Positions 1 through 64,000 of a stretch of DNA of 64,000 nucleotides are shown piece by piece (position 1 is the stretch's first letter; each line of letters begins with the position of its first letter). The notes below the pieces were generated by a model, which worked only from the letters and a program-made list of their open reading frames with translations, had not been told where the DNA came from and made no database searches. The DNA comes from Candidatus Kuenenia stuttgartensis. Its GTDB lineage: Bacteria; Planctomycetota; Phycisphaerae; Phycisphaerales; SM1A02. Made by a program: the position numbers and the translations under genes. The stretch lies in contig CAMDMA010000001.1 in the NCBI GenBank assembly GCA_945902075.1, positions 62,001-126,000 of the forward strand. The letters are read 5' to 3'.

Positions 1-2
1 GC

Positions 3-1865
3 GGGCCGTTTCTCCGCGATCTCGTGCCTGCGGTGGTGTCAAGCCTTGGTGGCGCGTTCCCCGAGTTGGTACCTGCAGCGAAGCGCGTTGCGCAACTGAT
101 CGAAGACGAAGAGATTCAGTTCGGAAAGACCCTTGAGCGTGGACTCGCGCTGTTTGCTGACGCCGCTCTGCGTGTGAAAAAAGTTGGCGGAAACACGATC
201 TCTGCGGAGGATGCATTCCGGCTGCATGACACTTCGGGCTTCCCGATCGACCTCACGCAAGTGATGGCTGAGGAGGCGGGCATGACCGTTGATGTCGCCG
301 GCTACGAGGCGTTGATGGAGTCCGCGCGCGAGCGCAGCCGAAGTGTCGGCGGCGGTGCAGAGGGCATGCACTTCCCGCCCGATGCGATTGCGAAACTCGA
401 GGAACTCTCGATCAAGCCAACCGACGACCACGGCAAGTTTGCGGGCAAACCGACGAACGCCACCATCATGGCGATTTGGAATGGACGCAACTTCGACCAA
501 CACGTTGAGGCTGACAGTTCGAACATGCTCGCGTTCGTCTTTGATCGCACGCCGATGTACGCGGAGATGGGCGGACAAGTTGCCGATCATGGCTCCTTCC
601 GCACCGACCGCGCCCACTCGCATGGAAGCGAGATTGAGCGCTCAAGTGGTGGCAATGCTGTGCTTGAAATCACCGATGTGCAGCGCGCGGGCAACTATGT
701 GCTTCACATCGGGCGCGTCACCCACGGCCGACTTGCGTGTGGCGAGATGGGTCAGCTCATGCTCGCGCGCGATCGTCGTGATGCGATACGCGCAAACCAC
801 AGCGCAACGCACGCACTCAACTTCGCGCTGCGCGCGGTTGCAGGCGAAGATGTTGAGCAGAAGGGTTCGCTCGTCGATGACGAGAAGCTGCGCTTCGACT
901 ATGCCGCGAAAAGTGCGCTTTCTCTCGAACAAATCGCCGAAGTTGAGCGACGCGTCAACGCCTCGATCCACGCAAACGATGTGGTCGATGCACGCGAAGT
1001 CCCGCTCGGCGTGGCGCGTGGAATCAATGGTGTACGCGCTGTATTTGGCGAGCGCTACCCCGATCCAGTTCGCGTCGTATCGATCGGCGCCACCGTCGCG
1101 GAATTGGTCTCGAAGCCTGACAACGCGAAGTGGAAAGAACTTTCGATTGAATTTTGTGGCGGCACACATGTTGGATCGATGGGCGAAGCAAAACGCTTCG
1201 TACTCGTCAGTGAAGGTGGTCTTGCCGCAGGTGTCCGTCGCGTGATCGCACTCACGGGTGCGCGCGCAATTGCCGCGCAGATGGCGGCCGACGGATTTGC
1301 AGCGCGCATGAAGGACGCGATGCGGCTCGAAGGTGACGCACTCGTTTCGGAAATGACGGACATCGCAAAGTTGATGGAAGCGCTCGAAATCGGCGCAGTC
1401 GCGCGCGCGGAGCTTGACCGGGCGATGGATCCGCTCCGAGAGAAGGCGAAGTCTGCGCGCAAGCAAGCTGAGGGTGCCGCACGCGAACTCGCCGTTGCAC
1501 AGGTGCGCGAGCTCGTCGAGGCACACACCGCGCGCGGAAGTTCGCCACTCGTCGCCATGATCAACGGAGCAGATGCGCCAGCACTGCTCGCCGCGATTGA
1601 TGCAGCCCGCGCGAAGCTCACCGAAACACCGATCCTTCTCATCTCGCCCGATTTTGAAGGCGGAAAGGTCGCAATCGCAGCCACCTGCCCAAAGAGTGCA
1701 AATGAAAAGGGCTTAAAAGCAGGCGATTGGGTGAAGGCTGCGGCGCAAGCCTGCGGCGGCGCCGGCGGCGGACGACCAGACACGGCGCAAGCTGGTGGTA
1801 AAGACCCAAGCAAGACACGCGAGGCGCTCGATGCGGCGATCGCATTCGCGTCGGGGAAGGTGTGA
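3..1865 (+). CDS. alaS: Alanyl-tRNA synthetase, C-terminal part (5' end lies outside window)
   Basis: Frame is open to the left edge (GPFLRDLVPAVV...), with editing-domain motifs NHSATHALNFALR and FCGGTHV, and a C-terminal DHHA1-like region with GGGRPDTAQAGG. Confidence 0.95.
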   Translation, partial: GPFLRDLVPAVVSSLGGAFPELVPAAKRVAQLIEDEEIQFGKTLERGLALFADAALRVKKVGGNTISAEDAFRLHDTSGFPIDLTQVMAEEAGMTVDVAGYEALMESARERSRSVGGGAEGMHFPPDAIAKLEELSIKPTDDHGKFAGKPTNATIMAIWNGRNFDQHVEADSSNMLAFVFDRTPMYAEMGGQVADHGSFRTDRAHSHGSEIERSSGGNAVLEITDVQRAGNYVLHIGRVTHGRLACGEMGQLMLARDRRDAIRANHSATHALNFALRAVAGEDVEQKGSLVDDEKLRFDYAAKSALSLEQIAEVERRVNASIHANDVVDAREVPLGVARGINGVRAVFGERYPDPVRVVSIGATVAELVSKPDNAKWKELSIEFCGGTHVGSMGEAKRFVLVSEGGLAAGVRRVIALTGARAIAAQMAADGFAARMKDAMRLEGDALVSEMTDIAKLMEALEIGAVARAELDRAMDPLREKAKSARKQAEGAARELAVAQVRELVEAHTARGSSPLVAMINGADAPALLAAIDAARAKLTETPILLISPDFEGGKVAIAATCPKSANEKGLKAGDWVKAAAQACGGAGGGRPDTAQAGGKDPSKTREALDAAIAFASGKV

Positions 1866-2458
1866 TCGAGGCGGCGACGCTCCCCGAACGCACGCTCCTC
1901 GCTGCCGCAGTCGCCAATGTGCGTCTGCACGGGATGGAGCCGTGGGGATTGCACGGGCTCGCGCACTGGTGGCGCGTGCGGCACAACGGATTGCTTGTTG
2001 CCGACGCGATGGGTGCGAGCTCGCGCGTCGTGAAACTTTTCGCGATCTTCCATGATTCGCACCGCGCGGATGACAACGAAGATCCCGAGCACGGCCCACG
2101 CGCGGCCGCGTGGCTTGAGCGCGTGCGCGCGGGCGACACGACTGCGCATGGCGCGTGCGCTGCGACCATCGACACGATTCGCGCAGTCACTGCCGCTGAG
2201 TTTGACGCGCTCCACGCGGCGTGCGAACTGCACACGCGCGCGCTCCATCACCACGATCCGTCGGTCGCGGCGTGCTTCGTCGCCGATCGACTTGATCTCT
2301 CGCGCGTCGGCTTCCGCCCCGATCCGAAGCGCATGCCTGCGCCAGATCGGCTTCTCAGCAACGATTTCATCGACGCGGCCATCACGCGCGAGCGCGCCGG
2401 GCTTGATTGGCCGGGCGGCGGCGAGATCGAGTCGGTGTGGGGCGTGCGGCCAGCGTGA
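1862..2458 (+). CDS. HD-like hydrolase family protein
   Basis: GTG start overlaps the alaS stop; contains H..HW, FAIFHDSHR and a downstream D, resembling HD-superfamily metal ligands. Confidence 0.6.
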   Translation: MIEAATLPERTLLAAAVANVRLHGMEPWGLHGLAHWWRVRHNGLLVADAMGASSRVVKLFAIFHDSHRADDNEDPEHGPRAAAWLERVRAGDTTAHGACAATIDTIRAVTAAEFDALHAACELHTRALHHHDPSVAACFVADRLDLSRVGFRPDPKRMPAPDRLLSNDFIDAAITRERAGLDWPGGGEIESVWGVRPA

Positions 2459-2695
2459 GGCGGGTCTCGAGGGATTTTGAGGGGGTTCTGAACACCTCGA
2501 AGTCCCTCAAAGTTGTAGAGCGCTCAACGAATCCGGCATCGACAGACAACACCAACATCGTCGTGCGAGGAGTGCTCGCGCGCGACAGTGGCGGCGGACA
2601 TCCTGCAAACGCCGCTTGATGGGAGGAATCTGATTTCTCGCGCAGAGGCCCATGCGCAGGAAAGGTGGCCCCGCCTCCTCGCATACATTCCGCGG

Positions 2696-4714
2696 ATGGC
2701 CGATCCGCACACCACTTCGAATGCCAACTCTCCTGTTCAATCACTTCTGAAGGAAGACCGCATCTTCCCGCCCACCGCAGCGCAAGCCACCGCACTCGGC
2801 GGCGCGTGGTGTGCGTCGATGGACGAGTACCGCACACGCCACGCGCGTTCGATCGCAGATCCCGAGGGTTTCTGGAGCGAGGTCGCACAGGACTTGGATT
2901 GGTTCACGCCATGGTCAAAGGTGCTCGAGTGGAACTGCCCTGATGCCAAGTGGTTTGTCGACGCAAAAACGAACATCTGTCATAACGCGCTTGACCGCCA
3001 TGTACTTGCTGGTCACGGTCACGAGGTCGGCATCATCTGGGAAGGCGAGCCGAAACGGGAGAATGGCACACCCGAGGTCAAGCACCTCTCCTATGGCGAA
3101 CTACTCGAAGAAGTGTGCCGCTGCTCAAACGCACTGAAATCACTCGGCGTGAAAAAAGGCGATGTTGTCACACTCTATATGGGCATGGTGCCGGAGCTCG
3201 CGATCGCGATGCTTGCGTGTGCCCGTATCGGCGCAGCGCACAGCGTGATCTTCGGCGGGTTTCCTGCGCCCGCGATCGTCGATCGCATGCTTGATGCAAA
3301 ATCTGGCGTGATTGTGACCTGCGATGGTGCGTGGCGACGAGGGCAGGTTGTGCCTCTCAAGAAGAATGTTGACGAGGCCATTGCGCTCCTCTCCGCGCAG
3401 AATCACAAGGTTGAGCACTGCATCGTGCTGCATCGCACGAAGAATCAAATCGACTGGCACGCCGGCCGCGACCACGCGTGGCATGAGCTTGTCGGCGCGC
3501 AGAGCGACGAGTGCGACTGCGAGCCGATGGATTCAGAGGACCTCCTCTTCCTCCTCTACACCTCAGGCTCGACGGGAAAACCGAAGGGAATTCGCCACAC
3601 CATCGGCGGCTACATGGTCTACACCGCGTACACCGCGCAGCAGACATTCAGTTTGCGTGCTGGCGCAGGCCAAGTCTACTGGTGCACCGCCGACATCGGC
3701 TGGGTCACTGGTCACTCCTATATCGTCTACGGAATTCTCCCAAACCGTGTGCCCTCGCTTATGTACGAAGGCGCGCCAAACTTCCCCGGCGATGATCGAT
3801 TTTGGGAGATGGTTTCGCGTCATCACGTCACGCACTTCTACACCGCGCCGACTGCAATCCGCGCCTTCATGAAGTGGGGCGACGAACATCCCGCAAAGCA
3901 CGATCTTTCGAGTCTCAAGGTGCTCGGTACCGTCGGTGAACCGATTAACCCTGAGGCGTGGATGTGGTACCACCAAAACATCGGTGGCTCGAAATGTCCA
4001 ATCGTGGACACCTTCTGGCAAACTGAAACTGGCGGACATGTCCTCACGCCACTCGCCTGTACGACGCCGACCGTACCTGGCTCATGCACGCTTCCGTTCT
4101 TCGGGATTGATGCTGCAGTTGTCGATGAAAACGGTGTCGAAGTTCCGGCAAATTGCGGCGGGCTCCTCGTCATTCGAAAACCTTGGCCGGCAATGCTTCG
4201 CGGGATCCATGGCGATCGCGCGCGGTTCATCGAAACGTACTGGTCGCGCGTCAAAGGCATGTACCTCGCTGGCGACGGCGCGCGGCGCGACGAACGCGGC
4301 TACTTCTGGATCATGGGCCGTATCGACGACGTCCTCAATGTCTCCGGTCACCGGCTCGGCACCATGGAAGTCGAAAGCGCCTTGGTTTCGCACGAAGCGG
4401 TTGTCGAGGCGGCGGTCGTTGGTATGCCGCACGACATCAAGGGCACGGGAATCGCCGCGTTTGTTTCGCTTGGGCCACATGCAACGCCGAGCGACGAGCT
4501 AAAGGCAGCACTACGCGAACATGTTTCTGGTGTCCTTGGTCCGATCGCAAAGCCAGACATGATTCGCTTCACCCAAGCGCTTCCGAAAACGCGCTCAGGA
4601 AAAATCATGCGACGCCTGCTGCGCGACGTCGCCGCAGGTCGCGATTCAAAGCAAGACACCACCACGCTCGAGGACTTGAATGTGCTCGCCGCGCTCCGCG
4701 GAAATGAGGAATGA
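2696..4714 (+). CDS. acs: Acetyl-CoA synthetase / acetoacetyl-CoA synthase-like AMP-forming ligase
   Basis: AMP-binding motif YTSGSTGKPKG, DTFWQTETGG, GRIDDVLNVSGHRLGTMEVESALV, KTRSGKIMRRLLR. ORF is open from 2588; ATG at 2696 (MADPHTTS) preferred. Confidence 0.9.
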   Translation: MADPHTTSNANSPVQSLLKEDRIFPPTAAQATALGGAWCASMDEYRTRHARSIADPEGFWSEVAQDLDWFTPWSKVLEWNCPDAKWFVDAKTNICHNALDRHVLAGHGHEVGIIWEGEPKRENGTPEVKHLSYGELLEEVCRCSNALKSLGVKKGDVVTLYMGMVPELAIAMLACARIGAAHSVIFGGFPAPAIVDRMLDAKSGVIVTCDGAWRRGQVVPLKKNVDEAIALLSAQNHKVEHCIVLHRTKNQIDWHAGRDHAWHELVGAQSDECDCEPMDSEDLLFLLYTSGSTGKPKGIRHTIGGYMVYTAYTAQQTFSLRAGAGQVYWCTADIGWVTGHSYIVYGILPNRVPSLMYEGAPNFPGDDRFWEMVSRHHVTHFYTAPTAIRAFMKWGDEHPAKHDLSSLKVLGTVGEPINPEAWMWYHQNIGGSKCPIVDTFWQTETGGHVLTPLACTTPTVPGSCTLPFFGIDAAVVDENGVEVPANCGGLLVIRKPWPAMLRGIHGDRARFIETYWSRVKGMYLAGDGARRDERGYFWIMGRIDDVLNVSGHRLGTMEVESALVSHEAVVEAAVVGMPHDIKGTGIAAFVSLGPHATPSDELKAALREHVSGVLGPIAKPDMIRFTQALPKTRSGKIMRRLLRDVAAGRDSKQDTTTLEDLNVLAALRGNEE

Positions 4715-5229
4715 ACTCAATGGCCGCGAAGAAGGCAACGAAGAAGGCCACCACAAAGTCCACGACAAAGGCCCCGACAAAGGCCCCGATAAAGGCCCCG
4801 AGGACGCCGGCTGTGCGTGCCGTCAAGACCGCGACTTCAGCGGAGCACCACCGAACGCTTCGAAAGCAGCACGAATCGGAGGCTGCACAAGATTATTGCG
4901 AAGTCATCGCGGAACTACTTGATTCAGGCGTCGAAGCACGCGTCGGCCGCATCGCCGAACGCTTCGGCCTCTCTCATGTCACCGTCAGCCGAGTCGTCCG
5001 ACGCCTTGCGAGCGAAGGCTTTGTCGATGCGCGGCCGCACCGCCCACTTCGCCTGACACGCACCGGGGAAGCACTCGCGGCGGAAGCCCGGGCGCGTCAT
5101 GAAGTAGTGCTTGCGTTTCTACGAGCACTGGGTGTCGATGAACGCACCGCGCACGCCGATGCGGAAGGCATTGAGCACCACGTTTCACCAGCCACCCTCC
5201 GGGCAATGGCCCGTTTTGCATCGAAATGA
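4711..5229 (+). CDS. mntR: DtxR/MntR-family metal-dependent transcriptional regulator with Lys/Thr/Pro-rich N-terminal tail
   Basis: AQDYCEVIAELL...RIAERFGLSHVTVSRVVRRL...RHEVVLAFLRALGV...DAEGIEHHVS matches MntR, including the D/E and EGIEHH metal-ligand positions; ATG overlaps the acs stop. Confidence 0.85.
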   Translation: MNSMAAKKATKKATTKSTTKAPTKAPIKAPRTPAVRAVKTATSAEHHRTLRKQHESEAAQDYCEVIAELLDSGVEARVGRIAERFGLSHVTVSRVVRRLASEGFVDARPHRPLRLTRTGEALAAEARARHEVVLAFLRALGVDERTAHADAEGIEHHVSPATLRAMARFASK

Positions 5230-5303
5230 TGACGTTTCGCTCGCTGCGCATGCATCCCCAATCCGGTGTCCCTGTGATTCTCGGTATTTCGAATCGAAAC
5301 CGG

Positions 5304-5335
5304 TGTAGCAAACGCTACATGTAGCGTACGCTACA
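5304..5335. promoter_or_regulatory. Two adjacent 16-bp palindromic operators, probable MntR boxes
   Basis: TGTAGCAAACGCTACA (5304-5319, near-palindrome) directly followed by TGTAGCGTACGCTACA (5320-5335, perfect palindrome), ending 4 bp before the ATG at 5340. Confidence 0.75.
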
Positions 5336-5339
5336 ACCC

Positions 5340-6311
5340 ATGCTTCGCACGGTCCCCTTTGTCGGCATCTTCGCCGCGGTCATTCTCGTGTTTGTCGCTG
5401 GCTGCGGCGGCTCAAGCCCGCAACCGACGACTACCGCCGGTGGGGACAGCCGACCAGCTCGCGAGAAGTTGTTGATTGTCTGCACGACTCCGATGGTCGG
5501 TGACGTCGTGCGCGCGGTCGCTGGAGATCGCGCCGAAATCGTGACCCTGCTCGGGCCAGGAGTCGATCCACATCTTTGGTCACCAACGCGTTCCGATGTC
5601 CTGCAGATTCTTGGGGCAGACGCAGTCTTTCTCAGTGGTCTCATGCTTGAGGGTCGCGCGGGCGATTCGTTCGCGCGCGTAGGGCAGAGCGGCCGTCCGG
5701 TCGTCCGCATTGCAGAGTCATTGCCGAAATCAGACCTCCTTCTTGATGTCGCGAACTCATCGCACTTCGATCCGCACGTTTGGATGGACCCCATTCTTTG
5801 GGCGAAAACTGCCACTTCGGTTCGCGATGCACTGTCGACCATCGATCCTGACGGGAAAGACACGTTCGCGACGAACACCGCCGCATTCGAAGCCGAAGCT
5901 GCAAAACTCGACAGCGCTTGCGCGCTCGCTGTCGGATCGATTCCCTTCGCCCAGCGCATGCTCGTTACTGCACATGATGCGTTTGGCTACTTCGGTCGTC
6001 GCTATGGGCTTGAGGTGCGCGGAATCCAGGGAATTTCGACTGAAAGTGAAGCATCGATCGCCGACATCGAACGACTCGTGAACGAGATCTGCGAGCGACG
6101 TGTACCTACTGTATTCGTCGAAACCACAGTGACCGATCGTGCCGTGCGGGCGCTTGTTGAAGGCTGCGCGGCGCGCGGACACGAGGTTCAAATCGGAGAC
6201 GCTCTCTACTCTGATTCGCTCGGCCGCGGAGGTTCCCCCGAAGGAACCTGGATTGGCATGGTGCGCCACAACGCGAAATCGATTGCCAATGGACTGGGAG
6301 GGAGAGGATGA
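5340..6311 (+). CDS. Metal ABC transporter substrate-binding lipoprotein (ZnuA/TroA/MntA family)
   Basis: Lipobox FVAGCGG; GVDPHLWSPTRSD, SSHFDPHVWMDP, TAHDAFGYFGRRYGLEVRGIQG. Confidence 0.9.
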   Translation: MLRTVPFVGIFAAVILVFVAGCGGSSPQPTTTAGGDSRPAREKLLIVCTTPMVGDVVRAVAGDRAEIVTLLGPGVDPHLWSPTRSDVLQILGADAVFLSGLMLEGRAGDSFARVGQSGRPVVRIAESLPKSDLLLDVANSSHFDPHVWMDPILWAKTATSVRDALSTIDPDGKDTFATNTAAFEAEAAKLDSACALAVGSIPFAQRMLVTAHDAFGYFGRRYGLEVRGIQGISTESEASIADIERLVNEICERRVPTVFVETTVTDRAVRALVEGCAARGHEVQIGDALYSDSLGRGGSPEGTWIGMVRHNAKSIANGLGGRG

Positions 6312-7105
6312 AAAAAATCACCAGCGCGCAAAAAGGCGGTGGGCGAGATCCGGTCAATTCCCCGCAGCGGAACAGTACTTTACCGCTTGAAGTGCGCGGT
6401 CTTTCCGCTGGTTACGGCGGCGAGCGTTCGGTCGTGCACGACATTGCATTTACACTCGCGCCATCAACGATGACAGCGCTCATCGGCCCGAACGGCGCAG
6501 GAAAAAGTACGCTACTCAAAGCGATTCTCGCGTTGCTTCCAGAATGTCACGCGGAGCGCATCGCGTTTTTCGGCACCGAGTTAAGTGCCGCTCGCGCGCG
6601 CGTCGCGTACATCCCGCAGCGTTCCGCGATCGATTGGAACTTTCCCGCGTCCGCGCTCGATGTCGTTGCGATGGGGCTCTACCGAAAACTTGGCTTTTTT
6701 CGCCGTGTTGGACGCGATGCGCGCGAGACCGCCCGTGCGGCGCTCGAGACAGTTGGCCTCGGTGCAGTGAGCACTGCTCCGATCAGCGAACTTTCCGGTG
6801 GTCAACAACAGCGCGTGCTCATTGCTCGCGCGCTCGCGCAAGATGCAGACCTGCTGATCCTGGATGAGCCATTCGCAAATGTTGATGCTCTCACCGAAGA
6901 GCGTATCGCCGAAGTACTGCGTGGATTACGTGATCGTGATCGCACAATCCTCGCCGTTCATCACGATCTTCGCAGTGTGCGGCGCCACTTTCACGATGTC
7001 ATGGTTCTCAACGGAAGCCTGCTTGCGAAAGGTACAGCGGTAGAGGTCATGACCGATGCTGTACTCGCAGAGGCATACGGCTTTCCCTTGGAGCGAAACG
7101 CGTGA
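6308..7105 (+). CDS. Metal ABC transporter ATP-binding protein
   Basis: Walker A GPNGAGKST, signature ELSGGQQQRVLIARAL, Walker B LLILDEPFANVD. Confidence 0.95.
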   Translation: MKKITSAQKGGGRDPVNSPQRNSTLPLEVRGLSAGYGGERSVVHDIAFTLAPSTMTALIGPNGAGKSTLLKAILALLPECHAERIAFFGTELSAARARVAYIPQRSAIDWNFPASALDVVAMGLYRKLGFFRRVGRDARETARAALETVGLGAVSTAPISELSGGQQQRVLIARALAQDADLLILDEPFANVDALTEERIAEVLRGLRDRDRTILAVHHDLRSVRRHFHDVMVLNGSLLAKGTAVEVMTDAVLAEAYGFPLERNA

Positions 7106-7956
7106 ACCTCGGCGCGAACTCAATGCTGGTGTTTGCGGGCTGCACTGCGTTTGGTGCACTTGCTGGAACCGTCGGAACCTTCGTATTGGCGCGTCGGCGC
7201 GCACTGGTTGCCGATGTCGCTGGACACGCAACCCTTCCCGGTGTCTGTCTGGCATTCCTCGCCGGGGAAGCGTTCGGATTGAATGGTCGTACGCCCTGGC
7301 TTCTCCTTCTCGGCGGCGCCTCCACCGCATTGCTTGCCGCGTGGAGCATTCCGACGCTTGCGCAGCTTCGTCGACTCGGTTCGGACGGTGCGACCGCCGT
7401 GTCGCTCGCATTTTTCTTTGGTATCGGCGCAGTGCTGTTGTCGGTTGTTCAACTCCACGAATCGGGCGCGCAGGGCGGAATTCGGAAGTTGCTCTTCGGA
7501 AGCGCCGCCGCGATGACTTCCTCCGACGTCATCACGCTTACCACGCTCGCGGTAGCGACCGTCGCGGTTCTTGCGACCTTCTTCAAAGAGTTCGCGCTCG
7601 TAAGTTTCGACGAGCCGTTTGCAAAAGTCATGGGAGTTCCGGTACGAAAGCTTGACCTCGCACTCACAGCGCTGTTGGTTGCAACCGTCGTGGCCGGGCT
7701 TCAAGTCGCTGGAATTGTGCTCGTTGTCGCACTCATTCTTACACCAGCCGCCGCAGCGCGTCGATTTCGTGGCTCACTCACGAAGATCACCGTCATCGCT
7801 GCCACCATCGGTGCCGCAAGCGCAGCAGCTGGCGTCGCGCTCTCGCTTGTTGTCGATGGCCTTCCAACAGGGAGCGCGATGACCTTGGTCGCAACAGTGT
7901 TTTTTCTACTGACCATCGCGCGCCGGAACAACACACCGCCGGTGCAAGTCGCATGA
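7102..7956 (+). CDS. Metal ABC transporter permease (ZnuB/TroC family)
   Basis: Multi-TM ABC-3 type permease, LVADVAGHATLPGVCLAFL; overlapping start/stop with neighbours. Confidence 0.9.
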   Translation: MNLGANSMLVFAGCTAFGALAGTVGTFVLARRRALVADVAGHATLPGVCLAFLAGEAFGLNGRTPWLLLLGGASTALLAAWSIPTLAQLRRLGSDGATAVSLAFFFGIGAVLLSVVQLHESGAQGGIRKLLFGSAAAMTSSDVITLTTLAVATVAVLATFFKEFALVSFDEPFAKVMGVPVRKLDLALTALLVATVVAGLQVAGIVLVVALILTPAAAARRFRGSLTKITVIAATIGAASAAAGVALSLVVDGLPTGSAMTLVATVFFLLTIARRNNTPPVQVA

Positions 7957-8846
7957 ACGCCTTCTTGCACATCGATTTCCCGGCGCTGGCCGCTGCGCTC
8001 CTGGCTCTCGTTGGCTGTGGGACGCTCGGAAACTGGCTCGTGCTTCGGAAGGAAGCGATGACTGGCGATGCAATTGCGCACGCGGTGCTTCCTGGACTTG
8101 TCGCTGGTTTTCTCGTCACAGGAACGAGATCCGTCGCGGCAATGTTTCTTGGTGCGGCACTTGCAGGCGTCGGTGCAATTCTCCTTGCAGGTTGGGTGCG
8201 CGCTCGCACGAAAACTGGCGCTGCGGCCGCGCTCGGTATTGTCTTCACAGCATGCTTCGCACTTGGAGTCGCACTGCTCGAGACGCGGGGCGCACGACAA
8301 GTCGACCTTGATCCCGAGTGCGTCCTCTTTGGTTCGCTTGAAACGCTGTTTTATGTGGTGCCCGCAGAGGGCTCGTGGATCGCAGGTGTTCCGCGGGCGA
8401 TCTGGTCACTTGCGGCAGCGGCGTGCGTCGCGCTCACCTTTACCGCGATGTTCGCCAAGGAACTCACGCTGCTTTCATTTGACCGCGAATTCGCACGCTT
8501 TAGTGGCGTCGCGCCACGAGCACTCGAGCGCGCGCTTCTCATCGTTGTGTCCGCGTGCGTCGTGGCCAGCTTCGAAGCCGTAGGCAGCGTGCTTGTCATC
8601 GCTTTTCTCGCGTGCCCGGCACTCATCGCCGCCCCACACGCACGAAGCGTTCGCGGCCAGATCGCGCTGAGTCTTGCAGCTGGCGCTGCGATTGCGACTG
8701 GAGCCTATTTTCTCGCCGCATTCGCACCACAGCTCTTTGGTGCGCGATCTGCGCTCAATGCTGCGGGAATGATCTCCGCCGCGCTTGCTGCCGCTGTGCC
8801 GCTTTCACATATCGCGCGGAGTATGCTCAACCGCCGGAGGGCGTGA
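7953..8846 (+). CDS. Metal ABC transporter permease, second subunit
   Basis: ABC-3 permease motif MTGDAIAHAVLPGLVAGFL; VGSVLVIAFLACPALIA. Confidence 0.9.
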   Translation: MNAFLHIDFPALAAALLALVGCGTLGNWLVLRKEAMTGDAIAHAVLPGLVAGFLVTGTRSVAAMFLGAALAGVGAILLAGWVRARTKTGAAAALGIVFTACFALGVALLETRGARQVDLDPECVLFGSLETLFYVVPAEGSWIAGVPRAIWSLAAAACVALTFTAMFAKELTLLSFDREFARFSGVAPRALERALLIVVSACVVASFEAVGSVLVIAFLACPALIAAPHARSVRGQIALSLAAGAAIATGAYFLAAFAPQLFGARSALNAAGMISAALAAAVPLSHIARSMLNRRRA

Positions 8847-9756
8847 GGGGCGAATCCTTCGCGGTTGCGGTGTTCGACCAGAGTCGCATGTCGTCAAACG
8901 CCTCTGGCGCACGAGCCTCCGCATGACCGTCCGCAAATCCTGCGACGATCTCGCCTCCATTTCGTCGGCTGAGATTTCCCCACGACGCGGGATCGTCCTC
9001 GTCGTACGACGCGGCCCAAGTCCGAGTATCAAAGAACGGCGAGCGAACCCGGAAGTAACCCTCCGAAACCGCACTCGCATCTCCGCCGGGCGTCCCCTCC
9101 TGCCCGCGTGCACTCCCGAAGACGACGAGCGACGCCGGCTGCGCGATCTCAGAGAGTCGGGTCACATAGAACTTCCCATAGAGACCGAGAAACGCGCTGC
9201 TGAACCCGCCATAGTTTTCGTCGCCGCCGACCCACACGCTATTGAGCCCGAAACTCGGAAACACGCTTGTTTGGTAGAGGTAGTTTGAGATATCGGTTGT
9301 CTCAAGTTCACGCAAGACGCGCTCGTGTTCACCGAGATAGAGCGCGTCAAAGTTATGGCCGATGTAGGGCGCGAGCCGCCAAACCCAGCGATTTGCCGTC
9401 ACTCCAATTGTCTGCGTCGCGATCGGATTTCGATCCGCGTCATACGCAGGAAGCCCAGATTTGTAGCCAGGAAGAACCGCGCCGTTCGAATCCTGTGCAT
9501 ATTGCTGCCACGCACCAACGAGTTCGCGCGCGGCCGCAATCTCGCGAGCGCGCTCACTCGCTGTTCTCATACGCGAAAGTACCGGGAGAAGCGCTGAGAG
9601 CACCAACGCAAGAATCGCGAGTACGACAAGGAGTTCGACGAGCGTGAAACCCGCGAACTCGACCAAACCCCGCAGTGGACAGCGTCGGACGCGTCGCGCC
9701 GGAGCGGTGAGAGGTGTTTCGGTGCGCAGGACGGACACGTGATCGTTGGGGTACAT
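8827..9756 (-). CDS. Type II secretion / DUF1559-like prepilin protein
   Basis: Type III prepilin leader AG|FTLVELLVVLAILALVLSALLPVLSRMR plus planctomycete-style tail with FADGHAE. Confidence 0.8.
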   Translation of the reverse strand: MYPNDHVSVLRTETPLTAPARRVRRCPLRGLVEFAGFTLVELLVVLAILALVLSALLPVLSRMRTASERAREIAAARELVGAWQQYAQDSNGAVLPGYKSGLPAYDADRNPIATQTIGVTANRWVWRLAPYIGHNFDALYLGEHERVLRELETTDISNYLYQTSVFPSFGLNSVWVGGDENYGGFSSAFLGLYGKFYVTRLSEIAQPASLVVFGSARGQEGTPGGDASAVSEGYFRVRSPFFDTRTWAASYDEDDPASWGNLSRRNGGEIVAGFADGHAEARAPEAFDDMRLWSNTATAKDSPLTPSGG

Positions 9757-10080
9757 GCGCGAAAAAACGGTCAGGTGGAAACGGCGAATAAGCGTTGAAC
9801 CAGTGCGAAACCCGCGAGTTCAGTGCCGAGCGGAGCACGGAATGTAGCAGGGCTTCGCATGGCTCCCACCTCACCCCGGATAAGGTCTACGCCCGAAAAC
9901 TCGATTAATCCCGATGCGAAACGAAAATCCTTGCCGAAAGCCGTACTTTCCACCGTGTTCGTAATCTCGCGAACTAGTCTCACACGAAGAACTGTTTCAC
10001 ATCCAAACGCTCTTGAATCGCGAACAAGTGGGGTGACCCTCGCGCAAGCCTCGCGCAAGCCTCGCAGGCGCGCACCCTGT

Positions 10081-10129
10081 TCAAGCATCCGACACAAGCC
10101 TCCGACACAAGCATCCGACACAAGCATCC
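10081..10129. repeat. Short imperfect minisatellite (about 13-bp unit, CAAGCATCCGACA) just before a start codon
   Basis: caagcatccgacacaagcctccgacacaagcatccgacacaagcatcc, immediately upstream of ATG 10130. Confidence 0.75.
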
Positions 10130-11176
10130 ATGTCAAATCACACGCTCGCCGTCCTCCTTTCGACCGCGGTATTACTCCCAGCGCAGTTCACTTTGTGTGC
10201 AGCCGCCGATTCCTTCTCCGTGCACCAATCCGCGCCCGCGCTCGACCGTTGGAACTACCCCTTCAATCCCACGCCGGGCTCGCGCATCGTTGCATCAACT
10301 TTTGGGAATGAAGCCGGCAGCGCGCTCTTCGATAATCGTGACGGTCAGTTCATCGTCGGTTTCAATACTGGCGCCGAGGTCCCAGTCGGGCAAGGTGCTC
10401 CGAACTACAACATTACTGCCTGCACGGTCGAGATCACTGTCGCGAATGATTTCGTCGTCGAGTACGACCGAACGGTCGATCCCTTCACGGCGTTTCTCCG
10501 GCCTGATGATCCGGCGTATGTTGAAGATTCCGACCCCGGACAACCAATCGAACTCTACGGGACCGGCTTCCGCAATGGCTTTTCTCGCGCCGACTGGGTC
10601 GAGACGAGTCCGTTCACGGTGAGCGGTTTGAATGCGCTGAATCCCCGCGTGCGCAATGCGTTTCCGATCGTGGTTGACGCGGGTGGCGCGTGGGTTGATG
10701 TCTCAAACTCGGTACGCGATCGTTGGACACCCGCCCCGTTTGCCGTGGGTGAAATCGACGGGCTCAAGCCTGGCTCATTGATCGCGGCTGGATCGGTCAT
10801 GCGATTCACGCTTGATGTTGCACGCGCAGACGTGCAGTCGTTTCTCCGCGATTCTGTCGAGAGCGGAAAGTTGCGCCTCACGATTTGCTCGCTGACGAAG
10901 GTTGTCCAACAGGGCGGGAACTATCCGCAGTTTTATTGCCGCGAGAACCCAATCGTCACCGCGACGGGCATCGGCGACGCAACGCTCTCGCTTGAGGGAA
11001 CGATCGGTTCGTGCGGCGCAGCTGACCTCGATTGCGACGGGATAGTTGGCGCGGCGGACCTTTCACTTCTGCTTTCCGCCTGGGGAATGAACGGTGCAGG
11101 CGACCTCGACGACGATGGATTCGTCGGCGCAGCGGATCTCTCGCTGCTGTTGGCCGCCTGGGGCACCACGGCCTGA
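10130..11176 (+). CDS. Secreted protein with C-terminal GC-rich dockerin-like / EF-hand repeat
   Basis: Signal peptide MSNHTLAVLLSTAVLLPAQFTLCAAA; C-terminus ADLDCDGIVGAADLSLLLSAWG...DLDDDGFVGAADLSLLLAAWG. Confidence 0.8.
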   Translation: MSNHTLAVLLSTAVLLPAQFTLCAAADSFSVHQSAPALDRWNYPFNPTPGSRIVASTFGNEAGSALFDNRDGQFIVGFNTGAEVPVGQGAPNYNITACTVEITVANDFVVEYDRTVDPFTAFLRPDDPAYVEDSDPGQPIELYGTGFRNGFSRADWVETSPFTVSGLNALNPRVRNAFPIVVDAGGAWVDVSNSVRDRWTPAPFAVGEIDGLKPGSLIAAGSVMRFTLDVARADVQSFLRDSVESGKLRLTICSLTKVVQQGGNYPQFYCRENPIVTATGIGDATLSLEGTIGSCGAADLDCDGIVGAADLSLLLSAWGMNGAGDLDDDGFVGAADLSLLLAAWGTTA

Positions 11177-11203
11177 CCTCGCCTCGAAGGCGTGAGCTCA
11201 GGC
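11171..11203. terminator. Hairpin between convergent genes, possible bidirectional terminator
   Basis: gcctgacctcgcctcgaaggcgtgagctcaggc folds (GCCTGA/TCAGGC, inner CTC/GAG and GCCT/AGGC); no clear U-tract. Confidence 0.4.
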
Positions 11204-11205
11204 GC

Positions 11206-11505
11206 TTATCCGAGCCGAGGGCTTGGCCGAGCATAGACCGGCGCGAGCCGACGCCGTACTCGCTCTGCGATGCTCTCAAGCATCCGCTCAACTTCCGTCG
11301 TTGCGATTTCAAGTACCGCGGCGATTTCATGCACCGTCAGTTCCTCGGTGTATCGCAGCATGAGCACGAGACGCTCGCGTCGCGTGAGTTCACGGGTGAG
11401 TTCGTTCACGATTGTGCCATGCCGAGTGGTAGGAATCGCCGAAGCCTCGCTGACGACTCCGCTCGCATGACCTAGGGCGACCTTCGCTGGATCCTTGCGC
11501 GTCAT
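11206..11505 (-). CDS. Small stand-alone sigma-70 region 4-like helix-turn-helix protein
   Basis: LTRRERLVLMLRYTEELTVHEIAAVLEIATTEVERMLESIAERVRRRL resembles sigma region 4; no region 2 in this ORF. Confidence 0.7.
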   Translation of the reverse strand: MTRKDPAKVALGHASGVVSEASAIPTTRHGTIVNELTRELTRRERLVLMLRYTEELTVHEIAAVLEIATTEVERMLESIAERVRRRLAPVYARPSPRLG

Positions 11506-11581
11506 AACCCGTCCCTTCTGCCGTCATCCATGACGACAGGGGGAGCATACACCGGAACAGACTTCGTGTGCCCGGCGAACA

Positions 11582-12829
11582 TCAACCGGCAATCACCTTC
11601 GCAACCGAGAAAAGCGGTAGAAGGAGCGCAATGGCAACTGCGCCAAGAACCGAGCCGAACACGAGAATGAGCACCGGCTCGATCAAACTTGTTGCCTGTT
11701 TCAGCGCTGTTTCGAGATCTTCCTCAGAGAAATCAGCCGCGCGCGCGAGCACCTCGGCAAGGCGACCAGTGCGCTCGCCCGCCGCGACCATCGACACCAC
11801 TGTTGGCGGCAGAAGAGTCTCCGCGCGGAGTGCCTCGACGAGCGAGCCGCCATCACGAAGTTTGAGATCAATCGCATCCCAAAACGCCAAGGCAATCGGA
11901 CTTCGAGAGAGGCCTCGACAGATCGCGATGGCGTCGAGGAGATGAATCCCGCTCGCAAGCAAGGTTCCCAATGTCCGGCACGACACCGCAACGAACGCCA
12001 GTCGTGCCAATCGCCCGATGACTGGCAGGCCAAAGCGCACACGATCGACGAATCCGGACCACGCCGATGAACGCACAAAGAACGAGATCGCAACGCATGC
12101 CACCACAAGCGCAAGCCCGATTGCAATGCCATTTGTTCGAATTGCATCACTCGCACCAAGCAAGATCTTCGTAGGAAGCGGAAGCTCAGCACCGCGATCA
12201 CTATAAATCTTTGCAAACCGTGGCAGTACGAACACTAAGAGTGCGACCACGACGACAACTCCGGCACCGAGCATGAAAAATGGATAGGTGGCTGCCGCGC
12301 GCAACTGTCGTGTGAGCCGATCGCTGCGCTGAAGGTGCTCCGCTGCGCGAAGGAGCATGGGACCAAGTTGACCCGTCGACTCCGCCGCGCGCGCGAGCGC
12401 GACAACGATCGTGGGAACCTCTCGTCCGCGCCGCGTAAATGCTGTTGAAAGTGGAATTCCCGACTCAACATCTGCCGCAAGTGCCGCGACGAAAGGTCGA
12501 AACTCAGGGCGTACGCCCTCCTGGGCTGCGGCTGCGAGCGCTTCCGAAATCGGGACTCCGGCGTCCGACATCGTCCCGAGGTGGCGACACAGTGCGGCGA
12601 GATCCCCTCGCCGTGCTCGGTTCGCACGCGATGTCGATGCGACGCGAGCGTCGGCAGCGATGGCTTCGTCGCGTCCGATCGCAAGTACCGTCTTTCCCTC
12701 ACTTCGTAACTTTCGTGCCACATCGTGCGGGGATGCTGCCGAAAGCGTACCGACCGACTCGCGACCATCCGCATCAATTGCGCGGTAAGCGAAAGTCGCA
12801 CGAGGTTCGTTTCGGACTTCAGTGGACAT
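11582..12829 (-). CDS. Type II secretion / type IV pilus inner-membrane platform protein GspF/PilC
   Basis: FAYRAIDADGRESVGTL N-terminus, two T2SSF domains, GERTGRLAEVLARAADFSEEDLETALKQATSLIEPVLILVFG. Confidence 0.92.
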   Translation of the reverse strand: MSTEVRNEPRATFAYRAIDADGRESVGTLSAASPHDVARKLRSEGKTVLAIGRDEAIAADARVASTSRANRARRGDLAALCRHLGTMSDAGVPISEALAAAAQEGVRPEFRPFVAALAADVESGIPLSTAFTRRGREVPTIVVALARAAESTGQLGPMLLRAAEHLQRSDRLTRQLRAAATYPFFMLGAGVVVVVALLVFVLPRFAKIYSDRGAELPLPTKILLGASDAIRTNGIAIGLALVVACVAISFFVRSSAWSGFVDRVRFGLPVIGRLARLAFVAVSCRTLGTLLASGIHLLDAIAICRGLSRSPIALAFWDAIDLKLRDGGSLVEALRAETLLPPTVVSMVAAGERTGRLAEVLARAADFSEEDLETALKQATSLIEPVLILVFGSVLGAVAIALLLPLFSVAKVIAG

Positions 12830-12856
12830 GGAGTCTCTCCCTGCGTGCGAAGCCCC

Positions 12857-14590
12857 TTAGGACGCAGTCGCCAGCACGACTTCCTCAAACGTGGTCTGCC
12901 CTTCTCGAACCTTCTCAAATCCATCTGCGCGCATCGCACGATGGCCAGCTGCACGCGCGGTCTGCGCCAGTTCTTGAAGCGAAGCCCCGCGAGCAACCGC
13001 GGCAGTGAAAGACTCGTCTGGGATAAGTAACTCGAAGACACCAATTCGACCGGCGAATCCGCTACCACGACATCGAGCACAACCAGCGCCGCGCGAAAAC
13101 ACGGAGCATGTTCCAGCGACAGCCTCAACTTCGGCGCGCACATGGGATTCAGGCTCGAAACTTTCACGACAATGTGGACAGATACGCCGCACAAGCCGCT
13201 GCGCCAACACACCGCGAACCACAGCAGCAACGAGATACGGCTCAACGCCGACATTCACGAGTCGCGTAATCGCACTGATGGAGTCGTTGGTGTGAAGCGT
13301 CGAAAATACAAGATGCCCCGTAAGCGCGGCCTGAACCGCGGTCGTCGCTGTCTCGTTATCGCGAATCTCACCAACCATCACAATATCTGGGTCTTGACGC
13401 AACATAGCTCGGAGTGCAGCTGCGAAGGTGAACCCCGCCCGCTCATTGACTTGAAACTGATTTACTCCGGGAAGCGTTGCTTCAATCGGATCCTCAACGG
13501 TCGAGATGTTGCGCTCCGCACCATTGAGGCTCGCGAGTACTGAGTACAGCGTCGTCGACTTTCCGCTTCCAGTCGGTCCGGTGACGAGCGCGATTCCATT
13601 TGGTCGCGCGATGACATCCTTCCAACGTTCGAGGATCTGCGTCCCCATGCCAAGTCGCTCGAGCGGCACAAGTGAGGCACGGCTGTCGATGATTCGGATG
13701 ACAACCTTTTCACCGTGGCGGCCTGGCATCGTCGAAACGCGCAAATCGATGGGACGACCCTCAAGCATCACATGAATGTCACCGTCTTGAGGAAGTCGGC
13801 GCTCGGAAATATCAAGCCCAGCCATGATCTTGATGCGACTCGCGATTGCAGCCGCCATTTTCCAAGGCGGATCGACTTTCTCAAACAGCCGACCGTCTAT
13901 GCGAAACCGGATCCGAAGTCGCCGATCACCAGGCTCGACATGAATGTCGCTTGCTCCCTCATGCACTGCACTCCACAAAAGCCAATTGACCGTCTTCACA
14001 ACTGGCGAATATCCCGCGAGATCACGCAGGTCTTCAATCTCTGCGACCTCACGTTCCACCACACTAAATGATTGCTCGTCCACATTTCCCACGATGTCGT
14101 CGATCACGAACACATTCGCCGCGGGCACGTACGCCTCAAGCGCCGCTCGGATCTCGCACGCCGTTGTCGCAACGATCTGTACCGACTTCGATGTACGGCG
14201 ACGGATTTCCTCGAAGAGATAGAGATTTGCAGGCTCCGCAACCGCTACGGTGAGCACGTCGCGAACAAGAAACAGCGGCAACACCAGGTGCTCAAGAAGA
14301 TATTCCCGAGGAAGAACTTCAAGCACCTTTGGATCAGCAATGCGCGCAATGTCGCGAGCAAACGGAATACCGTAGCTCTCTGCGACCGCTTCCATCACAT
14401 CGTGATCCGTGACGAAACCAAGTTCTACGAGCGTCTCTCCGAGCAGTCGGCGGTGCCCTTTCTCCTTCTGGTGCTCAAGCGCGTCGCCGAGTTGCTTTGG
14501 CGTGATGAGTCCGCGACCGATGAGCATCTCGCCAAGCTGAAGTCGCGGCAAGCGGTCAACAATTGCTTGATGTCGTGGGAGTGCTCCCAT
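12857..14590 (-). CDS. Type II secretion / type IV pilus assembly ATPase GspE/PilB with N-terminal MshEN-like domain
   Basis: LGEMLIGRGLITPKQLGDALEHQ...LGETLVELGFV; Walker A GPTGSGKSTTLY, Asp-box, RAMLRQDPDIVMVGEIRD, C..C zinc motifs. Confidence 0.95.
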   Translation of the reverse strand: MGALPRHQAIVDRLPRLQLGEMLIGRGLITPKQLGDALEHQKEKGHRRLLGETLVELGFVTDHDVMEAVAESYGIPFARDIARIADPKVLEVLPREYLLEHLVLPLFLVRDVLTVAVAEPANLYLFEEIRRRTSKSVQIVATTACEIRAALEAYVPAANVFVIDDIVGNVDEQSFSVVEREVAEIEDLRDLAGYSPVVKTVNWLLWSAVHEGASDIHVEPGDRRLRIRFRIDGRLFEKVDPPWKMAAAIASRIKIMAGLDISERRLPQDGDIHVMLEGRPIDLRVSTMPGRHGEKVVIRIIDSRASLVPLERLGMGTQILERWKDVIARPNGIALVTGPTGSGKSTTLYSVLASLNGAERNISTVEDPIEATLPGVNQFQVNERAGFTFAAALRAMLRQDPDIVMVGEIRDNETATTAVQAALTGHLVFSTLHTNDSISAITRLVNVGVEPYLVAAVVRGVLAQRLVRRICPHCRESFEPESHVRAEVEAVAGTCSVFSRGAGCARCRGSGFAGRIGVFELLIPDESFTAAVARGASLQELAQTARAAGHRAMRADGFEKVREGQTTFEEVVLATAS

Positions 14591-14593
14591 CGG

Positions 14594-14929
14594 TTACCTC
14601 ATACTCCGTGCTGCGAGTTCCACACTCTCCGCGCATTCAAAACGGTCAGAGAGCCGCGTCAGTCGGATTGCTTCACGCACTGCATGCTGCGGCGCAACGA
14701 GACGAAGCGCGCCACCGAGCCGTGTCGTTTCCTCAGCAAGCCAAAGAAGACACTCGAGCGCAGCACTGTCGGCGAGCGTGACATTCGCGACATCAAGCAC
14801 GATGCTTCGAGCGCCATGCACAAACCGATCGCTGACTGTTCGGCGGAGCGCATCGGCGCCGTCCGACGCAAACTCTCCGCTCGCAATAACCAGTGCGACG
14901 GGTCCGTGTTCCTCCCAGGAGATCTTCAT
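14594..14929 (-). CDS. STAS-domain protein (anti-sigma factor antagonist-like)
   Basis: ARSIVLDVANVTLADSAALECLLWLAEET resembles the SpoIIAA-type phospho-serine loop. Confidence 0.75.
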   Translation of the reverse strand: MKISWEEHGPVALVIASGEFASDGADALRRTVSDRFVHGARSIVLDVANVTLADSAALECLLWLAEETTRLGGALRLVAPQHAVREAIRLTRLSDRFECAESVELAARSMR

Positions 14930-16560
14930 GCTGCCTCCCCGAGTCTTCGGAGGTTTCGAATACCGATGCTGTCGATCGAAAGGGGCTCACGACTCGAAGC
15001 ATCAACGGCATCCAGGCTCGACGCATCACCCGATCCAGACGCAGCACAATCTTCCAAACCGACGTCATAGGTCGAGAGATCAAGTCGAAGAAAATGAGCC
15101 AAGAAAGTTGGATCAAACTGCGAGCCACCGAGCTTTGACATTTCGTTCAACACCTCGCTGCGACCGAGCTTCGCTCGGTAGGTTCGATTTGAACTCATCG
15201 CGTCAAATGTGTCCGCGATCGCAATGATGCGTGCAGCGACAGGAATTGTGTCGCCAGCCAATTCATGCGGGTACCCCCTGCCATCGAACCGCTCATGGTG
15301 ATGTAATACTCCATCAAGAACCGGTTCAAATCGCGGAATATCGCGGAGAATGCGCCACCCAATCACCGGGTGCTGCTTCACCTGACCGTACTCCTCATTC
15401 GTCAGCTTTCCTTGCTTTCGAAGCGCTGTTTCAGGCACACCAATCTTGCCAACATCATGGACGAGTCCAGAGATGTAAATATGCTTTACATCAGCCGCAG
15501 ACAAACCCGCTGCCATGGCAATCTGGCGGGAGAGAAGCGCGACGCGCTGAGAATGTCCACGGGTGTAGGGATCCTTCGCGTCAATGGCAGAGACGAGTGC
15601 GGAGAGGGCGCCAATGAACATGCGATCAAGATCGCGATAGAGCCGCGCATTATCGATAAATACGGACAGGTTTCCCGCTGCCGTTTCGACGAGTGTTCGT
15701 TCGCAATTTGACATCGCGCAGTCACCAACCCTCCGGTCACCAGCCGCGAGGACGCCGAAGTACTCGCCTTCGCGCCGTACGGGCGCAAGAACAAGATCGG
15801 TTCCCACAACCGCCGCGCTTTGAGGCGTTTGCACTGCGCCAAGTAGTTGCTCGGCAAGCGTGATATCCGCACCGCTCACGAGGAGTGACCCTGGTTCGAC
15901 ATCGAGTATTGCGGCAGCAGATCCATCGACGCGCAGCGCCGTCCATCGACATCCGAGGGTGTGCCGCACTTCATCAAGCGTGCGACGTGCGAATTCGCGG
16001 GGAGAAGTGCCGACCGCCATCTCATTTGAAAGCGAGTGGAGAAGGTGAAGTTCCTCCCAGGCCGTACTGAGTTGTGCACCAGCCTCGAGACCCGCGAGGC
16101 GCTCACTTTCGCTGCGAGCAAGTGCGCTCACAACATTGGCAAATCGGCCACTGGTGCGACGATCCCATGGCGGCAATGACCGCAACAGCGTTCGCGCGAT
16201 ACGTGCGTCAATGCCTGCGCGTTGCGCAAGGATATCCAGCGTTTCGCCTTCGATTCCCTCGTCAAGCAACGTCACTGCAACGAATCGTCCACCTGCGAGC
16301 AGCCTCGGGAGCCGTACAGGAACAACAAGCATCCCAAACATGGGCTCCGTCGCAGATTCGCTTCCAACAGATAAGCGCGCAACTGCCCTTGCAATAAAGC
16401 TGCGAGCGTAAGGCGACGCGCACAACGAGCGCATGAGAAACAGTGTGTCGGTTTCGAACGGATCACTCGCCACCGAATCCGCCGGTAGCAGCACACCGCC
16501 GACATCTCTGAGCGATAGCGCGAGTCCAGCGAGTCGATGCTCCGTGCTTTCGATCGTCAT
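14926..16560 (-). CDS. HD-GYP domain phosphodiesterase with GAF-like sensory region
   Basis: LVHDVGKIGVPE...HPVIGWRIL...LHHHERFDGRGYPHEL...ARIIAIADTFDAM: canonical HD-GYP motifs. Confidence 0.92.
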   Translation of the reverse strand: MTIESTEHRLAGLALSLRDVGGVLLPADSVASDPFETDTLFLMRSLCASPYARSFIARAVARLSVGSESATEPMFGMLVVPVRLPRLLAGGRFVAVTLLDEGIEGETLDILAQRAGIDARIARTLLRSLPPWDRRTSGRFANVVSALARSESERLAGLEAGAQLSTAWEELHLLHSLSNEMAVGTSPREFARRTLDEVRHTLGCRWTALRVDGSAAAILDVEPGSLLVSGADITLAEQLLGAVQTPQSAAVVGTDLVLAPVRREGEYFGVLAAGDRRVGDCAMSNCERTLVETAAGNLSVFIDNARLYRDLDRMFIGALSALVSAIDAKDPYTRGHSQRVALLSRQIAMAAGLSAADVKHIYISGLVHDVGKIGVPETALRKQGKLTNEEYGQVKQHPVIGWRILRDIPRFEPVLDGVLHHHERFDGRGYPHELAGDTIPVAARIIAIADTFDAMSSNRTYRAKLGRSEVLNEMSKLGGSQFDPTFLAHFLRLDLSTYDVGLEDCAASGSGDASSLDAVDASSREPLSIDSIGIRNLRRLGEAA

Positions 16561-16958
16561 GCCACACGAACCTTTCGTTCCAGCAGCGCCTCGACCTCTG
16601 ACAAGAGTGCACGCGGCGAGAATGGTTTGTGGACGACGCGAGCAATGTTGGCACTATCCGCCTCTCCTTCTCGAAGGAGATGCCCGCGCGCGGTGAGCAT
16701 GAGAATTGGAATGTGCAAAAGCTGCGGATCGGCAGCCATCGCGGTCGCCAACTCGAGCCCCGACATCGCGGGCATTTGAAGATCTGTCACGACCAAATCG
16801 ACCGGATGGTCCTTAAGTATCGCGAACGCTTCATCGCCATCGCTCGCGGCTTCAACTTCGAAACCAGCGTTACGCAGCTTCAAAGCAACGACCTGCACGA
16901 TGTGTGCCTCATCATCAACGACGAGGATGCGTGCGGTGTTGAATGTTTGATTCTGCAT
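16557..16958 (-). CDS. Response regulator receiver (REC) protein
   Basis: ILVVDDEAHIVQVVALKL...DLVVTDLQMPAMSG...ILMLTA...VHKPFSP. Confidence 0.95.
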   Translation of the reverse strand: MQNQTFNTARILVVDDEAHIVQVVALKLRNAGFEVEAASDGDEAFAILKDHPVDLVVTDLQMPAMSGLELATAMAADPQLLHIPILMLTARGHLLREGEADSANIARVVHKPFSPRALLSEVEALLERKVRVA

Positions 16959-16961
16959 GTT

Positions 16962-18326
16962 TCACGCTGCCTTTCGACCCACCTGCTCCATCGGGATCGC
17001 GAACCAAAAGCGCGATCCCTGACCCACTTCGGAATCAACCCCAATTTGACCGCCATGCATTGCTTCGACAATATTGCGACAGAGGTTGAGACCGAGTCCG
17101 GTACCTTTCGCAAACTTTTCGTGGGTATCGACTCGATAGAACTTGCCAAACAAACGCGGCATGGCGTGGACTGGCACACCAAGGCCGTTATCGCGCACAG
17201 AGACGACAACAGATCTCGCAAGGTTGTCGATGTCAATTTCGACTGCGACTCGTCCGCCATCCGGTGTGTACTTCAACGCATTGGAAAGAAGGTTGAGTAA
17301 GACCTGCTTCAATAGCCCCCGATCCGCTGAGACAGTCGCGCCTCGCACGGAGCGGGAAATCGAAAGGGCAATGTGTCGGCGATTGGCTTCACTCTGTTGT
17401 TCCGCGACGCATTCGGAAGAAAGCGCGGCAAGGTCGACATCTCCTAGGTCCGCGCGTGCCATGCCGCTTTCGATACGTTCGATATCAAGCATCTGATCAA
17501 CGAGTGCGACCAACCGATCCGTCTCCGTAAGAATGATCCGCGCAAACTCCACGCGTTGCGCATCATCTGAAACTTCGCAGTCAGCGAGCATTTCCGCGGA
17601 GGCGCGCAAGGAACTCAGTGGTGTGCGCAGTTCGTGATTTGCTTTGGCGACGAATTCGTCCTTGATGCGATCTGTCTCTCGCTCGACCCGTACATCGCGC
17701 ACAACAATCGATGCGAGCCGTTCTTCGCTCCCTCCGATGTTTGCGATGTGGATAACGACGGGCGTGAGCCCGGGATCACGTAACGCACACTCGATGCGGC
17801 GTCGCTCGGTTCCTCCGGCGGCGACGACACCAGTAACGGCCCGCATGACCATCGGTGGTAAGGATTCGATCGCATGTCGGGTGCCAGCGATTGCTGCGCG
17901 CTCGCCAAGCATGGCCCTCGCCGATGCATTCGCGAAGCGGGTTTCGCCATGAAGATCAACGAGTACGACCGCGTCGCCGAGCGCATCGAGCAATTTCGTT
18001 CGTTCGCCAGAACGAATTTCAATCGCCTTCGAGCGCAACACCTCGTCGTGAGCCAACGAAGATGTTGATGCGGCTCGCAATCCGTCCGATTCGGCTGCGC
18101 CCCTCGCGGTCGCGGTCGGTCCAAACATCAAGGTGCTCGCAGCTCCGATTGCAGCCCCAGCCACCGCCGTGAGCCACGGCTGGATCACCCCGTCGCTCAG
18201 CGCAGCAGCGATCCCTGCAAGGACCATCGACGCGCCAATAGCGACAATCGGAACACCTGATCGAACGATCTCCGGTTCCGCAGACGCGGCCGCATCACCC
18301 CGAGGATTTCGTTCAGTTTGAGTCAT
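16962..18326 (-). CDS. Membrane sensor histidine kinase (PAS + HisKA + HATPase)
   Basis: FVAKANHELRTPLSSLRASAEML; NLLSNALKYTPDGG; VRDNGLGVP; GTGLGLNLCRNIVEAMHGG; N-terminal TM helices. Confidence 0.95.
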   Translation of the reverse strand: MTQTERNPRGDAAASAEPEIVRSGVPIVAIGASMVLAGIAAALSDGVIQPWLTAVAGAAIGAASTLMFGPTATARGAAESDGLRAASTSSLAHDEVLRSKAIEIRSGERTKLLDALGDAVVLVDLHGETRFANASARAMLGERAAIAGTRHAIESLPPMVMRAVTGVVAAGGTERRRIECALRDPGLTPVVIHIANIGGSEERLASIVVRDVRVERETDRIKDEFVAKANHELRTPLSSLRASAEMLADCEVSDDAQRVEFARIILTETDRLVALVDQMLDIERIESGMARADLGDVDLAALSSECVAEQQSEANRRHIALSISRSVRGATVSADRGLLKQVLLNLLSNALKYTPDGGRVAVEIDIDNLARSVVVSVRDNGLGVPVHAMPRLFGKFYRVDTHEKFAKGTGLGLNLCRNIVEAMHGGQIGVDSEVGQGSRFWFAIPMEQVGRKAA

Positions 18327-18359
18327 GATGGAACGCCTCAGTTTCAGGCGCGAAGCCAG

Positions 18360-19577
18360 TCATTCCGCTTCCGCAACTGCGAAAGCGCGTCGGGCAATCG
18401 ACGAGTTTGGATCAAGTTTGAGTGCCTCAGCCATGATCTCAAGGCCCTCTTTCGACTTCCCGGCGTACTGCAGTGCGAGTCCAAGGGCAACAAGTGATTC
18501 GATACTTTTTGGTGCACGCACGACTGCGAGCCGGTGCCAGCGCACAGCTTCGTCGAATCGTCCATTGCGCTCCGCAACAATTCCACGCAGCGTGTATCCA
18601 GCTGCGTCGCTCGAGAGTAGTGCGACCAAACGGTCAGCCGCCTGCTCGGCCCGCGGGAGATCATTGCTTGCGACCGCAGATGTGGCGAGATCACGCCACG
18701 CCTCTGCATCTTCCGGATACGCGCGCGTTTGATCGGTAAATACCATTCGAGCTTCGCTCATCCGACCGAGCATCGCGAGAGAGCGACCTTCGTTTCGATA
18801 GACATCATTCGGAATCTCTTGCCTTCGGCCCGTGGTATCTCGAGCAGCAAGCGATCGTTGTCGACGCGCAGCATCGAGACAAGCCTGCCATTCACCCGCA
18901 CTGAAGTATGCCGAAACAAGCTTCTCCGCAAGAAGTGGCGCCTCTGCATCAATCACCAGGGCGCGTTCGTAACTTCGAGCAGCCGATGGGTAGTCCTGAT
19001 TGAGCATCGAGATCTCGCCGAGGAGTTCGTGCATCGCAGCGTTATGTTCGAAATGAGCAAGCTTGGGAAGAAGCAGCATTCGCGCATCATCAAGCCGTCG
19101 CTCCGCGATCATCACCTCCGCGGCGGCTAGAAAGTATGCCACTCGGTCGGGTGCTAGTTCTGCCGCCTTGGTGTAGTCCTCCACGGCTTTCGCACTCTCG
19201 CTCCAACGCTGATGGACAATGCCGCGGTAGTAATACGGATCTGCAAGTGTCGGATCGCATTCGATCGCCTTTGCAAATGCTTCGAGAGATCGATCAAGCC
19301 GCTTCGCCTCAAGCTCAATTCGGCCAAGGAGCGACCAATACCGTGCTTCCTTGTCGCTACGAGCAATTGCTGACCCAATCTCTTTCCGAGCTTTTTCAAT
19401 CTCGCCGGATTCGAATGCCTGCTGGGCTTGGTCATAATTGACAACACTCGTCGTGCGGCGAAAGCGCTCATCCGCCTCGCGCCGCGCCTCAAGTCCACTG
19501 GTTCGCGGCGCACATGCAGTTCCAACCCCAATAAGGAGTATGGTCGAAATCAAGGCAGTTGCAGTTTGCGTGCGCAT
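18360..19577 (-). CDS. TPR-repeat lipoprotein
   Basis: Lipobox VGTACAP; several TPR units, e.g. AFAKAIECDPTLADPYYYRGIVHQRW. Confidence 0.85.
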   Translation of the reverse strand: MRTQTATALISTILLIGVGTACAPRTSGLEARREADERFRRTTSVVNYDQAQQAFESGEIEKARKEIGSAIARSDKEARYWSLLGRIELEAKRLDRSLEAFAKAIECDPTLADPYYYRGIVHQRWSESAKAVEDYTKAAELAPDRVAYFLAAAEVMIAERRLDDARMLLLPKLAHFEHNAAMHELLGEISMLNQDYPSAARSYERALVIDAEAPLLAEKLVSAYFSAGEWQACLDAARRQRSLAARDTTGRRQEIPNDVYRNEGRSLAMLGRMSEARMVFTDQTRAYPEDAEAWRDLATSAVASNDLPRAEQAADRLVALLSSDAAGYTLRGIVAERNGRFDEAVRWHRLAVVRAPKSIESLVALGLALQYAGKSKEGLEIMAEALKLDPNSSIARRAFAVAEAE

Positions 19578-19666
19578 GGTGTTCCTTTGTGCAGAGACTC
19601 GAACGAAACCGCGCCCTCTTCGGGCGCGGCGTCGTGTGCAATAGTGTTTCGGCTTTTTTCAGCGGG

Positions 19667-21949
19667 TTATTCAGCGGGCGATTCCGAAATCATCGCGAAC
19701 CTCGACCAACACTGTTCGGTTATTGAATCGATGCTCCACGCGAACCACGTGAACGGACTGGTCGCAGTAGACACAGCTGAAAATTCCATCTCAGTTGGAG
19801 CCAGATCACCGATTGAATCGGTCGATTTGGACATTGCCTCGAACTCGGGACCGTTGTCCGACTCTGGGCCGTCCTCATCATTTGAAGAGGCTGTCACTAT
19901 CGGTGACTCGATCGATACTTCCGCGTTCGCGACAGCACGTGGCGTGGGAACAGCCGACTCGAGCGAAAGTTCGCGATTGGCAGTCGAAGTCAAATTGCTC
20001 GCAGTGTTCGACGGCATTTCGGGAACTGTGACCCCAATATTTTTCTCGACTGCGCCGCGATCAATCGTGGCTGCAGAGCCTTGCCCGGTCGCCGGCATTA
20101 CCGCTGGAGCATCCGAAGGCGCACCTTCGCCATCGTTCGGCAACGCTGAGTCCCGCGGCATGTCGAGCATTCGCTGCATCATGCTGCGTTCATAATTGAT
20201 GTCTGCCGCGCTTCCACCCGAGCGGAGTTCTTCGCGCATGCGCACCATTTCTGGCTGAACATGCGATAACCGAAGGGAGTTTTCGACATGGTGCAACGCA
20301 AGTGCGCGGTCACCTTTCGCAAGCGCATCGAGTGCCTTCTGGTTTTGCGCAGTCGTCAGGGTGTCACGAGACCAGGGGAGAAGCCCTTCACGCGCACCGA
20401 TCCGCACCGCCGATGCAAACTGCTCGGCTTCGTCGGACCAGATCTTTGCGATGTCATCCTTCACGATCGTCGGTGTCACAAGGAAGATGATCTCAGTCCG
20501 CTTTAGTGTGTCGTCATATCCCTTAAATGCGTCGCCGATGATCGGGACGTCACCAAGTCCAGGAACTTGGCGTCGATCGATCGTTGTCTTTTCCTTGAAG
20601 AGACCACCGAGCACAAGTGTCTGCCCACTTTTCACTCGGACGTTTGTCACGATTTCATTGGTATCTTCGCTCGGTACAGGAAGCGTCGATCCTTGCGAGT
20701 CGGTCAGCTGCTCGGTCTTCGCCTCGCTCAGACTCGGCGCAAGTTCCATTCGGATTGACCCATCTGACGAGATGAACGGCCGGAAGATGAGCTTGATACC
20801 TGAGTCAAGGAATTCGACGCTCTGCGTCGTTGAGGTCTGGGTCGTTGTGGACGTGAGGTATCCGACGCGCTTGCCGATGAGAATTTGCGCACGCTGGCGG
20901 TTGAGAGCCATCACGCGTGGGCGGGCAAGAACTGTCGTGTCCGTGACGCTGTCAAGCATCCGAAGAAACACGGCAACATCATCTGAAACAACACCAACCT
21001 TGATTGTTGAGTCTTGCTTGAGATCGGTGACTTGCGTGCTTGTCGAATTGGCGACGCCCTCCGTCTGATTCACTTTTCCGTCGAAAAGGTCCTGCGCACC
21101 AGACAACGGACTCGTCAGGCTCGCCATGTCAAGATTTCCGATGATCGATACGTCGACACCAAAGCCGTCTTTTTGATCAACGTCAGTGCTTACGATCGTT
21201 GCCTCGACGACAACTTGTGCTGGAGGCGTATCAATTTCCTTCAGCAGTTGCTCGATGGCCTTCAAATTCTCGGGATAGTCACTGACCACGAGCATTCCTT
21301 GAAACGCCCAGCTGTCTGTTCCCCCGTCAGTCGCGGAAGCCTGAAAGCCCTTATCGACATCACCTACGAACGAAACTTTGCCCGCCTCGGAGAGGATCGG
21401 CGCAATGAACTCCCCTGCATCCTTGGCATTCAAATACTCGAGAGGAAAATTTCGGCTCGTCTTCTTCATACGCGAGCGCGTGAGGTCATCCCACTCCTCG
21501 CGAGTGTAAATGTAGACAAAGTTTCCCGACTCTTCGAGAAAGAGGTCGTTCGAGCGAAGTAATACGTCGAGCGCCTCGACAACGGTGACATCAAAGAGAT
21601 TGGCTGTCACCGTTCCTGAGACGCCCTTCGATGCAACGATATTGCGTCGACTCTGCATCGACAGCATTTGCAGGGCCTGCAGAATGTCGGTGTCTTGAAA
21701 TTGCACCGTGAATGTTTCAGCAACTGGCTGCCCTTCGGTGGGCTTCATTTGTGCCGCACCCGTCGCTGCAGGCGTTGGAGGCGTAGGAGCTTGGGCGAAA
21801 ACGACGCTCGCGGCCGCGAGGGTCGCAATGAACGTGGCTCGATGAGAGAGCACCCTAAATCGTCGGCACATAGCGCGCGGGGCGGTGGTGTGTGGAGTGT
21901 TGTTCGTCATGGTGTGATTCGGCGTGGCATTCGGCGTGGTATTCATCAT
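19667..21949 (-). CDS. Secretin (GspD/PilQ family)
   Basis: STN/N-domain segment LQMLSMQSRRNIVASKGVSGTVTANL, secretin C-domain VKSGQTLVLGGLFKEKTTIDRRQVPGLGDVPIIGDAFKG, EIIFLVTPTIV. Confidence 0.92.
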   Translation of the reverse strand: MMNTTPNATPNHTMTNNTPHTTAPRAMCRRFRVLSHRATFIATLAAASVVFAQAPTPPTPAATGAAQMKPTEGQPVAETFTVQFQDTDILQALQMLSMQSRRNIVASKGVSGTVTANLFDVTVVEALDVLLRSNDLFLEESGNFVYIYTREEWDDLTRSRMKKTSRNFPLEYLNAKDAGEFIAPILSEAGKVSFVGDVDKGFQASATDGGTDSWAFQGMLVVSDYPENLKAIEQLLKEIDTPPAQVVVEATIVSTDVDQKDGFGVDVSIIGNLDMASLTSPLSGAQDLFDGKVNQTEGVANSTSTQVTDLKQDSTIKVGVVSDDVAVFLRMLDSVTDTTVLARPRVMALNRQRAQILIGKRVGYLTSTTTQTSTTQSVEFLDSGIKLIFRPFISSDGSIRMELAPSLSEAKTEQLTDSQGSTLPVPSEDTNEIVTNVRVKSGQTLVLGGLFKEKTTIDRRQVPGLGDVPIIGDAFKGYDDTLKRTEIIFLVTPTIVKDDIAKIWSDEAEQFASAVRIGAREGLLPWSRDTLTTAQNQKALDALAKGDRALALHHVENSLRLSHVQPEMVRMREELRSGGSAADINYERSMMQRMLDMPRDSALPNDGEGAPSDAPAVMPATGQGSAATIDRGAVEKNIGVTVPEMPSNTASNLTSTANRELSLESAVPTPRAVANAEVSIESPIVTASSNDEDGPESDNGPEFEAMSKSTDSIGDLAPTEMEFSAVSTATSPFTWFAWSIDSITEQCWSRFAMISESPAE

Positions 21950-21993
21950 GGCGTGTTCCGCATTCGCGCTTCATTCGCGCGTCACTCTGAAGT

Positions 21994-22617
21994 TCACTCG
22001 ACGCTCGATCTTGGACTCGTTGGAAATCCGCGTAGCCTCAATTCAAACCGCGCTCCGTCATGCTCGATCACCGCTGCACTCTCGAGAAGCTCGATGAGTA
22101 CGAACCGGACGCCGTCCGCACCTTCAAGTGCGTCGCCGACCCGATAGGTCCTCCCATCAATCACAGCTATGGACAGGCCACGCCCGGCTGACTGCAATCG
22201 GAACCGCTCCGCTGCGCGCCGCACCGTTTCAATCACTTCCAACCGTCGATCATCGGCCGTTGGAAGCTGTGCCTTCGGCTCTATCGCCGCAGCGACTGGA
22301 ACTGGTACTTGCGGAGTTGGATTGGGGAATGTGTAGGAGTCAATCCGGAACGGATCTGATCGAATGTCGTCGGTGACGACGAAACCTGAATCAAACTCAA
22401 CTGGTGGCGCATCGACAACCAACGTCTCCGTTGGATCGTCTGCAATCGCGGTCTTCGGGAGGCTCGTCAAGATGCGAATTCGTGCCCACAGAAGAAGTCC
22501 CGCGGGCTTCACCCACGCGACAACCGCAAAGACGGTGAGTAACGCGATCGCGCTCCGCCGACTGCGAAACCAACTTACTTTTGCGGTCACTCGAGCATTG
22601 CCTGCTTCAGTTTTCAT
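21994..22617 (-). CDS. Bitopic membrane protein, candidate PilP/GspC-like component
   Basis: Single N-terminal TM; GLSIAVIDGRTYRVGDALEGADGVRFVLIELLESAAVIEHDGARFELRL resembles PilP/GspC beta domain; position after PilO-like gene. Confidence 0.55.
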   Translation of the reverse strand: MKTEAGNARVTAKVSWFRSRRSAIALLTVFAVVAWVKPAGLLLWARIRILTSLPKTAIADDPTETLVVDAPPVEFDSGFVVTDDIRSDPFRIDSYTFPNPTPQVPVPVAAAIEPKAQLPTADDRRLEVIETVRRAAERFRLQSAGRGLSIAVIDGRTYRVGDALEGADGVRFVLIELLESAAVIEHDGARFELRLRGFPTSPRSSVE

Positions 22618-23222
22618 GGTTCCTCCGTGGCAGCGTCTCCGATCGGCGCACTCGCCGATCCATAGACAGCGTCTAATTCGATTCGCGCCTCAACGAAACC
22701 CGCAGGGCTCGATGACTTCGCATTGGGAGCTTGATCAGCCACACGCGAAATCTCGATCCTGATTGGGCGCACAAGCTTTCGATCACCCTCTGCACGCGCG
22801 AGAATTTCCATAACGCGCGCAAAACTCGCTGTCATTTCAACAGTGACTGGAACTGCGCTGTAGCCGCTTGCCGACGGCATCGCGGGGACGACATCGCCTG
22901 CCACAATAGTTTGCGTCCCCACATCAGGACCAGCACCAATTGCAAGCATGCGCATCAGTGCGCCCTGATCTGCTTCCGAGGGAATATTGCGAAGCACCTG
23001 GCGCGATGCGACGCGCGCAGACTCCACCACCGCTCGCACCGCATCTCGTTCTCTTGTGAGTGTGTCAAATTGGGAGGCGCGCGAAAGCAGCCGACCTGAC
23101 TCGACTGCGCGAACCTCCGCACGCGTCCATGCGGGATATACGCTGAAACCACCAACCGCTCCGAACATCATCAACGCAGCCGCAAAGACGGAGAGTGACG
23201 CAGTTGATGGTCGACCACGCAT
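22614..23222 (-). CDS. PilO/GspM-like protein
   Basis: N-terminal TM plus coiled-coil; gene order PilM-N-O. Start taken at MRGRPSTASL; ORF is open to 23291. Confidence 0.6.
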   Translation of the reverse strand: MRGRPSTASLSVFAAALMMFGAVGGFSVYPAWTRAEVRAVESGRLLSRASQFDTLTRERDAVRAVVESARVASRQVLRNIPSEADQGALMRMLAIGAGPDVGTQTIVAGDVVPAMPSASGYSAVPVTVEMTASFARVMEILARAEGDRKLVRPIRIEISRVADQAPNAKSSSPAGFVEARIELDAVYGSASAPIGDAATEEP

Positions 23223-23230
23223 AAAACTCT

Positions 23231-23902
23231 TCACTTCGTACCTCCCGCTTGCTCGTCCGTAGATGCGCCTGCGATAACGGGAAGCTTCCATCGCCGATCA
23301 AGGTCGACCGTGAAAGTCACCCGGAATTCACGTGCATTTCGCCCAAGAAACTCACGACTTCGGCTCGATTCAAGGCTGACCTTTGAGACCGGCGCAAGAC
23401 CACCAAGCGCATCGACAATCGCACCAACATCTGACTCATCTGCCGCGATCCCGGATATTTCACCGCGTAGTTCGCGTGGCGCATCATTCTCTTTGCCGCT
23501 GCGTCGCACCTTCCGATTTGTCCCCTGCACATTTGCGTATTCGAGACCAATGCGCTCGAGAAGCGCGCCGCGCGGAAGACTCGAAGCAATCGCCTGTACG
23601 ACGCCACTCGCCGGGATCGGTACGCCGATCTTTCGTTGAACATCAAGTTTGGCTTGAATGTCAGACTGCTCATTCGCGAGTTGGGTGAGCTCCTGTTCAA
23701 TGGCGACAACTGGTGCACCCGACTGCTGCGCACCCTCGTAGAGAACTGTTGAATGCACATCGAGCCATCTTGCTCCTACGTACATCGCAAGCGTTGCCGC
23801 GAACAATCCCGATGCAGCGCGATAGATGCTGCGCGTCGATCGACCGCGGGAAACACGTGATGTTGTCGCTTGAGGAAGAAGTTCGAACGATCGATTGCTC
23901 AT
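23231..23902 (-). CDS. PilN/GspL-like protein
   Basis: MSNRSFELLP N-terminus, TM, coiled-coil, IASSLPRGALLERIGLEY fimbrial-assembly-like core; ATGA overlap with upstream PilM-like gene. Confidence 0.65.
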   Translation of the reverse strand: MSNRSFELLPQATTSRVSRGRSTRSIYRAASGLFAATLAMYVGARWLDVHSTVLYEGAQQSGAPVVAIEQELTQLANEQSDIQAKLDVQRKIGVPIPASGVVQAIASSLPRGALLERIGLEYANVQGTNRKVRRSGKENDAPRELRGEISGIAADESDVGAIVDALGGLAPVSKVSLESSRSREFLGRNAREFRVTFTVDLDRRWKLPVIAGASTDEQAGGTK

Positions 23903-25011
23903 GCGGCGACTCCATTCCCACGCGAATAACGGCCGCGACATGACAGCCCGTACGCGGCGATCCACGTGGCTGCGCCTTCGCGTTGAAAGTTGGCATCCGT
24001 TGCGGTTGCCGTTGGTAATTCCGCTTCAAACGCGCCGACGCTGGCGCGGCAGGTTTCCTCGATGATTCCGGCAAGCCTTGGTTCGAAACTATGCGGACCG
24101 GACAAAATGACCCTCGAAGGTTGGCCGCCACGAAACGTCACGCCGAAGTAGCGAAGACAGAGCGCGAGTTCGCCGGCGATCGCATCGATTGTCGGGCGCG
24201 TCGCTGCGAGCGCAGCCTCCTCCGCGACAGCATCGACGGTTGGTGCAACTCCGCGAATCGCCGCGATACGCCTTGCTCGAAGCACAGACGCAGAGCCGAG
24301 GGGGATGGCAAGCCGAGTCGACACTGCATGATCAAGCGCATCACCACCAAGTGCGATTTCGCGGCAAAAGGCGATTCGATCGCCACGAAGAACAAGCACT
24401 GTGGAACCAAAGTTTTCGATGTGAAGCACGGCGCGAATGTTTGTTAGGTCGGCATCGCGGCGTGTCCGACGTCCGAGCGCGCGGGCAATTGCTGCGAAGC
24501 GTGGTTCGACCGAAATTGGCTCGAAGCCCGCATCAATCAGTACGTCAAGCGCAGCCTCCAACTCAACAATGTTTGCTGAAACCACAAGCTGTTCTTCTCG
24601 TCCATCCGTCCCAGCTTGGGGAGCGCCAGTCGGCACAGAGTCTGCCACGATCGTTTCGCGCGGCATCGCGCTTCGCTCGGATGCTTCCCACGCGACCGCC
24701 TCGTGAAGGTCGTTCCCTACGAGTGCGGGAAGCCGCGCGACGTGCATCCGCGCAAATGGACTCGGTAGTCCGACAACAACCTCGCGACCCACGAATCGCT
24801 CGCGACGCATCGCGTTCGCAGCCGCTCGCGCACGCTCGACAAGATCTGCTGCAGGCTCGATACGCGCAGTTGTGCGAATCCTCGGTTCATCCACCCCAAG
24901 ACGCACCTGCATCGCGCGCGGCGTGTCAGCACCGAGATCAAGACCGATTGGACCAATGTTGTTCTGCCACGGCATTCGCCAACAGGGCATGGAAACCTCC
25001 GAGTCGCACAA
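23899..25011 (-). CDS. pilM: PilM-like actin-fold pilus assembly protein
   Basis: PIGLDLGADTPRAMQVRL, VVVGLPSPFARMHVARLP, AVLHIENFGSTVLVLRGDRIAFCREIALGGDALD. Confidence 0.8.
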   Translation of the reverse strand: MCDSEVSMPCWRMPWQNNIGPIGLDLGADTPRAMQVRLGVDEPRIRTTARIEPAADLVERARAAANAMRRERFVGREVVVGLPSPFARMHVARLPALVGNDLHEAVAWEASERSAMPRETIVADSVPTGAPQAGTDGREEQLVVSANIVELEAALDVLIDAGFEPISVEPRFAAIARALGRRTRRDADLTNIRAVLHIENFGSTVLVLRGDRIAFCREIALGGDALDHAVSTRLAIPLGSASVLRARRIAAIRGVAPTVDAVAEEAALAATRPTIDAIAGELALCLRYFGVTFRGGQPSRVILSGPHSFEPRLAGIIEETCRASVGAFEAELPTATATDANFQREGAATWIAAYGLSCRGRYSRGNGVAA

Positions 25012-25121
25012 GTGCGGCCTTTGGTGTCGTCGGCGTTTCGAGTGGCGCGCTTTGGCTCGGTTCTGCGGACCGTCGGGAATTCACCGGGATCTCACAGGTG
25101 TTCCGTCACGTCCATGCGCAG

Positions 25122-25721
25122 TTACTGCGCGTTTGCGAGCCGCATGACTCGAACCTTTCCCGTGAGCGGCGAAAGTTGGAGTCGATAGGCAGCATCCGGC
25201 GAGCGGAGGATCAAAGTGCCGCCAGTTCCTGGCAAACCTCCCGGTGCGACCGTGCCTCCGAGTTCATCGAAAGTAATGCTCCTCCCGCCGCTATCGATAC
25301 TCACGCCCTCAACACGAACGCTCGCGTAGCGACCGTCGTTGGAGAGATTCGTCATATACGCACCAGCTGTGGAACCACCACCGAGTGGATCATGGAGATA
25401 GTCGGCGGTTGCCGCGTCAAATGGCTCAGTGAGCGCATCCTCACTCACGCGAATCAGGCACCAGCCGCTTCCATCCGCGAAGAAATGCACACGACGGAAT
25501 CCTTGATTCGCGAGCGCATCACTCTGCGCAAAGGAAATATCAGAGATCAGCGCGCGCACCGCGGCTTGCGTGTCGAAATCTCCACGACCACTCATCGATG
25601 GAATGAGAATCGCCGCAGCGAGCCCAAGGATCGAGACGACAATTAGAACCTCAATGAGCGTATACGCGCGGCGAATCGCATGAATGGAAGTGTGGCATGG
25701 TCGCGTCATATGTATCGACAC
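25122..25721 (-). CDS. Pseudopilin (GspH-like)
   Basis: Prepilin signal RRAYTLIEVLIVVSILGLAAAILIPSM. Confidence 0.8.
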   Translation of the reverse strand: MSIHMTRPCHTSIHAIRRAYTLIEVLIVVSILGLAAAILIPSMSGRGDFDTQAAVRALISDISFAQSDALANQGFRRVHFFADGSGWCLIRVSEDALTEPFDAATADYLHDPLGGGSTAGAYMTNLSNDGRYASVRVEGVSIDSGGRSITFDELGGTVAPGGLPGTGGTLILRSPDAAYRLQLSPLTGKVRVMRLANAQ

Positions 25722-26132
25722 TTACTCGTTTCGCATCGCGTCGCGCAATTTGCTGTAGTCGATCTCGAGCTTGATCTTGTCGACTGGCATCTCATTAAAG
25801 TTTCCGATCGTGGTACGAACACGCCCACTCGTGAGCAGCGCGCGCAAGTCTGCAATCTCGCGACGAATCTCGCGCAACTCATTCACGAGTTCCGCGCGCT
25901 GGCGGCCGGAATCAAGCGCTTCTGATGTTCGATCGGCAATATCACTCTGCTGCATGGTGAGCGCGCTGGGTGCTGGTGGACCCGCGTCGGCTCGACCAAG
26001 GATTGGCGTTCCCGTAAGAAGAAGCGCCGCAACCCCGAGTCCACCAAACGCCGCAGCGGCGACGATGCGGAATCGGGTCCCGGAGCGGTTCGGCGGTTGG
26101 ATTGGTCGATCAGTGTTCGCGTTGAATTTCAT
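25722..26132 (-). CDS. Hypothetical membrane protein with coiled-coil, within pilus cluster
   Basis: MKFNANTDRPIQPPN start chosen; TM AAAAFGGLGVAALLLTG; helix ELREIRREIADLRALL. Confidence 0.6.
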   Translation of the reverse strand: MKFNANTDRPIQPPNRSGTRFRIVAAAAFGGLGVAALLLTGTPILGRADAGPPAPSALTMQQSDIADRTSEALDSGRQRAELVNELREIRREIADLRALLTSGRVRTTIGNFNEMPVDKIKLEIDYSKLRDAMRNE

Positions 26133-26261
26133 GGTTTTCCCCACGTCTTCTATCGTCGCGCGCGAAGTCAAACTCCCGCGAGTCATGGCGAATACGACGA
26201 ATCCCGCGTCAAGAGACCTGCTTCATCGAAACACTTGCTGCAGGCGCTGCGATCCGCACGC

Positions 26262-26654
26262 TCACCATGTTGGTGCTTCAGCAATGAGATCGGTATCGAC
26301 ACCGGCGTACAAAATGGTCAGCCTTGACCCATCCCAATTCCAGGAGTAGCCCTTCGGAAGTGTTGGATCGCGCTGAAGAAGCGGTTGCTGGCCGGCGTCC
26401 GGAGAAGTCATCGCTTCCCAGAGCGCATCGGTTCCATCCGCACCGCTCGCGATCGGCGTCACGCCTCCATGCCGAAGCCTGTACATCTCAATTTGGCCTC
26501 GGACCGCCGACAACTGCGATCGCGCAGCACTCGTCGTCGCTTCCGACATGAACCCCGTCATGTTGGGCACCACCAACGCGGCAAGGATGCCGAGGATGAT
26601 GACGACGGTCAGAATCTCGATGAGCGTGAAGCCGCGGCGAACTTTTTGAGTCAT
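26262..26654 (-). CDS. Pseudopilin (GspG-like)
   Basis: MTQKVRRG|FTLIEILTVVIILGILAALVVPNMTGF. Confidence 0.88.
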   Translation of the reverse strand: MTQKVRRGFTLIEILTVVIILGILAALVVPNMTGFMSEATTSAARSQLSAVRGQIEMYRLRHGGVTPIASGADGTDALWEAMTSPDAGQQPLLQRDPTLPKGYSWNWDGSRLTILYAGVDTDLIAEAPTW

Positions 26655-26769
26655 GCGATGTGCTCGTCTTTTCAGCCGGGGACACGGCCGGTTTAAGGAG
26701 TCCTCACTCCAGTCAAGCAAGCGGGCCGCGCGAATTTCTCCGCGCGGCTCGTGAATTCGATTCAGCCAA

Positions 26770-27171
26770 TCACCAATTCTCGATCTCTGCAGCGGTGAGG
26801 CCCTCAGGCAGGGTGGCACCGGTGAAGGTCACGTAGATCGTCTCAATGTTCGGCGATGACGCGAGATCACCCCAGCTGAACTCGTAACCAGTCGGAAGAG
26901 TTGGAGTCTTCTGGAGGTACGGGTCTTCGCCATTCGGCGGCGTCAGCAGATCGTTGAAATCAACGGGCAGATTGCCGTTGTTGCGAACACGGAAGAGCTC
27001 AATCTGGCTGCGAACGGTCTGCAGCTGACTCTTCACGCTGCTCTCGGCAGCTTCCTGCGAAGCGTTCGTGAACTGTGGGATCACGATTGCGGCAAGAATG
27101 CCGAGAATCACGACGACGATGAGAATTTCGATAAGCGTAAATCCACGGCGAATCGAGCGCTTTGCGTGCAT
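26770..27171 (-). CDS. Pseudopilin (GspG-like), paralogue of the preceding gene
   Basis: MHAKRSIRRG|FTLIEILIVVVILGILAAIVIPQFTNAS. Confidence 0.9.
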   Translation of the reverse strand: MHAKRSIRRGFTLIEILIVVVILGILAAIVIPQFTNASQEAAESSVKSQLQTVRSQIELFRVRNNGNLPVDFNDLLTPPNGEDPYLQKTPTLPTGYEFSWGDLASSPNIETIYVTFTGATLPEGLTAAEIENW

Positions 27172-27567
27172 AGTTCGATGCTCCTTACCTCGGATGACTG
27201 ACAGTGATAGGCAAACCGACCCGAGGAATTCGCTCGGTCGCCTTATAGCTTTCGTGTGGACCCACGCGGGCCCCTCGGAAATGCCGCCGCGGACTATTCG
27301 CCCGCGACGACGAGGCTCGAAATCCCTCCCTGAGGCCGCGCCCCTCCCTCGAAGCACGCAGCCAAGGATTTGAACACTGAAAGATCGGCGCACGAGCGCT
27401 TTCAAATCACCTCATGACGCGATTCACCTGTAGGAAAGATGTCGATCCCCTTGCGTATCCCGCGTGGCCGTCACAGATCGACGTCGTGGGACTCGCACGA
27501 GCGTCCAACCGCCACATCGCACGCGCGATTGAGCGGAAAACGCAGCAGTACGACGTTGGGCTTCGCG

Positions 27568-27942
27568 TCAGAGAAAGTGCGCGCCATCGAAGCGAATCGC
27601 GATACGAAAGCGACCTTCACCGAAGTTATCGCAGCGCATGACGATTCCCGTCGCGGGGCGCCCGTTGGGATCGCTGAATCCCACGCTGACGCGCATGTTT
27701 TCTGCGACCGGCGTTATCGAATTTCCAGCGAGCCACCACGGCGAACCATCGAGCCCGTGAAGCTCGACAACCAAACCGAGCTCGTGTCCAAGCGAGAGAA
27801 TCGTCGCGTTGCCCGGAATGCGCCAACGCGGCGAAGTCCGGCGATCGAGCCGAAACTCTGAGCGAAGACGCCCACGGCCAGGCCAGTCAACGTTGCTGAG
27901 GATCCGCTCGAAGGAAGAGTGCGTCGCGGTCATGGTGTGCAT
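27568..27942 (-). CDS. Small PilZ-like domain protein
   Basis: RLDRRTSPRWRIPGNATILSLG...VSVGFSDPNGRPATGIVMRCDNFGEGRFRIAIRFDG; internal ATG at 27942 chosen over the 389-aa ORF start, whose N-terminus is low-complexity antisense of serC. Confidence 0.6.
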   Translation of the reverse strand: MHTMTATHSSFERILSNVDWPGRGRLRSEFRLDRRTSPRWRIPGNATILSLGHELGLVVELHGLDGSPWWLAGNSITPVAENMRVSVGFSDPNGRPATGIVMRCDNFGEGRFRIAIRFDGAHFL

Positions 27943-28044
27943 TGGGACGAAAGCATTTCGGCAACGACTGCGCGTGCGCTTGAGATTCTGCGGACACCGC
28001 AGTTCCTGCGGCCGATCCGGCAAGAATCGCTGTATAAAACCAGC

Positions 28045-28596
28045 ATGAAGTTCGCACCCGCGCCCAGGATCGGCGTCCCTGCTGGCACCGCGGCGGCCAT
28101 CGTCATCGCGACCTCTCCGTCTACGGATCCGCTGCTCGACTCGCGTCGGTACGCGCGATTTGCCGCGCTGCCAGCTCCTGAGATGCACGCGGCATTTGAA
28201 GCGCTTGTCGCAAGTGGCGTCTATGTGATCCTTGAACGGCGAATCCTCGTACTCCGCATTCTCCAAGCAGAGACGCGCGCAATTGCCGCCATCGTGTCCG
28301 TTGAGGACACGCAACCTGCGCGTCCGGGAATCCATCCGATCACGCAAACGATTTCGATAACGGACCCCTCCGGCGCACTCGGCACACTGCTCGATTTCTC
28401 CACCAAACAGCGGCCGGTCTTCCACGGCTCGACCCCTGATGGCATCACCCTCTCTGGTTTCGAGGCGGACGACGAACCAGCGCTCATTGCGGCGCTTGAA
28501 ACGCTCTTCCCGGTGCAGCTGCGTCAGCCCGGTGTTTGGGCGGTTTTCGCTGGTATCGAGGCCATCGTTCCCGCAGGACTCGTCCTCGAACTTTGA
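28045..28596 (+). CDS. Hypothetical protein
   Basis: Intact ORF (MKFAPAPRIGV...), open from 27919; no recognisable family. Confidence 0.55.
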   Translation: MKFAPAPRIGVPAGTAAAIVIATSPSTDPLLDSRRYARFAALPAPEMHAAFEALVASGVYVILERRILVLRILQAETRAIAAIVSVEDTQPARPGIHPITQTISITDPSGALGTLLDFSTKQRPVFHGSTPDGITLSGFEADDEPALIAALETLFPVQLRQPGVWAVFAGIEAIVPAGLVLEL

Positions 28597-28635
28597 AATC
28601 GTCCCGACAAGATGCGCTGCTAAACTCGGCCTCTC

Positions 28636-29850
28636 ATGACCGACGCGACCGACGCGACCGCAAGGACCTCCATGACTGCCCTCACCGCCATGACCGCCAT
28701 GACCGCACTGACCCCCGCCGCCGCCGCCGTCGCTCACACGCTCTTTCCTCAGGCTCCCTCGAAGGGGCGCGTGTACAACTTCTCCGCAGGGCCAGCATGC
28801 ATGCCCGAATCTGTGCTGGAACAGATTCGCGAAGAAATCTTCGATTGTCGCGGGGGCGGGATCGGACTACTCGAACTCTCTCACCGCGGCGCGCTGTACG
28901 AGGACCTCAACAATGAGGCCGAAGCGATGTGTCGAAAGGCGGCGAATGTCGGAAGTGACTACGCGGTCTTTTTCATGCCCGGCGGTGCAACGCTCCAATT
29001 TGGTTTGCTTCCGCTGAACTTCGTTCCAGATACAGGTACCGCCGCATACATCGACACGTCGATTTGGTCATACAAGGCATACACCGAGGCCCTTCGCTGC
29101 CGCAATGTGACGATCGCCTTCGATGGCCGATCGCTCTCCGCGAAGTACTCGCGAGTACCAAAGCAGGGCGAGTTCACAGAGCCATCGAATGCCGCGTACC
29201 TGCTTTACTGCCAGAACAACACGGTGGAGGGCACGACATTCTGGGCGCCGCCCGAAACTTCGCTGCCGCTCATCGGTGATGCGACGAGCGACATCTTCTC
29301 GCGTCCTTGGGACTTCACGAAGCATGCGATGGTGCTTGCCGCCGGACAGAAAAACCTTGGTGCATCCGGCGCGAGCCTCGTGGTCGCGCGCAAAGACTTC
29401 ATCGCACGTGCCACGCAGAAGCTCCCGCAAATTCTCCGCTTTGAAGACCATGCGAACGCTGGATCGCGGCTCAACACCCCGCCTACATTCGCCGTTCGCG
29501 TCATGGGCCTGATGGCTGAGTGGTCGCTCAAGGTGGGCGGTCCCGAAGCGATTGCGAAAAACAACGCTCTCAAAGCCAATCTGATCTGGAACGCTGTCGA
29601 CAACTCCGGTGGCTTCTATTCATGGCCCGCAGAAAAGTGGTGCCGCTCGCACCTCAACATTTGTTTCAAAACGGCGAAGCCGGAACTCGATGCGAAGTTT
29701 GTCTCCGAAGCTGAGCAGCATGGTCTCTTCGGGCTCCTCGGCCATCGCGAGGCAGGCGGTATGCGCGCGTCGAGTTACAACGCTTTCCCCGTAAAGGGCT
29801 GCGAGATCCTGGCTGACTTCATGGGCGAATTTGCCCGGCGAAACGGCTGA
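28636..29850 (+). CDS. serC: Phosphoserine aminotransferase
   Basis: YNFSAGPACMPESVLEQIREE, MFMPGGATLQF-type motif, KHAMVLAAGQKNLGASG with PLP lysine; start uncertain because of repetitive N-terminus. Confidence 0.93.
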   Translation: MTDATDATARTSMTALTAMTAMTALTPAAAAVAHTLFPQAPSKGRVYNFSAGPACMPESVLEQIREEIFDCRGGGIGLLELSHRGALYEDLNNEAEAMCRKAANVGSDYAVFFMPGGATLQFGLLPLNFVPDTGTAAYIDTSIWSYKAYTEALRCRNVTIAFDGRSLSAKYSRVPKQGEFTEPSNAAYLLYCQNNTVEGTTFWAPPETSLPLIGDATSDIFSRPWDFTKHAMVLAAGQKNLGASGASLVVARKDFIARATQKLPQILRFEDHANAGSRLNTPPTFAVRVMGLMAEWSLKVGGPEAIAKNNALKANLIWNAVDNSGGFYSWPAEKWCRSHLNICFKTAKPELDAKFVSEAEQHGLFGLLGHREAGGMRASSYNAFPVKGCEILADFMGEFARRNG

Positions 29851-29890
29851 GATTTCGTCGTCTTGTCGATCTCGCAGCCACAGATTGCGC

Positions 29891-30538
29891 TTAGGCGTCA
29901 AGTCTGTCGAGTGCAGCGCGGCCGCGAGGTAGATCAAAACAAGTTCCAGTTCGAACATAACTCGCGCCGCCCATGCGGCCGATGGCGTTTAGTTTTGTCG
30001 GGTCGATCCGCTTCCCATCAAGTACGGCGTCTTCGATGTGCATGTACACCACGCGACCGATGACCATGTTGCCGCCATCGGGAATCCCCGGCGCGAATCG
30101 CTTGATCTCGACAGTCTCGCACTCGAATGTCACCGGACTCTCGGCAAATCGGGGCGCAGCGATGCGCACGCAGGGCAAGGGCGTGAGCCCGGAGAGGGCA
30201 AATTCGCTGTCCCCCGGCGCAAGACGCTCTGAACACGCAACGACCCGACGAACGGATGCCTCCGTCGCCAAGCCGATCGAGAAACAACCGGTCCCTCCAT
30301 CGCCCAACAACTTCGCGTTGGCGAGCGTGTCCTTCTCGCCACCATCCTCGCGATTGGCTGGACAAAACATCACGAGAAAAGGCTCGCTCGAGACTCCGTT
30401 GAAGAAGGAAAACGGCGCAAGATTCGGACGCCCCGCGAGATCCACCGTACCGACGACCGCGATGGGCCGCGGAACAATCGCGCCAATAAGCAGACCATAA
30501 CGCCGCGCCGCCGTGAGCTCTGATGGATCAAATTGCAC
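29891..30538 (-). CDS. Flavin reductase-like (FMN-binding split barrel) protein
   Basis: YGLLIGAIVPRPIAVVGTVDLAGRPNLAPFSFFNGVSSEPFLVMF; GTG start at 30538. Confidence 0.85.
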   Translation of the reverse strand: MQFDPSELTAARRYGLLIGAIVPRPIAVVGTVDLAGRPNLAPFSFFNGVSSEPFLVMFCPANREDGGEKDTLANAKLLGDGGTGCFSIGLATEASVRRVVACSERLAPGDSEFALSGLTPLPCVRIAAPRFAESPVTFECETVEIKRFAPGIPDGGNMVIGRVVYMHIEDAVLDGKRIDPTKLNAIGRMGGASYVRTGTCFDLPRGRAALDRLDA

Positions 30539-31031
30539 GGTGATTTCTCCCCTCCAACGCGCTGCCAACATGCAAGACAAGGCCATCCATCGCCGCCTCG
30601 AGCATGTCAACCATTTCGACAAAACCGGATTGCCCACCGTAATACGGGTCTGGCACATCCTCGTGCGAGCGTCGTGCATCGAACTCGCGCACGAGCAACA
30701 CCCGATTCGGCAACGCCCCGCGCGAGAGTACAGCCATCACGTGCGAACGATCCATGCACACGAAGAGATCACATTCAAGAAAATCACGGTCGCGGAGGCT
30801 GCGCGCGGTTCCTACCGCCTCGTAGCCAGCGTCGCGCAAGGCCGTCACTGTTCGGGGATCCGGGCTGGCGCCCTCATGCCAGTCGCCCGTGCCAGCAGAG
30901 TCGATCTTGACCCGCGGAAGAATCCCAGCGCGGCGCGCATACTCACGGAAAATGTTTTCGGCAGCGGGACTGCGACAAATGTTTCCTGTGCAGACAAAAA
31001 CGATTTGAAACGGCGCGCGCCCGTTGATCAT
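30528..31031 (-). CDS. Low molecular weight protein-tyrosine-phosphatase
   Basis: VFVCTGNICRSPAAE (CX5R) and DVPDPYYGG catalytic Asp loop. Confidence 0.95.
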   Translation of the reverse strand: MINGRAPFQIVFVCTGNICRSPAAENIFREYARRAGILPRVKIDSAGTGDWHEGASPDPRTVTALRDAGYEAVGTARSLRDRDFLECDLFVCMDRSHVMAVLSRGALPNRVLLVREFDARRSHEDVPDPYYGGQSGFVEMVDMLEAAMDGLVLHVGSALEGRNHRAI

Positions 31032-31083
31032 GACGCGAGTGTACCCCTGTCGAGGTGTGATTCTTCGTCGCTACACTGGCGCG

Positions 31084-32493
31084 ATGGTGTACGACTACGA
31101 CCTTCTCGTCATTGGCAGCGGCCCGGCAGGACAGCGCGCGGCAGTGCAGGCCGCCAAACTCGGCAAGCGTGTTGCGATCGTCGAGCGTCAGCGGATGGTC
31201 GGCGGAGTGTCACTCCATACCGGCACCGTACCGAGCAAGACCTTTCGTGAAGCGGTGCTCTCGCTCACGCATGTACCGACGCTCGCCGCTGGGACTCCGG
31301 TCGACCGACCGCGGCCGTCAATCGAAGACCTGCTCCACCGCGTGAACGATGTGATTGAGCGTGAACTTGAGGTTGTCGCGAAGCAACTTTCGCGCAACGG
31401 CGTTGATCTACTGAGCGGAAATGCCAAGTTTCTCGACCCGCACACCGTGCAAATCGATGGCGCAGCACTCGACCGCCACGCGAGCGCCGAGCACATCCTG
31501 ATCGCCTGTGGAAGCACGCCCGCAGCGCCGCCCATTCCCGCCGACCACGAATCGATCCTCACCAGCGACGACATCCTCAAACTTCCTCGCCTGCCACGAT
31601 CACTCGCCGTCATCGGTGGTGGCGTCATCGGCGTGGAGTACGCATCGATGTTCGCGGAACTCGGCATCGAGGTCACCCTCATTGATCGCCATGATCGGCT
31701 GCTCGAATTTTGTGACTCTGAGATCGTCGACGAACTCATTCATCAAATGCGCAAGAAGCGCGTCACCTTTCGCCTCGGCGAAGCGGTGAAGACGATTCAA
31801 GGTCAGTCGGGGCCAACTCAAAAGTCTGCCACCATCGAACTCGAGAGCGGGAAACTCGTGGCAGTCGACGCTGTGCTTTTCTCAATTGGTCGCATCGGCG
31901 CAACTGCGTCGCTCGATCTCGACAAGGTCGGACTGAAAGCGGACGATCGCGGCCGCCTCACCGTCAATGCCAACTTCCAAACCACGGTGCCGCACATTTC
32001 TGCCGCCGGTGACATCATCGGCTTTCCTGCGCTTGCCTCGACGAGTTCGGAGCAAGGTCGATTGGCCGTGTGCAGCATGTTTGGAATCGAAGCGAAGCCA
32101 GCACCCGCCGGATTTCCGTACGGGATCTATGCGATTCCGGAGATCTCAATGATCGGCGCGACGGAGCAGGAACTCACGCAGAAAAAGATTCCCTACGAAG
32201 TCGGCGTCGCACGCTACGCGGAAATCGCGCGCGGACAGATCCTCGGAGACGACAGCGGACTCTTCAAAATGATCTTCCATCGCGAAACCCGCGCGCTCCT
32301 CGGCGTCCACTGCATGGGCACGCAGGCAACTGAACTTGTGCATATTGGTCAAGCGGTACTGACGCTTGGGGGAGGTCTCGATTATTTCCTCGAAGCCGTC
32401 TTCAACTATCCAACGCTTGCGGAGTGCTACAAGGTCGCAGCGTTTAATGCGGCGAACCACATGCGCGTCGAACGGACGGCTGGCTCGAGATAG
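31084..32493 (+). CDS. sthA: Si-specific NAD(P)+ transhydrogenase (soluble)
   Basis: YDLLVIGSGPAGQRAAVQAAKLGKRVAIVER; VSLHTGTVPSKTFRE lacks the redox disulfide of related reductases, as in SthA. Confidence 0.88.
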   Translation: MVYDYDLLVIGSGPAGQRAAVQAAKLGKRVAIVERQRMVGGVSLHTGTVPSKTFREAVLSLTHVPTLAAGTPVDRPRPSIEDLLHRVNDVIERELEVVAKQLSRNGVDLLSGNAKFLDPHTVQIDGAALDRHASAEHILIACGSTPAAPPIPADHESILTSDDILKLPRLPRSLAVIGGGVIGVEYASMFAELGIEVTLIDRHDRLLEFCDSEIVDELIHQMRKKRVTFRLGEAVKTIQGQSGPTQKSATIELESGKLVAVDAVLFSIGRIGATASLDLDKVGLKADDRGRLTVNANFQTTVPHISAAGDIIGFPALASTSSEQGRLAVCSMFGIEAKPAPAGFPYGIYAIPEISMIGATEQELTQKKIPYEVGVARYAEIARGQILGDDSGLFKMIFHRETRALLGVHCMGTQATELVHIGQAVLTLGGGLDYFLEAVFNYPTLAECYKVAAFNAANHMRVERTAGSR

Positions 32494-32594
32494 TCACCCA
32501 ACGAAGGCGCGCATATCGCGTTTGAGTGCGACCTCAAATATTGTCAGCGACTTCGCAAGTCGAAACGCGTATACTCAGGCTGTCTTTTACATCA

Positions 32595-32945
32595 GGGGCC
32601 GACCAGCATCGACCGGACGCACCTTGTCCATCGTTGCGAGCCGTGGAGCATCCAGGCCACGTAAAAAGGATGCAAAACTAGAACTGCCAACACGCAGTAC
32701 GCTCTCGCCGCCTAATTCGCGGTGACGCGGAGTAGACCCGACGCCCGGTAGGGTTTGCCCGCGCAAAAAACTGGGCTGGTTCCAAAGCGATGCCTTACCG
32801 CCGCGGAACGAGACAACAGTCAGGCTGGCTGAGGTTTGGCGCCCGCTGTCAGCGGATGGCCTCGGCGAGATTGAAATGACAGAAACGCTCGTAGACGCGG
32901 TGGGTGAGACGTTTCGGCACGGGGGTGCGAATCCCCCCGGCTCCA
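32595..32945 (+). ncRNA. ssrA: Transfer-messenger RNA (tmRNA)
   Basis: 5' GGGGCCGA pairs with 3' CGGCTCC+A; T-arm GGGGG-TGCGAAT-CCCCC; CTCGTAGACGC...GACGTTTCGGCAC block; tag reading frame 32686-32715 encodes ANTQYALAA*. CCA not encoded. Confidence 0.92.
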
Positions 32946-32951
32946 CTTTTG

Positions 32952-32967
32952 CACGGCACCTGCCGTG
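32952..32967 (+). terminator. Short hairpin after tmRNA
   Basis: CACGGCA-cc-TGCCGTG, 7 bp after tmRNA 3' end; no U-tract. Confidence 0.4.
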
Positions 32968-32976
32968 AACAGCGAC

Positions 32977-33047
32977 GACTGTCGTGGTGAGAATTGTTCG
33001 AGGAAACCCCTCTCACGACACCATGTCACCATGGCACCACGACAGTC
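32977..33047. repeat. Perfect 13-bp inverted repeat enclosing further stem-loops
   Basis: GACTGTCGTGGTG (32977-32989) and CACCACGACAGTC (33035-33047); inner CCATG-tcac-CATGG and competing CTCTCACGAC. Confidence 0.8.
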
Positions 33048-33257
33048 CGACGGACGCGCTCCGTCGCGCTTGAGATGCGATCGACCGCACTCTGCGTGAA
33101 ATCGATCGTGCACATCGGTTTTCAGCCAGTGCCATGACAAACCGTCTCCCATTCGCGACGATGCGCTGCGTGATTGCGTATCACCCAGTACCGATCGCTG
33201 TGACTATTTCACTCCAGAGATCGGCTCAGCACGACCCCAGCGAATTGGAGTAGTTTC

Positions 33258-33992
33258 ATGGCGGCGACCTCAAAATCGGCCCTCACCCAGACCAACTGGG
33301 ATCTCATCCGCGACGCTGCGAGTGACTCAACCACTGCCAAGTCGAGCCTCGAGAGGGTCACCCGGCGCTCATGGCCTGCCATCTATGCGTTCATTCGCGC
33401 ATCCGGCCGACCACCAGAACAAGCCACCGAACTCACGCAGGGATTCCTCTGTGATGTCTTTCTCGCGCGCAAGCTGCTTGAAAAAGCTGATCGCAATCGT
33501 GGTCGTTTCCGCACGCTGTTACTCGGCGCAGTTCGCAACTACCTCGCGGATATACATCGTCGGACGACCGCCATGACTCGTATGCCGAGAGGCGGTGTTG
33601 CACCGCTTGATCAGCTGATCACCGTTGGCATCGACCCCGTTGCGCATGGCGCCGATTCACCAGAACGTGCATTCAACGCGCGCTTCGTGGCCGGACTGAT
33701 CCGCTCCGCGGCCGAGCGACTCCAGCAAGAATTGTTGAGCGAAGGCGACGAGGCCTCGTGGGAGATCTTCCGACTCCGCGTGCTGCAGTACGCGTTCGAT
33801 GGAACGACTGTCGGTTATGAGGAGATCGCCCCTCGATTTGGCCTCGCAAAGGGCACCTGCGCGGCCAAGCTTCTGGTCGCGAAGCGTCGCTTTGCTTCCA
33901 TTCTCATGGATGAAATGCGGGCCACTGTGGAAAACCCATCCGATCTCAGCGCTGAAGTTGACGAGTTGCTGTCACTCCTTGGAAGCCGTTGA
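33258..33992 (+). CDS. ECF-type RNA polymerase sigma factor (planctomycete-type)
   Basis: EQATELTQGFLCDVFLARKLLEKADRNRGRFRTLLLGAVRNYLADIHRR region 2; FDGTTVGYEEIAPRFGLAKGTCAAKLLVAKRRF region 4. Confidence 0.75.
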   Translation: MAATSKSALTQTNWDLIRDAASDSTTAKSSLERVTRRSWPAIYAFIRASGRPPEQATELTQGFLCDVFLARKLLEKADRNRGRFRTLLLGAVRNYLADIHRRTTAMTRMPRGGVAPLDQLITVGIDPVAHGADSPERAFNARFVAGLIRSAAERLQQELLSEGDEASWEIFRLRVLQYAFDGTTVGYEEIAPRFGLAKGTCAAKLLVAKRRFASILMDEMRATVENPSDLSAEVDELLSLLGSR

Positions 33993-34069
33993 CCGCGAGA
34001 AAAACCGCACAAACATGCTGGTATATGCTGTTTCACACATGACATTCTGCACATGAATCCACACCGATC

Positions 34070-34516
34070 ATGACCCATCACGAAGAACCATCCGCGCAGT
34101 CACACCCTGAATCGAGCCGTTCGCTCGGCGACACGCTCCGATGGGCTTTCGAACTCGATTCGTCACCGGCACTCGCGGGCGCAACTTGGCTCGCATGCGA
34201 GATCGTGCCGTCTGCACGAGATCCATTTGAAGCGATCCTCGCTGAGTCCACCACGCTTGGCGCACTGGAAGAGTTGAAGGGCGCGTTCAAGATGCTTCGA
34301 ACGACCGGAACCACGAGCGCTGAGCGGAGTCTGGCCGCTCGACTCTACGCTGCAACTATTGGCGCAGCTCTCGTGCGTCACGCAACGCTCATCACCACGC
34401 AGCGCGGAGAATCACTCCATCGCGCCTTCACTGAGTTACAAAGCGATCCGTCGATGCCGGAGCCTATTCGCGCGCTTGCAAGCCGTGCTCTCGACGCTGC
34501 GCGCAGCATCACTTAA
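34070..34516 (+). CDS. Small hypothetical soluble protein paired with the ECF sigma factor
   Basis: Intact ORF, same strand, 77 bp after the sigma gene; no TM segment or recognised domain. Confidence 0.6.
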   Translation: MTHHEEPSAQSHPESSRSLGDTLRWAFELDSSPALAGATWLACEIVPSARDPFEAILAESTTLGALEELKGAFKMLRTTGTTSAERSLAARLYAATIGAALVRHATLITTQRGESLHRAFTELQSDPSMPEPIRALASRALDAARSIT

Positions 34517-34519
34517 CCA

Positions 34520-36265
34520 CTACTTGCCCGCGGATTCATCGAAAAACCCACTCTTCGAAGGGGAATCCGGCGCATTCGGGATGTTCTCAAGGGCCGACAA
34601 TTCTTCACTTGAGAATGGTTCCCAGCGAATTCGCGCAGCGCCGAGCGACGTGCCCGTTGCAAAAGCGATGTCAACGAGCGAAATCTGGTAGCTCGCGAGT
34701 GCCGCAACCTCGCGGCTCTGCGCATCCGCAAGGCTTGCCGAGGCATCGAGTACATCGGTGCTCGTACGCAGTCCGACGTCAAACTGCCGTTCCTCTGCGG
34801 CAAGCGTTCGCGCGGCGAGAATCGTCTCAAGCCGCGCCGCAAGAATCCGCTGCCAACTTTGCGTCAGCCCATCGAGCGCGTCGAAGACCTCCGTGCGAAT
34901 CGACTGCCGACGCGCCTCGCGCGTTCCAAGTCGCTGCACACGCTGCAAAATCGCCGCGTTTACCCGCGATTCTGCCGCCTCGTTGCCAAGCGGTATCTCC
35001 GCGCGAACACCGACATTGAAACTATCCGCGTTTCCGAGTGATCCGTAGGCCTCATTCGCCTCCGCACCAGTTCCCTGGAGGTTGTAGCCGTAGTCAAGCA
35101 CGAACAGTGGGAGTGCCGCGTTTCGACGGAAACCAATCTCGCTCTGGTCAATCGCCAACTGAATCTCGAGCTCGATCATCTCCATCCGATTCGCAACTGC
35201 CTGCGTCGCGAGTGATTCGCCATCGAGTTTGAGGCTCACCGGATTCGGGTCACTCCCTGGCTTGAGCGCTGTACCCGTCGAGACAGGTAGATCTGCGCGG
35301 TTCATCAATCGCTTGAGCGAGCGCTGCCGAATCCGAAGGTTTGCGTCTGCGACGATGATCTGCTCAAGCGTGCGCCCGATACCACTCTCTGCGCGCACGA
35401 CTTCGATTTCAGGCGCGTCGCCCTGCGCGACTCGTCGACGCGCGCGCTCGAGTTGCTTGATCGCAACGTCGTACTGCGCGCGACGCACGCCGAGTTCGCG
35501 ATACGCCGAGTAGACGTTCCAATACGCCTTGTCGGCGTTTGAAATCACGCGAATCGCCTCAAGTTTCGTGCGCGTATCGGCAATCTGCCCCTGCCACTCC
35601 GCAACGCGAATCGAATGCGTGTTGGCATCGACGCCTGCACCACGGAGGAGCGGCTGACTCATCGACAGCGAAACCGCAGCGAGCCATTCCTGGTCGTCTT
35701 CACCGAACGTGAGTCCGCTTGCGCCGCGCGTGAGCGGCGATGAGAGACTGATCGCGCCGCCCGTCGCGAGCGGCATGTTAAAGCCTGCGTCGAATGAATC
35801 ACTATCGGGAGTTTGACCCGTCGCGAGATCTGCGAACACTGTGTTGTTACTTCGGTTGTACGAAGCGAAAAATGTTCCCTCGAACTTCGCTTCTTCTGCC
35901 GACAAGTTTGCCCGCGCAATTGCAGGGTCGACCAACAGCGTCCGAAGCTCGAGATTGTTCGCAAGCACCGCCGAGCGCACATCCGCGATCGTCAGCTCGA
36001 CAGCGTCCTCAGCAATCGCTGGGACCTGAATATCTGTGAGCGCCTGTTTCGCCGCTTCCTCAAGCGACACCGGTGGCTCAATAGCGCGAGCCACTGGATC
36101 GGTGCCATCGATCCGCCGCAACTCGGCCTCGGGCACGCGCCAACGCGGATCCTCGTTGTCAAAAATTCCTGTTCGGCAGGACGCCGCGGAGCACGCAGCG
36201 ACCGCAAGCACGAGTGTGCGAACGGTGCGAGTACAGAGGACGAATTCGGTCGGTGTCTCCATCAT
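34520..36265 (-). CDS. TolC-like outer membrane efflux protein (lipoprotein)
   Basis: Start MMETPTEF with ATGA overlap to upstream permease gene; CSAASC lipobox; OEP repeats such as AYWNVYSAYRELGVRRAQYDVAIKQLERARRRVAQGDAPEIEVVRAESG. Confidence 0.88.
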   Translation of the reverse strand: MMETPTEFVLCTRTVRTLVLAVAACSAASCRTGIFDNEDPRWRVPEAELRRIDGTDPVARAIEPPVSLEEAAKQALTDIQVPAIAEDAVELTIADVRSAVLANNLELRTLLVDPAIARANLSAEEAKFEGTFFASYNRSNNTVFADLATGQTPDSDSFDAGFNMPLATGGAISLSSPLTRGASGLTFGEDDQEWLAAVSLSMSQPLLRGAGVDANTHSIRVAEWQGQIADTRTKLEAIRVISNADKAYWNVYSAYRELGVRRAQYDVAIKQLERARRRVAQGDAPEIEVVRAESGIGRTLEQIIVADANLRIRQRSLKRLMNRADLPVSTGTALKPGSDPNPVSLKLDGESLATQAVANRMEMIELEIQLAIDQSEIGFRRNAALPLFVLDYGYNLQGTGAEANEAYGSLGNADSFNVGVRAEIPLGNEAAESRVNAAILQRVQRLGTREARRQSIRTEVFDALDGLTQSWQRILAARLETILAARTLAAEERQFDVGLRTSTDVLDASASLADAQSREVAALASYQISLVDIAFATGTSLGAARIRWEPFSSEELSALENIPNAPDSPSKSGFFDESAGK

Positions 36266-37503
36266 TCGTGCCTCAGCGCTTCGATCGGATCGAGCCGCGA
36301 TGCCTTGATCGCCGGGAACATGCCGAATACAACGCCCGTCACGGCGCTGAAGACAAAGCTGAGCGCGACTGCCCAGAACGGAATGTCGGCCTGGTCGAGT
36401 TGCGCGCCGGGAATCTTTGTGAGCCCAAAGGCCGCAAGTCGGCCAAACGCGATGCCGACGAATCCACCGACAAGACACAGCGTGACCGCCTCGAGGAGAA
36501 ACTGCAGCAAAATCGCCATCGGCGTCGCGCCCACCGCCTTGCGCAGGCCAATCTCGCGTGTGCGTTCGCTCACGGAAACCAACATAATGTTCATGATGCC
36601 AATCCCGCCAACGAGCAGGCTGATGCCGACGATTCCACCAGCAATCGCCGTGATCCCCGCCGCCAAAGCCTTGAACTGTTCAATGAACTTATCGATTGCC
36701 GCAACCTGAAAGGTCTGCGGCTCGCCGGGGCCGAGCCCGCGCATGCGTCGAAGCACGAACCGAACCTCATCCTCGCCTTCGACCGCCGTCTCTGGGCTCA
36801 CAAAGAGGCCCTCGACGCGCATGAAGAAGTTGCGATCCTGCATTTTCTCCGCCACGGAAAACGGAATAAAAATCTCCGCACTCGACGTGTTCATTCCAAA
36901 GAACCGCGCCTGCGTCGTTTCAACAACACCCACGATCATGAATCGCCGACCTCCGATGAGAATGGCGACTCCCACCGGGTTCGACGGCAAATCGAGTTCG
37001 ACAATTGCGTCTGCATTGATCAGGCACACTTGTCGTTCGCTCTCGACATCGATCGATGAGAACGGCCGCCCCTCCTGAACGAAACGATTCTGCACATCAT
37101 GCCACTCGGGCCAGATGCCGGAAATTGTGATGCCTTCGATCCGCTTATCACCCGACTCCACATCGAGCCCGACCTCGGTAATCGGCGTGACTGCTTTGAC
37201 GAGCGTGCACTCGTCGCGGATCGCTTCGACCTCAGCGGTCTTGATGAGAATCTTCTCCCACGGATACATGTTGCGCGGCGCGTTGTCGGGCCGATCGGGA
37301 AAGACGAAAAACTTACTCGCACCAACCGATTCAAACTCATCGAGTACTTTCGCCTTGAGCCCGGTGAGTGCCGCAATCACGGCGGTCGTGCTCGCCACAC
37401 CGACGATGATGCCGAGTGCTGTCAGAAACGCCCGCGACTTGTTGGCCCAAATCTGCGAGAACGCGAGAGAAATCGCCTGCAACCAGAAGAGCGGGTTCAT
37501 CAT
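36262..37503 (-). CDS. MacB-type ABC transporter permease
   Basis: N-terminal [24 protein letters not shown], MacB periplasmic domain, C-terminal Fts[29 protein letters not shown]. Confidence 0.92.
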
Positions 37504-38345
37504 GAGGCAGTGCCCCTTGCCGCGATCATGTCAAGATGACGGCCCGCGATATCTTCCGCCACCGGAACATCGCTCAGCACGCGGCCGTCGCGCAAGCGCA
37601 CCACACGCTGGCAATGGGCGGCAACTTCGTCTTCGTGGGTCACGATGATGACCGTTTGTCCTTCGGTATGAATCTGCCGAAAAAGCGCGAGGATCTCGAT
37701 CGTCGTCGCACTGTCGAGATTTCCAGTCGGCTCGTCGGCGAGAAGGATCGACGGTCTATTGAGGATGGCGCGCGCGATCGCAACACGCTGACGCTGACCT
37801 CCAGAGAGTTGGTTCGGACGGTGATGCACCCGGTCTGCAAGTCCGACACGGTCCAGCGCAGCAAGCGCGCGCTGTCGACGACCACGCCATCCGCCTTGCG
37901 CGTATATGAGCGGCAACTCGACATTCTCAAGCGCGGTCTGCCGAGGAAGAAGTTCAAAGCTTTGAAAGACGAAGCCAATCTCCTCGTTGCGGACCTGCGC
38001 GAGTTCCTTCGCGCCCATTCGGCTGACATCGCGACCATTGAGGAGATACACACCTGAAGTCGGGCGGTCGAGGCATCCGAGCATATTCATGAGCGTGCTC
38101 TTACCAGAGCCGGACGAGCCCATGATGGCGACCATCTCGTTGCGTCCAATGGTGAGGTCAAGACCGCGCAGCGCGTGGATGGTCTCAACACCGACGCGAT
38201 AGATTTTTTCCAACGCGCGAACGTCGATCAGAGGCAACGGTTCCACGACGCGCGCAGCAGGGTTCACCGCTGGCCCGGGGCGTTCATCACCCATTCGTCG
38301 ACCCTGCCGCAGCATCCTTCGCCGTCTCCTCGCGAATCGCATCAC
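37500..38345 (-). CDS. MacB-type ABC transporter ATP-binding protein
   Basis: [51 protein letters not shown]. Confidence 0.95.
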
Positions 38346-39717
38346 CAGACTTCAAACGCTCAAGCACTCGGTATGGGCCAGTGACCACAACATCACCTTC
38401 CGCAAGTCCCTCAAGGATCATTGTGTCAGAGAGATTCGACGCGCCAGTCTTGACCGGCACGATCTGCGCCTTCCCGTCAACCATGCGGAAGACGATCGTC
38501 GCTTTCTTTCGCTCCTTGTCGACTAACGGAGATTCGACGAGGTCCGCTGGCAAATCGTCGAGTGTCCGCTCCAGAAGAGCCTGGCTCGGCACGAGCAGGC
38601 CGTTGGTGCGCGCGACGATGATGTCCACATTCGCAGCAAGCCCAGAGAGCAGCGTCTCTCCATCTACCAAGTCGAGTTTGACCTCACACTTAAACCACCC
38701 TCCAGTGCCAGAGCCAGCCCCGCCGCTTGATGAGCCAAAAGACGCCTCGGTGCCACGCGAGAGTGCCACGCGATCGACCGCACCCTTGAACTCTCGGTCG
38801 CGGTAGGCATTCACGCGCACCGTGGAGTCCTGGCCAGCGCGGACACGGGCGACGTCGCTCTCGGCGACCTTGGCCTTGAGCCGCACAGAGCCGAGATCGG
38901 CAATCGTGAGGATCTTGGTTCCGGCGTTGTTCATGGTTCCGACAACCACCAACTCGCCAGGCTCCGCATTCAACTCCGTGATCTGGCCATCGATTGGGGC
39001 AAAAATCGTGGTCTTTTTAAGTAGCTCGCGCGCACGCTGGATGTCGGCCTCCGCTGCAGCAAGAGAGCTCTCAATCACCGAAAGACCTTCCTTGGCCGAC
39101 GCAATCTGTGCCTCAAGGTCGCGCACACGGGCGATCGCATCGTCGAGCGAAGCCCGGCTCACATCACCGGTCTTGAACAACGACTCCTGTCGCTCAAACG
39201 CGGAACGGGCATTCGCAAGTTGCGAGTTTGGGCTTGCCAAACGCTCCTGTTCGCTGCGCAATCGGAACCGCTCGCCATCGCGTCGCGCCATCTGCGCCTG
39301 CAGCGACGCCTGGAGATCGCGATCATCAAGTTTGACAATCAACTCACCCTTCCGCACGGTCGCGCCCTCGCGAAACGGAATCTCGAGGACACGTGCACTG
39401 ACTTCAGCAGAGACATCGACCTTGACCTCAGGATCAAGTTCGCCGGGAGCAGAAACAGTCTCGAGGAGTTCGCGCTTCGATACGGCAGCAATCCGAACCG
39501 CGAGAGCTTCATCGCCACCGCCAAACGATGGAAGCACCGTGAGTGCTGCAGGGCCCGCCACGACGAGCCCGACGACGGCCGCGCCGAGGAGTACCGCCAT
39601 CACAACCAGGAACGTGCGCACGATTGAGACTCCAAAGGATCGGAACGGCACGAGCCGCGAGGGGCGAGCGTATTCCGAAACCGGTTCGATGGGTTGCAAA
39701 GTGCGGCAAAACGACAA
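38287..39717 (-). CDS. MacA/HlyD-family periplasmic adaptor
   Basis: [62 protein letters not shown]. Start uncertain (GTG near 39624 possible). Confidence 0.88.
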
Positions 39718-39759
39718 CAGTCGCCATGATGTGGGCCAAACCGTATCACGCTAAAACGC

Positions 39760-39789
39760 ACGCACCCCCGGCCGAAGCCGGGGGTGCGT
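39760..39789 (-). terminator. Rho-independent terminator of the downstream-ending minus-strand secreted protein gene
   Basis: 13-bp perfect stem ACGCACCCCCGGC / GCCGGGGGTGCGT; on the minus strand the loop reads TTCG and is followed by GCGTTTTAG. Confidence 0.85.
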
Positions 39790-39852
39790 GGAATGAACTT
39801 GTCTCTGAAAGCCCGCTGTCAGACGACAGCTGCTTCCATTGCGAGGACTTGC

Positions 39853-42324
39853 TTACTGGCAAGCGCCCCACGAACCGAGGAGGGCCGACAGATCGGCAGC
39901 GGTGGTGGTGCCATCGCCGTCGATATCGCCACCCGCGGTACCCCACGCGCCAAGAAGCGTCGAGAGGTCAGCTGCGGTGACGAAGCCGTCGCCGTTGAAG
40001 TCAGCCGGGCAGTTCGAGGCGCAGCCCGCGAACGTACCGTTGATCTGGACAACCCACTGGGCAGTGAACGTCGCACCGAGGGTCTCGGTCGTGACGTACT
40101 GGCCAGCAGCATCGGCGCAGGAGAGACGGCAATAGGTGTTGCTGCCCGGACCCGCGGCGTTACCCGCTGCGCGAAGGAAGTGACCCGTGTTCGGGTCCAC
40201 GGTGCCAACGGCTGCGTTGAGGATGTCCGGGTAGTCGATTTCGACAACCAGGTTGTTGGTCTCGCTCTCGATGCAAAGCGGCGGATCAAAGTTGATGGTG
40301 CCCTTGAAGACGCCACCAGGAATGAGGATCGCACGAGTCTCGATGGCCTCGAGGTCGTTGCCGTCGCCCGCAGTCACGATCGCGTTGCGCGGAGCGCCGT
40401 TATCGATATCGCGGTAGATGGTAACGGTCGCAGGCAGCGGAATATCGCTGAAGAACAGAGCGCAAGCCGTGTTGGCAGCATTCGGGAAGCGGGCGACCGA
40501 GTAGACGCCCATGTTCAAGCAGCTAATCTCTCCGCCGACGGTGCCGGCGGCGAACGAACGAGCGAAGCGGTTGCGACCAGTTGCACCAGTCTGGCAAGCG
40601 GGGAACGCTGAGCCAGCGAATGCGCATGCAACGAGACCGTTCGGAACGGTGTTCGGGTCGACGTTGATCGAAGCCGAATCCGGACCAGGAGCGGCGCACG
40701 AGGCTGCGAGGATCTCCGGGCAATCCGCATCAACAGCAGTCACCTGCATGACATACTCGTTGAGAACGCCGCTACCGCACGGGGTGTTCCCCGAGCCGAA
40801 AGGAATCGCCACGAAGAGGTAGTAAGTACCAGTCGAGAGGCAGACCTGGTTGGTCGATGGGCAAGCACCGATGCCATCATTGAGGATCGTGATGCCCGCG
40901 CAGTCAGCGGCAGCGATATCGCCTGACACGATGAGTGTCTGAACGAAGCTCGCCGAGCTCACGGTGAGGGACACGGTCTTATCCGCGGGAACGTCGACCG
41001 AGTAGAAGTCGATGTCGCGGGTTTGGTCACCCGTGACAGCATCGACGTTGAGCCAGAAGGAACCCTTGGTCGACGAACCGAGGGCGACCTGCTCGACCGC
41101 ACCGCCAGCGAAGCAGCCAGAGTTGGTGCTGTCACCGCAAGCCTCAGCTTCGGTACCGGTGAACGCCGGAAGCAAGCATGGCTCGGGGAAGTCGAATGTC
41201 ACGGTTCCGCTACCCGGGAGGTCGAAGGTGGCCACACGGATGAGGTACCACTGTCCAGCCGCGACGGTGACGCTAAGGTCAGACGAGAAATTCGGGCAAG
41301 CGGTCGCATCACCATCGTCGTTACAACCAACGAGCGCGGTGTTGAGCGTGTTGTAATCAAAAGTAGCCGGGTTGGAGCCCATTGCGTAGACCGCGAGCTT
41401 CGAGTCGAAGGTCACAGCGCCGCATGTGTTGACGCGAAGAATGCCGTTCGCAGTCGACTGCGCGCGGTACCACACATCATTGAGGAACACGTCGTTACCC
41501 GAATTGCATGTCGCGGCTGGGTGTACCGGTCCGTCGGTGTTGCAGCCGTTCAGGTTGAAGACGCGGGTCGAGTCTCCCGAGACGAGGTTCGAATTGGTCG
41601 CGCAATCGTTAGAAACGGCCGGGTTCGCGTCAACGCACTGGTAGACAAAGAGACCACAGAACTCAACAGCGGCGAGGACGCAATCCGCGTCCCACGTCGT
41701 GTCGCAGCAGAAGGCGTTGAACGCGCAAACAGAAGCGCAGCACGTCGGGTCTTCGCAACCAGGGGCAGCATGGACGACCGCGCAGCCATCAGTCGAACCG
41801 AGGCAGCCAGCGGCAATCGCTTCGAAGGTCAGGTTGAGTTGGCCAACGCCCGAGGAAACGACACCAGCGTCGTCATAGCCACCGATGCGGATGAAAAAAT
41901 CCTGACCAGCAGTGGTCTCGATGTTCTGGATCGAGGAGTAGTACTGCTGGCAAGATGCGTCTACAGCAGCATCGCCGTTGCACGCGATCGCAGTCAGCGC
42001 GCCGCAGGTACCGGTGTAGACGACCATCGACGTGTCAAAGCTGCCTGCAAAGCAGGTGCTGAGGTCGAGGTAACCCGAATCGGTCGCGGTGAACTTGAAC
42101 CAGATATCCTTGTTGCTCGTTCCGTAGCTGAGGAACGTCCCGGGGCAGAGCGCGTCGTCAACAGCTGGCGCGCTCATCGTCGCCGTGGTGGTGTTGAACG
42201 CGTTCGCACCGATGACAGCGGTCGTTGCCGACGCGCACTCGTCCTGACCCATCGCCATGGTCGTGAAGCCACCCGCCGCGAGGACGGTGGTCACGAGCAG
42301 GCTCGTACCGTAGACATTCTTCAT
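39853..42324 (-). CDS. Large secreted Cys-rich protein with C-terminal dockerin-like/EF-hand repeats
   Basis: MKNVYGTSLLVTTVLAAGGFTTMAMGQ signal peptide (ATG at 42324, SD AAGGAG); PPC-like segments; C-terminus CPADFNGDGFVTAADLSTLLGAWG...DIDGDGTTTAADLSALLGSWG. Confidence 0.85.
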   Translation of the reverse strand: MKNVYGTSLLVTTVLAAGGFTTMAMGQDECASATTAVIGANAFNTTTATMSAPAVDDALCPGTFLSYGTSNKDIWFKFTATDSGYLDLSTCFAGSFDTSMVVYTGTCGALTAIACNGDAAVDASCQQYYSSIQNIETTAGQDFFIRIGGYDDAGVVSSGVGQLNLTFEAIAAGCLGSTDGCAVVHAAPGCEDPTCCASVCAFNAFCCDTTWDADCVLAAVEFCGLFVYQCVDANPAVSNDCATNSNLVSGDSTRVFNLNGCNTDGPVHPAATCNSGNDVFLNDVWYRAQSTANGILRVNTCGAVTFDSKLAVYAMGSNPATFDYNTLNTALVGCNDDGDATACPNFSSDLSVTVAAGQWYLIRVATFDLPGSGTVTFDFPEPCLLPAFTGTEAEACGDSTNSGCFAGGAVEQVALGSSTKGSFWLNVDAVTGDQTRDIDFYSVDVPADKTVSLTVSSASFVQTLIVSGDIAAADCAGITILNDGIGACPSTNQVCLSTGTYYLFVAIPFGSGNTPCGSGVLNEYVMQVTAVDADCPEILAASCAAPGPDSASINVDPNTVPNGLVACAFAGSAFPACQTGATGRNRFARSFAAGTVGGEISCLNMGVYSVARFPNAANTACALFFSDIPLPATVTIYRDIDNGAPRNAIVTAGDGNDLEAIETRAILIPGGVFKGTINFDPPLCIESETNNLVVEIDYPDILNAAVGTVDPNTGHFLRAAGNAAGPGSNTYCRLSCADAAGQYVTTETLGATFTAQWVVQINGTFAGCASNCPADFNGDGFVTAADLSTLLGAWGTAGGDIDGDGTTTAADLSALLGSWGACQ

Positions 42325-42342
42325 CGCATCGCTCCTTGAAAC

Positions 42343-42389
42343 GGCCCGAAGAATCGGGCCTTGCCTGTTGAAACGCAGCCCTCGGCTGC
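42343..42389 (-). promoter_or_regulatory. Two consecutive hairpins in the 5'UTR of the secreted protein gene
   Basis: GGCCCGA-agaa-TCGGGCC (42343-42360) and GCAGCC-ctc-GGCTGC (42375-42389), just upstream of the SD. Confidence 0.6.
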
Positions 42390-42736
42390 GCTGGGACTCC
42401 TCCACGAACACCGAAACGGCCGGGTTCGTCACACTTCGCACCTTGATCACGCGCTGTGAAAACACAGCAAGCGATCGCAGAGCGCCGATTCACTCTAATG
42501 CAGTGATCGGACGATCCAAACGGAATCTTGTTGGGAACAGAGAAATCCGGACCATTTCGCCAGCCGGGTTTCACAGAACGCGGAACTCGGGGCGAAATCT
42601 GAACCAATCAGGACCGAGAACCATGAAAATGACCTCATGGTCGGAAAAAACCAAAACGGCGGCCCTAAGAGGCCACCGTCGATGAGAAGAACGCGACAAA
42701 CTCTTTTACGAGAGGTTGAGCATTTGAACGCACAAC

Positions 42737-42775
42737 CATTGCTCTCAGGCATTGCTCTCAGGCATTGCTCTCAGG
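42737..42775. repeat. Perfect 13-bp tandem repeat, 3 copies
   Basis: CATTGCTCTCAGG x3. Confidence 0.95.
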
Positions 42776-42838
42776 GAACGACCGTGGCCGAGGTCCAACT
42801 CAGGCGCGGGTTCTCCTCTGCGAAAGCCGGGAGCCCGA

Positions 42839-43144
42839 TTAGGGAGCTGGCTCAATCGTGACGGTGAGTCGAAGCGATGTGAGCTGCTCCGCAACCAGTT
42901 CGGCATGCTCACGATGCGTCGCGAGCACGAGTGACAGACCTTTCTTATGGGCCTCCATCGTGCAGCGGGTCGCAGTCGGCACGCTCAGCCGCGCAAATCG
43001 ACAAAGTGACTCGACCACGAAGCCCATGTCGTTCACTTCATCGTTGTGAAGCAACACATTCCATGGGGGAAGCGTTTCGGTCGGAGTGCGAGGACTCGGA
43101 GCGGGAGACGGGCGAATAGGTGCATCTACTGTGTTTTGGCTCAT
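42839..43144 (-). CDS. clpS: ATP-dependent Clp protease adaptor ClpS
   Basis: PPWNVLLHNDEVNDMGFVVESLCR...AHKKGLSLVLATHREHAELVAEQL. Confidence 0.9.
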   Translation of the reverse strand: MSQNTVDAPIRPSPAPSPRTPTETLPPWNVLLHNDEVNDMGFVVESLCRFARLSVPTATRCTMEAHKKGLSLVLATHREHAELVAEQLTSLRLTVTIEPAP

Positions 43145-43235
43145 CAGGTCATCACCTCGGGGGCCGAGTATACGTGCTCAACTTGTTGGATTCGAGAGTG
43201 GGCGCGAAAGTTCCTTAAAAGAGCAATGAAGACCT

Positions 43236-44273
43236 CTAGTCCTTTCGCCAATCCACCACAAGTTTCCCAAACTGCTCACCTGCCTCGAGCCGCGCGAATG
43301 CCTGCGTTGCCTCTCTCGGCGCGAAGACCTGATCGACGATCGGACGAATCGCACCCGATCGGAAAAGCGCAACCACCTCGCGAAACTCCCTCATATCACC
43401 CATCGTCGAGCCGACGAGCCGGAGTTGGTTCCAAAAGATACGCGTGAGATCGGTCGTGGCATCCGGCCCTGTGGTAGCGCCGCATGTGGCGAAAGTCCCA
43501 CCGCGGGCAAGACTCTTGATGCACGCTCCGTGAACCGCCTTTCCGACGCTATCAACGCAGAGATCAACCCCCCGTCGACTCGACCGTTGCCGAACTTCCT
43601 TCGACCAGTCTTGCCCTTGATCGAGCACCATATGTGTGGCACCAAGTGCCTTCGCGCGATCGAGTTTCCACTGGTGACGGCTGGTGACAATCGTTTCGCA
43701 GCCGAAATGCCGGGCAATTCCGAGCGCGGCGAGTGCCACTCCGCCACCAATTCCGGTGATGAGCACCAACGAACCGGCCCGCAAATCCGCCTGGGACACC
43801 ATCATCCGCCACGCGGTGAGGTGGGTGAGTCCGAACGCGGTGGCCATGACCGGATCCGCGTCGCCGATATCGAGAAGATTGTCGATTGGCGCAACGAACA
43901 GCTCGGCAAGGCAACCTGGCCCATGTTCGCCGATCATGGTGATGTCGTGCGGCGACGGCCGAACACCCGGCCGCGTCGGATCGGGCTTCGGGACCGCAGC
44001 ATTCAGGAGCACTCGACGACCGATCCAACCCGGATCGACTCCAGAACCAACTTTTTCGATGATGCCGGCGCCGTCGGAGCCGGAAATGGCGGGATACGCA
44101 ATGTCGATTCCTGGCAGCCCGCGGCCAACCCAGAGATCAAGGTGGTTAAGCGCGGCCGCCTCGGTGCGAACCACGACCTCACCCGCACTCGCAGTCGGCT
44201 CGGCGAAATCGTGCACATAGGCAACATTGGGGAGGACTGGCGAACCTTGACGCTCGATGGTGATTGCGCGCAT
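43236..44273 (-). CDS. Zinc-type alcohol dehydrogenase-like / quinone oxidoreductase family protein
   Basis: MRAITIERQG start; EAAALNHLDLWVGRGLPG, VLITGIGGGVALAALGIARHFGCETIVT. Confidence 0.88.
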   Translation of the reverse strand: MRAITIERQGSPVLPNVAYVHDFAEPTASAGEVVVRTEAAALNHLDLWVGRGLPGIDIAYPAISGSDGAGIIEKVGSGVDPGWIGRRVLLNAAVPKPDPTRPGVRPSPHDITMIGEHGPGCLAELFVAPIDNLLDIGDADPVMATAFGLTHLTAWRMMVSQADLRAGSLVLITGIGGGVALAALGIARHFGCETIVTSRHQWKLDRAKALGATHMVLDQGQDWSKEVRQRSSRRGVDLCVDSVGKAVHGACIKSLARGGTFATCGATTGPDATTDLTRIFWNQLRLVGSTMGDMREFREVVALFRSGAIRPIVDQVFAPREATQAFARLEAGEQFGKLVVDWRKD

Positions 44274-45486
44274 GGTGATGAGTGTACGGGACGCAGCCGA
44301 ACTGCTTCGGAACCGTATGATTCGCCCCATGATTCGCCCCACGATTCGCCCCACGATCCGCCGCATGCATCACGCCGAAATCCGCCAACTGCCGCGTCTC
44401 GCGAGATCGCTCCTCTGCTTCGAAGCGCGCCGAGCGACGCAAGCCACTCTCTGGATCGCCGTCACTTGGTGTGGAGTCGCTGCGCTGGGATTCTCCGACC
44501 CTTCATTCGCTCAAACGCCGCCAGCGACGATCCCGGCGACCTCGCCAACGACCCCCGGCCTACCTCCCCCGGCCCCAGCCGGCCAAGCAATTCCGGGTCC
44601 GATGAAAGCCGACCCGCCGGGAGTTGATTTCGGTGTCGTCGAGCCCGGCACGACCGTATCCGCGACGATCAAACTCGTGAATCCACTCGACCGACCCGTG
44701 ACCATCAAGATGGCAAAGCCGAGTTGTACCTGCACGACCGTCGACATGGTGGGCAAGGTCATTCCCGCAATGGGGACGATCGACATGCCGATGTCGATGA
44801 AGACCGCACACTCTGTGGGAAAGCGCTCGGCACAAATCAATCTTGTCTTCGAGGGCATCAACCAAGTTCTCGGCGTTCGAATTGACGCCGAGACAGCGTA
44901 CGCCGTACGCGCCAACCCGCCGTTTATCGACGCGCTCGCGGCGGAACGCATGAAAGGGTTTTTCGAACTGATCTCTACCGACGGTGTGCCCTTCACTGTG
45001 CGCGCGGTTGATGGAAAGCCGCCGGAATCTCCCGACGGAAAGCCGATGGCCCCTGCGCCGCGACACATCGTTCGCTACGACTTCACCCGAGATCCCACCG
45101 CGAAGGTTCCGCCGTTTCTGATTGTCGAAACAGATCACCCGAAATGCCCCCTGCTTGATCTGCGCGTCCGTCACGAGTCAACGCGTATCACCCCTGCCCT
45201 CGGATTCGCGGAGTATCGCGCGAACCTCGGCGTGCTCGCGCCGAAAGGAAACGGCGAATTCGAACTTGAAATCAAGCACATGGGTGCCGCGCGCGTCAGC
45301 CGAGTCTCCAGCCTGAATGCCGCGGCCAAGACGGAACTACTCGAGCAGAAGTCGGACGGAGATTCGCTGCTTGTGAAGGTCCGTTTCGAAGACCTTGGGC
45401 TTCCGAAAGGGATGTTTCTGTTCCCCTGCCGGTTTGAGTCAGGGGTAAAGACCGCGGACTTCCTGCTCTACGGCGTCATTCGCTGA
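44257..45486 (+). CDS. DUF1573-containing exported protein
   Basis: VDFGVVEPGTTVSATIKLVNPLDRPVTIKMAKPSCTCTTVD; signal-like region after MHHAEIRQ (likely start ~44365 or nearby). Confidence 0.75.
   Translation: MVIARMVMSVRDAAELLRNRMIRPMIRPTIRPTIRRMHHAEIRQLPRLARSLLCFEARRATQATLWIAVTWCGVAALGFSDPSFAQTPPATIPATSPTTPGLPPPAPAGQAIPGPMKADPPGVDFGVVEPGTTVSATIKLVNPLDRPVTIKMAKPSCTCTTVDMVGKVIPAMGTIDMPMSMKTAHSVGKRSAQINLVFEGINQVLGVRIDAETAYAVRANPPFIDALAAERMKGFFELISTDGVPFTVRAVDGKPPESPDGKPMAPAPRHIVRYDFTRDPTAKVPPFLIVETDHPKCPLLDLRVRHESTRITPALGFAEYRANLGVLAPKGNGEFELEIKHMGAARVSRVSSLNAAAKTELLEQKSDGDSLLVKVRFEDLGLPKGMFLFPCRFESGVKTADFLLYGVIR
44317..44364. repeat. 12-bp tandem repeat, 4 copies
   Basis: atgattcgcccc x2, acgattcgcccc, acgatccgccgc; encodes MIRPMIRPTIRPTIRR in one frame. 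Confidence 0.9.
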
Positions 45487-45606
45487 ACGATGCAAGGTTG
45501 GAGTTCTTGCGCGTGCATGCTCAGGGATCAGTTCTGTCGGTTCGAATCGAAATTCGTGCATCAACGGGCGAAACCGGGACGGACGAGGCCGCGAAGCGTC
45601 GGACCC

Positions 45607-46023
45607 ATGATTCTTTCTGCCGCCAACACCGATCTCATCCGTATTCGCAAGTACCCGAATCGGCGTCTCTACGACACGAGCCGGTCGACTCATCTCACGC
45701 ACGATGAAGTGCTCGCCATCGTGCGTCGCGGGAATCGTGTTCAGATCAGCGACAGTCGGTCTGAGGCGGACATCACCAACGAGGTGTTGCTTCAGATTCT
45801 CGTCGCGCGTGATCCGGCGCTTGTCTCCGCCCTCCCGACGCAAACGCTCCATGCCTTGGCGCGCTCGACGCCCGATACCGTTGGTGGTGAATCGACGGCC
45901 TTTGCCCAGTTGACCGAGGCGCTTCGCGTGGGCCTCGCCAATGGGTCAGAGGCTGCCCCGGTCAGCTCTGCGACCCCGCCGTCGTCGCCTTCGACCTCCG
46001 TTGGATTCCCGCGCATTCGCTGA
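45607..46023 (+). CDS. PhaR-like protein with PHB/PHA accumulation regulator N-terminal domain
   Basis: LIRIRKYPNRRLYDTSRSTHLTHDEVLAIVRRGNRVQISDSRSEADITNEVLLQILV. Confidence 0.85.
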   Translation: MILSAANTDLIRIRKYPNRRLYDTSRSTHLTHDEVLAIVRRGNRVQISDSRSEADITNEVLLQILVARDPALVSALPTQTLHALARSTPDTVGGESTAFAQLTEALRVGLANGSEAAPVSSATPPSSPSTSVGFPRIR

Positions 46024-46131
46024 CCGCGAAGAGCTCTCAACGAAATCAGTTCTCCAACCTCGAGGCAGCGTCTGCGGCGTGCTCCTGCGCCATGCGGGCG
46101 CTGCGTCGCTTTTGCCGCGTACACTGGAACC

Positions 46132-47439
46132 ATGCTCTGCAGTTTGCTTTTTTCCGCTCCTTTCCTCCTGATATCCACGCCGCCACTCGATCCGCGTGTC
46201 GACCCTGCCAAGGTGACGAGACTTCCGACGCCGATCGTCGCGACAGAGCCAGAAGTCGCTCGAACACAGCCGCCCCAAGTGGTGCACCGAATCGCCACAA
46301 ACCCCGCAAACGCGCGGCTTGATCCGGAAACATTCGCAAAAGCAGAACGCACGATCACTCGCGGACTCGCCGCCCTCGCCAGCATGCAGACCACGCGCGG
46401 AACCTGGTTCGAGACTGAAGAGGTCGAACCCACCGGTATGGAACCACGCAAGCGCGCCGCGAGTGTTGCGGTCACTGCGATGGCGCTGAAGGCATTCGTG
46501 CAAGCGGGCGGCCTGGTACGTGGCGACACGCTCACACGCGCACGGAACGCGATCGACGGGGTACTTGTCGATCCGAATGTGCTCGCGACGGTCATCGATG
46601 GTGGCATCGGCAACTATGTGATGAGTTCGGTCGCGAGCGCATTCGCGGCAATTGGCGATGAAGACGCGAAGGCTGCCTCGCTTCGGGCGATCGCCTGGCT
46701 GCGCGACAATCAATGGGACGCCGCGGAGGGTCTCGACGCGAACATGGACTGGTACGGTGGCGCAGGCTATGGAAACGGGAAGCGGCCGGATCTTTCGAAC
46801 ACGCAGATGATGTTGGACGCGATGCACGACGCAGGTGTTTCCGCCGACGATCCTGCGATGCAGCGCGCGCTGGCGTTCGTCGCGCGCGCGCAGAATCGGA
46901 AGGCTTCAAATCCCGCGGAATGGGCGAAAAATGGCACGGGCGACGGAGGCTTTGTGTACTCGCCTGCCAATGGCGGCGAGAGTTTCGCAAGTGACCACGC
47001 GGGAGAAGGCCGCTACGGCGAGAAGCTCGCGACGAAGAGCCTTCGCAGTTACGGCTCTATGACATACGCCGGTTTCAAGAGCATGCTCTATGCCGGTCTC
47101 TCCAAAGACGATCCGAGGGTGCGCGATGCGCTCGCATGGATCGCCGCGAACTTTACCTTTGCGGAGAACCCAGGCCTCGGCCAGCAAGGGTACTTCTACT
47201 ACGTTCACGCAATGTCGCGCGCACTTCATGCTGCGGGCGTAGAGCGAATCACTGCCGCCAACGGCACAGACCACGCGTGGCGCAGCGAGTTGATTGATGC
47301 GCTCTCGAGTCGGCAGCGTGAAGACGGGACATGGAAAAATGAAAGCGAGCGTTGGGAGGAATCCAACGAGGCACTCGCGACTATTTATGCGGTGCTCGCG
47401 CTTGAAGAAGCACTCAAGCCGCAGATTTCGACGGAGTGA
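46132..47439 (+). CDS. Exported prenyltransferase/squalene oxidase-repeat (terpenoid cyclase fold) protein
   Basis: Repeated ALAWI...NGTGDGGFVYSPAN, LSSRQREDGTWKNESERWEE; signal-like N-terminus. Confidence 0.75.
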   Translation: MLCSLLFSAPFLLISTPPLDPRVDPAKVTRLPTPIVATEPEVARTQPPQVVHRIATNPANARLDPETFAKAERTITRGLAALASMQTTRGTWFETEEVEPTGMEPRKRAASVAVTAMALKAFVQAGGLVRGDTLTRARNAIDGVLVDPNVLATVIDGGIGNYVMSSVASAFAAIGDEDAKAASLRAIAWLRDNQWDAAEGLDANMDWYGGAGYGNGKRPDLSNTQMMLDAMHDAGVSADDPAMQRALAFVARAQNRKASNPAEWAKNGTGDGGFVYSPANGGESFASDHAGEGRYGEKLATKSLRSYGSMTYAGFKSMLYAGLSKDDPRVRDALAWIAANFTFAENPGLGQQGYFYYVHAMSRALHAAGVERITAANGTDHAWRSELIDALSSRQREDGTWKNESERWEESNEALATIYAVLALEEALKPQISTE

Positions 47440-48922
47440 GGACCACGCCATTCTCGTAAACCGGGCGCACGACTAGCTTCAAACTCCATGCAGCAAGCAT
47501 GGCGGCGGTCGCGAGCAAGATTGCACCAAGCGCTTGGTGAGCAGAAGTGACAAGCACCTCATAGGCGGGGATCTGCTCATCAACACGAATCAACACGACA
47601 ACCAACGCGCCGATACCGAGCGCAAACTGCAGCCCTACTGCATGAATCAAGCCCTTCCCGAAAACCCGCACTGGCTTGAGCTCGCGTGCCCGGCTTGAAG
47701 CATGTGCACCGGTGATGACCGTGAGCACAAGCACAGCGAACGCGCCTGCGATGTGCCCCCAAATTGGCCAGGCAGGATGAACTGCCGCCACGCCATCGTG
47801 TGGTGGAATCTGAAGATGCCGGTAGCTCGCGCCGAGAAAGAGCTGCACGAGCATCAACAACACGAGCGCCACGGGAAGCGCACGAAGTCGTCCTGCGTCC
47901 GCGATCTCGCGCGAAGCCACAGCACTGCGCCACGATGCACTCGTGATGCACGCGATGACGCATGCTGTTGCAAAGACAATCTGCCCGAACATCCCGTGCA
48001 CGATTGCAAGCAGCGTGCTCGGTGAAAGTTCCGTTCCGCTGGTTGCGGTTGTGAGCGTGCCTGTCACACGCAAACCTCCGAAAATGCCTTGCACACAGAC
48101 CATTCCAAGAAACACCGTCGCAATGACGACCGATGCGATCGAGCGACGCTCATCGCGAAGCACGACGCTCAAAAGTACGAGCGCCGTCGTACCGACGAGC
48201 ATGCCGAAAAGCCTGTGCGCGTGCTCGTAATAGATGCCGCCCTTCATCTCACTGATTGGGTAGAGCAGCATGTTGTGACCGAAGGAGTTCGGCCAATCGG
48301 GAACAGCGAGTCCGCTCTCAAGTCCGGTGACGAGCCCACCCGTGACGAGAAGGATAAAAACCGTGATGGCTGCGACGCGTGCGAAGAGGCTGGCAGGTGT
48401 CGGTAGTTCGATCGGCCGCGCGCGTCGTGCGACAAATCCGCCGATCCACGCCAACACTGCGCTCGATGCAAAAAGACCGCCGACGTAGAACGCAGGAGTC
48501 CAGCGCGAGCCGCCCTGTTCATCGCGGAGAAAGGCGCCGATGATGAGGAGGTTTGCGAACGCTGACACGAGACCGGTCCGAAGCGCTGAAACACCCGCGC
48601 GCTGGGCGATGACGCCGAAGAGTACAGGCATCGCGAGTGTGCAGAGAAAGAGTGCCTCGCCAATCCAACGACCTGGTGCGACCATTGCGACATAGCCGAT
48701 CGCCCACATCGCAGCAGTCGTCGCGAAGCCTAACGCGAGGTGCATCGGTTTGATGAGCGATGCAACGCCGAGCACGCCCAGTGCGCCCACGATGAAGATC
48801 ACGATCAGAACTCCAAACGACATGGAGCTGGTGACCGCGGGGTCAACATCCGCCACGGCGGTGAGAAGTGAGTGAGGCAGTGCTCTTGCGAGCGCAACGG
48901 AAGGAATCAGGACCGTTTCCAT
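47414..48922 (-). CDS. ctaA: COX15/CtaA family heme A synthase
   Basis: VTGGLVTGLESGLAVPDWPNSFGHNMLLYP, YEHAHRLFGMLVG, VHPAWPIWGHIAGA, SAHQALGAILL. Confidence 0.9.
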   Translation of the reverse strand: METVLIPSVALARALPHSLLTAVADVDPAVTSSMSFGVLIVIFIVGALGVLGVASLIKPMHLALGFATTAAMWAIGYVAMVAPGRWIGEALFLCTLAMPVLFGVIAQRAGVSALRTGLVSAFANLLIIGAFLRDEQGGSRWTPAFYVGGLFASSAVLAWIGGFVARRARPIELPTPASLFARVAAITVFILLVTGGLVTGLESGLAVPDWPNSFGHNMLLYPISEMKGGIYYEHAHRLFGMLVGTTALVLLSVVLRDERRSIASVVIATVFLGMVCVQGIFGGLRVTGTLTTATSGTELSPSTLLAIVHGMFGQIVFATACVIACITSASWRSAVASREIADAGRLRALPVALVLLMLVQLFLGASYRHLQIPPHDGVAAVHPAWPIWGHIAGAFAVLVLTVITGAHASSRARELKPVRVFGKGLIHAVGLQFALGIGALVVVLIRVDEQIPAYEVLVTSAHQALGAILLATAAMLAAWSLKLVVRPVYENGVVLTPSKSAA

Positions 48923-48957
48923 GGAGGTCGCTATGGTAGGATTGGTCCCTTGCTCCT

Positions 48958-50016
48958 ATGACAACCGAAGCCGCAGAAATTCCCCTTGCCGACGCGGTTG
49001 CGTCCGACCCCCGCGGACTTCCAACCCCCCGCGCACGAAGCGTGCTTGGTATCTGGGCCGAACTCACAAAAGTGCGGCTCAATGCGTTGGTTCTTGCGAC
49101 CACTGCGGTTGGTTACGCGCTCGGGAATCCGGGTGCTATCGACTGGTCCGCACTCGGTTGGACTTGCGGAGGTACAGCGCTCGCGGCCGCGAGCGCGTCA
49201 CTGTTCAATCAGTTGTTTGAGCGACGCCGTGACGCACTAATGCTGCGAACGCGAGGTCGGCCACTTCCCGCGCAACAGGTTGGACCGGCCACCGTGTTCA
49301 CTGCGGCCATCGTGACCGGCTACGCAGGATCGGCGTTCCTCGCACTCTTCGTCGGGTTGCTTCCCGCGGCCCTCGCAGCCATCAACATCCTGCTCTACGC
49401 CGTGCTTTACACGCCGCTGAAACCGCGGACGACCTTCAACACGCTGATCGGCGCGGTTTGTGGCGCAATTCCTCCCGTGATCGGTTGGACCGCAGCGACC
49501 GGGCGACTCGATCCGGGGGCTTGGCTACTCGGCGGACTGCTTTTCGTGTGGCAGATCCCGCATTTCCTCGCGCTCGCGTGGCTCTATCGCGAGGACTATG
49601 CACGCGGTGGCCATGCGATGCTTCCGGTTCGCGACCACGATGGCGAAATCACCGCGCAGGTGGTTTTACTCACGACACTTCCATTGATTCCGCTTGGGCT
49701 CACAGCGACGCTCCTCGGACTTGCCGGCATCTGGAGCGCGACGATCTCGCTTCTCGCTGGCCTCTGCTTCTCGTGGCTCTCGCTCTCGTTTTTTCGACAA
49801 CGTGACGATCGCAGCGCACGCCGGGTGTTTCTTGCGAGCATCACGTATCTCCCCGTGGTTCTTGGTGCGATGACGCTTGATCGCGGCCCAACGGACATGC
49901 CTTCGCTCTTTCGCGGCCGGAGCGAAGTGACGCTTGAACAAGGAACGCGAGCACCAACGAAACCGGAATCGAATGCACAGCCGGCCCAATCGCCGGGAGT
50001 GGAGTCGACGCCATGA
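48958..50016 (+). CDS. ctaB: Heme O synthase (protoheme IX farnesyltransferase)
   Basis: LFNQLFERRRDALMLRTRGRPLPAQ, LYTPLKPRTTFNTLIGAVCGAIPPVIGW. Confidence 0.93.
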   Translation: MTTEAAEIPLADAVASDPRGLPTPRARSVLGIWAELTKVRLNALVLATTAVGYALGNPGAIDWSALGWTCGGTALAAASASLFNQLFERRRDALMLRTRGRPLPAQQVGPATVFTAAIVTGYAGSAFLALFVGLLPAALAAINILLYAVLYTPLKPRTTFNTLIGAVCGAIPPVIGWTAATGRLDPGAWLLGGLLFVWQIPHFLALAWLYREDYARGGHAMLPVRDHDGEITAQVVLLTTLPLIPLGLTATLLGLAGIWSATISLLAGLCFSWLSLSFFRQRDDRSARRVFLASITYLPVVLGAMTLDRGPTDMPSLFRGRSEVTLEQGTRAPTKPESNAQPAQSPGVESTP

Positions 50017-51194
50017 GTGAGTCTGAAACTCCGAGCGAGCGCCCTACGACGATGGCTCCCACAAGGCAGCAAGGTTCGCCGACGCTAACCTTTCGCGGCG
50101 GCGGCTGGGTCATTGCGCTCGCCGGACTGCTTGTCGTGCTCGTGCTCGGATGGAGTCTGCTCGGCCCCCTCCTGGGTCGGCATCCCATCGGCGACGGGCG
50201 CACGGTGGAGAGTTACGGCTACGACCTCTCATCGCTCTTGATTGAGCCGACGGCGCTTGTCGCTTCGGGTTACCCCCGCGGATTTCTTCCTTCGCGCGAC
50301 GAGCCCTCGCACATCCTTGGTCGCGACATGGTCATCTTCAACGAGCGCAATCGACCGAAGTACGTTGTGACCTCGGATCGAGTGGCGGGAATCGTGATCA
50401 ACGGGCAGGCACATGCATGGCCGCTCTCGATGCTCAATGTTCATGAAGTTGTCAACGACACCGTCGCGGGCGTACCCGTCGCGGTGACCTACTCGCCTCT
50501 CTGTGACGCGGTGATTGCCTTCGACAGGCGCGTTGGCGGTGTGACGCGTTCGTTCGAGGTCAGCGGCCTACTCGTCAACTCGAATCTGGTCTTCTGCGAT
50601 AAGTCCGCCGAGGGCGTGGCCGTGGACGCGCATGTCCCGAGCCTCTTCCTCCAACTTGAGCGCCGCGCCATCGCGGGGCCGCTCGCTGCGAGTGCAACAA
50701 CGCTCAACGCACTCCCCGATGTCTGCATCACGACCTGGGCGGATTGGCTCGACGCCCATCCGGACACAACCGTCGCCGAACGTGATCCGGCCATGATCCG
50801 ACGCATGAAGGAGATCTCGTACGCGAGATACTTCTTGGGACCGAAGCTTGAATCCTCCACTGCTCCGCTTCCAACTGACGCCGACCTTGAAAGCACGGGT
50901 CTCCGACTCAAGAGTCCGCTGATTGCCATAGAGCTCAGTGGCGTCTGGTGGCTGCTTGCATTTGAGCCGTTCCTTGAGAACCTGCAGTCAGACGCAACGA
51001 CGGCGGATCGAACAGTGCGGCTCAAGTTGGCTGAAACCGAACTTCTCGTGCACCTTCCAAAGGGTCCGGCCGTTGCCCGCATCGAGCGAGCTGATGGCCA
51101 ACCGATTCGAACCGTACCTTGCCTTTACTTCGCGGCGTACTCAGTGGTGATTCCGAGAGATCGCTGCCAATTCGTGACCGCCAGGCCCGAGTAG
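50013..51194 (+). CDS. DUF3179-containing protein
   Basis: VIFNERNRPKYVVTSDRVAGIVINGQAHAWPLSMLNVHEVVNDTVAGVPVAVTYSPLCDAVIAFDR. Confidence 0.75.
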   Translation: MSESETPSERPTTMAPTRQQGSPTLTFRGGGWVIALAGLLVVLVLGWSLLGPLLGRHPIGDGRTVESYGYDLSSLLIEPTALVASGYPRGFLPSRDEPSHILGRDMVIFNERNRPKYVVTSDRVAGIVINGQAHAWPLSMLNVHEVVNDTVAGVPVAVTYSPLCDAVIAFDRRVGGVTRSFEVSGLLVNSNLVFCDKSAEGVAVDAHVPSLFLQLERRAIAGPLAASATTLNALPDVCITTWADWLDAHPDTTVAERDPAMIRRMKEISYARYFLGPKLESSTAPLPTDADLESTGLRLKSPLIAIELSGVWWLLAFEPFLENLQSDATTADRTVRLKLAETELLVHLPKGPAVARIERADGQPIRTVPCLYFAAYSVVIPRDRCQFVTARPE

Positions 51195-51457
51195 TTTCCG
51201 CTTCGCGCAGCCGATTCTCAAAAAAGCGAGAATCTTGTGCCAACTTTTCCCTGATTGTCGCATGGATCGTTGTCGGGATGCTTTCTCTCGTACGCAGGCG
51301 TTCGATCACGGCTACGTCGATGATCACTTGGGGAAGACGCTTGCGAGAGATGAACCCGGCACTGCGCGTCATCTGAAACGAGAGGCGCCAGTTATGGAAT
51401 GCCGTCTACGGCATGCCGTCTAGGGAATGCTGACAAGTGTCACCAGCTTCGGCTCTG

Positions 51458-51512
51458 GTGACGAGATCGTGACGAGACCGTGACGAGATCGTGACGAGAT
51501 CATGACGAGACC
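51458..51512. repeat. 11-bp tandem repeat, 5 copies
   Basis: gtgacgagatc/gtgacgagacc/gtgacgagatc/gtgacgagatc/atgacgagacc. Confidence 0.92.
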
Positions 51513-51649
51513 ATGGTGAAATGCAGATTCGACCTGCTCCTTTGGTGCGTGCGTGCGTGATGTGTGAGCCCGCATCGGGATCAAGTGGGGGTCTGGGATC
51601 TTCCGATCCCTTCCGGGTGGAGAGATCTATACGGCTAGATCGGCGCGCA

Positions 51650-51688
51650 CCGCCGCCTCGGGAAACCGCAGGCGGCGGCTGTGTTTTT
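51650..51688 (+). terminator. Strong Rho-independent terminator
   Basis: CCGCCGCCT...AGGCGGCGG 9-bp stem, then CTGTGTTTTTT on + strand. Confidence 0.8.
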
Positions 51689-51737
51689 TAACCCTTTGAG
51701 CCTGCCTTCGGCGTGGTTCTTCTGGAAGGTTGCCCAC

Positions 51738-52331
51738 TCAACCCATCGAACCGATCCAGAGCGTCGCGTAGAGCACGAGCCAGACCGCATCAAGGAAGTG
51801 CCAATACATCGCGCAGTAGGTCACTCCGCGAAAATCCTCCGGCCCGTATGCACCGCGCGATGCACGCCAAGTGGTGATTGCCATCGGCGGAAGGCCACCG
51901 ATGACATGGGCCGCGTGCAGGCCGGTGAGGACGTAAAAGGTCCATCCGTACAGGTTGTCGCTGATGGTGAGATTTTGCGCGTAGAGCGAGCGCCACGCCA
52001 TGAGCTGCGCGACGAGAAAGATGAGCGCGAGTGCGAGTGTCGCCACCATCAGTCCGCCTTGCCGCGGATCCCCCGTGCGACCAGCACGCAGCGCTTTCTG
52101 CATCGTGACGCTTGAGAGCAACAGCGCGACCGTGCTTGCGAGCAACATTCCCGGCGGCCGAGGCGCGTCGGCTGGCACGAATGCTGCGCCGTTGTCGATG
52201 CGGACGACGAGGTAACCAAGGATCGTTGCCGCGAACACAATCCCAAGCGCGATGAGAAACAGCCACATGCCGAAACGGCCCGCTTCAAAGCGGGCCGTCG
52301 GGTCGTCGAATGGTGTGTCGCGTTGTTTCAC
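51738..52331 (-). CDS. Second (short) cytochrome c oxidase subunit III-like protein
   Basis: FGMWLFLIALGIVFAATILGYLV, FYVLTGLHAAHVIGGL, YCAMYWHFLDAVWLVLYA; GTG start at 52331. Confidence 0.85.
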   Translation of the reverse strand: MKQRDTPFDDPTARFEAGRFGMWLFLIALGIVFAATILGYLVVRIDNGAAFVPADAPRPPGMLLASTVALLLSSVTMQKALRAGRTGDPRQGGLMVATLALALIFLVAQLMAWRSLYAQNLTISDNLYGWTFYVLTGLHAAHVIGGLPPMAITTWRASRGAYGPEDFRGVTYCAMYWHFLDAVWLVLYATLWIGSMG

Positions 52332-52356
52332 GGATCGGCCACGGACATCGTCCGCG

Positions 52357-52782
52357 TCACTTCTTCGTGATCGGTGCGAAGGGCGCGTTCGCGTCGAGGT
52401 AGGTCTGAACCTTTGAGGGGTTACCATTCACAAACGAACTCTCGTATTGCCCGACATCCATCATGCAGAACACCATCATGAGGACCACAAACAGCATCGA
52501 ACCGATCAGCACCATCAGGTTGAACGGCCGATCCCAGCGAAGATGCATAAAGAACAGCGAGACGAGCGTGGCCTTCACAACTGCGATGCCGATCGCTAGA
52601 TAGATGTTGGCCTCCCCGAGGTCGACATAGCGCGCCGCAACGGTGATGATTGTCAACACGAGAAGCGCAAAGCCTGTTGCGAAGAGCGTCGAGTACGACA
52701 CAAGGTGGCCAACAAGAGGCTGAACCTCCCCGCTGCTGCCGTGTCCGTGGGCCGAATGTGTTGCGTGTGATCCGCTTGCCAT
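52357..52782 (-). CDS. Cytochrome c oxidase subunit IV (prokaryotic type)
   Basis: IGIAVVKATLVSLFFMHLRWDRPFNLMVLIGSMLFVVLMM. Confidence 0.88.
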   Translation of the reverse strand: MASGSHATHSAHGHGSSGEVQPLVGHLVSYSTLFATGFALLVLTIITVAARYVDLGEANIYLAIGIAVVKATLVSLFFMHLRWDRPFNLMVLIGSMLFVVLMMVFCMMDVGQYESSFVNGNPSKVQTYLDANAPFAPITKK

Positions 52783-52821
52783 GGTGAAGTTCCTATTCGT
52801 CCGTGTTCCATTCGAACCCGG

Positions 52822-53775
52822 TCAGTGGATGAGGTAGAAGAGCGGGAAGAGGAAAATCCACACGAGGTCGACGACGTGCCAGTAGAGGCCTACGAAATCG
52901 ACAGGTGCGTAATAGTCACTGTTGAACCTACCCCGCATCGCACCGACGAGCAGCCAACCAATGACGCCGACGCCAATGACGACGTGGATTCCGTGGAGCC
53001 CGGTCATGATGTAATAAATCGCGAAGAATCGGTGCGTGTTGACCGGCATCGCGGGATCGAGGAGGTGGGGCTCCTCAGAGTGAGCGACATGACTCCCCGC
53101 ATCGACGGCCTCCACCATGCTCACGGTGGAAACGCCATCAGGACCTGCCTTCGGTGGTGCAATGGCAGTCTTATCAACAGCGGGAAGCGAGACCAGTGCA
53201 GCCGACGACGCGCCAGCCGAAGGATTCGGTGCCGTGATTGCAAGAACCGGGTTCACCGACGGCTTCGGCTCAACCATCACCAGTTGGGCCTCCTCCGCGG
53301 ACGCAGGCTGATAGAAAGCCTGCCCCCACTTCAGATTGAGGTGGAACTTGTGGGTGTACTCGAAGTATTTGATGACAAGGAAGCCGATAGCGCCTGCAAG
53401 CGTAAGCGCGAGGCAAGTGACGAGAAGACCCTTCTTGTTCGTCTGTGCGGCACGAACGCCAACAGCCATCGTAAGGCTCGAAAGGATCAACACGCAGGTG
53501 TTGATGCCGCCCATGATGGTGTCGAGGTATTGACTCGCGTACGAGAAGACCTGCGGACTCTGGAAGCGCATGACCGCATACATCACGAACAGCGCACCGA
53601 AGAACAGCACCTCAGTCGCGAGGAAAACCCACATGCCGAGCTTGCCGGAGTCGAACTGCTGCGCCGGCGTGTCGAAGTGGTGGGCGAGGAATGGATACTT
53701 TGCGTGCTCCCCGTGCGCATCGTGGCCGTGCGCGTCAGAACCGTGGGAATCAGCGTGTGCGGAGGAGTGTGACAA
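52822..53775 (-). CDS. ctaE: Cytochrome c oxidase subunit III
   Basis: SGKLGMWVFLATEVLFFGALFVMYAVMR, YYIMTGLHGIHVVIGVGVI, GLYWHVVDLVWIFLFPLFYLI. Confidence 0.93.
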   Translation of the reverse strand: MSHSSAHADSHGSDAHGHDAHGEHAKYPFLAHHFDTPAQQFDSGKLGMWVFLATEVLFFGALFVMYAVMRFQSPQVFSYASQYLDTIMGGINTCVLILSSLTMAVGVRAAQTNKKGLLVTCLALTLAGAIGFLVIKYFEYTHKFHLNLKWGQAFYQPASAEEAQLVMVEPKPSVNPVLAITAPNPSAGASSAALVSLPAVDKTAIAPPKAGPDGVSTVSMVEAVDAGSHVAHSEEPHLLDPAMPVNTHRFFAIYYIMTGLHGIHVVIGVGVIGWLLVGAMRGRFNSDYYAPVDFVGLYWHVVDLVWIFLFPLFYLIH

Positions 53776-53778
53776 GAT

Positions 53779-55473
<1,695 letters not shown>

Positions 55474-55524
55474 GGCGAGGCTCGTATATGGTCGGGTTGG
55501 TGCTTGTGCCGAAACGCGTCTGCA

Positions 55525-56679
55525 TTACTTCGCTGCGGGAGCGCCGGCGGCTCCGTCCGGTGGGCTGATCAGTTTGCCTGTCGCGTCAAACTTATCGAGG
55601 TTCTTCATCATGCCGATCAGCGCATCGATGCCGCGATCGGTCAACTGTCCCTTGAAGGTGGGCATCACATTGCCGTACGGATCGACGAGATGCTTGCCAG
55701 GATTCAGAATTGATTCGCGAAGGTAACCCTCCGGAACCTCATGTTCCTTCCCCGGCCCGATGATGTCGGAGATCGGCTTGCCCCCATCAATCTTGTGTTG
55801 CGACGACGGGCTCGACGTGCGCGACCAGATGTCACCAGAGCCGTCGTAGTTGCCCCACGAAGGCCCAGTGCCAATCGATCCATCGAGAGTGTGGCAGCTG
55901 GCACAAGCGCGATAGAGCTGAGGCCCCGCCTTCCACCAGAGATCTGCGTCGTTGATCTTGTCGAGCCAGCGGCCCTGCTCGACAACCCAGCGTCCGAAGT
56001 CGGCTTCGGGGAGTACGAACACCTTGCGATTCATGTCCGAGTGACCGGTTCCGCAGAATTCGGTGCAGAAGAGCCAGTGGAATTCTTCACCCTCAGTGGG
56101 GTTGTCGGCCTGGAACCAAAGGCTGCTGAAACGCCCGGGGACGACGTCCTGCTTGACGCGGAAGTCGCGGATATAGAGCGAGTGAAGGACGTCGTCGCTG
56201 CGCATGACGAGCTTCACAGGACGGCCAGCAGGGACGTAGAGATCAGTGCTTGTCGCGCCGTTGGGGTACTTGAACGACCAATTCCACTTCGAGGCTGTCA
56301 CATCAATCTGGTACGCGCTTTCCGGCGGCGTCTTTGCACTGACAAAACCCTTGAAACCCATGAAGAAGATCACGACGACGATGATCGTCGGCAGAATAGT
56401 CCACCCGAGTTCAAGCACTGTGTTGTGGCTCGGACCGCGGGCATAAACCTCACGGCCCTTCTGGCGGTAGCGCCACATGAAGTAGAACATGATCCCCACG
56501 ACGAGGAAGAAGAAGAAGTAATTGATGTAGTTGATGAAGTCGAACACCCAGTCGATTTCGCTGGAAAGTGTCGAAGCTCCCTCTGGAAGCCAGAAGGTCT
56601 TGGGCGTAATGCTCTTCACTTCCGCGAGCGCGGGATCGGAGCTGGACTGCAACAGGATGGTGGGGATCTGGTTCAGCAC
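55525..56679 (-). CDS. ctaC: Cytochrome c oxidase subunit II with fused C-terminal cytochrome c domain
   Basis: CuA motif CTEFCGTGHSDM and heme motif RACASCHT; GTG start at 56679 chosen. Confidence 0.94.
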   Translation of the reverse strand: MLNQIPTILLQSSSDPALAEVKSITPKTFWLPEGASTLSSEIDWVFDFINYINYFFFFLVVGIMFYFMWRYRQKGREVYARGPSHNTVLELGWTILPTIIVVVIFFMGFKGFVSAKTPPESAYQIDVTASKWNWSFKYPNGATSTDLYVPAGRPVKLVMRSDDVLHSLYIRDFRVKQDVVPGRFSSLWFQADNPTEGEEFHWLFCTEFCGTGHSDMNRKVFVLPEADFGRWVVEQGRWLDKINDADLWWKAGPQLYRACASCHTLDGSIGTGPSWGNYDGSGDIWSRTSSPSSQHKIDGGKPISDIIGPGKEHEVPEGYLRESILNPGKHLVDPYGNVMPTFKGQLTDRGIDALIGMMKNLDKFDATGKLISPPDGAAGAPAAK

Positions 56680-56693
56680 GTGCAATCGCCTCT

Positions 56694-57575
56694 TCAATTC
56701 GCGGCGGCGGAGGCCGACGCGGTCTTCTTCTTCTTGTTTAGTTCGACGCGCCAGAACATGCCAAGCCCGCCCGCCAGGACGATCATGGTGATCAGGCCGC
56801 CAATCGACATGACCCTCCGCGCCTGCAGCACATAGCCGCGCGCGTCTGGGTCGTACATATGGCACCACAGAATGAATCGATCCAGGGTCGTCCCGATGCG
56901 TCCCTGCGACGCTTCAAGAAGGCCCATCCTGAGGTCGGTCGGAGAGAACTTCGTGCCGTACATGTACCGGCTGATCTTCCCGTCGGGCGTAATCAGGAAC
57001 AGCGCAGCCGCGTGGGCAAACTCGCCATCCACCTGTCGACGGAACTGGAAGCCTACTGCGTCGGCAACGGCCTTCGACATCAACTCGCTCCCGGTGAGGA
57101 AGTGCACGCCAGGCGCGGCACCCGGGCGGTCGAACTCCGCGAGGTACGCGTCTTTCTTGGCCTTCGCGAGCATCGGAGTTTCGGTTGGATCGATGGAAAT
57201 CGACACCACCTCAAACTGCTTGCCGGGGAGCCAGTCGATGTCGCGCAGCCCGTCAAATGCCCCGTTCAAGACAAGGTTGCAGAGCATCGGGCACTTGTTG
57301 TAGCCGAGCTGCAGAAGCACGGGCCGATCGCCCTTGAAATAGTCGCGCAACGAAACCTGCGCACCGGAGTCGTCGAGGAACCGCGTATCAAGCGGGAGCG
57401 GAGCCTCGAGGTGCTCGACGATGTCGACGCCCTTCAGTTCCTCAGGAACACCAAGGTTCAGTTGTGCAGATGCGTTGGACCCAGGCGCGAGAACCGCCGC
57501 CAGAACCACCGAAAGAATCACCTTCACCGCGCGCGCGGCAGGATTCGTTTGGAGGATGGCGGTTGTTTGCTTCAT
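56694..57575 (-). CDS. SCO1/SenC family copper chaperone-like protein
   Basis: LLQLGYNKCPMLCNLVLN, VSISIDPTETP, C-terminal TM anchor. Confidence 0.9.
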   Translation of the reverse strand: MKQTTAILQTNPAARAVKVILSVVLAAVLAPGSNASAQLNLGVPEELKGVDIVEHLEAPLPLDTRFLDDSGAQVSLRDYFKGDRPVLLQLGYNKCPMLCNLVLNGAFDGLRDIDWLPGKQFEVVSISIDPTETPMLAKAKKDAYLAEFDRPGAAPGVHFLTGSELMSKAVADAVGFQFRRQVDGEFAHAAALFLITPDGKISRYMYGTKFSPTDLRMGLLEASQGRIGTTLDRFILWCHMYDPDARGYVLQARRVMSIGGLITMIVLAGGLGMFWRVELNKKKKTASASAAAN

Positions 57576-57611
57576 GGGAGTTCGTTCGGAGCACCGACGC
57601 TGCCAAAGAAA

Positions 57612-57941
57612 TCAGCGCGTTGGCTGCGTCATGAGTTCCATCGCGCGGTCGATCGGGATTCGAATTCGTTCAACCTTCTTCTCATCAACGTCTTCTTCGT
57701 AGGTCCCATACTGACCGAGCAGTTGTGTCTGCTCGGTGCGGAGCCCCGTCGAGAGCACTGGCAACTCATCGACAACGCGCTCCTCCGTGAAGCCCTTCTG
57801 CACGCCAAAGAAGAGCACGCAAACTGCAAGAACAAACACGACGAATACGATGATGCCGACGATGGAATAGAACCACGTCGCGCCCATCTCGGGGTCGTCG
57901 AGTTGCGCGGTTTCCGATGAAGTTGATGCGGTTGAAGACAT
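57612..57941 (-). CDS. Small single-TM protein in respiratory operon
   Basis: MSSTASTSSETAQLDDPEMGATWFYSIVGIIVFVVFVLAVCVLFFGVQ; ATG at 57941 chosen. Confidence 0.7.
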   Translation of the reverse strand: MSSTASTSSETAQLDDPEMGATWFYSIVGIIVFVVFVLAVCVLFFGVQKGFTEERVVDELPVLSTGLRTEQTQLLGQYGTYEEDVDEKKVERIRIPIDRAMELMTQPTR

Positions 57942-57987
57942 GGTTTTTGTCACAGCTTGTGTGTCGAAATCGGCTGGAGCAGCGTGT

Positions 57988-59304
57988 TTACATGTTCTCG
58001 AAGCGGAGACTCTCTGCAAGGCGCGGGTCCTTCTTGGCGACGAGCGCGACACGCGAGAGAGTTCCGATCGTTCCTGCGGCGACTGCGCCGAGCACGCCGA
58101 TGGCGAGCAGGAAATTGACAGGGTTTCCAAAGTGCGTCGGCTCGTCCGCGTACTTCGCGGAGACCTCAGCGTATGTCTTGAACTCGCCAATGTCGTGCGG
58201 AATCTCTGGCATCACGAGCCAGTAGAGATCGACGTAGTGAAAGCAGAGCATCCACACCGCACCCGCAGCAAGGACGAGCGGCATGCGCTTTGGCCACTTG
58301 CTGATCATCAAGACGAAGGGCACGACAAAGTGACCGAAGAGCAGCGCGAAACTGAACGGCGCCCAGCCGCCGATTTGTCGACCAAGGAACCACCCCGTCT
58401 CTTCCGGGATGTTTGCGTACCAAATCAGCATGTACTGGCTGAACGCGATGTAGGCCCAGAACACCATGCCAAAGGCGAACATGAGTTTGCCCATGTCTTG
58501 AAAGTGCTCGCTTGTCACGATGCCCTTGAGTACACCCAGCGTGCGCAGGCGGACTGTGACCAAAATCATGCCCGAGAATCCAGCTGTTGCGCAGCCGCAG
58601 AAGAAGTACACGCCAAACATCGTCGAGAACCACGCGGGCGAGATCGACATGATCCAATCAAACGCGGCGAAGGTCGTCGTGAGTCCAAAGAGGATGGCGG
58701 TTGGTGCAGCAAACTTCTGCATGCGCTCACTGATCGCAATGTCTCCTGACTCGTCCTGCCGCACACTGTTGTTGAAGAAGAAGGACGCCAGTACCGCCCA
58801 CACCACGAAGTACACTGCGGCGCGAATCCAGAAGAATGTCGGGTTCAGAAACGCGGTCTTCTGCACGACGATGTCGTACTCAGCTGGCGCGTTCGCACGC
58901 ATCGTTTCAAGGTCAGCCCACGTCCACACGATGCCGGCCTTTCCAAGCGCCCACAGCACAGCAAACGGCAGGAAGAGAACCCAGATCCAACGAAGGTTGG
59001 CGGCGATCGCCTCGGCCGGGCGACGGACTGCGACGGACCAGCCTGCGCGCGTGAGATGCTGGATGAAGACGAAAAACAATCCACCAAGGCACATCGAAAG
59101 GCCGTACAGGAACGCGATGAGATACGCGCGCCAAAAGTGGCCCGGAGTCGTATCGAATGCGCCGGTGTAACCGATCGCAGCTCCACCGCCGAGGCCCACG
59201 ACCGCGAGGCCAAGAGCGATGTTTCGGAATCCAAGCGCGAACGCCGGGAGCTGCACGTTGCTTGCGCCGAGGTCGGCGGCATGCGTCGAGGCGTGGCCCA
59301 TCAC
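57988..59304 (-). CDS. actF: Alternative Complex III subunit ActF (quinol:cytochrome c oxidoreductase)
   Basis: About 10 TM segments; RPAEAIAANLRWIWVLFLPFAVL, FAFGMVFWAYIAFSQYMLIWYANIPEETGWF; operon position. Confidence 0.88.
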   Translation of the reverse strand: MMGHASTHAADLGASNVQLPAFALGFRNIALGLAVVGLGGGAAIGYTGAFDTTPGHFWRAYLIAFLYGLSMCLGGLFFVFIQHLTRAGWSVAVRRPAEAIAANLRWIWVLFLPFAVLWALGKAGIVWTWADLETMRANAPAEYDIVVQKTAFLNPTFFWIRAAVYFVVWAVLASFFFNNSVRQDESGDIAISERMQKFAAPTAILFGLTTTFAAFDWIMSISPAWFSTMFGVYFFCGCATAGFSGMILVTVRLRTLGVLKGIVTSEHFQDMGKLMFAFGMVFWAYIAFSQYMLIWYANIPEETGWFLGRQIGGWAPFSFALLFGHFVVPFVLMISKWPKRMPLVLAAGAVWMLCFHYVDLYWLVMPEIPHDIGEFKTYAEVSAKYADEPTHFGNPVNFLLAIGVLGAVAAGTIGTLSRVALVAKKDPRLAESLRFENM

Positions 59305-59999
59305 TTCACCTCACCCTTCTTCAGGTTATCGCGGAGTTCCGGCGGAACATCCTGTAGCGACGCGTTCTGCGAAAGCTGAAGTGCCTTCACATACGCGGCG
59401 ATCGCCCAACGGTCCTCGAGATCGATTTGCGCACCGTAGCCCGCCATGTTGCGGATTCCATTGGTGACCACGTTGTAGAGCATGCCCAACGAGTGCTCGC
59501 GCACCAGCGGGTCGTGCAAGCTCTTCGCCTGTACCCAGCTCGTGCCGTTGACCGGCCCCTCGCTATTCGACATCAGTTCCATCGCGCGCTTATTCACCGC
59601 ACCGTCGCCAAATCCGGCATAGCCGTGGCAGACGCTGCAGTAAATGTTGTAACGCTGCTGCCCGCGAGCGAGGAACTCGTCGCTCATCGCAAGACCCGCG
59701 GGAAGCGCCTCAGCCCACTTGCCATCGACCACGCCCTCGAAGAGATGCGCATCGAGCTTCGTCTCGCCCTTTGCGACAGTCCCGGCAACGTCGTAGCGCT
59801 GCGCGCGACCGTCGGCGAACAGCGGGTTTTGCCCCTGCGGCTTGAACTTCGGTTGGAAGTCCATGTCGAAGAAGATGTGTACAGCTCGCTCGGGATCGGG
59901 TGTTGCGCGAACACGCGCGATGACCACCGGCGGAATTGCGAGGGCAAGCGCAGCGAGCGCACCCGTAAAGAGCATCCAGCGTGGGGGGAGCGGAATCAT
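59301..59999 (-). CDS. actE: ActE, monoheme cytochrome c of Alternative Complex III
   Basis: RGQQRYNIYCSVCHGYAGFGDG; MTNGIRNMAGYGAQI-like C-terminal Met; operon position. Confidence 0.9.
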   Translation of the reverse strand: MIPLPPRWMLFTGALAALALAIPPVVIARVRATPDPERAVHIFFDMDFQPKFKPQGQNPLFADGRAQRYDVAGTVAKGETKLDAHLFEGVVDGKWAEALPAGLAMSDEFLARGQQRYNIYCSVCHGYAGFGDGAVNKRAMELMSNSEGPVNGTSWVQAKSLHDPLVREHSLGMLYNVVTNGIRNMAGYGAQIDLEDRWAIAAYVKALQLSQNASLQDVPPELRDNLKKGEVK

Positions 60000-60002
60000 G
60001 GG

Positions 60003-60623
60003 TCAGTCCTCCACCATCTCGACCGAAATCGGTCCGAGGGTCTTGAGGAACTCCTCTGTCTTCTTGGGCAGAAACTTGGGGTCGCGCGCTTCGATCACGA
60101 TGAAGAAGCGATCGTTTGAGGCGCGGCGGAACCGGTTCGACTTGAACAACGGGTGATACAGCTGGGGGAGGCCGTTGAAGAGGAACATCAACTTCACGCA
60201 CGCGAGCGCGGAGAAGAGGATGGTCAACTCAAATATGACCGGAATGAACGCCGGGAGACTCATCGCTGGCTTGCCGGAAATCAGGAATGGATAACCCGTC
60301 ACCCACACGCCTGCCCAGATCGTCCAACCAACCGAGTTGGTAAAAGTCTGCAGCAGGAACGCCGCCGCGGTTCCGGTGGCACCTGCACCGAATACGAGGA
60401 GCGGAAGAATGGTGCGCTTGATTCCCATCGCGCCGTCAAGCCCGTGCACGGGAAACGGCGTGTGGCAATCCCACCACTTGAAGCCCGCATCGCGGCACTT
60501 CTCCGCAGCGGCCATCAGGTCGCCTGGCGTCTCAAATTCGGCGAGAAGGCCGTACATACGAGTCGCCTTGGGGGCGGGCTCGCGAGCCTGTGTTTCAGAG
60601 GGTGTGGTGACGATGGTCGCCAT
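60003..60623 (-). CDS. actD: ActD (DUF3341) of Alternative Complex III
   Basis: MYGLLAEFETPGDLMAAAEKCRDAGFKWWDCHTPFPVHGLDGAMGI. Confidence 0.92.
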   Translation of the reverse strand: MATIVTTPSETQAREPAPKATRMYGLLAEFETPGDLMAAAEKCRDAGFKWWDCHTPFPVHGLDGAMGIKRTILPLLVFGAGATGTAAAFLLQTFTNSVGWTIWAGVWVTGYPFLISGKPAMSLPAFIPVIFELTILFSALACVKLMFLFNGLPQLYHPLFKSNRFRRASNDRFFIVIEARDPKFLPKKTEEFLKTLGPISVEMVED

Positions 60624-60653
60624 GGTGTTAAACCTTCGAATTGTCGCCGTGAC

Positions 60654-62123
60654 TTAGTGATTTCCGTGCGCGTGATCATGACCCTGCGCATGGCCATGAC
60701 CATGCTTCCCTGCACCCGCTCCATGCGGATCTGCTTGTGGCATGACGGCCTTCACTTCGGCCATCGCGATCATCGGGAGGTAGCGGCAGAACAGGAGGAA
60801 CAGCGTGAAGAAGAGACCAAACGCGCCCACCATCGTGCCGATGTCGACCCAGGTTGGGGTGAAGAGATCCCACGAGCTTGGAAGGAAGTCGTTCGCAAGA
60901 CTCGACACGATGATCACGAAGCGCTCAAACCACATGCCGACATTCACGATGATTGAGAGGACAAACATGATCGGGATGCTGGTGCGAATGCGCTTCGACC
61001 AGAAGAGTTGCGGCGTGATCACGTTGCAACTCACCATCAACAGATAGGCCCACCAATACTGACCGAACGCGCGATTGATAAACGCAAACTTCTCGTACAT
61101 CGCGCCGGAGTACCACGCGATGAAGAACTCCATCGAGTAGGCATAGCCAACCATGCAGCCGGTCACGAGAATGACCTTGTTCATGTTGTCGAGATGGCGG
61201 AGCGTGATGAGGTCTTTAAGACCGAAGAGTTCGCGCGCCGGAACGGCGAGCGTGACCACCATGGCGAAGCCGGAGAAAATCGCACCCGCAACGAAGTACG
61301 GGGGGAAGATCGTGGTGTGCCAACCGGGGAGTTGCGATGTCGCGAAGTCAAACGACACGACCGAGTGCACCGAGAGAACCAGCGGCGTAGAGAGCGCTGC
61401 AAGCAAGAGGTACGCACGCTCGTAGCGGTGCCAGTGACGATTCGAGCCGCGCCAGCCGAGCGCGAAGAGGCCATATCCCAGCTGCTGAACCTTGCCCTTT
61501 GCACGATCGCGAAGCGTCGCAAGATCAGGAACCATGCCCGTGTACCAGAACAGGAGCGACACGGTGAAGTACGTCGAAACTGCGAAGACGTCCCACAGAA
61601 GCGGTGAGCGGAACTGAGGCCACATCTCCATCTGGTTGGGGATTGGGAAGAGCCAGTACGCAAACCACACGCGACCGACGTGGATACCCGGGAACGTGCC
61701 AGCGCAGATGACTGCGAAGATGGTCATTGCTTCGGCGAATCGATTGATTCCTGTTCGCCACTTCTGACGGAACAGGAAGAGAATCGCGCTGATGAGTGTT
61801 CCGGCGTGACCGATACCGACCCAGAACACGAAGTTCGTGATGTCGTACGCCCACATGACGGGGTTGTTGAGACCCCACACGCCAACGCCGGTGAAGATCA
61901 GGTAGGTGATGCAGAGGCCGAGCAGACTAAGAAGCCCAAGCGACGCTCCGAACGCGACGTACCACGCAAACGGAGCCTTCTCGGCCTCGCTCACACGGCA
62001 CACGGTCGCTGTGACCTGTCCAAAAGTGTCCATGTTGAGGACGAGCGGAGCGCGCTCGCCAGGACGATCGATGGTGTTGTCGCTGACGCGACCGATGTGA
62101 GAGTCTGGTGAGAGGGTCGTCAT
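60654..62123 (-). CDS. actC: ActC (NrfD-like integral membrane subunit) of Alternative Complex III
   Basis: [60 protein letters not shown]. Confidence 0.93.
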
Positions 62124-64000
62124 GAGTGCGCCCCGTGATCGTGATCGTGACCGTGATCGTGATCGTGATCGTGATCGTGCCCGTGATCGTCGTGCGAATG
62201 CTCGACGCCGGGATTGTTAACCCGCGCGAGATACTTCACGCGCGGCTTGGTGTTGAGTTCCTCAAGCAAGTCGTAGCTGAGCTTGCTCTTGACGAGTGCC
62301 GCAACGCGGCTCTTCGAGTCGTTGAGGTCGCCGAAGACAATTGCCTGCGTCGGGCACGCTTGTTGGCATGCGGTGACAACAGCGCCATCTTCAATCGACC
62401 AAGTTTCTCGGCCGCCATCCACGCCCCCTGCTTGCGCCCAAGCGTTCTTGGCACGAATCTTTGCCTCCTGGATGCGTTGCATGCAGAACGAGCACTTCTC
62501 CATCACGCCGCGCGAACGCACCGTGACCTCGGGGTTGAACTGCATTCGCGACCACGCGGCTGGCTTGTCCGTGATCGGATAGTGGTCTTCGGCAATCGAC
62601 TTGTAGTACTCGGGCTCGACCTTGAGGAAGCCTTCCTCGCGGGAGGGCTCGCGTCGCTGGTAATCGAAGAAGTTGAACCGCCGCACCTTGTACGGGCAGT
62701 TGTTGCTGCAGTAGCGCGTGCCAATGCAGCGGTTGTAAATCATTACGTTGATGCCCTGCTCGTCATGCACGGTCGCGGCGACGGGGCAAACCTGCTCGCA
62801 GGGAGCGTTCTCGCACTGCATGCATGTCAGCGGCTGGACCGCGAAACCTACGGGGCTGTCCGCGTTCGCGCCGCGGAAGTACCGATCGACGCGAATCCAG
62901 TGCATCTCGCGGCCGCGCGCAACCATCGCCTTCCCGACGATGGGCACATTGTTCTCCGCTTGGCACGCGACAACGCACGCGCTGCAGCCCGTGCAAGTCG
63001 ACAGGTCGATCGACATCGCCCAGCGGTACTTCGCGCCGTCGAGGTTGTTCTCCTCCCAAAGCGAAAGCTTGTGCGCAACGTGGGTGACGTGACGCGCGAA
63101 GTCGGGATGTTCCTTGTAGTGCGTGAGGCTCGATGAGCGCACGAGACTTGGGAGTCGTGCTTGAATGCCATCGAGCGGCACACTCTCGATGAGAGCATCA
63201 GCTGCGCCGTGATCTTGCGTGTGGGCGAACTCATACCGAGTTCCAGTGAGCGCAATCGTCGCCTTACCGCCGCCAAGCGATGTGGTCGTTCGCAGCGGAT
63301 AGGCGTTAAATCCTGCGCCGTTTGCGATACGCCCACCGGCCTCAGCGCGCCCGTACCCGAGAGCGATCGTGGCGCAGTCCTCGGCATGACCGGGAAGCTT
63401 CCACGCCGCAGCCTCGATGGTGGCTGCGCCAACGGTGACCCGCATCATGTCGCCCGACTTGACGCCGAGCTTGCGCGCGGTGGCGGGTGCGAGCAACAGC
63501 GCGTTGTCCCAGGTGATCTTCGTTGCGGGATCAGGAAGCTCTTGGAGCCAGCCGAGATTTGCGAAGTAGCCGTCGGCAACCTTCGCATCGAAGATCAGGC
63601 CGACCTCCATCTCCGCACCAACAGTGGCGGCGGCGACGGTGCAAAGTGTCGCGATGCCCGATGCGTTCGCAGAAGCCATCTTGGATGCCTTCGTCGCAGT
63701 AGCTTCGACATAGCCGCGATCAAGGTTCTGCCTCCACCACGATTCGAACGCAGCGCCCGAAAGACCACTCACCTTCATGTGCGCGCGGCGCACGATTTCA
63801 TAGCTCGATGACTGCTCGTCGGCCGTCAGCGCTGCAAGGACCTCAAGTGCGCAGCGACCACCCTGCTCGTTGTCGATGATCGGGAGGATGAGCGGCTGCT
63901 GCGTTGTGATGGTGCCATCGACGGCGCGTCCATCGCCCCAGCACTCAAGGCTATGGGCGGCAGGCACGCTCCACGTGCACGCGGGGGACTTGCTTGTTTC
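62120..64000 (-). CDS. actB: ActB (Fe-S cluster / molybdopterin-like subunit) of Alternative Complex III, N-terminus beyond window
   Basis: [58 protein letters not shown]; frame open at the right edge. Confidence 0.93.
62134..62194. repeat. 6-bp-periodic repeat (GATCGT) encoding His/Asp-rich ActB tail
   Basis: cgtgatcgtgatcgtgaccgtgatcgtgatcgtgatcgtgatcgtgcccgtgatcgtcg; encodes [20 protein letters not shown]. Confidence 0.9.

Follow-up and report, generated by a model that had tools for sequence, protein, structure and literature searches.

A predicted type IV filament locus with embedded histidine kinase, receiver, HD-GYP and STAS genes, and its possible gating by c-di-GMP

Can the motor of a type IV filament machine be gated locally by c-di-GMP, through signalling genes that lie inside its own gene cluster? 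Motor switching of pili and secretion systems is known mostly from proteobacteria and Thermus, and few Phycisphaerae have been cultured. The question is raised by a locus in the 64,000-nucleotide stretch of DNA analysed here (the window), where 18 minus-strand genes at 11206-27942 encode a type IV filament machine with a histidine kinase (HK), a receiver (REC), an HD-GYP protein and a STAS protein inside it. The genome that contains the window comprises 3.3 Mb, and its closest named relatives, which are Planctomycetota/Phycisphaerae MAGs, lead us to infer a host among the Phycisphaerae planctomycetes.

Gene content and type of the machine

The initial annotation described about 17 minus-strand genes; their order, strand and limits held, all are open reading frames, and the count is 18. 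In the direction of transcription, and with a further gene outside the annotated range given last, they are:

27568..27942, minus: PilZ-fold protein, 124 aa (PilZ match in 5 of 11 homologues; Foldseek hits to PilZ domains)
26770..27171, minus: GspG-like pseudopilin 1, 133 aa (N_methyl 34.3 bits; TIGR01710 GspG 62.4 bits, below cut-off)
26262..26654, minus: GspG-like pseudopilin 2, 130 aa (N_methyl 29.8 bits; TIGR01710 59.5 bits, below cut-off)
25722..26132, minus: small protein with one membrane segment (no Pfam match; profile matches in 34 loci)
25122..25709, minus: GspH/FimT-like minor pseudopilin, 195 aa (N_methyl 23.6 bits, GspH 20.6 bits)
23899..24990, minus: PilM-like actin-fold platform protein (profile of relatives against PilM 2ych, 149 bits, E 1.2e-42)
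23231..23902, minus: PilN-like protein (PilN 20.1 bits, below cut-off; four-base overlap with PilM)
22614..23222, minus: PilO-like protein (profile against PilO 3jc8, 44.5 bits, E 1e-10; 2rjz, E 1.9e-7)
21994..22617, minus: protein in the PilP/GspC position (position and four-base overlap with PilO; no family match)
19667..21949, minus: secretin (Secretin 140.7 bits; PilQ nearer than GspD)
18360..19577, minus: TPR protein with N-terminal Cys, lipoprotein-like, in a PilW/Tgl-like position (TPR_2 89.5 bits)
16962..18326, minus: histidine kinase (HisKA/HATPase_c 61/103 bits; weak PAS)
16557..16958, minus: stand-alone receiver (REC), 133 aa (Response_reg 86.3 bits)
14926..16560, minus: sensor-GAF-HD-GYP predicted phosphodiesterase, 544 aa (HD_5 133.2 bits)
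14594..14929, minus: single-domain STAS protein (STAS 48.5 bits; TIGR00377 53.0 against a cut-off of 53.45)
12857..14590, minus: GspE/PilB assembly ATPase with N-terminal MshEN (T2SSE 440.1 bits, MshEN 56.2 bits)
11582..12829, minus: GspF/PilC inner-membrane platform protein (T2SSF 177.5 bits)
11206..11505, minus: small sigma-70 region-4-like HTH protein (Sigma70_r4 28.9 bits)
8827..9756, minus, outside the annotated range: further pseudopilin-like gene (N_methyl 25.3 bits)

Judged by sequence, the locus is a type IV filament machine with a PilMNOP-type platform, a PilQ-like secretin, a GspE/GspF motor and GspG/GspH-like pseudopilins. Homologues of PilM, PilN, PilO, PilP, PilQ, PilB and PilC (PilP by position only) all lie at this one place. 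PilM and PilN fall below the Pfam cut-offs on their own, and PilM and PilO were identified by comparing profiles of their relatives with solved structures; as Pfam alone would miss PilM, PilO and the PilZ-like protein, profiles of relatives and fold searches were required. Family matches and profiles bear out the platform, secretin, TPR, pseudopilin and motor assignments made initially, except that PilN is weak and that the protein in the PilP position found no family match in Pfam or profile searches. The TPR protein adjoins the secretin in 54 loci, the small membrane protein keeps its position in most relatives, and 9 of the 15 loci with room for it have an extra pseudopilin no more than 4 kb from GspF. 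Next to the cluster, but encoded on the other strand (window 10130-11176, plus strand), a predicted secreted protein carries dockerin-like C-terminal repeats (DLDCDGIVGAADLSLLLSAWG), with a Pfam dockerin match below the cut-off.

The machine resembles a type IVa pilus in its platform, secretin, motor and pseudopilins, and in that PilM and PilN are separate, but it reaches no NCBIfam cut-off for PilB or PilQ and its locus contains no PilT retraction ATPase; three PilT genes lie elsewhere in the genome (C10, C31 and C2). It resembles a type II secretion system (T2SS) in its GspG-like pseudopilins and in GspE and GspF scores nearer to that system, but the set of GspC, fused GspL and GspM is not found, PilM and PilN being separate, and the equivalog cut-offs for GspD, GspE and GspF are missed. 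The secretin scores 213 bits for PilQ (TIGR02515, cut-off 284.35) versus 189 bits for GspD (TIGR02517, cut-off 351), the motor ATPase 556 for PilB (cut-off 675.65) and 582.9 for GspE (cut-off 630.25), and GspF 306.6 (cut-off 424). The locus differs from both systems in that signalling genes sit between secretin and motor.

Other type IV filament loci of the same genome contain five pseudopilins, GspF, two GspE and PilT (C10:46000-65500, L262), or PilT, GspF and a 989-aa secretin frame (C31:20000-39000, L261); one ComEC is also present. Outside the window, contig C29 encodes a single secretin protein of 4.8 kaa (L260:129-14510, plus strand), in which 39 Secretin_N domains precede one secretin domain. 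An ordinary GspD has about three Secretin_N domains. Comparable frames are present in G024 (L264; 4848 aa, 35 Secretin_N domains) and G042 (L263; about 4973 aa, 32 Secretin_N domains), and long frames bearing a secretin recur across the order.

Conservation of the signalling genes beside the machine

From PilM to GspF the genes of the window are separated by -4, 8, -4, 44, 89, 33, 3, -4, -4, 3 and 27 bases, consistent with a single operon. The four-base PilM/PilN overlap is kept in 38/38 loci, that between the REC stop and the HD-GYP start in 33/40, and that between HD-GYP and STAS in 30/35. The latter two overlaps make the trio look like a co-translated, split RpfG, and translational coupling of REC, HD-GYP and STAS appears probable from them.

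Synteny across relatives, set beforehand as a test of the initial annotation, came out in its favour, with the signalling genes staying next to the machine across the class. For this comparison, the profiles of all 18 proteins were used to score the neighbourhood of the best secretin in each of about 60 relatives. Of the secretin loci, 49 extend at least 8.5 kb downstream, and 34 of these have HK, REC, HD-GYP, STAS, GspE and GspF all on the same strand; where the cassette is missing, PilM/N/O and GspE/GspF are mostly missing from that place too. At the level of the order, the 36 loci with at least three of PilM/N/O/P contain HD-GYP in 35 cases and all six genes in 32, against about 1.3 expected from random placement, a crude estimate in which shared ancestry is ignored. 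Dozens of genomes share the same gene order, so the arrangement is not a matter of chance.

At class level, an HD-GYP relative at E<=1e-90 is present in 80 of 120 genomes. Outside the order, machine and cassette occur together in 20 of 33 regions, the 20 representing 11 further families, a count conditional on an HD-GYP match because the regions were picked around such matches. An alignment-based HD-GYP scan of contigs, where a single-sequence scan gave no match, also led to the block in MAGs named as Phycisphaerae, Phycisphaerales or Sedimentisphaerales. In a rearranged form, shown by a single genus of the order and by several named MAGs (L211-L213, L139, L141, L142 and L159), REC-HDGYP is divergent from pseudopilin-PilP-PilN-PilM-GspF-GspE, and in some cases STAS and HK lie at the distal end. 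Some loci keep the machine with a reduced cassette: that of G049 lacks HK and REC, and that of G057 lacks HD-GYP and HK and retains REC-STAS-GspE-GspF. The PilZ-like gene, with 12 loci, is more local than the cassette, as is the sigma-region-4 gene, whose 14 loci are mainly those of the genus.

The cassette-machine linkage is thus strong among the genomes compared, and the occurrence of the four genes beside the machine throughout the class suggests that they probably control it. Each part is of a known kind, and the open-licence full-text literature searched describes no operon in which HK, REC, HD-GYP and STAS genes are embedded among those of a type IV filament machine. On MAG contigs from outside Planctomycetota, an HD-GYP of the same type directly precedes GspE-GspF in a Desulfobacterota (L188) and follows HK-REC in a Nitrospirae (L177). 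The Phycisphaerae cassette, with an HD-GYP of 65% identity, also lies on a public MAG contig (L131) whose label, Candidatus Kuenenia stuttgartiensis, is probably wrong.

Input proteins, eraser and candidate readers

The two-component input proposed initially is supported by intact phosphorylation residues and by class-wide synteny. The kinase has two N-terminal membrane segments with no sizeable periplasmic loop, followed by a weak PAS, HisKA and HATPase_c, and its H-box and N/G boxes are conserved among homologues, as are the phospho-Asp, Thr and Lys of REC, which has no output domain. The pairing of kinase and REC, like the partners of REC and STAS, is suggested by neighbourhood. The arrangement resembles RpfC/RpfG and other HK/REC-HD-GYP systems in grouping a kinase, a receiver and an HD-GYP phosphodiesterase. 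It departs from them in that receiver and HD-GYP are separate overlapping genes, not fused as in RpfG, that the HD-GYP protein has its own sensor and GAF domains, and that a STAS protein is added. Stand-alone receivers of the PilG/PilH type act on pilus motors. The REC described here is likewise a single domain tied to a pilus motor, but it accompanies a simple HK with no chemosensory array genes, and is coupled to HD-GYP and STAS. STAS keeps its fold and, in 41 of 42 aligned rows, an Asp-Ser phospho-site motif. A SpoIIAA-type anti-sigma antagonist would combine a STAS fold and a phosphorylatable Ser with a partner kinase; none of the 18 genes matches an RsbW/SpoIIAB-type kinase or a PP2C family.

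The eraser claimed for the locus, an HD-GYP enzyme predicted to destroy c-di-GMP, is likewise supported by synteny throughout the class and by intact catalytic residues. D330, H336, H368, D369, K372, H397, H421, H422, D450 and D453, invariant in 37 sequences, match PmGH D183, H189, H221, D222, K225, H250, H276, H277, D305 and D308, respectively; D183, H189, H221, D222, K225, H250, H276, H277 and D308 are essential in PmGH (PMC4159591). HDxGK, HHExxDGxGYP and the metal ligands are all kept except for PmGH E185, replaced by Y332. A Tyr at this position assigns the protein to the Y/F subfamily, for which a binuclear center is predicted, and the center is probably binuclear here too. By sequence, the best solved structure is the V. 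cholerae 3'3'-cGAMP phosphodiesterase V-cGAP3, with PmGH a close second; since the two are nearly tied, either c-di-GMP or 3'3'-cGAMP would fit as the putative substrate. The AF2 model (pLDDT 87) begins with an alpha/beta domain, which a long helix and then the GAF and HD-GYP domains follow, and best matches the GAF-HD-GYP protein PmGH (4mcw). The N-terminal domain (about residues 10-130) has no Pfam match and gave only GAF/PHY-like hits in the fold search.

Two candidate readers had been put forward, the MshEN domain of GspE and the PilZ-like protein, and their binding-residue alignments are mixed. MshEN is a clear family member (PF05157 56.2 bits, cut-off 23.1; c-di-GMP motif NF053729 58.4 bits, cut-off 38). 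Its motif I, QLGEMLIGRGLITPKQLGDALEHQ, departs from the consensus solely at position 1 (R1->Q), where most of 41 homologues have Gln or Pro; Gln24, Gly3, Leu6 and Leu21 are invariant in 41/41. In motif II, LLGETLVELGFVTDHDVMEAVAES, position 1 is Leu, positions 17 and 21 are Val and position 24 is Ser, and all 41 homologues are without the phosphate-contacting Gln24 of this motif. Some members of the rearranged loci have Arg at motif II position 1 of GspE. The Leu-for-Arg change was considered as a loss of binding and dropped, as GSPII-B of T. thermophilus PilF has the same Leu and a KD of 6 nM (PMC11731258). A reconstructed GSPII-A tolerates Ile at both 17 and 21 (PMC12002112). In GSPII-B, loss of either Gln (Gln-to-Glu) lowers affinity 77-158-fold, to MshE-like values, and loss of both abolishes binding (PMC11731258). 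The absence of Gln24 from motif II is therefore expected to weaken binding, not necessarily to abolish it, and c-di-GMP binding by GspE MshEN is possible, probably at lower affinity. Compared with the MshE, PilB and PilF receptors, this sequence-predicted MshEN shares a nearly complete motif I and, with PilF GSPII-B, Leu1 of motif II, but differs in the missing motif II Gln24.

The PilZ-like protein itself gives no Pfam match, and the top Foldseek hits of its model are the PilZ domains of BcsA, PA0012 and YcgR (prob 1.00, E 5e-3 to 6e-2). Its fold upholds the assignment and RxxxR is kept (RRTSPR), but DxSxxG is lost, being replaced within the genus by DGSPWW and similar sequences; it is intact in the relatives G027 and G036. 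Conservation of the protein is patchy, as it occurs only in the genus and in part of the family. Elsewhere in the genome there are three GGDEF proteins and two canonical PilZ matches; GGDEF proteins occur in all 61 genomes, and no cyclase lies within the locus.

Control of the machine and its alternatives

One scheme can join the observed gene content and order, the overlaps between genes, the class-wide conservation and the intact residues for catalysis and phosphorylation; in it the pairing of kinase and REC, the contacts among REC, HD-GYP and STAS, nucleotide binding by MshEN and the direction of the effect are presumed. A membrane or cytoplasmic cue would be sensed by the membrane kinase, which would phosphorylate the stand-alone REC. 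REC-P would dock on its co-translated HD-GYP partner, the two amounting to RpfG, a REC-HD-GYP fusion, in split form; together with the GAF and N-terminal sensor domains of the enzyme, REC-P would set c-di-GMP hydrolysis. STAS, co-translated with HD-GYP, would tether the enzyme to motor or platform, possibly under Ser phosphorylation, and MshEN of GspE would read c-di-GMP at the motor and turn filament assembly or secretion on or off. Gating of the machine by c-di-GMP is plausible, and we give this complete scheme, from operon-encoded HK-REC-HD-GYP-STAS to MshEN, an even chance. The loss of Gln24 from motif II and of DxSxxG from PilZ, the Gln or Pro found at motif I position 1 in most homologues, the cassette-poor loci (G049 and G057) and the lack of a local cyclase count against the scheme. 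Local gating, as first proposed, gains from the eraser and its linkage and is weakened by what appears to be at most one conserved local reader; it is a good hypothesis. A more specific version, in which REC, HD-GYP and STAS would form a previously undescribed, co-translated complex dedicated to gating a type IV filament machine by c-di-GMP, ancestral to Phycisphaerae and with related pairings in Desulfobacterota (L188) and Nitrospirae (L177), is held only tentatively.

The degeneracy of both MshEN motif II and PilZ would also suit control by protein contacts, with REC-P (CheY/PilG-like) and STAS acting on GspE, PilM or GspF, MshEN purely structural, and HD-GYP a side branch or scaffold. The conserved Asp-Ser of STAS, the REC devoid of an output domain and the retention of REC-STAS-GspE-GspF in G057 point the same way. 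However, the HD-GYP catalytic residues, needless for a mere scaffold, are invariant across the order, and MshEN motif I is almost whole, which makes such control rather unlikely. The flow of information might instead be outward: the filament or its platform would sense surface contact or load, HK-REC would relay the signal, and HD-GYP would lower c-di-GMP for cell-wide readers elsewhere. Since the genome has few GGDEF proteins, and two canonical PilZ matches, a single phosphodiesterase could dominate the c-di-GMP pool, and a kinase devoid of its own periplasmic domain could take its cue from the platform; but a global enzyme need not remain in the machine operon across a class, and MshEN sits in that same operon. 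We consider this unlikely.

All the comparisons share ancestry and synteny alone is no proof of regulation, so chance, or selection acting on expression alone, might have kept an ancestral operon together. Such a neighbourhood without function is highly improbable, given conservation across many families at an HD-GYP identity of about 32-42% outside the genus, the overlapping genes, and a rearranged form that re-associates the cassette with the machine. Under gating by c-di-GMP, REC, HD-GYP, STAS and the GspE N-domain would form a minimal set with which local control could be tested in vitro without host genetics. The locus thus offers candidate switches of a pilus or secretion motor that appear to be hard-wired into the operon of the machine throughout one class.
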